This document shows positions 1-34,111 of a stretch of 34,111 nt of DNA, one piece after another. The position numbers were made by a program, and so were the translations under genes. Under the pieces are notes generated by a model, which was not told the origin of the DNA, made no database searches, and was given only the letters and a program-made list of their open reading frames with translations. The stretch spans positions 1 through 34,111 of the forward strand of contig CAJADV010000105.1 in NCBI GenBank assembly GCA_903938575.1, in the 5' to 3' direction. Origin of the DNA: an uncultured Gammaproteobacteria bacterium (GTDB taxonomy: Bacteria; Pseudomonadota; Gammaproteobacteria; Pseudomonadales; UBA5518). Position 1 is the first letter of the stretch; each line of letters starts with the position of its first letter.

Positions 1-28
1 CCACCGCCTTCGCGCTGAGCCGAGAGCC

Positions 29-733
29 TCAGGGGAGAAGCTCGACCTTGAGTTCGTAGCCGAGCTTGTCGCGTTCGCGGGTGCTGTAGGTCGCGTCCTC
101 GTCGGCGCTAATCCGAACGGCGCGCGTGCTGCCAGATCCGAGTTCGATCCAGCTCCCGAGCGCCCCGCGCAGACTGCTGCGCAAGGCGCCGTTGTGCAGC
201 GTGCCGGACTGCACACGGTCGTCCTGGATGTCGATATCAAGGGTAACGGTGTCCCCATCGACACGGGCGCTGATGACAAAACCGCTGTCCGCCTGCCCCC
301 AGACTATCTGCGGGCCGAGCAACCCGCCTGCGGCCAAGGGCACGAGGGAGCCTTCGCGCACCATGACCGGCGAGGACTCGAGGGTTCGAACCTGCTGCTC
401 CCGGGTGTCGCGGTTGCTGCTTGTGCTGTATTCACCCGCATGTGCGTCCTCCCGGGCACTGTTTCCTCCCCGACGCAGGCTTATCAGCAGGTTGCGCAAC
501 GGACGGTCGAGCTTGGCCACCAGCTCAGCGACACGCCTCAGGGTCTCAGGAGCGGCATTCACCACAAGGCTCGTGCGGAAGGCGCTGACCGATTCCCACG
601 GGCCGAGCAAGGGTTGAACGACCGGGATGAGCGACTCCGGGCTTGCGCTGTGCAGCTCGATCACCTGCGTCTCGGCCCTGACCACGCCCGCCACAAAAAA
701 GAACATCAGGCTGATCAGACGTGTCATCGGCAT
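29..733 (-). CDS. Secreted protein with secretin N-type (NolW-like) domain
   Basis: This 234-residue protein has a Sec-type signal peptide (MTRLISLMFFFVAGVVRA, then ETQV). Residues about 22-85 read like one secretin N-domain repeat: VIELHSASPESLIPVVQPLL, a hydrophobic strand SLVVNAAPETL, then AELVAKLDRPLRNLLISLRR. This is the pattern by which secretin periplasmic subdomains stack into rings. The middle (about 86-120) is polar and probably disordered, and the C-terminal part is rich in beta strands. There is no secretin pore domain, so it cannot form the outer-membrane channel alone. It probably works in the periplasm, but its partner is unknown. ATG at 733 is used; ATG at 727 would lose only two residues. 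It is divergent from tag. I recognise the fold type only, not a named gene. Confidence 0.72.
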   Translation of the reverse strand: MPMTRLISLMFFFVAGVVRAETQVIELHSASPESLIPVVQPLLGPWESVSAFRTSLVVNAAPETLRRVAELVAKLDRPLRNLLISLRRGGNSAREDAHAGEYSTSSNRDTREQQVRTLESSPVMVREGSLVPLAAGGLLGPQIVWGQADSGFVISARVDGDTVTLDIDIQDDRVQSGTLHNGALRSSLRGALGSWIELGSGSTRAVRISADEDATYSTRERDKLGYELKVELLP

Positions 734-800
734 CTACGGTGTACCTCGATGCGGGATTTCGTGACCTACACTGCCGGCAGACTGCCACCGGATCAACGCC

Positions 801-1388
801 ATGACCACCCCCGTTCGCTGCGCCTGGGCCGATCTGCGCAAACCGCTCTATGTGCGTTACCACGACGAGGAGTGGGGCGTGCCGGTCCGCGACGACCGGC
901 AGATGTTCGAGCACCTGTGTCTTGAGAGCGCGCAGGCAGGTCTCAGCTGGTACACGGTGCTGCAGAAGCGAGATGGTTACCGGCGCGCCTTTGCCGGTTT
1001 CGATCCAGAGCGTATTGCGGCGTTCAATGCGCTCGACGTGGAGCGTCTGCTCGGCGACCCGGGGATCATCCGCAACCGCGCGAAAATCGAGGCACTGATC
1101 GGCAATGCGCGCGCCTACCTCGAGCTGCAGTCATGTGATGGCTCTTTTGCGCAGTTCCTGTGGGGCTTTGTCGATGGCAAGCCGCTAGCCGGCGAGCGGC
1201 AGTCTCAAGCGGATTATCCCGTGACCACGCCGATTTCGGATGCCCTCGCCCGGGAGTTGCGGCGACGCGGATTCCGCTTCCTCGGCAGCACCAGTTGTTA
1301 CGCCCATATGCAGGCTACCGGCATGGTGAACGATCACCTGCTCTGCTGTTTCCGTCATCGCGAGATCAGCGACGCGGGCGGCGCTTAG
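801..1388 (+). CDS. tag: DNA-3-methyladenine glycosylase I
   Basis: Base-excision repair enzyme that removes 3-methyladenine from alkylated DNA. The 195-residue length fits the family. Family motifs are clear: RCAW at the N-terminus, YHDEEWGVPVRDD, then FEHLCLESAQAGLSWYTVL, which contains the glutamate and aromatic residues of the base-recognition pocket. The structural zinc site known from the E. coli enzyme (two Cys, two His) appears intact, with Cys7 and His21 at the N-terminus and His and Cys in VNDHLLCCFRH near the C-terminus. The 3' end overlaps the 3' end of the convergent gene at 1366-2079 by 23 bp. It appears to be a single-gene unit and no LexA- or Ada-type operator was recognised upstream. 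Confidence 0.95.
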   Translation: MTTPVRCAWADLRKPLYVRYHDEEWGVPVRDDRQMFEHLCLESAQAGLSWYTVLQKRDGYRRAFAGFDPERIAAFNALDVERLLGDPGIIRNRAKIEALIGNARAYLELQSCDGSFAQFLWGFVDGKPLAGERQSQADYPVTTPISDALARELRRRGFRFLGSTSCYAHMQATGMVNDHLLCCFRHREISDAGGA

Positions 1389-2079
1389 CGCGTGGTGTCG
1401 CCGTCTTGCGCGATGCAGCGCTGCGCCGCGTGCCGGCGGTTGCCGCTGGATCCAAAGCGCTCAAACCGAGGTCGAAAGCCTGCTGCGTAAAACCAAGCAA
1501 GCGTGTCCATTCGGCGTCGGGCAGGTTTCTGGCAGCATCGTGACTGCGGAAAATATTGATGAACTCCCGCTCGCGCTCGAATTGCAGGGGCAGGCCATCC
1601 AATCCGAGTTCGTGCAGGATGCGCCATAGCCGCGGCTGGTAGCTGCGGGTCATGCGGAGCACGAAGGGCAGGGGATCATTGCGTGCCAGAAGGGATGCAA
1701 GTCGCAGGATCAGTTCGAAGGACAGCACCTCGCGCCCGTCCTCCACCGCTTTCCAGACGCTTTTGTCGCGCAGATCCAGCGCTGCGGCAATCTCCGCAAT
1801 CGTCAGCCCTGCCACCTCACGGACATCGCGTAAGGACTCACCGGCCACAGCCATCATGCGCAGCTGGGCAGGTGTGCGCGATACGGCGCTGCCGGCAGCG
1901 TCAGTCCCTAGCCCGGCGAGGCGCAGGGCCGACTCGGTGATCCCCGACAACCCTCCCAACCATTGAAGTAAACCAGGTTCCGGTTGGGGGGCGGCTGCGC
2001 TGACCTGCGACTCCGCAGGCGGGCTTCGGGGCTTGCGGACAGTTTTCCTGTTGGTGGCTGTGCGGGGCTGTCTGGCCAT
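1366..2079 (-). CDS. XRE-like helix-turn-helix protein
   Basis: A 237-residue protein with a basic, Pro/Ala-rich N-terminal tail (about 1-30) and a very basic C-terminus ending AKRRPRR. Residues about 74-140 form a helix-turn-helix of the lambda-repressor/XRE type: SLRDVREVAGLTIAEIAAAL, then DLRDKSVWKAVEDGREVLSF. The basic tails would favour DNA contact. The stretch FEREREFINIFRSHDAARN in the second half may be a dimer or effector region, but no ligand domain is recognised. It lies just downstream of mltD on the same strand (6 bp gap), so it may be co-transcribed with mltD. The 3' end overlaps tag. It is likely a transcriptional regulator with unknown targets. Confidence 0.7.
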   Translation of the reverse strand: MARQPRTATNRKTVRKPRSPPAESQVSAAAPQPEPGLLQWLGGLSGITESALRLAGLGTDAAGSAVSRTPAQLRMMAVAGESLRDVREVAGLTIAEIAAALDLRDKSVWKAVEDGREVLSFELILRLASLLARNDPLPFVLRMTRSYQPRLWRILHELGLDGLPLQFEREREFINIFRSHDAARNLPDAEWTRLLGFTQQAFDLGLSALDPAATAGTRRSAASRKTATPRAKRRPRR

Positions 2080-2085
2080 GGCAGA

Positions 2086-3834
2086 TCAGATCGCACCCGT
2101 GCCGGCAGCGAGTACGGCATCAACATATACGACCAGCGACTGGCCGGCATGAATCAACGGGCGCCGCGTATCGATGCCGTTCCAGGCCATGAGTTGGTTC
2201 AGGTCCACCTTGTGGCGCCCGGCAATACGGTAGAGCGAATCACCCGGACGCACGGTGTAATCGATGCGGCGAGTTCCCGCCTGCTGCTCCGACACAAGCG
2301 CCATGGCTGCCGGGGATGCGACTTTTTTGGGCGTGGCGGCGGCAGCTTTCAAGGGCGCCGCGAGGGCCGAGGATGCCACTTTCTGTGGTGCAGCCACACG
2401 GGGCGACCGGTCGACTGCGGCGCGCAGCTGCAAACGTTGACCCGGCTGCAACACGCTGTCGGGCGATAGCCCGTTCAGCCGTGCAAGGGTTGCCGCGTCG
2501 ACTCCCTGTGCGCGCGCGATGCGCCACAGATTGTCACCAGGTCGCACGCGGTAGACGCCGTGTTTTCGAAGTTCTACGGATGCGGTGGTCGGGAACTCTT
2601 GCGGCGGCAAAACGGCATCTTCCGGTAACTGCAGAAATTCGCCAGCCACGATGCGATCACTCTTCAGGCCGTTCAGGTCACGGAGCGTCTCGGCGCTGGT
2701 CTGGTGGAGGCGGGCGATGCTCCTCAGATTGTCACCCTTGCGGACGCGATACTGGGACCGAATGGGGGCAGAGGCCTCGGGGAGGCTGTCGAGCGCCGCA
2801 AGGAAGCGATCCCTGTTCTCGACGGGCACCAGGATCGTCGTTGTCCCGGTGGGCCCTGTCACGCCGCGCCGGACGGCCTGATTGAGGCGCAGCAGCTCCC
2901 CGCTGTCCATGCCAGCCTCCGTGGCGGCCCGACGCAGGTCGATGCGGCTGTCCACGGTAACCTCGGCGACCATCGCCCGGTCCGGGATCGGAGCGAGGGA
3001 GATGTCGTGGTCATCGGGGTTTTCCAGTACCCGGCTGAGCGCCAGCAGCTTGGGGACGTAGTCGCAAGCCTGCTGCGACAGGGGCAGTGACCAGTAGTCC
3101 GTTGGTTTGCCAAGACGCTTGTTGCGCTCTATGGCGCGATCGACACTGCCCTCTCCCGCGTTATAGGCGGCGAGCGCCAGATACCAGTCACCGTCAAAGC
3201 GGTCGTGCAGCGCGGCTAGGTAATCCAGAGCCGCTTCTGTGGAGGCGACGACATCACGGCGACCGTCGTACCAGCTGTTCTGCTCAAGTCCCATTTTCTT
3301 GCCAGTGCCAGGAATGATCTGCCATATCCCTGCGGCCTGGCTGCGGCTGGTGGCGCCGGGGTTGTAGCTGCTCTCGACCACGGGAAGCAGCGCGAGCTCG
3401 AGCGGCATCTTGCGGCTCTCGAGTTCACCCACCACGTAACGCAGGTAGGGCGAGGCGTTCGTGCCAAGGGCATCGAACAGGCGCTGGCGACTGGTGAACT
3501 GCCCGACCTGCCGGTCGACGCGTCGCTCGTCGACCGAGCCATCCATCCCATATCCCTCGCGTACCCGATCCCAGAGATCGCCCGCCGTGTCGTCGGTGCG
3601 GTAGCCGAGGGCCTCCGGGTTCAGAAGTGAGGCTGGCACACACTGTGTACCGCTGTCCGATCCCGCTTCCTCGCGGGGCCAGTAACGAAGTTGCCCGTAG
3701 AGTTCCGGGTCTGCGCTCAGGTACCAGGGCGCCTCCTTGCGGGCATTGGGGGCACATCCGGCGAGCAGCCCGAGGCAGCAAAGTGCCAGCAGCGTCGGTA
3801 GGCGCCGTCGGGTGGCAACACGGAAGGTGGTCAT
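2086..3834 (-). CDS. mltD: Membrane-bound lytic murein transglycosylase D
   Basis: Cleaves peptidoglycan glycan strands from the inner face of the outer membrane. The 582-residue protein begins MTTFRVATRRRLPTLL and has a lipobox (LGLLAGC) with the lipidated cysteine near residue 27. The SLT domain follows: LALLPVVESSYNPG carries the catalytic Glu154, then SQAAGIWQIIPGTGKKMGL and LALAAYNAGEGSVDRAI. Three LysM peptidoglycan-binding modules lie at about 361-403, 427-470 and 525-570, each with a [KR][KP]GD[NS]L core. ATG at 3834 is preferred to the one at 3855. It overlaps the stop codon of the gloB remnant as ATGA, and it places the signal peptide normally. The gene order matches the mltD-gloB pair of E. 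coli. Confidence 0.95.
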   Translation of the reverse strand: MTTFRVATRRRLPTLLALCCLGLLAGCAPNARKEAPWYLSADPELYGQLRYWPREEAGSDSGTQCVPASLLNPEALGYRTDDTAGDLWDRVREGYGMDGSVDERRVDRQVGQFTSRQRLFDALGTNASPYLRYVVGELESRKMPLELALLPVVESSYNPGATSRSQAAGIWQIIPGTGKKMGLEQNSWYDGRRDVVASTEAALDYLAALHDRFDGDWYLALAAYNAGEGSVDRAIERNKRLGKPTDYWSLPLSQQACDYVPKLLALSRVLENPDDHDISLAPIPDRAMVAEVTVDSRIDLRRAATEAGMDSGELLRLNQAVRRGVTGPTGTTTILVPVENRDRFLAALDSLPEASAPIRSQYRVRKGDNLRSIARLHQTSAETLRDLNGLKSDRIVAGEFLQLPEDAVLPPQEFPTTASVELRKHGVYRVRPGDNLWRIARAQGVDAATLARLNGLSPDSVLQPGQRLQLRAAVDRSPRVAAPQKVASSALAAPLKAAAATPKKVASPAAMALVSEQQAGTRRIDYTVRPGDSLYRIAGRHKVDLNQLMAWNGIDTRRPLIHAGQSLVVYVDAVLAAGTGAI

Positions 3835-4001
3835 CCGCGGAAGCCGTCTTTCCACGCACGAACCATGGCAAAGACCTCATCTCCGGAGTCGAGATCGGCA
3901 GCACAATGCTCGGACGCTGAGGCGCGCACATCGACGGCCGTACAGCGAAGCAGCCAGATGTAGTTATCGCTGAAAGCGGGTACCGGGTGAATCTGGAGCA
4001 T
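3831..4001 (-). pseudogene. gloB: gloB remnant: in-frame internal deletion of glyoxalase II
   Basis: The 56-codon reading frame starts MLQIHPVPAFSDNYIWLLR, the typical N-terminus of glyoxalase II (hydroxyacylglutathione hydrolase). It continues directly into CTAVDVRASASEHC and ends DEVFAMVRAWKDGF, which matches the family C-terminus (E. coli ends ERFAWLRSKKDRF after a FLR block). The family is about 250 residues long, so roughly 200 central codons are gone, including the THxHxDH metallo-beta-lactamase motif and the other metal ligands. It cannot be an active hydrolase. The frame is kept and the stop overlaps mltD's start (ATGA), so translational coupling to mltD would survive. The join falls near codon 19 (about 3944-3950), where LLR may align with the C-terminal FLR block. 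It could be a natural deletion, an engineered scar or an assembly collapse. Confidence 0.85.
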
Positions 4002-4030
4002 AGGGGCACGGCGCAGGGTCCGGGCCGGCC

Positions 4031-4040
4031 ATGATATAGT
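4031..4040. promoter_or_regulatory. Overlapping divergent -10 elements
   Basis: The + strand reads TGATATAGT at 4032-4040, an extended -10 (TGn followed by TATAGT, 5 of 6 to TATAAT) pointing to the methyltransferase. The - strand of 4031-4036 reads TATCAT (5 of 6), pointing to the gloB remnant and mltD. No convincing -35 was found for either direction. The element lies between the two divergent starts (4001 and 4096), where a shared promoter is expected. Confidence 0.4.
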
Positions 4041-4095
4041 CCGATCGTCCCGGCAGCCAAGCGGCCACGCCGGTGTTCCACAACCTGCTTTCCCG

Positions 4096-4863
4096 GTGAT
4101 AACCGTGACCGACAGCCCTGATTCGGCCGATGTGCTTGCGCTCGAGGACTGGCTCGAGGGCGGGTTTGGTCTCGAGGTTCTGCGCGCCGAGCGGGCCATG
4201 ACGGCGTCGAAACTGCCCGGATTGTTCGGCTTCCACCTGATGCAGCTCGGGATCAGCAGGCGTGTCAGACTCTATGATGACAGCGCTGTGCGGCACCGAT
4301 TCCAGATTGCCCAACAAGCCGGGCGCGGCCAGTTCGCAGCCGTTGCAGATGCCGAGGCTCTTCCCTTCGAGTCCGATAGCATCGACGTGGCGCTGCTTCA
4401 TCACGCTCTCGAGTACAGCCCGGATCCGCACCAGTTGCTCCGTGAGGCGGCACGGGTGGTAGTCCCGCATGGCCACCTGATGATCATCGGATTCAATCCG
4501 TGGAGTCTTTTCGGGTTGTGCTCGCTGCCGGGACGCCACCTGGGGCACCCGGTCTGGCGCAGTCGCCTCCTCGGCGTGAGACGGGTGTGTGACTGGCTGA
4601 AGCTCCTCGATTTCGGCATCGACGATGTGCAGTACCGGGTCTTCGGCCCGCCAACCGATCACGGACCGACCCTGCGACGGCTGCGGGCAATAGACGACAT
4701 AGCCGCACGGTGGCCCCTTGCGGGAGGCGCGGTTTATCTGATCCACGCGCGGAAGCAGCTGGGCGCTCTCACCCCGGTGCGTGGGTTGCGCTGGCGCACG
4801 CCCCCTCGGTTTGCGGGGGTGCCGCTGGCAAGGCCAAGCACTCGCAGCCCCACGATCCATTGA
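4096..4863 (+). CDS. SAM-dependent methyltransferase, YafS-like
   Basis: The 255-residue class I (type 11) methyltransferase has core blocks [20 protein letters not shown] and [20 protein letters not shown], then [18 protein letters not shown]. These are motifs II to IV of the Rossmann fold, in which acidic residues hold S-adenosylmethionine. The usual GxGxG motif I is weak here (QQAGRGQF may correspond). The position next to gloB, rnhA and dnaQ matches E. coli yafS and its Pseudomonas counterpart, whose substrate is not known to me. The GTG at 4096 is taken as the start; a second GTG at 4105 is possible. An extended -10 lies about 60 bp upstream. rnhA follows after 4 bp, so the two are probably co-transcribed. 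Confidence 0.85.
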
Positions 4864-4867
4864 TGCC

Positions 4868-5335
4868 ATGACACCGAAAGGCGTTGTTGTGTACACCGAT
4901 GGCGCTTGCCGGGGTAATCCGGGGCCGGGCGGCTGGGGGGCGCTACTGCTCTACGGAGCCAACGAGCGCGAACTCTGTGGGGGCGATCTGGTGACCACCA
5001 ACAACCGCATGGAACTCACCGCCGCGATTCGTGGTCTTGAGGCGCTGCGTGAGCACTGCAGCGTCAAGATCTACACCGACTCGGAGTATGTGCGCCGCGG
5101 CATCACGGAATGGATCCCCAAGTGGCGGCGCAACGGCTGGAAGACCGCCGACCGCAAACCGGTCAAGAACGCCGAACTGTGGCGCGAGCTCGATGCCGAG
5201 GCGGCGCGCCATACCGTGAGCTGGCACTGGGTAAAGGGCCATTCCGGGGATCCCGGCAACGAGAGGGCCGATGCGCTGGCGAACCGCGGTGTGGACGAAG
5301 CCTTGGCCGCGGCACGCGCCGGAGGCCTGCCGTGA
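4868..5335 (+). CDS. rnhA: Ribonuclease HI
   Basis: Cuts the RNA strand of RNA-DNA hybrids, removing R-loops and primer remnants in the cytoplasm. The 155-residue protein has every catalytic residue at E. coli numbering plus one: Asp11 ([18 protein letters not shown]), Glu49 ([11 protein letters not shown]), Asp71 (IYTDSEYV), His125 and Asp135 ([16 protein letters not shown]). The basic handle [20 protein letters not shown] is present. ATG at 4868 is chosen because it starts two residues before the first strand; the open frame extends further upstream into the methyltransferase without family similarity. The stop overlaps the dnaQ start as GTGA, so the two are translationally coupled. In E. 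coli the same two genes are adjacent but divergent. Confidence 0.97.
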
Positions 5336-6066
5336 GCCGTCAGGTCGTTCTCGACACCGAGACCACGGGCCTGGAAACGGCTGCCGGGCATCGCATCATC
5401 GAGATCGGCTGCGTGGAGCTGCTCGATCGCCGCCTGACCGGCCGTCACTTCCACCGCTACATAAATCCCCAGCGGGACGTTGATCCGGGCGCCTTCGAGG
5501 TTCACGGCATCAGCAGCGAATTCCTGGCGGACAAGCCCGTTTTCGCACTGATCGCGGCGGAATTCCTCGATTTTGTGTCGGGTGCCGAACTGGTGATCCA
5601 CAACGCCCCCTTTGATGTTGGCTTCATCGACAACGAGCTTGCGTTGCTCGACAAGGGCCTTGGACGCATCGCCGCGCGTTGCGGCGTTGTGGACACCCTG
5701 GCACTCGCGCGAGCAAGGCACCCGGGTCAGAAGAACCGCCTCGACGATCTTTGCCGGCGTTACGGCGTCGACAACTCCCAGCGCGAACTCCACGGCGCGC
5801 TGCTGGACGCCGAGATACTTGCCGATGTCTATCTGCTACTCACGGGCGGACAAACCGCTCTTGCGCTCGAAGGCGAGGGCGAAGCGGCCTTCGGCACGAG
5901 CGCAGAGGGGGTCGAGATACGGCCTGTTTCCTCGGACCGAGCACCCTTGCGCGTTCAGCGCACGAGCCCGGCAGAGCGCGAGCGCCATCTCGAGCGGCTC
6001 GCCGCGATCGCGCGCGCCAGTGGGCGTGGCTGCGTATGGCCGGTTGAGGGCGAGGCTATACTTTGA
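5332..6066 (+). CDS. dnaQ: DNA polymerase III epsilon subunit (proofreading exonuclease)
   Basis: The 3'-5' proofreading subunit of the replicative polymerase. The 244 residues compare with 243 in E. coli. Exo I is [11 protein letters not shown] (Asp8, Glu10), Exo II is [15 protein letters not shown], and Exo III is the segment [21 protein letters not shown] with its His and Asp. This is the DEDDh class. The C-terminal tail ([13 protein letters not shown], then a Cys-Val-Trp) resembles the E. coli tail that binds the alpha subunit, so the protein looks complete. The GTG start at 5332 overlaps the rnhA stop. The frame is open well upstream, but that part lies inside rnhA and lacks DnaQ similarity. 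fimL begins 58 bp downstream. Confidence 0.96.
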
Positions 6067-6124
6067 GAAATACGTGGCGCGCGGCCGCGCGTCACGCCGC
6101 AATTGCCGCACGAGAGGTGCGACC

Positions 6125-7798
6125 GTGTCAGTAAGAGTTGTCCTTAACCCCGGCTCCCTGAACCTGGTGCGTCCGGAATTGTCTCTGCTCGTGAAGCAGG
6201 CGCAGGGCGAGTTCGATCTCGCAATGCAGCCTGATGCCGCTCACGGTGTCGAGGGTTGCCGCGCCATCCTGGCGCAAGTCGATGGTGTGCTCCGGTTGGT
6301 CGAGCTCGGTGATGCCGCATGCCTTGCCAGGGAACTCGCCGATGTTCTTGCCACTCACCCCCCAGCGGGCTCGCGTGCGGCCCAGGCAGCAGTGCATGTC
6401 TTTTTTGTGCTGTCGCGCTATCTCGATTACCTCGCCGCGCGGCGCCACGCGGCTCCCGAGCTGTTGGTCGAGGAGATCAATGCGCTTCGCAGCCTTCAAG
6501 GCAAGGCGCCGTTGGCCGAGTGGCATTTTGCCGCTGGCGAATTCACCACCGGCGGTCACGCCCCGGGAGTACCAGCTCGCAGCTCCGACCCTGGGACGAT
6601 TAAACGGCTGCGTCACATGTACCAGGTGGGGCTTCTCGGCCTCATGAAGGGGCGTCAGGACCCGGTGAACCACCACCTTGTGCAGCGTGCCGTGTCGCGG
6701 ATGCTGCGCATCGCGGGCGGCGGTGCAGATGCGGATTTCTGGTGGCTTCTCGATGCCCTGCTCGAGGCAGTGGCTACGGCGGAGATCAACCTGTCTCCCT
6801 CGCGGATGCGCCTGCTGAGCCGCGCCGATCGCCAGTTCCGTGATGCGGCGTCAGGCAGCAGCGCCGCACTCGATCACGAGCAGCGAACCGGCTTCCTCTT
6901 GCTCCTCGCCAAGTGTCGAGTGTCGCCGCGGGCGCTTGCCGTGCGGCAGTCGCTCGGGATCGAGCGTGCGGCCCTCGCTGATCGCGAGCTTGCCGAGGAG
7001 CGCCGACTCCTGATGGGAACGTCCGTGGCGTCTATCGACTCCATGGCGCGCGCCCTGCGGGGTGATGTACTGCAGGTCAAAACGGCACTTGAACAGGCCG
7101 GCGAGATCGGCGGCCTGCCCGACGCGGCACTTGGCGCGATCCGCGACACGCTGCGGCGTGTGGCAGGCACGTTGCGTGATGGTGGCTTGGCGGGCAGCGC
7201 TACTACGCTCGAGGCGCAACTCGATCGGGTGGCCGCGGGCGCATCAGGCCAAGGTCTCAGTCGAGCGGAAATCACCTCGGTTGCTGATGCTCTGGTCGCT
7301 GTAGAGGCGACCCTTGCCGGTCTTGCGAGCCCGCAGGGGCTCGCACGCGTGCTGCGCGAGCAGATGGGCGGGGGTGCAGGGCAGGGGGCGTCGCGCCAGA
7401 TGCTCGACGACGCACGCGTTGCGATGCTGCAGAGTGCGCGGGAGGCCATCGAGCAAGTCAAAAACGGTGTGACCGCCTATGTCGAGGGTGACTACGATGC
7501 CGCGCTGCTCGAGGGCAGCGCCGGACATCTGGCGGCAGTGCGGGGTGCGCTGCTGATGCTGGAGCGCACGGCGGCTGCAACACTCGTGGCCGAGACGGCG
7601 GCTATGGTCGAGCAGGCTGCGCGCGGGGAGCGCGCGTCCTCGCCCGAATCCTTTGCCGAATCGCTCGCCGATCTGCTGATCTGTATCGAGTACTACCTCA
7701 CGGCACTCGAGCACTCCGAGGATCCTGACCCGCTTATGTTGAAGCTCGGCGAGGAGAGCCTGATCGCCATGCGCGGCAGTCTCTCCGCAGGCCCCTGA
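6125..7798 (+). CDS. fimL: FimL-like scaffold protein related to the ChpA N-terminus
   Basis: The 557-residue length is very close to Pseudomonas FimL as I recall it. FimL resembles the N-terminus of the chemotaxis-type kinase ChpA and links the Chp system to adenylate cyclase, twitching motility and cAMP. Visible signs are the N-terminal SLNLVRPELSLLVKQAQGE, the repeated helical-bundle pattern ILAQVDGVLRLVELGDAACL, and RMLRIAGGGADADFWWLLDA followed by LLEAVATAEINL, all typical of ChpA/FimL. No receiver, CheA kinase or CheW domain is present, and no Hpt histidine motif was recognised. The GTG at 6125 is chosen because GAGAGG lies 7 bases upstream; the open frame extends into dnaQ but without coding character. 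No other Chp genes are in the window. Confidence 0.8.
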   Translation: MSVRVVLNPGSLNLVRPELSLLVKQAQGEFDLAMQPDAAHGVEGCRAILAQVDGVLRLVELGDAACLARELADVLATHPPAGSRAAQAAVHVFFVLSRYLDYLAARRHAAPELLVEEINALRSLQGKAPLAEWHFAAGEFTTGGHAPGVPARSSDPGTIKRLRHMYQVGLLGLMKGRQDPVNHHLVQRAVSRMLRIAGGGADADFWWLLDALLEAVATAEINLSPSRMRLLSRADRQFRDAASGSSAALDHEQRTGFLLLLAKCRVSPRALAVRQSLGIERAALADRELAEERRLLMGTSVASIDSMARALRGDVLQVKTALEQAGEIGGLPDAALGAIRDTLRRVAGTLRDGGLAGSATTLEAQLDRVAAGASGQGLSRAEITSVADALVAVEATLAGLASPQGLARVLREQMGGGAGQGASRQMLDDARVAMLQSAREAIEQVKNGVTAYVEGDYDAALLEGSAGHLAAVRGALLMLERTAAATLVAETAAMVEQAARGERASSPESFAESLADLLICIEYYLTALEHSEDPDPLMLKLGEESLIAMRGSLSAGP

Positions 7799-7852
7799 TC
7801 CGCAGCCCTCCCCCCACAGTCTCGCCCCACGCATGAGGGCCAAGGAGTCGCC

Positions 7853-8899
7853 ATGATCGCGTGGCTGTCCGAGTACGGTCTCTTTCTCGCCAAAGCGCTG
7901 ACGGTAGTCGCCGGCGTACTCGTGGTTATCGCCGGTGCCGTTGCTGCATCTCAGCGCATGCGATCACGTGAGGGCGGGGCGATCGAAGTGAGCAAGTTGA
8001 ATGAGCGCTATGACGCGATGCGCGACGCCTTGCGCAGGGCAAGCCTGGATTCAAAGCACTACCGCAAGTTGACCAAGCAGGAGCGCAAAGCAAGGCGCAC
8101 TCGGGAGAAGGAACGCGCTGGGGATGCGGCCGATGTGGTCAAGGTTTTCGTACTCGATTTCAACGGCGACATCCGCGCGCACGCTGTCGATGCGCTGCGC
8201 GAAGAAGTGAGCGCCGTACTGACGCTTGCCAAGCCCGAAGACACCGTGCTGCTGCGCCTCGAAAGTCCCGGCGGCATGGTCCACGGCTACGGTCTTGCCG
8301 CAGCCCAGCTCGCGCGACTGCGTGATCGGGGCCTGCGGTTAGTGGTGTGTGTCGACAAGGTGGCGGCAAGCGGTGGCTACATGATGGCGTGCATGGCGAG
8401 CGAGCTGGTGGCCGCGCCTTTTGCGATGCTCGGCTCGATCGGGGTGTTGGCACAGGTTCCAAACCTGCATCGTCTTCTGCAGCGTCACGATATCGACTAC
8501 GAGGTGCTGACTGCTGGACAGTACAAGCGCACGCTCACCGTTCTGGGACGTAACACCGAGGAAGGCCGGCGCAAGTTCAACGAAGAGCTCGAAGACGTCC
8601 ACGCGCTTTTCAAGGAGCATGTTTCGGCGTGGCGTCCCGTGCTCGATATGGCAACGGTTGCCACCGGAGAGACCTGGTTCGGCACCCGTGCGCTTGCACT
8701 TCGACTTGCCGATTGCCTCGGCACCAGCGACCAGTGGCTGCAGGATGCGGCTGACGCCGGTCAGGTGCTGCTGGAGGTGTCCTATACAGAGCGCAAACCG
8801 ATCAGTGAACGACTCGGTGCGGTCCTCGAGGGCGCGGTTTCCCGGGGTGTCCAGCGAGCTCTGGAACGGCTGGAGTCCCCCGGGGAGTGGCTGCGCTGA
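7853..8899 (+). CDS. sohB: Inner-membrane peptidase SohB (family S49)
   Basis: A membrane-anchored serine protease related to signal-peptide peptidase SppA, probably acting at the periplasmic face. The 348-residue protein has one N-terminal membrane segment (about 7-32), then a charged helical linker (SKLNERYDAMRDALRRASL). The peptidase core contains LRLESPGGMVHGYGLAA, the nucleophile Ser173 in DKVAASGGYMMAC and the general base Lys225 in AGQYKRTLTVLG, the Ser-Lys dyad of the family. The start at 7853 follows an AAGGAG site. It ends 9 bp from the convergent gspD stop. Its substrate is unknown. Confidence 0.93.
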   Translation: MIAWLSEYGLFLAKALTVVAGVLVVIAGAVAASQRMRSREGGAIEVSKLNERYDAMRDALRRASLDSKHYRKLTKQERKARRTREKERAGDAADVVKVFVLDFNGDIRAHAVDALREEVSAVLTLAKPEDTVLLRLESPGGMVHGYGLAAAQLARLRDRGLRLVVCVDKVAASGGYMMACMASELVAAPFAMLGSIGVLAQVPNLHRLLQRHDIDYEVLTAGQYKRTLTVLGRNTEEGRRKFNEELEDVHALFKEHVSAWRPVLDMATVATGETWFGTRALALRLADCLGTSDQWLQDAADAGQVLLEVSYTERKPISERLGAVLEGAVSRGVQRALERLESPGEWLR

Positions 8900-8908
8900 G
8901 GCGGCCGG

Positions 8909-10858
8909 TCAGCGTCCGCCGGTCGGTGAAAAGGTCTCGAAGTCCGGAAGCGCGGGCTGCGGCTCGCGCTGCAGGGGAAGATCTTTCTGCATGACGCTGG
9001 TCTGCTTGTTGCGCATGAATTCATAACGCTGGCGGGTCAGTTCGGCAATCTGGGCGTCATCTTTCAGGATCGTAGGGCGTATGAAGACCATCAGATTGGT
9101 CTTCGAGCGTGTCTTGCCCCTGCTCGAGAACAGACTCCCGACCAGCGGTAAGTCACCCAGGAAGGGCGTCTTCGTGCGCTGCTCGCCCGCCTTGTCCTGC
9201 AGCAGCCCGCCTATCACCAGCGTCTGCTGGTCTTTGATAAGTGCCTTGGTCTTGATCAGTCGTTTGTTGGTCACGATGTCCGAGGTCGTCGCCGCCAGTG
9301 AGTTCGACGGCGCGATATCCTCGGCGCTTTGCTTGATATCCAGCGTGATGGAGTCGCCCTGGTTGATCTGGGGTTTGATCACCAGGTTGATGCCGATGTC
9401 CTGACGCTCAATCGTAGTGAAGGGGTTTTCCACGGTCGAAGCCTGGCTGGTCGACTCGCCGGTTTTGAACGGGACGTTCTGGCCGACCAGCAGTTCCGCC
9501 TCCTCGTTGTCCAGCGCCACGATGGTCGGCGTGGACAGGATATTGGCTTTGGTGGTGGTCGACAGCGCGCGCACCACCGCCTTCAGGTCGCCGTTATCGA
9601 GGTAGCCCAAGGTGAGCCCCCCCTGGGGGTTAAGTGTCACGTTGCCATTGCTGTCCAGACCGGCACCGGAACTCAGATTCGCGCCGAGGGTGTTGTTCGC
9701 GATGTTGCCGCCATCGGAGGGAAAGCCCTTGTGTTCGCTGCCGATCCAGGCAACGCCCAAGTCATTCGCATCTTCGTCGGAGACCTCGACCACAAGCGCC
9801 TCGACCAGCACCTGCGCGCGGCGTATATCCACCTGCTCCACGATCGAGCGCATCTTCGCCACGATGGACGGGGGCGCGTTCACGATAAGCGCGTTGGTGC
9901 TCTTGCTGGCCTCGATGCTTACCTTGGAGCCCTGGCTCGCGCCGCCACCCTGGCCCCCACCCGCCGCGGCGGAGTCGCCCTGGAGCGCCTCGGCAACGCC
10001 CTTCAGGATCGCGAGCATCTCGTCGGCCTGCACATACTTCAGGTAAATCACGTCGGTGTTGCCGCCAGCCACTTCCTGGTCGAGGCTTGCGATGATATTG
10101 CGCACCTGACTGCGATTGGACGCGTCCCCACCCAGCAGGATCGTGTTGGTCCGGGTATCGACTGCCAGGTTCACGAACTTGTAGCCCTCGGTGCCCTGGA
10201 TCGCGGGGATCAGCTGCTGGAGGTTTTTCTCGACATCCTGTGCGTTGGCATGCTGGAGCCGGATAGTTTCGAACTGCAGATTTCCTGCTTGATCCAGCAG
10301 TTTCACCAGCTCGTTGATGCGCTGCACATTGGTTGCGCTGGAGGCTACGATCAGGCTGTTGGTCTCCGGGTAGGCCGTCAACATACCAGCCTGGGGCACC
10401 AGCGGGCGCAGGTTGCTGGCGAGCTGGCTCGCGGGAACGTTCTTGGCACGAATCACCGTGATCACGGTCTCGCCGCCGACGCCGCGCGAAATCTGAGGAC
10501 TGCTCGAGGTGGCCATGGCCTGGGGGACGATCTTGATTGCCCCGCCGGACTCGACGGCCGCGAAGCCGTTCACTTCGAGGGCCGACAGGAATACCTGATA
10601 GGCCTGTTCGGGGGTTACCGGATCAGCCGACAGCACCGTGACCTTACCCTGCACATCCTTGTGGACTATCAGGTTCTTTCCGGTGACATCGGCGACCCAC
10701 TGCACCAGCGAGCGGATGTCGGCGTCGCGCATGTTGAGGACCAGCTTGCCCGGCTCAACCGCGGACGCCTGCAACGGCCAGGTGGCGGCAAAAACAAGCC
10801 CCAGGACGGCAAGGACCTGCCGCGGTTTACGAATGGATGCTTTCGGTAATGCGATCAT
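8909..10858 (-). CDS. gspD: Type II secretion outer-membrane secretin (copy 1)
   Basis: Forms the outer-membrane channel of the T2SS. The 649-residue protein has a signal peptide (about 1-33, ending LQASA), then the N0 domain (VLNMRDADIRSLVQWVADV) and N1-N3 domains carrying NolW-type repeats (TVIRAKNVPASQLASNLRPL; IRLQHANAQDVEKNLQQLIP; VIYLKYVQADEMLAILKG). N3 holds a Gly-rich loop (GGGQGGGASQGS). The secretin pore domain contains VLVEALVVEVSDEDANDLGV, VGQNVPFKTGEST, VIKPQINQGDSITLDI and TPFLGDLPLVGSLF. The signal is not a lipoprotein type. The start overlaps the gspC stop as ATGA. With gspC upstream, this is probably the main T2SS secretin, in the xcpP-xcpQ arrangement of Pseudomonas. Confidence 0.97.
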   Translation of the reverse strand: MIALPKASIRKPRQVLAVLGLVFAATWPLQASAVEPGKLVLNMRDADIRSLVQWVADVTGKNLIVHKDVQGKVTVLSADPVTPEQAYQVFLSALEVNGFAAVESGGAIKIVPQAMATSSSPQISRGVGGETVITVIRAKNVPASQLASNLRPLVPQAGMLTAYPETNSLIVASSATNVQRINELVKLLDQAGNLQFETIRLQHANAQDVEKNLQQLIPAIQGTEGYKFVNLAVDTRTNTILLGGDASNRSQVRNIIASLDQEVAGGNTDVIYLKYVQADEMLAILKGVAEALQGDSAAAGGGQGGGASQGSKVSIEASKSTNALIVNAPPSIVAKMRSIVEQVDIRRAQVLVEALVVEVSDEDANDLGVAWIGSEHKGFPSDGGNIANNTLGANLSSGAGLDSNGNVTLNPQGGLTLGYLDNGDLKAVVRALSTTTKANILSTPTIVALDNEEAELLVGQNVPFKTGESTSQASTVENPFTTIERQDIGINLVIKPQINQGDSITLDIKQSAEDIAPSNSLAATTSDIVTNKRLIKTKALIKDQQTLVIGGLLQDKAGEQRTKTPFLGDLPLVGSLFSSRGKTRSKTNLMVFIRPTILKDDAQIAELTRQRYEFMRNKQTSVMQKDLPLQREPQPALPDFETFSPTGGR

Positions 10859-11502
10859 TGGCGTGTCCGGTTGCGAAGCTCTTCGAGGCGTTGGCGGATC
10901 AATACCGCCTTCTCCTCAGCGGGCATGTTCGAGGGTATCGGCTGGTTTTCGCCTGCGTCCACTATTGACGCCTCGGCGCTTTCGGGGAGTCCCCCGGAGG
11001 CCGTGGCCTGTGTCGATGCAATATCGGCAAGGCGTGCGAAGGAAAGTGTTTCAAGACGACCCGAGCGGTCGAGGACCACGTGATCCGGGCGAACCTCGCG
11101 CAGAAAAAGCCCGGGCTCTACAGCCTGGCCCACGTTGTACCACTGGGCCTGGCCGCCGCTGCTTTCAATGATTGCTCCGCCCGCACCTTCGGCCCCCGCG
11201 AACGCCGCGCGCAATACGTAACCCGTTGTTTCCACGCCTGGCTGCACGCCCGCGGCGGCGCCTGAAGCGTCCGATGCGGGCCGGCCGAACAGATTGGCGC
11301 TCAGAATGACGGGTAGGGGATCCACGTCAGCTCCGGTGACTACCGGCGCATGCGCAGTACTGTTCTCCTCAGCATTCATTGCTGAGGACCAGCGCAGCAG
11401 CTGCCAGCCTGTGCCCGACAGTCCGATCACCGCCACGAGCGCGGCGACCGCCGTGCCCGGGGCAAGGCTTATTCTGTCTTCAAGCAATGCACGCATGGAC
11501 AA
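10855..11502 (-). CDS. gspC: Type II secretion inner-membrane protein GspC (XcpP-like)
   Basis: Connects the inner-membrane platform with the secretin. The 215-residue bitopic protein has a short cytoplasmic tail, a membrane segment (about 14-38, GTAVAALVAVIGLSGTGWQL) and the homology region HR from about 60 to 145 (LPVILSANLFGRP; GYVLRAAFAG; YNVGQAVEPGLFLREVRPDH; VVLDRSGRLETLSF), which binds the GspD N0 domain. No PDZ domain follows. The C-terminus is a charged helix (PAEEKAVLIRQRLEELRNRT) that may be a short coiled coil, as reported for XcpP. ATG at 11502 or 11496 are both possible. It is translationally coupled to gspD. The 185 bp before gspE must hold the divergent promoters, but no strong -35/-10 pair was found there. 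Confidence 0.93.
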   Translation of the reverse strand: MSMRALLEDRISLAPGTAVAALVAVIGLSGTGWQLLRWSSAMNAEENSTAHAPVVTGADVDPLPVILSANLFGRPASDASGAAAGVQPGVETTGYVLRAAFAGAEGAGGAIIESSGGQAQWYNVGQAVEPGLFLREVRPDHVVLDRSGRLETLSFARLADIASTQATASGGLPESAEASIVDAGENQPIPSNMPAEEKAVLIRQRLEELRNRTRQ

Positions 11503-11687
11503 AAGTATCTCCCTGCTGTAACGACACCTGTTCCCGGAAATTTCGTCGCCGGAAATCCGCCACTGGGCACGACTTGTGCAAATCCCAAGCCAGCGTCGAC
11601 TTACTGTCTCTCGCCGGCCGCCTGTAGGGGGGCAAGAGCAGGGTGCCGATGCTACAGTTACGATCGAAGCCGGAGGGGCAAGCGCTC

Positions 11688-13163
11688 ATGCAAACGATTC
11701 CCTACGCGTACGCCAAGCGACATGGCGCCCTGCTGCGGATGCCCGAAGAGGGTGCCGAGACAAAACCCCGCCTGGTCCACCGCTTTAACGTGCCGGTGCA
11801 GGCTGTCGCCGAGATCCAGAGACTGACCGGTGTTGCGTTCACCTGCGAGCCGGTGAGCGACGAGGATTTCGACAAGGCGCTCGCCGACACCTATGAACAG
11901 AAGAGTGGCGCCGCCCAGCGCATCTCGGCAGGTCTTGAGGACGAGCTCGATCTCAGCAGCATCGCCGAGTCCGTCCCGGAAACCGAGGACCTGCTGGAAC
12001 AGCAGGAAGACGCACCTATCATCCGACTGATCAACGCGATTCTCGCCCAGGCCATCAAGGAGGGCGCCTCCGACATACACGTCGAGCCCTACGAAAAACG
12101 CCTCGTCATACGTTTCCGCGTCGATGGCATGTTGAGAGAGGTGGTCGAGCCCAAGCGCGAGCTCGCGCCTCTGCTCATATCACGTATCAAGGTCATGTCC
12201 CGCCTCGATATCGCCGAGAAACGGGTGCCGCAGGACGGGCGGATATCGATTCGCGTTGGCGGTCGCGAGATCGATCTGCGCGTCTCCACGCTGCCGTCTG
12301 CCAACGGCGAGCGAGTGGTGATGCGTATCCTGGACAAGAACCAGGCTCGTCTGGATCTGGATCGTCTGGGATTCCAATCGGCCGCGCTAGACGCGCTGAA
12401 GGGGCTTCTGGCGCGCCCCCACGGAATTATTCTCGTTACCGGCCCGACCGGTTCCGGGAAGAGCACCACGCTCTACGGTTGCCTCAACAACCTTAACGAT
12501 GGCAAGAGCAATATCCTCACTGTTGAAGACCCCATCGAATACAACATCGAGGGGATCGGCCAGACGCAGGTAAACGTCAAGGCGGGCATGACCTTCGCCT
12601 CCGGCCTTCGCGCCATGCTGCGGCAGGATCCTGACGTGGTGATGGTCGGTGAGATCCGCGACGCCGAGACCGCGGGAATCGCCGTACAGGCGAGCCTCAC
12701 CGGTCACCTGGTGCTCTCGACGCTGCATACCAACACGGCTGCGGGGGCGGTGACCCGGCTTGAGGACATGGGCATCGAGCCGTTTCTGCTCGCCTCCAGC
12801 CTTAACGGCATCATTGCGCAGCGCCTGGTCAGGGTGCTTTGCAGCGAGTGCAAACAACCCCATTCACCCACTGCCGCCGAGATGGAAATCCTGCAGATAC
12901 GCAGCTCCGACGAGCATCTGCTGTTCCGCCCGCGGGGTTGCTCTGCCTGCAACGATCGCGGTTACCGCGGACGCATGGGTCTCTACGAGCTGCTCGTGGT
13001 CGACGACACCATCCGGTCCCTGATCCACAAGCACGCGCCTGAGGAAGAGATCGTTGCCCAGGCCCGCAAGACCCAGCAGTCGCTTCGCAGCGATGGCAGG
13101 AACAAGGTGCTGACCGGTCGCACCACCCTCGAAGAGGTCCTGCGTGTGACAAGGGAAGACTGA
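11688..13163 (+). CDS. gspE: Type II secretion ATPase GspE
   Basis: The cytoplasmic ATPase that drives pseudopilus assembly. It is 491 residues from ATG 11688, which has a GGAGGGG site 9 bases upstream; an ATG at 11643 in the same frame lacks this. The N1E-type start MQTIPYAYAKRHGALLRMP is followed by Walker A GPTGSGKSTTLYG (residues 252-264), an Asp-box region DIHVEPYEKRLVIRFRVDG, Walker B LRQDPDVVMVGEIRDAETA and the His box TGHLVLSTLHTNTAAGAV. The zinc module has Cys385, Cys388, Cys418 and Cys421 (CSEC and CSAC), as in active GspE. It is the first gene of the rightward operon, divergent from gspC-gspD, and gspF follows after 3 bp. Confidence 0.97.
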   Translation: MQTIPYAYAKRHGALLRMPEEGAETKPRLVHRFNVPVQAVAEIQRLTGVAFTCEPVSDEDFDKALADTYEQKSGAAQRISAGLEDELDLSSIAESVPETEDLLEQQEDAPIIRLINAILAQAIKEGASDIHVEPYEKRLVIRFRVDGMLREVVEPKRELAPLLISRIKVMSRLDIAEKRVPQDGRISIRVGGREIDLRVSTLPSANGERVVMRILDKNQARLDLDRLGFQSAALDALKGLLARPHGIILVTGPTGSGKSTTLYGCLNNLNDGKSNILTVEDPIEYNIEGIGQTQVNVKAGMTFASGLRAMLRQDPDVVMVGEIRDAETAGIAVQASLTGHLVLSTLHTNTAAGAVTRLEDMGIEPFLLASSLNGIIAQRLVRVLCSECKQPHSPTAAEMEILQIRSSDEHLLFRPRGCSACNDRGYRGRMGLYELLVVDDTIRSLIHKHAPEEEIVAQARKTQQSLRSDGRNKVLTGRTTLEEVLRVTRED

Positions 13164-13166
13164 GGC

Positions 13167-14384
13167 GTGGCAGCGTTCAGCTACGCGGTACTCGATGCTG
13201 GCGGCAAGCAGCGTCGCGGCACGCTTGAGGCCGACAATGCGCGGCACGCACGGCAACTGCTGCGCGATCGCGGATTGGTGCCGCTGGAAGTCTCCCCCCT
13301 CAACACCGAAGCGCGCGCGGGCAAGCAGAGCACGGCAGGATCACGGACCGCGCTCTCCGTGTCGGAGGTCTCTCTCTTTACCCGCCAGCTCGCCACGCTG
13401 ATTCAGTCATCGCTGCCCATTGCGGATGCGCTGATGGCAATCGCCCAGCAGAGCGAGCGGCCGCAGACGAAGGGTCTGGTCTCAAGCCTGCGCACCCAAG
13501 TTCTGGAGGGGCGCTCGCTGGCCGCAGCGATGGCGCAGTTCCCCCGAGCATTCCCCTCGATGTACCGCGCCACCGTGGCCGCCGGCGAGCACACGGGGCG
13601 CATTGATCTCGTGCTCTCAAAGCTCGCGGATTACACCGAGTCGAGCCACAAGTCGCGCCAGAAAGTGCAGTTGGCGCTGATCTACCCCAGCGTGCTGCTT
13701 GGTCTTGCCGTACTGGTCGTCACGGGGCTTTTGACCTACATCGTGCCGGACGTGGTGAAGGTCTTTGCCAACGAAGGGCAGTCGCTGCCGCCTCTCACCC
13801 AGGCGATGCTCGATGCCAGCGACTTCCTTGTGAATTGGGGCGCCTGGATGGTGGTTGCCATCATCGGGTTCGTGTTTCTTGCGCGTGCGCTGCTCCAGGA
13901 TCCCGGACGCAGGGAGGCCGCGGACGGATTTTTGCTCAGGCTGCCGCTGGCGGGGCGCATGAGTCTGACGGCCAATAGCGCCCGCTTTGCCGGCACCCTG
14001 AGCACTCTGGTCTCGAGCGGCGTGCCCTTGGTGGATGCCCTGGATATCGCGGCGGCCGTGCTGACCAACACCGCGCTCAAACGCGTGGTGGGCGAGGCAG
14101 CGGGGCAGGTGCGGGAGGGCAGCAGCCTGAAGGCGGCGCTGGAGCGAAGCGGCAAGTTTCCTCCGATGATGATCTACATGATCGCCAGCGGTGAGCAGAG
14201 CGGCGAGCTGGAGCGGATGCTCGCCCGCGTTGCCGAAAGTCAGCAGAACGATCTCGACAACCGCATCGCCACCATGCTCGGCTTGCTCGAGCCCGCTGTT
14301 CTGCTCTTCATGGGCGTGGCTGTACTATGCATCGTCGTGGCGATACTCCAGCCAATCTTCTCCCTCAACCAGCTGATCAAGTAG
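13167..14384 (+). CDS. gspF: Type II secretion inner-membrane platform protein GspF
   Basis: The polytopic platform protein on which pseudopilins assemble. The 405-residue protein starts with GTG (AAFSYAVLDAGGKQRRGTLE). It has two repeated T2SSF helical domains: VSLFTRQLATLIQSSLPIAD with LSKLADYTESSHKS, and ARFAGTLSTLVSSGVPLVDA with MLARVAESQQNDLDNRI. Membrane segments lie at about 169-195 (LIYPSVLLGLAVLVVTGLLT), 228-246 and 373-395 (VLLFMGVAVLCIVVAILQPI). It has the usual family length and domain order. The gene is 3 bp after gspE, and gspG begins 11 bp after its stop. Confidence 0.96.
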   Translation: MAAFSYAVLDAGGKQRRGTLEADNARHARQLLRDRGLVPLEVSPLNTEARAGKQSTAGSRTALSVSEVSLFTRQLATLIQSSLPIADALMAIAQQSERPQTKGLVSSLRTQVLEGRSLAAAMAQFPRAFPSMYRATVAAGEHTGRIDLVLSKLADYTESSHKSRQKVQLALIYPSVLLGLAVLVVTGLLTYIVPDVVKVFANEGQSLPPLTQAMLDASDFLVNWGAWMVVAIIGFVFLARALLQDPGRREAADGFLLRLPLAGRMSLTANSARFAGTLSTLVSSGVPLVDALDIAAAVLTNTALKRVVGEAAGQVREGSSLKAALERSGKFPPMMIYMIASGEQSGELERMLARVAESQQNDLDNRIATMLGLLEPAVLLFMGVAVLCIVVAILQPIFSLNQLIK

Positions 14385-14395
14385 AGGTTTATTCC

Positions 14396-14830
14396 GTGCA
14401 AAACACAGTGCAGCGCAATCGCGGCTTCACGCTGATCGAGATCATGGTCGTCGTGGTCATCATCAGCGTGCTGATCGGTCTGGTGGCTCCCAATATCATG
14501 GGGCGTGTAGACGAGGCAAAGGTGACCGCCGCAAGGGCCGACATCGCCACCATGTCGCAGGCTTTGGACATGTACCGTATAGACAACGGCAGCTACCCGA
14601 GCACCGAGCAGGGTTTGCAGGCTCTGGTGGAAAAACCCTCCGGCACACCGGAGCCGCGCAACTGGAGTTCCTCCGGGTATATGAAAAAGAAAGATCTTCC
14701 GAAGGACCCATGGGCTAACGACTACCAATACATCCGCTACCCGGACAACCGCTTCGACATCGTAAGCAACGGGGCGGATGGTCGCGAAGGCGGCGAAGGC
14801 TACGATGCCGATATCACGTCGGGGCAGTGA
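14396..14830 (+). CDS. gspG: Major pseudopilin GspG
   Basis: The main subunit of the T2SS pseudopilus. From GTG 14396 (AGAGG 8 bases upstream) it has 144 residues and a ten-residue leader QNTVQRNRG ending in Gly. Prepilin peptidase would cut before FTLIEIMVVVVIISVLIGL; Glu5 of the mature protein is present. The family signatures are YPSTEQGLQALVEKP and DIVSNGADGREGGEGYDADI, the loop that carries the calcium ligands. A second GTG at 14408 would give a shorter leader but is worse spaced from the ribosome site. The 3' end overlaps gspH by 26 bp. Confidence 0.96.
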   Translation: MQNTVQRNRGFTLIEIMVVVVIISVLIGLVAPNIMGRVDEAKVTAARADIATMSQALDMYRIDNGSYPSTEQGLQALVEKPSGTPEPRNWSSSGYMKKKDLPKDPWANDYQYIRYPDNRFDIVSNGADGREGGEGYDADITSGQ

Positions 14831-15329
14831 TCCCGCTGCCGGCTTCACGCTGATCGAGATGCTGGTAACGCTGGTCATCATGGCGTTGCTCGCGGGTTTG
14901 GCTTCGCTGTCCGTGGGCGGCAGTGCCCAGCGTGGCGCCCGTGACGAGATGAACCGGATTCGCGAGTTGCTGTCCTTCGCCAGCGAGGAAGCATTGATGG
15001 AAGGCGATGAGTTCGGACTGATCATGGAGGAGGGGGCCTACCGCGTCCTGCGCTTCGACCCGCTTGCGGAGTCCTGGACCGAGCTCACGGACAAACCCAT
15101 GGATCCCCACGAAATCCCGCCGGGCATGCGGCTTGATCTGAAGCTTGATGCCGGCTCGCGTACCGCGGCGTCCTCGCGCCCCGCGGACGCGGAGAACCCG
15201 GTGCCGGAAATCCTCCTGTCCTCCAGCGGCGAGATCACGCCGTTCCGATTGGAGATCCGCGTTGCGGAAAGTCCGGACGCGGTGGCAGGTATAGAGAGCG
15301 ATGGCAGTGGCACGCTCCGTGATCTGTGA
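14805..15329 (+). CDS. gspH: Minor pseudopilin GspH
   Basis: A minor pseudopilin of 174 residues. The leader MPISRRGSDPAAG is followed by FTLIEMLVTLVIMALLAGLA, with Glu5 after the Gly cleavage site. The helical region (RGARDEMNRIRELLSFASEE) is followed by a GspH-type beta domain (EGDEFGLIMEEGAYRVLRFD) and PEILLSSSGEITPFRLEI near the end. ATG at 14805 places the leader at normal length; an ATG at 14778 in the same frame would add nine residues. It overlaps both neighbours, gspG by 26 bp and gspI by 29 bp, so the pseudopilin genes are tightly coupled. Confidence 0.92.
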   Translation: MPISRRGSDPAAGFTLIEMLVTLVIMALLAGLASLSVGGSAQRGARDEMNRIRELLSFASEEALMEGDEFGLIMEEGAYRVLRFDPLAESWTELTDKPMDPHEIPPGMRLDLKLDAGSRTAASSRPADAENPVPEILLSSSGEITPFRLEIRVAESPDAVAGIESDGSGTLRDL

Positions 15330-15687
15330 GCCCGCGCGCGGATTTACGCTCATAGAAGTGCTTGTGGCGCTGGCGATACTTGCCGTACTCGCCACCACAC
15401 TGGTATCTCAAAGCGGGAACTTCTCAGCGCAGCTCTTTCGCCTCGAAGACAAGACCATTGCGCTATGGGTCGCTCAGAATGCGCTTGACGAAGCGCGCCT
15501 TGAGGAGCGTGCCGCCGAGGCGCAGAAGCCCGTCGAGGTCGAGATGGCGGGGCGTACGTGGCGGGTATCGCGCAGTATCACGCCGACCGAGCGCCCCGGT
15601 TTCAGCCGCATCGAGGTTGGTGTCACACGAGATGGTGATGAGGAGCAGTTGCTCTCGTTGAGCGGCTTCCGGGCTGAGACACGATGA
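15301..15687 (+). CDS. gspI: Minor pseudopilin GspI
   Basis: A minor pseudopilin of 128 residues that in known systems starts the pseudopilus tip complex with GspJ and GspK. The leader (MAVARSVICEPARG) is followed by FTLIEVLVALAILAVLATTL with Glu5. The ALWVAQNALDEARLE block is characteristic of GspI. The C-terminal strand region reads RTWRVSRSITPTERPGFSRI, then VGVTRDGDEEQLLSLSGF. The start lies inside the end of gspH (29 bp overlap). The stop overlaps gspJ's start as ATGA. Confidence 0.94.
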   Translation: MAVARSVICEPARGFTLIEVLVALAILAVLATTLVSQSGNFSAQLFRLEDKTIALWVAQNALDEARLEERAAEAQKPVEVEMAGRTWRVSRSITPTERPGFSRIEVGVTRDGDEEQLLSLSGFRAETR

Positions 15688-16364
15688 GGGCCTGCGCGCA
15701 CGCTGAACGCGGACGTGGCTTCACCTTGATCGAGGCGATGGTTGCCATGGCGATCTTTGCCTTTATCGGAGTCGCCGCCTATTCGCTGCTGTCCTCGACG
15801 GGCCGGCTGAAGGAAAGCGGTGAGGTCCGCTTCCGCGCGCTTTCTGGACTTCAACTCGGTATGCGTCAGATCGAGGAGGACTTCAGCCAGTTCGCCGGAC
15901 GGCCGGTTAACGGGCCGGGCGCCAAACCTGCATCTGCGCTCGACGCCTCGCCAGAGGATGCCGTGGTTGCGTTGACCCGTGCCGGTTGGCGCAATCCCCT
16001 CGGTGTGCAGCGTTCGGGCCTGCAGCGTGTCGAGTGGGCCCTGGACGAGGACGGCCGATTGCTGCGGCGTTACCGCAAGGATCTCGACGATCTCGATCCC
16101 GACGAAACCGTGGAGCGCGTCTTCGTCGAGGCTGTAGAGTCCTTCGAATTGCGGTATATGGATGAAAAGGGACAGTGGCTCGAAGAGTGGCCTCCCGAGT
16201 CGGGCCCTGGAACTGCCGCAAGTGCATCTCCCGCATCTCCCGCATCTCCCGCATCTCCCGCCGGTACTGACATCGGCGAGGAGCAGCAGGTTCCCGTGGC
16301 CGTGGAGGTACGCATAAAGCAGTCGCAGATCGGCGAGGTGTTCCGTGTCATACCGCTGCGCTGA
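15684..16364 (+). CDS. gspJ: Minor pseudopilin GspJ
   Basis: A pseudopilus tip protein of 226 residues. The leader MRACAHAERGRG is followed by FTLIEAMVAMAIFAFIGVAA with Glu5. The typical GspJ blocks are ALSGLQLGMRQIEEDFSQFA, ALTRAGWRNPLGVQRSGLQR, and VEWALDEDGRLLRRYRKDLD. A low-complexity insert near residues 181-192 is made of four Ala-Ser-Pro units and sits just before the final strands (VPVAVEVRIKQSQIGEVFRV). The insert is probably a flexible surface loop. The start overlaps gspI as ATGA, and gspK begins 20 bp before this gene ends. Confidence 0.95.
   Translation: MRACAHAERGRGFTLIEAMVAMAIFAFIGVAAYSLLSSTGRLKESGEVRFRALSGLQLGMRQIEEDFSQFAGRPVNGPGAKPASALDASPEDAVVALTRAGWRNPLGVQRSGLQRVEWALDEDGRLLRRYRKDLDDLDPDETVERVFVEAVESFELRYMDEKGQWLEEWPPESGPGTAASASPASPASPASPAGTDIGEEQQVPVAVEVRIKQSQIGEVFRVIPLR
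16224..16259 (+). repeat. Four perfect 9-bp tandem repeats inside gspJ
   Basis: The unit GCATCTCCC occurs four times in a row and encodes Ala-Ser-Pro each time. Because the unit is a multiple of three, gain or loss by slippage would change the protein length without breaking the frame. Confidence 0.95.
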
Positions 16365-17298
16365 AGGGACTGCGCGGGCTCCGAGCCAGCGCGGCGTTGC
16401 GCTGATCACGGTTATGCTCGTGTTCGTGCTGGCCACCCTGATGGCCACGCAGATGCTGCGCACGGGTTATCTGGCGCTGCGGCGTACCGGCAACCTGATC
16501 GATTCGACCCAGGCACGCTATTACGCACTCGGCGCCGAGGAACTCGGGCGCCAGCTGCTCGCGGAAGATGCCAAGTCAGCTCCCGTCGGCCAGAACACCG
16601 ACAATCTGAAAGAACGTTGGGCCTCTGCCAAACTCCAGTTCGAATTCGAGGACGGGCAACTCGAACTGCACATCGAGGACCTTGCGGGCCGTTTCAATGT
16701 CAACGGATTGGTCGATCGCAGCGGCAAGGCGATCCCGCGTGAAGTCGCCCGGTTCGCGCGTCTGCTGCGGGAGCTGGATATCGACCCCGCATTTGCCGAA
16801 GCCGCCGCGGACTGGGTCGATGCCGACGGATCTACCACCCGGGGAGGAGGGGAGACGTCGGCCTATGGGCAGATGGTGTTTCCCAATGCACCCATGGTCG
16901 ACCCTTCGGAGATGAGGAGCCTGCCAGGATTGGACGCGGCAGGCTGGCGCCGCCTGGGGCCATTTCTGGCCGCAATACCTACCGGTACGCGCCTGAACGT
17001 GAACACCGCGGCACCCGAAGTTCTGCTCGTCTACGCCGAGACCGTCGTCAGACCAGCCGATATGGAACGATTCGTGCTTTCAAGAGATCAACAACCGATC
17101 CGTGACGCTGCTGATCCGCGGCTGGGCACTGTGTTCGGTGGTGCCGCTTCCGTACTGGACGTGCGGAGCGATTTTTTTATGCTGCAGGTACACGCGCAAT
17201 ACCGGGGCCGGAACTCGCGATTCGAGACCCGTGTGAGACGTGATCCGCGCAAGGGTAATACGACGATCCTGGGGCGCAGCGACGCCTCGCGCATCTAG
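16345..17298 (+). CDS. gspK: Pseudopilin GspK (tip component)
   Basis: The large atypical pseudopilin that caps the pseudopilus. The 317-residue protein starts with GTG. The leader ends SQRG, followed by VALITVMLVFVLATLMATQM; the mature position 5 is not Glu, as is usual for GspK. The alpha domain and calcium-site regions include the blocks DLAGRFNVNGLVDRSG, FAEAAADWVDADGSTT, MRSLPGLDAAGWRRLGPFLA and GTRLNVNTAAPEVLLVYAET. It overlaps gspJ by 20 bp and is followed by gspL after 16 bp. Confidence 0.95.
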   Translation: MSYRCAEGTARAPSQRGVALITVMLVFVLATLMATQMLRTGYLALRRTGNLIDSTQARYYALGAEELGRQLLAEDAKSAPVGQNTDNLKERWASAKLQFEFEDGQLELHIEDLAGRFNVNGLVDRSGKAIPREVARFARLLRELDIDPAFAEAAADWVDADGSTTRGGGETSAYGQMVFPNAPMVDPSEMRSLPGLDAAGWRRLGPFLAAIPTGTRLNVNTAAPEVLLVYAETVVRPADMERFVLSRDQQPIRDAADPRLGTVFGGAASVLDVRSDFFMLQVHAQYRGRNSRFETRVRRDPRKGNTTILGRSDASRI

Positions 17299-17314
17299 GC
17301 AGGCAGGGAAAATC

Positions 17315-18586
17315 ATGGCCGGGAAGAACTGGCTTGCTGTACATCTCGAGCACAAGTTGCCGGACGAGAATACGGTCGTGGCTTGGGCATTGCTCGACAC
17401 TGCAAACACCCTGCTGACACAGGGGCAGGGGCCACTCGGGCGGGTGCGGGTGCAGGCGGGGCACGCGGCCGAGCGTGCTGAGGTCGTCGTCTTCGTGCCC
17501 GGCAGTGCGGTAAATCTGGCCGAGGTGCTCATCCCTTCCCGTCAGGGCGCGCATTTGCGCAAGGCGCTGCCGTTCATGATCGAGGACCAGATCGCCGGAG
17601 ACCTGCGCCAGACACATCTCGCCGTCGCCCCGCAGCGCTTCGGTGACAGCGTTCCGGTGGGGATAGTGTCCCACTCGCAAATGATTGCGTGGCTTGAAGT
17701 GCTTCATTCGGCGGGCTTGTCACCGGTTGCCATGATTCCCGAGCACCTGCTTTTGCCGCGCGAGCCGGGCTCGATCTTCGTTCATGTGCATTGGTCGCGC
17801 TCGCACATCAAACTCGGCGAGTGCCGTGGGATCGTCGTCGAGAACGAGAACGTGGCATTGCTGCTCGAACTGGCCCTGAGTCAGCGGGCGATGCCCTGCT
17901 CGCGGATTGAGATCAGTGCCTGCGCCACCAGCCCGGATGACATTGCGCGCGCTGATCTTCTCGCCGTTGAGGTCGAGCAGAGGCTGCAGCTACCGGTTCG
18001 GCGTACCAATTACAAGGAAACACTGGTCGAGTTGCTTGCGAGGCAGGCACGGTCCGGCGACCCGGTTCTCAACCTCTGTCAGGGCGGTTATCGCAGCACC
18101 TCGGGGCGGGGCGAGACCGATCAGAACTGGCGCGCGGCCTGGCAAGCGGCAGCGGCAGGCCTCGTGCTTTTTGCGTTGGCTTGCCTGTTCTCGGGTTGGA
18201 GTCTCGATCGGCGCGCGCGCGAGGCGCATGACGAGGCCGTTGCGCAGTTCCGGCGGATGTTCCCCGACGAGCGCCGAGTCATCAACCTTCGCCGTCAGGC
18301 TGAGGCACGACTGGCCAGCGGCAGTTCCAGTGACGGCGGTGGGGTTAGCGGACTTGCAGCGCTTGCCAAGGCGCTGAGTGCTGAGGAGAGCGCTGGGGTA
18401 GACCTGAAAAGCCTTCGCTTCGAACGCAGCAGCGGTGGACTTGGCGCCGAGCTCAGCGCGCCCTCCATCGCACAGATCGATCGTCTCGGTAAGGTGCTGA
18501 CGGATGCGGGGATATCATCGCGCGTGCTCTCCGCCAGCGAGGAAGGTGGAGTGGCGATCGCAAAGCTTGAGTTGAGGACCCAATAG
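17315..18586 (+). CDS. gspL: Type II secretion protein GspL
   Basis: The inner-membrane protein that recruits GspE to the platform and pairs with GspM. The 423-residue protein has an actin-like cytoplasmic domain (about 1-270), with AEVLIPSRQGAHLRKALPFM and IEDQIAGDLRQTHLAV as typical blocks. A single membrane segment at about 275-297 (AAAAGLVLFALACLFSGWSL) is followed by a periplasmic helix and a ferredoxin-like domain (VDLKSLRFERSSGGLGAELS). ATG at 17315 is chosen; the frame is open upstream into gspK, but without GspL similarity. gspM starts immediately after the stop codon. Confidence 0.94.
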   Translation: MAGKNWLAVHLEHKLPDENTVVAWALLDTANTLLTQGQGPLGRVRVQAGHAAERAEVVVFVPGSAVNLAEVLIPSRQGAHLRKALPFMIEDQIAGDLRQTHLAVAPQRFGDSVPVGIVSHSQMIAWLEVLHSAGLSPVAMIPEHLLLPREPGSIFVHVHWSRSHIKLGECRGIVVENENVALLLELALSQRAMPCSRIEISACATSPDDIARADLLAVEVEQRLQLPVRRTNYKETLVELLARQARSGDPVLNLCQGGYRSTSGRGETDQNWRAAWQAAAAGLVLFALACLFSGWSLDRRAREAHDEAVAQFRRMFPDERRVINLRRQAEARLASGSSSDGGGVSGLAALAKALSAEESAGVDLKSLRFERSSGGLGAELSAPSIAQIDRLGKVLTDAGISSRVLSASEEGGVAIAKLELRTQ

Positions 18587-19141
18587 ATGGCAGATCTTGC
18601 GACATTCCGCCTGGAGATGCGGCGTCAGGCCGAGGATCTTGCGAGCCGGATGATGGCCTCGGACGCCGGGCAGCGGCTGCTGGCCTTCTACGATCAACTC
18701 GGTGAGCGCGACCGCCTGGCGCTCAGGCTGCTCGGTTTGTTTGCCGGAGTGCTCTGCCTATACCTGATGCTCATCGCGCCGCTTGCCGAACACGGCAACA
18801 GGGCTGCCCGCCGCCTCGATGACGAGCGCGCACTGCTCGCATGGCTGCGCTCGCACGAGGCCGAAGCGGGTAATGCACCAAGCGGCTCAGCTGCCGCTCG
18901 CAGCGAGCCGCTAGCGACTCTCGTCAACAAGACCGCCGACGAAAACGGGGTCTCGATCCGTCGCTACGAACCCGCAGGAGAGGACGGAGTGAGGCTCTGG
19001 CTTGAGGGAGCCTCGTTCAACGCAGTGGTCAAATGGCTTTTCCTGCTCGAGGGCAGCCACGGTATCCGCGCTGAGGAGTTCAGTATCGAGCGCGAATCCA
19101 CCCCCGGGGTGGTGAGCGTGCGGCTCACCCTGCGCGGCTGA
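18587..19141 (+). CDS. gspM: Type II secretion protein GspM
   Basis: A small bitopic inner-membrane partner of GspL. The 184-residue protein has a cytoplasmic amphipathic start, a YDQLGERDRLALRLLGLFAG block typical of GspM, a membrane segment at about 44-66 (LLGLFAGVLCLYLMLIAPL), a periplasmic helix (RAARRLDDERALLAWLRS) and a ferredoxin-like domain ending VVSVRLTLRG. The start codon is directly adjacent to the gspL stop. No gspN follows; a GspA-type ATPase is next after 6 bp. Confidence 0.92.
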   Translation: MADLATFRLEMRRQAEDLASRMMASDAGQRLLAFYDQLGERDRLALRLLGLFAGVLCLYLMLIAPLAEHGNRAARRLDDERALLAWLRSHEAEAGNAPSGSAAARSEPLATLVNKTADENGVSIRRYEPAGEDGVRLWLEGASFNAVVKWLFLLEGSHGIRAEEFSIERESTPGVVSVRLTLRG

Positions 19142-19147
19142 ATCGAC

Positions 19148-20008
19148 GTGTACCATCAATATTTCGGTCTGAGGGCGCTGCCTTTTTCCATCGCGCCCGA
19201 TCCGCATTACCTCTATCTCAGCAACCAGCATCGCGAAGCGCTCGCGCACCTGCTCTACGGCGTAGGGGCCAGCGGGGGCTTTGTCCTGCTGACGGGCGAG
19301 GTCGGAACCGGCAAAACCACGGTCTGTCGCTGCCTGCTGCAACAACTCCCGGAAGGCACCGAGGTGGCTTTCATCATCAACCCGATGCAGTCGCCCACCG
19401 ATCTTGTTGCATCGATCTGTGACGAACTGCGCCTGCCATCAGCCGAGGACGGCGGCAGCATAAAGCGTCAGACCGATCGGCTGCTGGCCCACCTTATCGA
19501 TACCCACGCGCGCGGTTACCGCACGGTCGTGCTGATCGACGAGGCGCAAAACCTTCCGGTAGAGACCATGGAGCAAATCCGCCTGCTCACCAACCTCGAG
19601 ACCGATGACACCAAGCTTCTCCAGCTCGTACTGATCGGCCAGCCCGAGCTTAACGATAAGCTGGCGCTGCCCGAGTTGCGCCAATTTGGCCAGCGCATCA
19701 CTGCGCGCTATCACCTGGGTCCGCTGACGCTTCGCGAGACGCGCGCCTACATCCAGCATCGGCTTGCGGTTGCGGGCGTCTATGACGAGATCTTTCCCGA
19801 TTGGTCGTTGCGGAAAATCCACGCCGCAAGCGGGGGCGTTCCACGTCTGATCAACGTGCTCTGCGACCGCGTGTTGCTGGGGGTCTATGCAGCGAGTGCA
19901 AAGTCACTCGCACGCCGCCATGTACGGAGCGCGATCCGCGAAGTCCTGCCGCCACGCGCGCGTGCCCGTGGCTTCTGGCGATGGTTGCCCGCCCTGTTGC
20001 GAGGTTGA
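19148..20008 (+). CDS. gspA: GspA/ExeA-type ATPase
   Basis: An AAA ATPase of the ExeA family, which with GspB helps secretin assembly through peptidoglycan in Aeromonas. The 286-residue protein (GTG start) begins YHQYFGLRALPFSIAPDP, a family hallmark. Walker A is LLTGEVGTGKTTVCRCL (Lys56) and Walker B is VVLIDEAQNLP (Asp131, Glu132). ExeA is about 550 residues, with a membrane segment and a C-terminal peptidoglycan-binding domain. This protein stops soon after the ATPase with a basic, Trp-containing tail (RARARGFWRWLPALLRG), so those parts are absent. No frameshift leading into a lost C-terminus is seen: gspB begins 1 bp later. Confidence 0.9.
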   Translation: MYHQYFGLRALPFSIAPDPHYLYLSNQHREALAHLLYGVGASGGFVLLTGEVGTGKTTVCRCLLQQLPEGTEVAFIINPMQSPTDLVASICDELRLPSAEDGGSIKRQTDRLLAHLIDTHARGYRTVVLIDEAQNLPVETMEQIRLLTNLETDDTKLLQLVLIGQPELNDKLALPELRQFGQRITARYHLGPLTLRETRAYIQHRLAVAGVYDEIFPDWSLRKIHAASGGVPRLINVLCDRVLLGVYAASAKSLARRHVRSAIREVLPPRARARGFWRWLPALLRG

Positions 20009-20009
20009 G

Positions 20010-20657
20010 ATGTCCTACATCCTTGACGCGCTGAAAAAATCCGACCGCGACCGCGATCGTCACCGCCAGGCCCCCCTCGCACCGATCACCGGTACGCCGG
20101 AATTCCGCGCTGGTCGCCGGACCGGCGCGGGCAGGTTCCGGTTGTTAGGCGTCGCCGTACTCCTGGTTGGCGCGGCGTGGGGAGGGTTCGGGCTCGCGAG
20201 ACTGGAGCCCCGTCTCGATTCCCGCACCACGGTCCAGACTCTGCCGTTGCAGGTTGTCCCGCCGGCATCGGTGCCGACACCCGCCGCGCTTGTAGCCAGC
20301 AACGCGCAACCTCTGCACGCGACACCAACCACCGATGCGTCATCCGTAAGCGCCGGTTCCGCTTCCGTGTTGGACGACTCATCAGCCACCCCAAGCGCGG
20401 AGGCTCGTACGCGAGAAGGACTGTTGGAGCTTTGGCAGCTCACCGACGCAGAGCAGAAATACCTGCAGGGGCTCGATGTCAGCTTTCACGTGCATTCAAA
20501 CGATCCCGCGCAACGGGCTGTGATCATCAACGGCTTGCGCGCGAAGGAGGGGCAGGCGCTTGGTGAAGACCTGCGTCTGGCTGAAATCGTGCCCGATGGA
20601 GTGATCCTGGAATTCCAGGGCCAGCGCGTTCACCTCGGGAATCCGCAGCCCTACTGA
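20010..20657 (+). CDS. gspB: GspB-type secretin assembly factor
   Basis: The 215-residue bitopic protein begins SYILDALKKSDRDRDRHR, the cytoplasmic signature of GspB/ExeB. The membrane segment is at about 43-62 (FRLLGVAVLLVGAAWGGFGL). A long Pro/Ala/Ser/Thr-rich linker follows, then a C-terminal GspB domain (YLQGLDVSFHVHSNDPAQRA, then VIINGLRAKEGQALGEDLRL). In known systems this domain contacts the secretin. ATG at 20010 lies 1 bp after the gspA stop, and TTGAG upstream may be a weak ribosome site. The 3' end overlaps the convergent second secretin gene by 7 bp. Confidence 0.92.
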   Translation: MSYILDALKKSDRDRDRHRQAPLAPITGTPEFRAGRRTGAGRFRLLGVAVLLVGAAWGGFGLARLEPRLDSRTTVQTLPLQVVPPASVPTPAALVASNAQPLHATPTTDASSVSAGSASVLDDSSATPSAEARTREGLLELWQLTDAEQKYLQGLDVSFHVHSNDPAQRAVIINGLRAKEGQALGEDLRLAEIVPDGVILEFQGQRVHLGNPQPY

Positions 20658-22561
20658 GCGGGCTTTTCTGCAGCGGGGAGTTCCGGCAACAGCGGCGCTG
20701 ATGCAGGAGCCAAAGGACCACCCAATGGGGCCGCAGGCGCCTGCTGCAACTCCCGAATCGCGTTGTAACGGTCGCGGGTTTCCTGCTCAGCCGTGTTCAT
20801 GTCCGTCAATATCCGCGTGCGCACGAACACCATCAGGTTCCTGCGGTCTACCTTGTCAGTCGTGCTGCGAAACAGGGCTCCGAGCAGCGGAAGATCGCCA
20901 AGGAAGGGTATCTTGCTTACCGACTTCACTCGCTTGTTTTCGGTCAGGCCGCCCAGAACAAGGATGTCCTGATCGCCCAGCATCACTGAAGTGTGGACAC
21001 TGCGCTTGTCGGTCACCACGTCCTCTGCTGCGGTGGAGTCGGTGAGCGTCTCGACGGTCTGCAGGATGTCCAGCGTGATCGCATCGCCCTGATTGATCTG
21101 GGGCTTCACCTTCAGCGTGACGCCAATGTCCTGTCGCGCGATGGTGGTAAACGGATTGGTAACCGGTGCTCCACCGCTGGTTGCCTCTCCGGTCTTGAAG
21201 GGCACATTCGAGCCCACAAGAATTTCCGCTTCCTGGTTGTCCAGCGTGACGATCGAGGGAGTGGACAGGATATTGGAGTTCCCCGTTTTCTCGAGGGCCT
21301 GCACGACGGCGCGCAGTGAGCCGTTGCGGAAGTAGCCAAGCGTCAGTCCCGCTCCGACATTGTCGAGCGCCGATGCCCCCCCTTGGATCTGACCGCCGGG
21401 AAACCGGCTGATGGCCTCGGTGCCATCGCCATTGAAGGCGGTCTTCCATTCCACACTGAGCTCGCGGGCCACGTTCTCGTCAACCTCAGCGATGATCGCT
21501 TCGACCAGCACCTGGGCGCGGCGGATATCGAGCTTGCGGATGACCTCCATGACGTCCTGCAAGCGGTCCGGAGGCGCATTGATCACGAGCGCATTGGTGG
21601 AGTCGCTGGACTCGATGGAAACGGCAGCGGTCTTGGTGGGCGCTCCCTTGGCATCTTTTTGCTCGAGGATGCCTTTGAGTAGAGGAACCATCTCGGAGGC
21701 TTTGAGGTAGTGCAGATACACCACCTGGATGCTCCCCTCGCTGATCTGCGGCTGATCCAGGCGCGACACCAATTCGCGGACCTTGGCACGCATCTCCGGA
21801 GGGCCCGCCAGGAGAATCGAATTCGAGCGCTCGTCTGCCACCAGCTGCAGGCCAGCGCCTGCATTCTTGCCAAGCATGCCCTCGAGGACTTTCAGCATCT
21901 CGGGTGCGGCGGCATGCTGCAGCGCTACCGCGTCAAACTCCATGGACCCACTGTTGTCGAGCTCACGGGCGATACGGGAAATGCGTTTCACACCGCTCGC
22001 GACATCTGTGATCAGCAGGGCGTTCTGACCCGGGAGGGCGACGATGCCCGCCTGCGGCGGCATCATGGGTTTCAGCGTACTGGCCATTTGCTCTGCTGGC
22101 AGGAACCCGAGCCGTATCACTTCGTTGACGGGGAGATCCGCAGAATTTTCGTCGAGCGATTCGAGAAAGCGCGTGGCGCCGGTGCGCACATTGGCCGCAG
22201 GAACGATCGCAAGGACATCGCCCTGATCGATCGCGGCATAGCCATAGACCCCGAGTGAAGCAATCACCACCCGGAAGGCCTCATCCGCCGTCATCGGGTC
22301 CCGCGCGAGAATGGTCACGGTGCCGCGCACACGGGGATCAATCACAACCCGTTTTCCGCTGGTCTCGGCAAGCCACTCGAGCACCGACCCGATGTCTGCA
22401 TTGCGCATGTTCAAGGTGATGCGCGGGGGCTCGGCAGCCATGCTTGCGGCCGCGAGGGCACAGCAGAACAGCGCTGCCACGAGCGGGCGGCGGCGGGATC
22501 TGTGGTGGTTCGCGGCAACTGACGGCTGCACCGGTTCTGGCAATTCCTTGTCACTGGACAT
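20651..22561 (-). CDS. gspD: Second GspD-type secretin
   Basis: A full-length 636-residue secretin of the T2SS GspD family, paralogous to the one at 8909-10858. A signal peptide (about 25-42, ending AAASMA) is followed by N0 (ITLNMRNADIGSVLEWLAET) and N1-N3 domains (VIRLGFLPAEQMASTLKPMM; VALQHAAAPEMLKVLEGMLG; VVYLHYLKASEMVPLLKGIL). The pore domain has VGSNVPFKTGEAT, VKPQINQGDAITLDI and IPFLGDLPLLGALF. It lacks the Gly-rich N3 loop of copy 1 (a short Lys-rich EQKDAKGAPTK is there instead) and ends in a Pro/Ala-rich tail. It has its own possible promoter and converges on gspB. It may serve a second channel, replace copy 1 under other conditions, or work with GspA/GspB. Confidence 0.95.
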   Translation of the reverse strand: MSSDKELPEPVQPSVAANHHRSRRRPLVAALFCCALAAASMAAEPPRITLNMRNADIGSVLEWLAETSGKRVVIDPRVRGTVTILARDPMTADEAFRVVIASLGVYGYAAIDQGDVLAIVPAANVRTGATRFLESLDENSADLPVNEVIRLGFLPAEQMASTLKPMMPPQAGIVALPGQNALLITDVASGVKRISRIARELDNSGSMEFDAVALQHAAAPEMLKVLEGMLGKNAGAGLQLVADERSNSILLAGPPEMRAKVRELVSRLDQPQISEGSIQVVYLHYLKASEMVPLLKGILEQKDAKGAPTKTAAVSIESSDSTNALVINAPPDRLQDVMEVIRKLDIRRAQVLVEAIIAEVDENVARELSVEWKTAFNGDGTEAISRFPGGQIQGGASALDNVGAGLTLGYFRNGSLRAVVQALEKTGNSNILSTPSIVTLDNQEAEILVGSNVPFKTGEATSGGAPVTNPFTTIARQDIGVTLKVKPQINQGDAITLDILQTVETLTDSTAAEDVVTDKRSVHTSVMLGDQDILVLGGLTENKRVKSVSKIPFLGDLPLLGALFRSTTDKVDRRNLMVFVRTRILTDMNTAEQETRDRYNAIRELQQAPAAPLGGPLAPASAPLLPELPAAEKPAQ

Positions 22562-22607
22562 GGATCAAGGCAATTTCGATACCATGTGGCACAGAAGGCC
22601 ATGACGA

Positions 22608-22635
22608 AGCATAGTCGGTGCTGGCCGCTTGCCAA
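22608..22635 (-). promoter_or_regulatory. Candidate sigma-70 promoter of the second gspD
   Basis: On the - strand TTGGCA (5 of 6 to TTGACA, at 22630-22635) is followed after 16 bases by TATGCT (4 of 6 to TATAAT, at 22608-22613). It lies 47 bases upstream of the second secretin's ATG, in the gap after the small secreted protein gene. Confidence 0.42.
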
Positions 22636-22654
22636 GGCGGCGGATACCTGCTCC

Positions 22655-22861
22655 CTAGCGACAGAGTTCCGCAATTCGCTCGTTTAAGCTGCGAACCCGT
22701 GCATGCAGCCGGTTTGCGGCGTCCGCGCCATGAGGGCGGCGCAACTGCTGATAGGCACGTTGGCGCTGTGCTTCGAGGCTATCGCAGCTGTCAGCGGCGC
22801 TGACTCCTGAGGTACTGCCCACAAGCAGGCAGGCGGCGATAATCATGATCGACGATTTCAT
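22655..22861 (-). CDS. Small secreted protein with two cysteines
   Basis: The 68-residue protein begins MKSSIMIIAACLLVGSTSGV, followed by SAAD, a clear Sec signal peptide. The mature part is about 45 residues (DSCDSLEAQRQRAYQQLRR; ANRLHARVRSLNERIAELCR). It has one Cys near each end and a probable helical hairpin between them, so a disulfide could close it. The pattern recalls short DUF1090-like periplasmic proteins, but the match is not firm. ATG at 22861 is chosen because AAGGAGGG lies 7 bases upstream; the frame is open to 22918, but that part lacks a signal peptide start. It is divergent from mobA. I do not recognise a function. Confidence 0.68.
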   Translation of the reverse strand: MKSSIMIIAACLLVGSTSGVSAADSCDSLEAQRQRAYQQLRRPHGADAANRLHARVRSLNERIAELCR

Positions 22862-22889
22862 GGAAGGTCCCTCCTTGGACGCAGACGAA

Positions 22890-22918
22890 GTAAAACGATT
22901 CCCATACGGCGACGTCAA
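22890..22918 (-). promoter_or_regulatory. Possible promoter of the small secreted protein
   Basis: The - strand reads TTGACG (22913-22918), 17 bases, then TTTTAC (22890-22895). The -35 is good (5 of 6) but the -10 is poor (3 of 6). The ribosome site and ATG follow about 30 bases on. It lies against the GTG start of the divergent mobA gene. Confidence 0.3.
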
Positions 22919-23581
22919 GTGGCCGAGCTAAACAACACTATCGCCGGGGTGGTGCTTGCGGGAGGCCGCGGCAGCAGGATGGGGCCCGAGCCCAAGGTGC
23001 TCATCCGCCTGGGCGAGCAGACATTGCTGGAGCGCGCAGTGCAGCGTGCCGCCCCGCAAGTCGGCTGCCTATTGATCAGCTCGAATCTCTCCGTCGTCGA
23101 TCTCGGCAAGCCGACGCAGCCTGTTTTGCCCGACACCGTGCCGGGGTATCTCGGTCCGCTTGCAGGTGTCTGCGCGGCACTCGAGCATCTGCGCCAGCAT
23201 GAGCGACAGGCGCTCTGGCTCTGCAGTTTCGCCGCCGACACGCCGTGGTTCCCCCTTGACCTGGTTGAGCGCCTCGACACTGCCCGGCGAGAGTGCGACG
23301 CCAGACTTGCTGTGGCACGTTCGGGTGGGCGGAGCCACCCGGTGTTTGCGCTGTGGCCTGTGTCGATACTCCCGGAGATCAGGGCTGCACTTGCTGCGCC
23401 GACGGATCTGGGGGCAGGGCGCTTCCAGTCCCGCTTCCCCGTGGCGTTCGCCGATTGGCCGTATGCGAGGGAGGGGGACCCCTTCTTTAACCTGAATACG
23501 CCAGAGGACCTCGTTCGTGCCCCTGCGCGTCTTGCCCGCGATGAGAGGGTGGTAGGCAGCACCCGAGAGCCGCTTACTTGA
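22919..23581 (+). CDS. mobA: Molybdenum cofactor guanylyltransferase
   Basis: Transfers GMP from GTP to molybdopterin to give the guanine dinucleotide cofactor used by DMSO-reductase-type enzymes. The 220-residue protein has the nucleotide-binding loop VVLAGGRGSRMGPEPKVLI (family GGxxxRMG then Lys), the GPLAGVCAALEHL block, FAADTPWFPLDLV with the magnesium-binding Asp, and FFNLNTPEDL near the C-terminus. The GTG start lies directly against a probable divergent promoter and lacks a clear ribosome site, so the leader must be very short or absent. No other molybdopterin gene is in the window. Confidence 0.92.
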   Translation: MAELNNTIAGVVLAGGRGSRMGPEPKVLIRLGEQTLLERAVQRAAPQVGCLLISSNLSVVDLGKPTQPVLPDTVPGYLGPLAGVCAALEHLRQHERQALWLCSFAADTPWFPLDLVERLDTARRECDARLAVARSGGRSHPVFALWPVSILPEIRAALAAPTDLGAGRFQSRFPVAFADWPYAREGDPFFNLNTPEDLVRAPARLARDERVVGSTREPLT

Positions 23582-23645
23582 TACATTCACAGGCCGAGGC
23601 TAAAAGTTTCAGCCTCCACACTCACTTCACGGAACGGGAGGCTGC

Positions 23646-24794
23646 ATGGGCCCTTTGACAGGACTGCGCGTGATCGAAATTGCCGGCATCGGCCCCGGCC
23701 CCTTCGCCGCCATGATGCTGGCAGATATGGGCGCGGAGGTGATCCGCGTGGTCCGACCCGGTGGTGGCGGACTTTCGATGGCGGGCAATCCCGAACTCGA
23801 TTTCTTCAATCGCAGCAAGCGCTGCATTGCACTGAACCTCAAAGATGCCCGCGCCTGTTCGGTGCTGTTGCAACTCCTGGAAGGTGCCGATGGCCTGATC
23901 GAGGGGTACCGGCCTGGCGTGATGGAGAAACTGGGACTCGGACCAGAAGTCTGTCGGGAGCGTAATCCGCGTCTGGTGTACGGACGCATGACCGGCTGGG
24001 GGCAAGAGGGACCGCTGGCGCGCGCCGCGGGGCATGACATCAATTACATCGCGCTGACAGGCGCCTTGCATGCGATTGGTGAGGCGGACGGCAAGCCGGT
24101 GGTGCCACTCAATCTGATCGGTGATTTCGGGGGCGGTGGAATGTTCCTCGCATTCGGCATGGTCTGTGCGCTGCTGGAGGCCATCCGCTCGGGAGTCGGC
24201 CAGGTCGTCGATGCGGCGATGGTTGACGGCGCCTCGACGTTGATGGCCATGACCTATGCCGCGTTCCAGTCGCGGTTCTGGTCGAACGAACGTGGCCGCA
24301 ACATGCTCGACGGCGGCGCGCATTTTTATGGCGTCTACGAGACAGCTGACGGCAAATACGTCTCCATTGGCTCCATCGAACCGCAGTTCTACGCGCTGCT
24401 TCTCGAGACGCTCGGGATTGACCCGGCAGAGCTGCAGCTGCCGCACCAGATGGATCCGCGCCACTGGGAAGCGCTTCGAGACCGCTTCGCGGCCGTTTTC
24501 CGCACTCGCACGCGGGATGCATGGTGCGCGCTGATGGAGGGGACGGACATCTGCTTCGCACCCGTGCTCGGGCTGGACGAGGTCCCCCTGCATCCGCACC
24601 TGCAGGCTCGCGGCACCTTCCTGCACGACGCAGAGGTCTGGCAGCCTGCGCCCGCACCGCGTTTCAGCCGCAGTCACCCGGCGGCGCCGTCGACAGCCGT
24701 TGCGGCCGGAGCTGACACGGATACGCTTCTCGGTGGGCTGGGCCTCTCGGCTGCAGATCTTCAATCCCTGCGCGACGAGGGGGTAATCGGCTAA
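23646..24794 (+). CDS. Alpha-methylacyl-CoA racemase-type enzyme (CoA transferase family III)
   Basis: The 382-residue family III protein begins [19 protein letters not shown]. In this family, racemases invert the 2-methyl centre of branched acyl-CoAs. The catalytic residues of the mycobacterial racemase MCR (His126, Asp156, Glu241) are all present with a constant +4 offset: His130 ([13 protein letters not shown]), Asp160 ([15 protein letters not shown]) and Glu245 ([11 protein letters not shown]). This makes racemase more likely than a CoA transferase, which uses a catalytic Asp differently. A GGGAGG ribosome site lies 3-8 bases upstream of the ATG. The gene stands alone between mobA and the convergent oxygenase. 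The likely pathway is beta-oxidation of methyl-branched or sterol-derived chains. Confidence 0.87.
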
Positions 24795-24812
24795 ACGGGG
24801 GCAGGGCGGCGA

Positions 24813-25436
24813 TCAGCCGCGTTTCAGGAAACGCTTCAGCTTCTTGATCATCGAGCCGGCGTGGCTTGTATCGCGTTGTTCGCGCTTGGGCTTCACCCAA
24901 TACATCTGTATCGATCGGCGTTCGCCGCTGCAGGGCAGGTAACCGTGGAATGAGGTGGCGGAGCGGACGAAGGCGAGCAGATTGCCTTCACGCGGTTCGC
25001 ATTCGACCGCGTAATTGGCAAAATCGTGTTCGTTGCGTGTGAGCCGCAGCTTCCCGCCGGCCTGCTCCCACCGCTCGTTGAAATAGATCAGCACCGTGAC
25101 CACCTTGGTGCGCGAGTCGTTGTGCAATCCGGAATCGGACTCATCCACGTACTTGCGCGCCGTGAGCTGCAGCGGGTTGTGTTGCAGGTCGATACCGAAC
25201 TTGCGTTCAAAGGCCGCTTTCAATTCTGGCGAGCCGAGTTCCACCAGCAGTTCCGCGAATGCAGAGCCGTATTGCAGATCCTCGGGCGGGAAATTGCCGC
25301 GCTCGCGGATATCGGGATAGTCGCGGTTTATCGCGGCAAGGGCCTCGCTGCGGATAAAACCCGGCACGTGCACGTAGACGCAAGGATCGGTGCCAAGCGC
25401 TGCTCCATCGAGCCGCTCGATATCCAGCATGCGCAT
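24813..25436 (-). CDS. 2-oxoglutarate/Fe(II)-dependent oxygenase
   Basis: The 207-residue protein has a double-stranded beta-helix metal site: His105 and Asp107 in SGLHNDSRTKVVTVLIYFN, distal His164 in SATSFHGYLPCSGERRSIQM, and an Arg (173 or 174) for 2-oxoglutarate. The GGKLRL segment after the first strand pair is typical of prolyl-4-hydroxylase-like members. The C-terminus is very basic (MIKKLKRFLKRG). No signal peptide is seen, so it should be cytoplasmic. The substrate is unknown; small-molecule, protein or sugar hydroxylation are all possible. It lies 11 bp downstream of qmcA on the same strand, suggesting one transcript. ATG at 25436 or 25430 are both possible. Confidence 0.85.
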   Translation of the reverse strand: MRMLDIERLDGAALGTDPCVYVHVPGFIRSEALAAINRDYPDIRERGNFPPEDLQYGSAFAELLVELGSPELKAAFERKFGIDLQHNPLQLTARKYVDESDSGLHNDSRTKVVTVLIYFNERWEQAGGKLRLTRNEHDFANYAVECEPREGNLLAFVRSATSFHGYLPCSGERRSIQMYWVKPKREQRDTSHAGSMIKKLKRFLKRG

Positions 25437-25447
25437 CCCCGCAACCC

Positions 25448-26296
25448 TCAGTTCTTGCCGAGAATCCCGCGGATGGATGCCTGGACGTCACCTGGCACCA
25501 GCACCAGCTTGCTGTTCGAGGAAGCAGCCAGCTGCTTGATAGCGTCGATGTAGCGTTCGCCCAGCAGATACATCACGGGCAGCTCCTTGTCCTGCACGGC
25601 GGTAGTAACCATTTCGATCGAACGCTGGCTCGCCTGCGCCAGCACGACCTGCGCCTCGGCGTCGCGCCTGGAGGCCTCGAGCCTGCCATCGGCCTCAAGG
25701 ATTGCCGCGGTCTTGCTTCCCTCAGCGCGGGTCACGGTAGCGCGGCGCTGGCGCTCTGCCGCAGCCTGCTCTTCCATCGCCGCCTGCATACCCGCCGAGG
25801 GGCGGATATCCTGGATCTCGACAGTTTTCAGCGTGATGCCCCAGTCGGAGATGTCATCGGAAATCGCATGCTTCAGCTTGGCCTTGATCTGATCACGCGA
25901 GCTGAGCGCGTCATCGAGATCCATTTCTCCCGTGATCGATCGCAGCGAGGTCTGCACCAGGTTCTGTATTGCGAGGCGAAAATCTTCGACGCCATAAACG
26001 GCTTTTTCCGGCTGCACGATGTTGATGTAGGCAACCGCGTTCACGATCATCACCGCGTTGTCCTTGGTAATGACCTCCTGGGAGGGAATGTCCAGCATGA
26101 TGTCCTTGGTGGTGACCTTGTAGGCGACCACATCGAAGTAGGGGACGATCAGGTTCAGACCGGGATTGAGCGTGCAGTGGTATTTGCCAAAACGCTGCAC
26201 CACCCACTTGCTGCCCTGAGGGACGGTACGCACGCCCTTCACGATGGTGACAAGCACCAGAACGATCAGAACGGCAACGACAAACAAGCTGTCCAT
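25448..26296 (-). CDS. qmcA: SPFH/band-7 membrane protein, QmcA-like
   Basis: A stomatin/prohibitin-type protein of 282 residues. An N-terminal membrane segment (about 3-20, LFVVAVLIVLVLVTIVKG) is followed by the SPFH domain (VPQGSKWVVQRFGKYHCTLN, then PGLNLIVPYFDVVAYKV; LDIPSQEVITKDNAVMIVNA). The coiled-coil region AMEEQAAAERQRRATVTRAE and EASRRDAEAQVVLAQASQRS is Ala/Glu/Arg-rich. E. coli QmcA is a similar protein that forms large membrane assemblies, and its gene neighbours an NfeD-type gene, as here. The usual role is organising membrane microdomains or controlling membrane proteases; which applies here is not known. Confidence 0.92.
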   Translation of the reverse strand: MDSLFVVAVLIVLVLVTIVKGVRTVPQGSKWVVQRFGKYHCTLNPGLNLIVPYFDVVAYKVTTKDIMLDIPSQEVITKDNAVMIVNAVAYINIVQPEKAVYGVEDFRLAIQNLVQTSLRSITGEMDLDDALSSRDQIKAKLKHAISDDISDWGITLKTVEIQDIRPSAGMQAAMEEQAAAERQRRATVTRAEGSKTAAILEADGRLEASRRDAEAQVVLAQASQRSIEMVTTAVQDKELPVMYLLGERYIDAIKQLAASSNSKLVLVPGDVQASIRGILGKN

Positions 26297-26323
26297 GGCG
26301 ATACTCCTGCAGTGTGTGGCGAC

Positions 26324-26773
26324 TCAGCGCCGTGTGACGATCAACGTGTTGCCCGAGACATCCTTGACGATGACGCGGTCTCCCATGACTACCGGTTGCT
26401 CGCAGAGAAACTCCCATTCCTCCGAGCCGAGTTTGGGCGTCGCAAAACGGAGCATCCCGCGACTGTCTTCCTGCGGCGCACGGATCACCTGCGCGGTCTC
26501 GCCGATGATTGCCTCGCGGGACAATCCGGCCTTGGTACGGTCTGGCGCAAGACGCCGGAAAAACCGGAACCATGCCCAGGTGAATACGCTGGAGGCGATC
26601 AGCCACACCAGCAATTGCCAGAACAGGGGCACCCCGGGCGAGAGGTAGAGCATGAAGCCATCGATGAGGGCGCCCAGGCCGAACCAAAGCGCCGTGAAGC
26701 TCGGTATGAAAATCTCGAACACCACCAGTAACATGCCGAATACGAGCCAGTGCCAGTACGCGAGTGCCATCAT
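26324..26773 (-). CDS. NfeD-family membrane protein
   Basis: The 149-residue protein has an N-terminal membrane region with three or four hydrophobic segments (YWHWLVFGMLLVVFEIFIPS; TALWFGLGALIDGFMLYL; LFWQLLVWLIASSVFTWAWF). A short soluble OB-fold-like domain follows (IIGETAQVIRAPQEDSRGML; PVVMGDRVIVKDVSGNTLIV). This is the short NfeD form, without the N-terminal protease. Such proteins pair with SPFH proteins. qmcA begins 27 bp downstream on the same strand, which strongly supports a functional pair. The second ATG (26770) is an alternative start. Confidence 0.9.
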   Translation of the reverse strand: MMALAYWHWLVFGMLLVVFEIFIPSFTALWFGLGALIDGFMLYLSPGVPLFWQLLVWLIASSVFTWAWFRFFRRLAPDRTKAGLSREAIIGETAQVIRAPQEDSRGMLRFATPKLGSEEWEFLCEQPVVMGDRVIVKDVSGNTLIVTRR

Positions 26774-26827
26774 CTGCTCCTTCTGACTGGTGGGAAACGG
26801 CTTTCAAGCCTGATCAAAAGGTCGAAC

Positions 26828-27268
26828 TCACCAGACACCCGTGTTGGGCATCGAGGCCCAAGGCTCTGCCGGCGCCAGTGCGCTCCCTCGTTGCAGAAGT
26901 TCGATCGAGATGCCGTCCGGCGAGCGTACGAAGGCCATTCGCCCATCGCGTGGGGGACGGTTGATGGTGACCCCTTTGCCCATCAGCTGTGCGCAACGTG
27001 CGTGGATATCATCGACCTCGAAGGCAAGGTGTCCGAAATTCCGTCCGCCGCCGTAGGTCTCGGCATCCCAGTTGTAGGTAAGCTCAATCAAGGGAGAAGA
27101 ATCGCGATCGCCTGCCTCGGCATCAGCGACTGCGGCGAGAAAAACCAGCGTGAATCGACCCTGCTCACTTTCGTAGCGCCGCACTTCCAGGAGCCCGAGC
27201 TTGTCGCAGTAGAAATCCAGTGCGTCCGCCAAGTTACTGACGCGAACCATGGTGTGTAGATAGCGCAA
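26828..27268 (-). CDS. gloA: Glyoxalase I (lactoylglutathione lyase)
   Basis: Converts the hemithioacetal of methylglyoxal and glutathione to S-lactoylglutathione. The 146-residue protein has all four metal ligands: His5 (RYLHTMVRV), Glu62 (LIELTYNW), His80 ([12 protein letters not shown]) and Glu123 (GISIELLQ). The spacing fits the short, nickel-type bacterial enzyme. It starts with TTG at 27268, because the family begins [IV]RYLHTM-like and a GGGGAG ribosome site is placed correctly. The open frame extends to a TTG at 27346 but adds residues foreign to the family. It lies 54 bp upstream of nfeD and is divergent from the P450 gene. The partner enzyme glyoxalase II exists in this window only as a deleted remnant. 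Confidence 0.93.
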
Positions 27269-27274
27269 TTCAGG

Positions 27275-27280
27275 CTCCCC
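27275..27280 (-). promoter_or_regulatory. Ribosome binding site deciding the TTG start of gloA
   Basis: GGGGAG on the - strand lies exactly 6 bases before TTG 27268. No ATG or GTG in frame near this point would fit the glyoxalase I N-terminus, so this site decides the start. Confidence 0.7.
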
Positions 27281-27361
27281 GGGAACGCGTGTTCGATGCC
27301 GAAGTGTAACGCGCCACGGCTTTGTGTTGACAGGGTAGGGGGGCAAGCCCGGAGACTAGGC

Positions 27362-28624
27362 GTGCCAAACACTGTTATCCCCGAGGTGATGATGTCTCCC
27401 TGCCCCTTCGCCGACCTGAGCGACCCCGAGCTGCATCGGGGTGGCGTGCCCGCCGATCTTTACCGCGCACTCCGTGCCGCTCGCAGTGTACGCATCGACG
27501 AGCCGATGAATGGCGGGCAGGGTTTCCGGGCGTTTTTCCGTCAGGAAGACATCGACTTCATCTCCAAGCGCCCCGGCCAGTTTTCATCGGCCGTGGGTAG
27601 CGCGTTCATCAACGATCCGCCGGCAGAGCAGCTGCCGCTGCTGCGGACGATGATCCTGAACATGGATCCGCCGGAACACCTCAAATACCGCCGCATCGTC
27701 CGCAACGCCTTTACGCCTGCCAAGGTGGACAGCTACGAGGCGAGCTTCCGGGCCGTGGTGCGCGAGGCTGTTGATGCGGCCGCCGCCAAGGGCCGCTGCG
27801 AGTTCGTGACCGAAATCGGCTGCGTGCTACCGCTGATGGCGATCTGCGAAATCCTCGGCGTTCCCGTCACCGACCGTAGCCGCTTTTTCGACTGGACCAA
27901 CACCATGCTGGGGGCCGATGACCCTGAACTCACGACCTCGGCTACCGACGGCCAGATGGCAGCCATCGAGCTGTACATGTACGCCGACAAGGTGATGGCG
28001 CTGCACCGGGAGAACCCCTGCGATGACATCGTTGGCGCGCTACTGCGGGGCACCGTGGAGGGTGAACATCTGACCGAGGACGAGTTCCGCAGCTTTATGC
28101 TGATCCTGATCGTGGCGGGAAATGAAACCACACGCACCATGACCAGTCAGGGTATGCGCCTGCTGATGGAGCACCCCGAGCAGTTCCAGGCCCTGTGCGA
28201 GGATCCTGGCCTGATCCCGGATGCCGTGGAGGAAATCCTTCGTTTCAATCCGGCCGTGATTAACTTCCGGCGCACGGTCACCGAGCCGGTCGAGCTCGCC
28301 GGCGAACGGCTCGAGCCCGGCGAGAAAGTCGTTATGTTCTACCAGGCGGCCAGCCGCGACGAGGCGGTGTTCGAACAGCCCGATAGATTCGACATCCGCC
28401 GACCGGCACGCGAGGACGTGCGCAACCAGCACAGGGCCTTTGGCATCGGTGAGCATTTCTGCCTCGGGAGCCATCTGGCGCGGCTTGAGCTGCGGATCGT
28501 GTTCGAGGAAATTGCGCGCCAGATTCGTAATCCGCGCCTCGACGGCGAGATTAGCTGGCTCCGGTCCAACTTCATTCACGGCATCAAGGAAATGCCGATA
28601 GCCTTTGAGGTGGTGGCGAGCTGA
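27362..28624 (+). CDS. Cytochrome P450, similar to the CYP124/125/142 group
   Basis: A soluble bacterial P450 of 420 residues. The I-helix oxygen-binding motif is AGNETTRTMTSQGM (residues about 252-265), the ExxR motif is in DAVEEILRFNPA, and the heme loop is FGIGEHFCLGSHLARLE with Cys367 as ligand. The AGNETTR core and the C-terminal block LRSNFIHGIKEMPI resemble, from family knowledge, the CYP124/125/142 group that oxidises ends of methyl-branched lipids and sterol side chains. That assignment is an inference. GTG at 27362 is chosen for a GGAG site 7 bases upstream; ATG at 27389 or 27392 would give shorter forms. No ferredoxin or reductase gene is adjacent. Confidence 0.9.
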   Translation: MPNTVIPEVMMSPCPFADLSDPELHRGGVPADLYRALRAARSVRIDEPMNGGQGFRAFFRQEDIDFISKRPGQFSSAVGSAFINDPPAEQLPLLRTMILNMDPPEHLKYRRIVRNAFTPAKVDSYEASFRAVVREAVDAAAAKGRCEFVTEIGCVLPLMAICEILGVPVTDRSRFFDWTNTMLGADDPELTTSATDGQMAAIELYMYADKVMALHRENPCDDIVGALLRGTVEGEHLTEDEFRSFMLILIVAGNETTRTMTSQGMRLLMEHPEQFQALCEDPGLIPDAVEEILRFNPAVINFRRTVTEPVELAGERLEPGEKVVMFYQAASRDEAVFEQPDRFDIRRPAREDVRNQHRAFGIGEHFCLGSHLARLELRIVFEEIARQIRNPRLDGEISWLRSNFIHGIKEMPIAFEVVAS

Positions 28625-28674
28625 GGCGAGGGGCTGGCTGGTGTAACGCGCCCCGGCTTTCATCTCAAAGTACG

Positions 28675-28690
28675 CATAATGTATATTATG
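28675..28690. repeat. AT-rich inverted repeat at the transporter start
   Basis: CATAAT-GTAT-ATTATG is a perfect 6-bp inverted repeat with a 4-bp spacer, in otherwise GC-rich DNA. It includes two possible -10 boxes (CATAAT and TATATT) and the first two candidate ATG codons of the transporter. It could be an operator, a promoter core, or both. Confidence 0.5.
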
Positions 28691-29932
28691 TTAAATATCG
28701 CGCATGCCGGAGTTGGTATGTCCGGCTTTGCCTTGATCGCCTGGATTTGCTCCGAGAACCGGCGCGCCATCCCGTGGTCAATCGTGCTCCGAGGCCTGTT
28801 GCTCGAGTTTGTTCTTGCCGCGGTTTTGCTTCGTATGCCCGGCGCGGCTTCCGCGTTCGGTGCGCTGAACCAAGGCCTGCTGGCGCTGCAGTCGGCGACG
28901 CGCGCCGGCACATCCCTCGTGTTCGGCTATTTAGGAGGCGGCACGCTCCCGTATGTCGAGTCATCGCCGGGCGCGGGTTTCGTGCTCGCTTTCCAGGCGC
29001 TGCCGGTGGTGATCGTCATGAGCGCACTTTCGGCTCTGCTGTTTCACTGGCGCGTGCTCCCAGCCGTTGTCCAGGCGGTGTCCCGTCTGCTCGAGCGCAG
29101 TCTCGGGATCGGCGGTGCCGTGGGCCTGTCGACGGCCGCGAATGTGTTTGTAGGAATGGTCGAGGCACCCCTGCTCGTGAGGCCCTACCTCGCACACGTG
29201 TCCCGGGGCGAGCTTTTCATGATTCTGACGGCCGGCATGGCCGGCGTGGCAGGATCCGTGATGGCACTGTATGCGGGCATCATCGGCCCCCATGTGCCGG
29301 GAGCGCTGGGGCACATCCTGGCGGCGTCCCTTATAAGCGCTCCCGCTGCAATCGCGTTTTCCGCGCTGATGGTGCCGCCCCAAGGCCCTCCGACCGGGAG
29401 CGAAACGGGACTCGCCCGTGAGGACGCATCGAGCATGGAGGCGATCACGCGCGGCACTACCGAGGGGCTCGCACTGGTCCTTAATATCGTGGGGATGCTA
29501 ATTGTGCTGGTGGCCTTGGTGGCTCTGGCGAACAGCCTGATCGCGCTCATTCCCCACGACGGACAACCCTGGTCCCTGCAACGCATGCTTGGAATTATGA
29601 TGTCGCCACTGGCCTGGCTGGCTGGGGTGTCATGGGCGGAAGCACCCGTTGCCGGCGCCTTGCTGGGCACAAAGACAGTCCTTAATGAGCTGGTTGCTTA
29701 CCTCGATCTGGCGGCACTGCCTCCCGAGGAGCTCTCTGCCCGAAGCCGGCTCATCATGACCTACGCGCTGTGCGGATTCGCGAACCTCGGAAGTCTCGGG
29801 ATCATGATTGGCGGGCTGGTCAGCATGGTTCCGGAAAGAAAACGTGAAATCCTTCAGTTGGGCCCCCGCACACTTGTATCGGGTACGCTCGCATCACTTT
29901 CCTGCGGCGCACTGGTCGGACTGCTTACTTGA
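28679..29932 (+). CDS. Concentrative nucleoside transporter (NupC/CNT family)
   Basis: Imports nucleosides with protons or sodium across the inner membrane. The 417-residue polytopic protein shows CNT blocks: GALNQGLLALQSATRAGTSL, FVFGY-like VFGYLGGGTLPY, LSTAANVFVGMVEAPLLVRP (containing the conserved VGxxEAP), RGELFMILTAGMAGVAGSVM, VSWAEAPVAGALLGTKTVLN and LIMTYALCGFANLGSLGIMI. These match the transport core with its helical hairpins. The start is uncertain. ATG 28679 and 28688 lie in an AT-rich inverted repeat without a ribosome site. ATG 28718 has GGAG 5 bases upstream but would shorten the first membrane segment. Alignment by memory with VcCNT favours 28688. Confidence 0.9.
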   Translation: MYIMLNIAHAGVGMSGFALIAWICSENRRAIPWSIVLRGLLLEFVLAAVLLRMPGAASAFGALNQGLLALQSATRAGTSLVFGYLGGGTLPYVESSPGAGFVLAFQALPVVIVMSALSALLFHWRVLPAVVQAVSRLLERSLGIGGAVGLSTAANVFVGMVEAPLLVRPYLAHVSRGELFMILTAGMAGVAGSVMALYAGIIGPHVPGALGHILAASLISAPAAIAFSALMVPPQGPPTGSETGLAREDASSMEAITRGTTEGLALVLNIVGMLIVLVALVALANSLIALIPHDGQPWSLQRMLGIMMSPLAWLAGVSWAEAPVAGALLGTKTVLNELVAYLDLAALPPEELSARSRLIMTYALCGFANLGSLGIMIGGLVSMVPERKREILQLGPRTLVSGTLASLSCGALVGLLT

Positions 29933-29988
29933 TCAGCGTCATCTAAAAGCCACGCAACGGTCACAATCAGACGACTATTTCGGTCCTC

Positions 29989-30006
29989 CTGTCATACAAA
30001 TGTCAC
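29989..30006 (+). promoter_or_regulatory. Pho box (PhoB binding site)
   Basis: CTGTCATACAAATGTCAC is almost identical to the E. coli Pho box consensus CTGTCATAWAWCTGTCAY, with both direct half-sites in the correct 11-bp phase. A weak -10 (AACAAT, 4 of 6) lies about 10 bases downstream, as in PhoB-activated promoters where the box replaces the -35. The porin ATG is 57 bases further on, so phosphate starvation should induce the porin and the genes behind it. Confidence 0.88.
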
Positions 30007-30063
30007 GTTGCGGCAAAACAATGGCCTCACCGTAACAAGCCAGTTGGCTCAAGGGAGTCTGAA

Positions 30064-31365
30064 ATGAAAACCGCTCACGTTTGGGTTGTCGGAGGAGCAG
30101 CACTGTTGCTGTGCGCAGCGCAGGCATCTGCAGGAACTGTCGACGCCAAACTGCTCGATATGCTTCTGGCCAATGGGTCGATCACCAAGGCCCAGCACAG
30201 CGAACTCACGCGTGACATGGTTCGCGAGCAGCGGGTCGAGAAGCGCGCCTCCAAGGAAAAACTCGACAAGAAAGACTTTACCGCATTCCAGCAGCTCGCC
30301 GGCTGGGCGGCGAATACCAAGCTCACCGGTGACATGCGGGTGCGCAACGACAACATCAATATCGAAGGTGAGCGCAAGAGCGGGGGCCGCGACAAGGACC
30401 GCCAGCGCATCCGCGCCCGTGTGGGTGTGATCACGCAGGTGAATCCGGAGGTTGAAGCCGGCATCCAGATCGCTAGCGGCAACAGCGCAGACCGACGCTC
30501 CACCAACCAGGACATGGATTCCTACTTTGACAAGAAGGCTGTTTGGTTGGATCTGGGCTACATCGACTACCACCCCGCCGCCGTACCGGGACTCAAGCTC
30601 TTCGCCGGAAAAATGAAGCAGCCCTGGATCTCGATGGCCGATGTGGCCTGGGACAACGACATCAACCCCGAGGGCTTTGCCGCCCAGTACATCCGCAAAT
30701 CGGGCACCAACACCTTCACCAGTAGCGCGAGCTATATGATCCTCAAGGACAACGTCGATGGTGACGGCGTCGAGTACACGAATGATCTCGCGGTCTATAC
30801 CGCTCAAGTCGCCTACGCCTTCGACCCGGCAGATGCTCTGCGTCTTACCCTGGGCGCCAGCCTCAACGACTTCAGCAACGAAGAGCAACAGCTCCCCTCG
30901 CCTCCCGAAGTCGTGGTCGCGTTGCGCGGCAACGGCAACACCACAGACAGCTTCAGCCTGGTCGAGGGCTTTGGGCAGTTGGACGTGATCGGCCTTCCTC
31001 TGCCGCTCAGCCTCTATGGTCAATACATCGTGAATCGGAACTCGCGTGACTTCCTCACCGCGCAGGACGGCGGCGAGGACACTGCATGGTTGCTCGGTTT
31101 GCGGACCAATGTCGCCGGGGTTGCGCTCGACTACACCTACCGCGATGTGGAGCGGAACGCAGTGGTCGGCACACTCACAGACTCTGATTTCGCCTCAGGC
31201 TACACGGCTTCGAGCGGCCACAAACTGAAGGCTCAGTATGACTTCCTGAAGAACTTCAACCTGACCGTCTCGTGGTTCCTGACGGAGTCTGACGCAGCCA
31301 GCCGCGTGAAGCTCCAGGACGCTGAGGTGCAGACGCTCATGATCGACCTGAACGCAAAGTTCTGA
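30064..31365 (+). CDS. Putative outer-membrane porin, Pho-regulated
   Basis: The 433-residue protein has a signal peptide (ending CAAQASA). A short charged helical region follows (about 24-75), with LLDMLLANGSITKAQHSELT, the pattern found at the N-terminus of trimeric-type porins of the 'putative porin' family. The rest is an alternating beta-barrel pattern (TKLTGDMRVRNDNINIEGER; VWLDLGYIDYHPAAVPGLKL; LGLRTNVAGVALDYTYRDVE) ending in Phe (MIDLNAKF), as outer-membrane proteins do. The strong Pho box upstream and pstS 38 bp downstream suggest it admits phosphate or organic phosphates, functionally like OprP/OprO of Pseudomonas. It is not obviously of that sequence family. Confidence 0.83.
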   Translation: MKTAHVWVVGGAALLLCAAQASAGTVDAKLLDMLLANGSITKAQHSELTRDMVREQRVEKRASKEKLDKKDFTAFQQLAGWAANTKLTGDMRVRNDNINIEGERKSGGRDKDRQRIRARVGVITQVNPEVEAGIQIASGNSADRRSTNQDMDSYFDKKAVWLDLGYIDYHPAAVPGLKLFAGKMKQPWISMADVAWDNDINPEGFAAQYIRKSGTNTFTSSASYMILKDNVDGDGVEYTNDLAVYTAQVAYAFDPADALRLTLGASLNDFSNEEQQLPSPPEVVVALRGNGNTTDSFSLVEGFGQLDVIGLPLPLSLYGQYIVNRNSRDFLTAQDGGEDTAWLLGLRTNVAGVALDYTYRDVERNAVVGTLTDSDFASGYTASSGHKLKAQYDFLKNFNLTVSWFLTESDAASRVKLQDAEVQTLMIDLNAKF

Positions 31366-31403
31366 ATCAGTAAACATCCCTTTCCAGATCTGGAGACCGA
31401 CGC

Positions 31404-32402
31404 ATGAAATCCACTATGAAAACCATCGCAACCGGAGCGGCCGTGATTGCAGCCTTCAACTGCGCTCCCGTGCTTGCCGCCGGAGTGATCGAGGTTGATG
31501 GCTCGAGCACTGTTTTCCCCATCACCGAGGCTGTCGCTGAAGAGTACCAGGCACAGGTCGGCGGGGCCCGGGTCACTGTGGGTATATCGGGTACCGGCGG
31601 GGGCTTCAAGCGCTTCTGCCGAGGCGAGACCGACGTGACTAATGCTTCGCGGCCGATTCTCAAGGAAGAGATGGTTCTTTGCGCCCAGGCAGGCATCAAG
31701 TACTACGAGATCCCGATCGCCTATGACGCGCTCACGGTAATCGTCAGCACAGCGAACACCTTCGTCGACCAGCTGACCGTGGCGGAGCTGAAGACCATGT
31801 GGGAGCCTGCCGCACAGGGCAAGGTGAAGAGCTGGAACCAGATTCGCTCGTCCTTCCCGGACCAGCCACTGAAGCTGGCTGGAGCAGGTGCGGATTCAGG
31901 GACCTTTGACTACTTCACGGAGGCGGTCGTCGGGCGTGCCAAGGCCTCGCGCGGTGACTATCAGGCAAGCGAGGACGACAACGTCACGGTCCAGTTCGTG
32001 TCCCGCGACAAGGGCGCCATCGGCTATTTCGGCCTGGCCTACTACGAAGAGAACACCGACAAGCTGCGCGCTGTGCCGATCGTGCCCCCGAAGGGTGGTG
32101 CTGGCGTGTTGCCCGCAGTCACAACGGTTAACGACGGCACCTACCAGCCGCTGTCGCGCCCGCTGTTTATATACGTCAAGGAAAAGTCTCTCTCGCGCCC
32201 CGAAGTTCGGGATTTCGTGGAGTTCTACCTCAAGGAAGGTGGCGCCCTTGCGAGCGAGGTCGGCTACGTCGGGCTGCCTGAGTCCGCTTACGCGATGATC
32301 CTGAAGAACTTCCAGTCAGGCAAGATGGGCTCCGTGTTTGGCGGAACACCGGAGATTGGCCTCACGATCGAAGATCTGCTTGCCCGCGAGGGTAAGCTCT
32401 GA
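31404..32402 (+). CDS. pstS: Phosphate ABC transporter periplasmic binding protein
   Basis: Binds inorganic phosphate in the periplasm and delivers it to PstCA. The 332-residue protein has a signal peptide (about 1-26, MKTIATGAAVIAAFNCAPVL, then AAGV). Typical phosphate-site loops are present: EVDGSSTVFPITEAVAEEYQ, SGTGGGFKRFCRGETDVTNA and GAGADSGTFDYFTEAV, plus SRDKGAIGYFGLAYYEE. This is the SphX/PstS type also common in marine bacteria. A GGAGA ribosome site precedes the ATG. Transcription comes from the Pho-box promoter through the porin gene. A hairpin terminator follows and should keep pstS output above that of pstCA. Confidence 0.96.
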   Translation: MKSTMKTIATGAAVIAAFNCAPVLAAGVIEVDGSSTVFPITEAVAEEYQAQVGGARVTVGISGTGGGFKRFCRGETDVTNASRPILKEEMVLCAQAGIKYYEIPIAYDALTVIVSTANTFVDQLTVAELKTMWEPAAQGKVKSWNQIRSSFPDQPLKLAGAGADSGTFDYFTEAVVGRAKASRGDYQASEDDNVTVQFVSRDKGAIGYFGLAYYEENTDKLRAVPIVPPKGGAGVLPAVTTVNDGTYQPLSRPLFIYVKEKSLSRPEVRDFVEFYLKEGGALASEVGYVGLPESAYAMILKNFQSGKMGSVFGGTPEIGLTIEDLLAREGKL

Positions 32403-32417
32403 GGCCTTGGAGCGCAT

Positions 32418-32454
32418 GGCAAGGGCGGACAAATCCCGCCCTTGCCTTCTTTCT
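32418..32454 (+). terminator. Intrinsic terminator between pstS and pstC
   Basis: An 11-bp perfect stem, GGCAAGGGCGG (32418-32428) and CCGCCCTTGCC (32436-32446), with a 7-base loop, is followed by TTCTTTCT. The interrupted T tract suggests partial termination, so some read-through to pstC is likely. Confidence 0.75.
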
Positions 32455-32475
32455 GTCACGCAGTGACGGCATAAT
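32442..32475 (+). promoter_or_regulatory. Possible degenerate Pho box and -10 before pstC
   Basis: TTGCCTTCTTTCTGTCAC (32442-32459) has a perfect second Pho half-site, CTGTCAC, and a weak first half (4 of 7). CATAAT (32470-32475, 5 of 6) follows at the 10-base spacing usual for PhoB promoters. The weak half overlaps the terminator stem. It could give pstC-pstA its own phosphate-controlled start. Confidence 0.35.
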
Positions 32476-32505
32476 TCCACCGTTCCATAAAAAGCAGCCC
32501 TCCTC

Positions 32506-33459
32506 ATGAAGCGGGACACCCCTCTCAGCAACGTCGACGCTTTCGAGCGTCTGCCCCCCGGGCATCGTTTCGCGTACAGCCTCACCCGCAACGCGGGCGA
32601 GCGGCTCATCGAGGCGATCCTGTTCCTGGCGTCATTTAGTGCGGTGGCGGTGACCATCGCCATCGTGGGGATCCTGCTGTTCGAATCCCTCGAATTTTTC
32701 AAGCAAGTCTCGCTGGTGGATTTCCTCACCGATACCCAGTGGACAATCATGTTCGCCGACAAGCACTACGGTGTGCTGCCGCTGCTCGCAGGCACTCTGG
32801 TTACCACGACTGTTGCGCTGCTTCTTGCCGTTCCGGTCGGCACAGTTACTGCGATTTACCTCAGTGAGTTCGCGGATGCGCGTGTCCGCGAGATTGTGAA
32901 ACCCACGCTCGAGATGCTCGCCGGCATACCCACGGTGGTCTATGGCTACTTTGCCCTTCTGATGGTTACACCAGCGCTGCAGTGGTTCATGCCGGATCTG
33001 CCTGGTTTCAACATGCTCGGCCCGGGACTGGTGATCGGGGTGATGATCATCCCCTATGTGAGTTCGGTCGCCGAGGACGCCATGCGCTCGGTTCCCGCTA
33101 CCATGCGCGAAGGCTCGTACGCCATGGGCGCGACGCGTATGCAGACAGCCCTTCGTGTAGTGGTTCCGGCTGCGACCTCCGGCATAGTCGCCGCCTACAT
33201 CCTCGGAATCTCGCGCGCATTCGGTGAGACCATGGTGGTGGCTGTCGCCGCTGGTCAGCAGCCCAACCTCACCTGGGATCCCCGCGAGCCCGGAGCTACC
33301 ATCACGGCCTTCATCGTGCAGGTGGCACTGGGCGATCTCCCGCACGGAACGCTCGAGTACCAGAGCATCTTTGCGGTGGGCCTGGTGCTTGTGTTGATGA
33401 CCCTGTTTTTCAACGTTCTCGGACACATCGCACGCAAACGCTTCCGAGAGGCCTACTAG
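32506..33459 (+). CDS. pstC: Phosphate ABC transporter permease PstC
   Basis: One of the two inner-membrane channel subunits of the phosphate importer. The 317-residue protein has about six membrane segments, starting ILFLASFSAVAVTIAIVGIL, then LLAGTLVTTTVALLLAVPVG. The ABC permease coupling loop reads REGSYAMGATRMQTALRVVV and then PAATSGIVAAYILGISRAFG, followed by ETM. The PstC-typical LEMLAGIPTVVYGYFALLMV block and a soluble N-terminal stretch are present. A CTCCTC sequence just before ATG is not a clear ribosome site. pstA begins 1 bp after the stop. Confidence 0.95.
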   Translation: MKRDTPLSNVDAFERLPPGHRFAYSLTRNAGERLIEAILFLASFSAVAVTIAIVGILLFESLEFFKQVSLVDFLTDTQWTIMFADKHYGVLPLLAGTLVTTTVALLLAVPVGTVTAIYLSEFADARVREIVKPTLEMLAGIPTVVYGYFALLMVTPALQWFMPDLPGFNMLGPGLVIGVMIIPYVSSVAEDAMRSVPATMREGSYAMGATRMQTALRVVVPAATSGIVAAYILGISRAFGETMVVAVAAGQQPNLTWDPREPGATITAFIVQVALGDLPHGTLEYQSIFAVGLVLVLMTLFFNVLGHIARKRFREAY

Positions 33460-33460
33460 G

Positions 33461-34111
33461 ATGAACAACGATCCGCAGGTGATCCGTCGCCTCGTCATCA
33501 AGGGCCGCCGCTACGACACGCTTTTCGCCGTTGTCGGCATGCTGGCGATGATGGTCGGTATTCTCACTCTGGCAGTGTTGCTGGCTGGCCTGATCCACGA
33601 CGGCGCGACGCGCCTCAACTGGGATTTTTTCCAGAACTTCCCGTCACGTCGCGCCGAGCGAGCCGGGATCCTGAGCGCGATAGTGGGGTCTAGCCTGGTG
33701 ATGCTGATCACCGCCGTAACGGCGATTCCGCTAGGCGTTGCCGCGGGCGTCTACCTTGAGGAATACGCCCGACGGAATCTGCTGACCGAACTCATCGAAA
33801 TCAACGTCACCAATCTCGCGGGCGTGCCGTCCATCGTGTATGGACTGCTCGCGCTCGGTCTTTTTGTGTACGCACTCGATTTCGGTCAGAGCATTCTCTC
33901 GGCCGGTCTCACGCTGGCGTTGATGATCCTGCCCGTGATCATCGTCTCCACACGCGAGGCTATCCGCGCCATTCCGGGCACGATTCGCGAAGGGGCCTAT
34001 GCGCTCGGCGCTACACGCTGGCAACTGGTGCGCGACCATATCCTGCCCTACTCCACAGGCGGCATCCTGACCGGCGTCATTATCGGCCTTGCGCGCGCCA
34101 TCGGCGAGACG
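33461..34111 (+). CDS. pstA: Phosphate ABC transporter permease PstA (5' part)
   Basis: The first 217 codons of the second phosphate channel subunit; the window ends inside the gene. Membrane segments start with LFAVVGMLAMMVGILTLAVL, then AGLI. The NLAGVPSIVYGLLALGLFVY block and the coupling loop REGAYALGATRWQLVRDHIL identify the family. The last residues visible are GLARAIGET, the conserved end of the loop region, so roughly 60 to 80 residues are missing, judging by the usual length. It begins 1 bp after pstC. pstB and phoU would be expected beyond the edge. Confidence 0.94.
   Translation, partial: MNNDPQVIRRLVIKGRRYDTLFAVVGMLAMMVGILTLAVLLAGLIHDGATRLNWDFFQNFPSRRAERAGILSAIVGSSLVMLITAVTAIPLGVAAGVYLEEYARRNLLTELIEINVTNLAGVPSIVYGLLALGLFVYALDFGQSILSAGLTLALMILPVIIVSTREAIRAIPGTIREGAYALGATRWQLVRDHILPYSTGGILTGVIIGLARAIGET

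Follow-up and report, generated by a model that had tools for sequence, protein, structure and literature searches.

Two GspD secretins in one type II secretion locus of the Pseudomonadales and the possible use of a single platform by two channels

A type II secretion system (T2SS) locus from an uncultured gammaproteobacterium contains two intact genes for the secretin GspD, gspD1 and gspD2 (products D1 and D2). The two genes separated long ago and have been inherited together in several families, both products have kept the surface with which GspD docks on GspC, D2 is under purifying selection, and five genomes have one GspC and one GspL beside the pair. We lean, with a little more confidence than doubt, towards gspD2 encoding a second functional T2SS channel that would have its own promoter, form its own ring and dock through its N0 domain on the single GspC, giving the system two alternative exits.

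Organization of the T2SS locus

The window, that is, the whole stretch of 34,111 nucleotides analysed, is one contig (C105) of a 4.36-Mb source genome (G000; 661 contigs, 97.4 percent complete). It contains a complete T2SS, with gspD1 and gspC on the minus strand, gspE to gspB on the plus strand and gspD2 again on the minus strand. The gspD1 gene (8909-10858; 649 aa; 531 bits with the GspD model TIGR02517 and 105 bits for N0) shares 4 bp with gspC (10855-11502; PF11356, 70.8 bits), which gives the only GspC match in the genome. Eleven genes lie between gspC and gspD2, on the strand opposite to both secretin genes. These are gspE, encoding the ATPase (11643-13163; TIGR02533, 700 bits), gspF (13167-14384; TIGR02120, 483 bits), gspG (14327-14830, start codon unrefined; TIGR01710, 180 bits), gspH (14778-15329; TIGR01708, 103 bits), gspI (15301-15687; TIGR01707, 75 bits), gspJ (15684-16364; TIGR01711, 112 bits), gspK (16345-17298; NF037980, 243 bits), gspL (17240-18586; PF05134, 88 bits), also the only match of its kind in the genome, gspM (18587-19141; PF04612, 115 bits), a gspA-like gene for an AAA ATPase (19148-20008; PF13401, 100 bits) and gspB (20010-20657). 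We take the ATPase to be GspA from its position before gspB and from general knowledge of such loci. The match of gspB to PF16537 (58 bits) was obtained in a longer frame (19887-20657), and the start at 20010 was picked by eye.

The gspD2 gene (20651-22561, minus; 636 aa; TIGR02517, 474 bits) lies about 10 kb from gspD1 on the same strand, and its end overlaps that of gspB tail-to-tail by 7 bp. The initial annotation had described one secretin coupled to gspC and another converging on gspB, and the 4-bp and 7-bp overlaps bear this out. No gspC adjoins gspD2; the single GspC of the genome adjoins D1.

Upstream of gspD2, on its own strand, is a sigma-70-like site, TTGGCA-16-TATGCT (22635-22608), found once against 0.4 expected. 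Both hexamers are present in four of five aligned sequences from the same genus (window included), and CTATGCTT is present in all five. The separate promoter that had been proposed for the second secretin thus stands as a candidate, its site being conserved in the genus. Also upstream (22655-22861, minus) is a gene for a 68-aa protein with two cysteines and, as judged by eye, a signal peptide. This gene occurs in all five same-genus genomes with D2, window included, and its product matched no family in a Pfam scan; it is uncertain whether the protein is part of the T2SS.

Identity of the two secretins and selection on D2

Both secretins pass the TIGR02517 cut-off of 351 bits, and each contains an N0 domain (PF21305), three Secretin_N stretches (PF03958) and a Secretin domain (PF00263), with the pore motifs common to the two. 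The presence of two full-length GspD genes is thereby confirmed. Within the source genome, D1 and D2 are 43 percent identical. A type IV pilus PilQ was considered as another identity for D2 and ruled out, since D2 scores 232 bits with the PilQ model, below its cut-off of 284, and lies above the GspD cut-off; D2 therefore belongs to the T2SS family and not to the different system that had been raised beforehand.

A structure model of D2 is weak (mean pLDDT 68, pTM 0.40). Its elements follow the expected order, and Trp63 is placed in the first helix following N0 strand 1. The first ten Foldseek matches of this model were GspD-type secretins, at a TM-score on the query of only 0.25-0.32; the best were PulD, GspD, EpsD and ExeD (0.27-0.32), with poor overall superposition.

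The differences initially noted between the two proteins in the N3 loop and the C-terminal tail were found again. The N3 loop of the D1 of the window is glycine-rich (GGGQGGGASQG), and this stretch is absent from D2. An aromatic tail motif was matched by one regular expression in 12 of 13 D1 rows, in 3 of 13 D2 rows and in none of the three D2 rows from the genus of the window; inspection by eye showed that the expression overlooked a near form of the motif in one tail of D1 and three of D2, and that it caught a neighbouring stretch in two D1 rows. The tail also varies more among D2 proteins (mean identity 0.258 within D2 against 0.382 within D1).

D2 is under purifying selection, as judged from dN/dS values of 0.098 against genome G008 and 0.103 against G113. 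The corresponding values for D1 are 0.040 and 0.096, and gspE gave 0.029 against G008. The comparisons with G113 are unsure because dS exceeds 1 and is saturating. An open frame together with a dN/dS of about 0.1 rules out a pseudogene. The evolution of D2 is nevertheless somewhat faster than that of D1: identity to G113 is 76 percent for D2 and 85 percent for D1, and dN/dS against G008 is higher for D2, though the values against G113 are close. This, with the shared family and domain set, would suit D2 being a spare, redundant with D1 and retained for reasons of dosage or stress, that has no distinct role. Such a spare is unlikely in our estimate, as the split between the two proteins is old and maintained across six families, and their tails and N3 loops differ.

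Phylogeny of D1, D2 and related secretins

A tree of 52 rows recovered a D2 clade and a D1 clade of 16 rows each, and a tree of 137 rows that included named organisms recovered clades of 17 and 18 rows, respectively, with SH-aLRT support of 99 for each clade in both trees. The same six families (f1, f47, f29, f4, f31 and f12) occur in each clade, and the split is therefore old. A metagenome bin named Oceanicoccus (Spongiibacteraceae) falls in the D2 clade of the larger tree. That tree left out proteins shorter than 560 aa or below 250 bits, ten loci that repeated others or were third copies, and rows that had 100 consecutive residues in common with a row already in.

Three other groups of secretins bear on the origin of D2. 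Group X consists of 17 rows from Cellvibrionaceae, Porticoccaceae and other families, together with the second T2SSs of some dual genomes. Group Ps includes secretins from seven Pseudomonas loci (L082 to L086, L088 and L137), with no gspE within the stretch examined; at L137, a gspC-like gene adjoins the secretin. Nine Pseudomonas rows were called XcpQ-type on the basis of 62 to 79 percent identity to the 5wln segment, and in P. alcaligenes (L205) the type was recognised by gspC-gspD being divergent from gspE to M. X appears as the sister of D1 with D2 outside, with support of 96, 92 and 93 in trees of 137, 52 and 36 rows, respectively. This branching agrees with the residue at position 75 of D2, which is Asp in 17/17 D2, 11/11 Ps, 12/12 XcpQ-type and 62/62 other rows, whereas the equivalent residue is His in 18/18 D1 and 17/17 X rows.

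Approximately unbiased (AU) tests were run on 36 rows drawn from a set of 83, which itself left out ten near-copies or long branches and kept 14 of 62 distant rows. An XcpQ-type identity for D2 was rejected (D2 with the XcpQ-type Pseudomonas secretins, p-AU 0.0001). The p value for D2 with two Pseudomonas secretins that lack a nearby platform (L083 and L084) was 0.032. Neither a single clade of D2 and D1 (p-AU 0.078) nor D2 with group Ps (p 0.243) was rejected. All these p values are weakened because the groups were named after the first tree was seen. These values leave more than one deep arrangement of the D2, D1, X and Ps groups plausible. The initial annotation had suggested placing both secretins in a phylogeny with XcpQ, XqhA, HxcQ and ExeD; the AU test rejects the XcpQ type for D2, and the rows of the trees included no labelled XqhA.

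The two groupings that the AU test did not reject would allow D2 to be a within-lineage copy of D1, or an XqhA-type gene acquired from Pseudomonas. We regard either origin as very improbable, given the 43 percent identity of D1 and D2 in one genome, the residue at position 75 (Asp in every D2, His in every D1 and X), and the low p values obtained for D2 with the XcpQ-type secretins and with L083 and L084, groups which were, as stated, named after the first tree.

Conservation across genomes

An order-wide search covered 145 genomes, 139 of which had a match at an E value of 1e-20, and 40 stretches were compared with the proteins of the window. The order D1-C / E to M-A-B / D2 was found on a single contig in ten genomes of four families, window included: G000, G008, G113 and G051, all of one genus (f1), G068, G127 and G099 (f47), G067 and G029 (f29), and G003 (f4), whose gspC was detected by the Pfam model and missed by BLAST. 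In G051, two stop codons were marked in the search match, but this match runs past the end of the gene's frame, which is itself open. In three more genomes (G140, G047 and the bin named Oceanicoccus, L094) the contig is broken and D2 adjoins gspB. Taken together, 13 genomes have D2 on the side of the locus where gspB lies. In two of them (G127 and G099) a pair of genes intervenes; in G127, the one scanned, these code for a universal stress protein and a dehydrogenase. When the draw was enlarged to 390 genomes, the earlier ones included, 36 had a match at an E value of 1e-128, and this added four genomes (G164, G185, G205 and G265) with two matches on one contig and the same strand, 11.9-12.8 kb apart, as judged from position and strand alone.

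D2 orthologues occur in six families and lie away from T2SS genes in two of these. In family f12, D2 is apart from gsp genes in L052 and L057 (19 kb each) and in L049 (a 4.4-kb contig), and in two f12 genomes (L072 with L192; L073 with L191) the locus runs from D1 and C through E to M to A and B, and D2 does not follow gspB. In family f31, D2 of G070 is on a separate contig without gsp genes, while in G031 D1 is present and D2 was not found in a search of the genome. The position of D2 in f12 and f31, and the occurrence of D1 without a detected D2 in G031, count against the reading we prefer. Neither secretin was found in G156, a genome of the genus of the window that is 88 percent complete. 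None of the genomes examined has D2 without D1. These distributions show that gspD2 is no local accident.

Number of platforms and other secretins

GspC (PF11356) and GspL (PF05134) were counted in 17 genomes. Five of these (G000, G008, G054, G115 and G087) have one of each and all five have both D1 and D2; another (G067) has one GspL and two GspC matches, of which one falls below the cut-off. The remaining 11 have two GspCs, and in G051 and G068 the second GspC sits with a second T2SS gene set (L068 and L071). The single count is the same in the many-contig G000 and in G008, which is in roughly 50 contigs and has a listed completeness of 100 percent. As five of the 17 genomes combine one GspC and one GspL with two GspDs, D2 in these genomes is without a canonical platform of its own. 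The proposal of two channels on one platform, made at the outset, is upheld in this respect; the sharing itself, like the condition-dependent replacement suggested as the other possibility, is an inference.

A search for Secretin domains in the source genome found seven places: D1, D2, two PilQ-type pieces on two contigs, MshL and two divergent GspD-like proteins. The last two score 312 and 234 bits, under the GspD cut-off. One of them, in a frame of 907 aa, is on contig C35 together with T2SSE, T2SSF and T2SSK genes, and the other is on contig C534, close to a frame of 2412 aa that has a DUF3739 domain. The Pfam model detected no GspC for the divergent E-F-K cluster. The T2SS-like cluster on C35 is a caveat on the single platform, and it and the two divergent secretins count against our preferred reading. 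Pilotins of the PulS/OutS (PF09691) and AspS (PF16549) families were each found in none of six genomes, the E. coli control being positive for both.

The E-F-K cluster, and the separation of D2 from T2SS genes in f12 and f31, may be taken to mean that D2 serves another machine or an unrecognised partner, such as the C35 cluster or a cargo of its own, and not this GspC platform. We think this improbable: a secretin frame is already present in the C35 cluster itself, the 13 genomes noted above have D2 on the side of gspB, and D2 retains the docking surface described below.

The GspC-docking surface in N0

Most of the contact between GspD and the HR domain of GspC is made by the first strand and first helix of N0, and Ile18, at the contact centre, and Asn22 of Vibrio cholerae GspD were tested by mutation (PMC3169554). 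Counted along the V. cholerae chain, Ile18 corresponds to Trp63 of D2 and, in our alignment, to Trp54 of D1, while Asn22 corresponds to Thr67 of D2 and Val58 of D1, at a position that is variable in both clades. Trp occupies the docking centre in 17/17 D2 and 18/18 D1 rows and in none of 12 XcpQ-type rows. It is also present in 17/17 X and 11/11 Ps rows; this, and the variability at the position of Asn22, speak against our preferred reading.

Residues 48-67 of D2 span the docking strand and helix. Over this segment, the mean identity of D2 and D1 (306 pairs) rises to 0.532, from 0.429 elsewhere in the protein, whereas it falls from 0.456 in the rest to 0.354 in the segment for D1 and X, from 0.429 to 0.334 for D2 and X, and from 0.460 to 0.218 for X and Ps. 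The docking windows rank first and second of 131 when windows are ordered by how far the likeness of D1 and D2 exceeds that to X (4.4 and 3.8 standard deviations); their ranks are 7 and 38 over Ps, 9 and 16 over the XcpQ type, and 4 and 5 over the rest. D1 and D2 have thus both kept an old N0 docking surface that X has lost, which fits one shared GspC and is no proof of it. The likeness may be kept ancestry, because the ranks over Ps are only 7 and 38.

Within the docking segment, same-family pairs of D1 and D2 show no significant excess of likeness over cross-family pairs (1204 of 5040 permutations as high), and the comparison therefore gives no sign of co-evolution with a shared partner. In the protein body, by comparison, identity is 0.449 within families and 0.424 between them, and 1 of 5040 permutations was as high. 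This effect in the body, the domain set and pore motifs that D1 and D2 have in common, and the presence of D1 in every D2 genome examined could suggest a mixed ring, with D1 and D2 co-assembled and D2 forming the second subunit of one channel. However, roughly 10 kb separate the two genes, gspD2 has a promoter-like site to itself and in f12 stands away from the genes of the machine, and shared base composition could account for the body identity; a mixed ring is therefore also unlikely.

Proposed role of D2

Under the reading that we favour, of D2 as a second channel of this T2SS, gspD2 would be expressed from its own promoter and D2 would be assembled as a separate ring in the outer membrane, docking via N0 onto the one GspC that the locus encodes. 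A single platform in the inner membrane, with its pseudopilus, would then serve two exits, with the choice made by condition or cargo, and the two channels might accordingly differ in regulation or in what they carry. As the source genome shows two channels and only one canonical engine, and the pairing of D1 and D2 is kept in several related families, the two exit gates are probably run from one pump. More tentatively, these loci may represent a T2SS class in which two exits are built in, with one GspC platform that alternates between two dedicated secretins, older than the families that carry it and without a private GspC for the second secretin; we hold this view with slightly more doubt than confidence.

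To our knowledge, XqhA is the one described case of a channel change in a T2SS, and it brings GspC and GspD together. Lineages that have retained a pair of GspDs with a single GspC allow one to ask, in a culturable relative, whether a platform is tied to one secretin or is able to change channels, and Oceanicoccus is a genus with cultured members. If a class with two built-in exits does exist, docking of the platform to the channel would be a regulated switch and not a fixed joint. For annotators, one T2SS locus may contain two true GspDs.

Comparison with known systems

No recognised description of two GspDs in one T2SS locus was found in searches of the open-access literature. The nearest precedent for a T2SS spare channel is XphA/XqhA (PaQa) of P. 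aeruginosa, a GspCD pair with its own GspC that is said to form a hybrid with the Xcp platform (PMC6567927). XqhA is, like D2, an extra GspD, and is encoded outside the locus of the machine and regulated otherwise. D2 is on the strand opposite to E-B and has its own promoter-like site, yet it lies inside the same locus. On the reading that we favour, D2 would work in the manner of XqhA. The parallel with XqhA that had been drawn initially is not supported in detail: XqhA brings its own GspC (PMC6567927), whereas D2 has no private GspC and belongs to a genome with one GspC, and D2 stands apart from the XcpQ-type secretins (p-AU 0.0001) in trees whose rows included no labelled XqhA.

XcpQ, the GspD of P. 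aeruginosa (PDB 5wln), is the best solved relative by sequence, with 338 bits for D2 and 372 bits for D1. The divergence of gspC-gspD from gspE is a further likeness, as it is also seen in P. alcaligenes L205. However, L205, the only such locus read whole (19 kb), has one GspD, and the Trp of the docking centre is replaced by Gln or Glu in all 12 XcpQ-type rows.

The GspD-alpha and GspD-beta of E. coli belong to separate T2SSs. They resemble D1 and D2 in being two GspD types in one strain, and are described as going with known pilotins (PMC3542185); in the present systems neither PulS/OutS nor AspS was found in any of the six genomes searched. The ExeD system of Aeromonas, with ExeA and ExeB (GspA and GspB), resembles the locus described here in having GspA and GspB genes near a secretin. 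GspAB is needed for the assembly of ExeD. Here, by contrast, gspA and gspB end the E-to-M operon, and it is the second secretin gene that converges on them.

Neighbourhood and relatedness of gspD2

In the window, gspD2 (20651-22561, minus strand), which encodes the second T2SS secretin, and the converging gspB gene (20010-20657, plus strand) overlap tail to tail by 7 bp (20651-20657). In two further genomes of the same genus, G008 and G113, the stop-free gspB and gspD2 frames have their last base in common (at 3401 of locus L038 and 3686 of L039); once the stop codons are added, this is the same overlap as in the window.

Directly upstream of gspD2 and on the same strand lies a gene (22655-22861) for a 68-amino-acid protein, which is present in all five same-genus genomes with gspD2, the window counted. 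The protein matched no Pfam family and, as judged by eye, has a signal peptide and two cysteines. It may be either a helper of the second secretin or a bystander.

Outside the docking segment, the N0 strand and helix predicted to contact GspC, a first and a second secretin resemble each other slightly more when both come from one bacterial family than when they come from two (identity of 0.449 versus 0.424), an excess equalled in 1 of 5040 permutations. Either common composition or gene conversion could account for it.

A second secretin 95% identical to that of the window occurs in CAMAXE010000001.1, where the T2SS and neighbouring genes are those of the window's genus despite the record title, Klebsiella pneumoniae. 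Judging from this gene content, the record is probably a mislabelled metagenome bin.

Other secretin-related genes

At the 5' end of the window, a 234-amino-acid protein (29-733, minus strand) contains one short Secretin_N-type domain (PF03958, 36 bits) and has no other Pfam match. Elsewhere in the same genome, a divergent T2SS-like cluster (contig C35, L221, 1-10717) comprises T2SSE, T2SSF and T2SSK with a 907-amino-acid secretin frame. On contig C534 (L222, 1200-12447), a divergent GspD-like secretin gene is followed on the same strand by a PBP_like_2-domain gene and a 2412-amino-acid frame with a haemagglutinin-type DUF3739 domain, a gene set that perhaps serves to export a giant surface protein.

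In Pseudomonas, three loci (L085 and L137, 2-11815; L086, 3-11872) contain a secretin with no platform within the stretch read. In each, a frame of approximately 3000 amino acids on the opposite strand adjoins the secretin; among the three, Big_7 repeats were demonstrated for L085 only, and an adjoining gspC-like gene was confirmed for L137 only.
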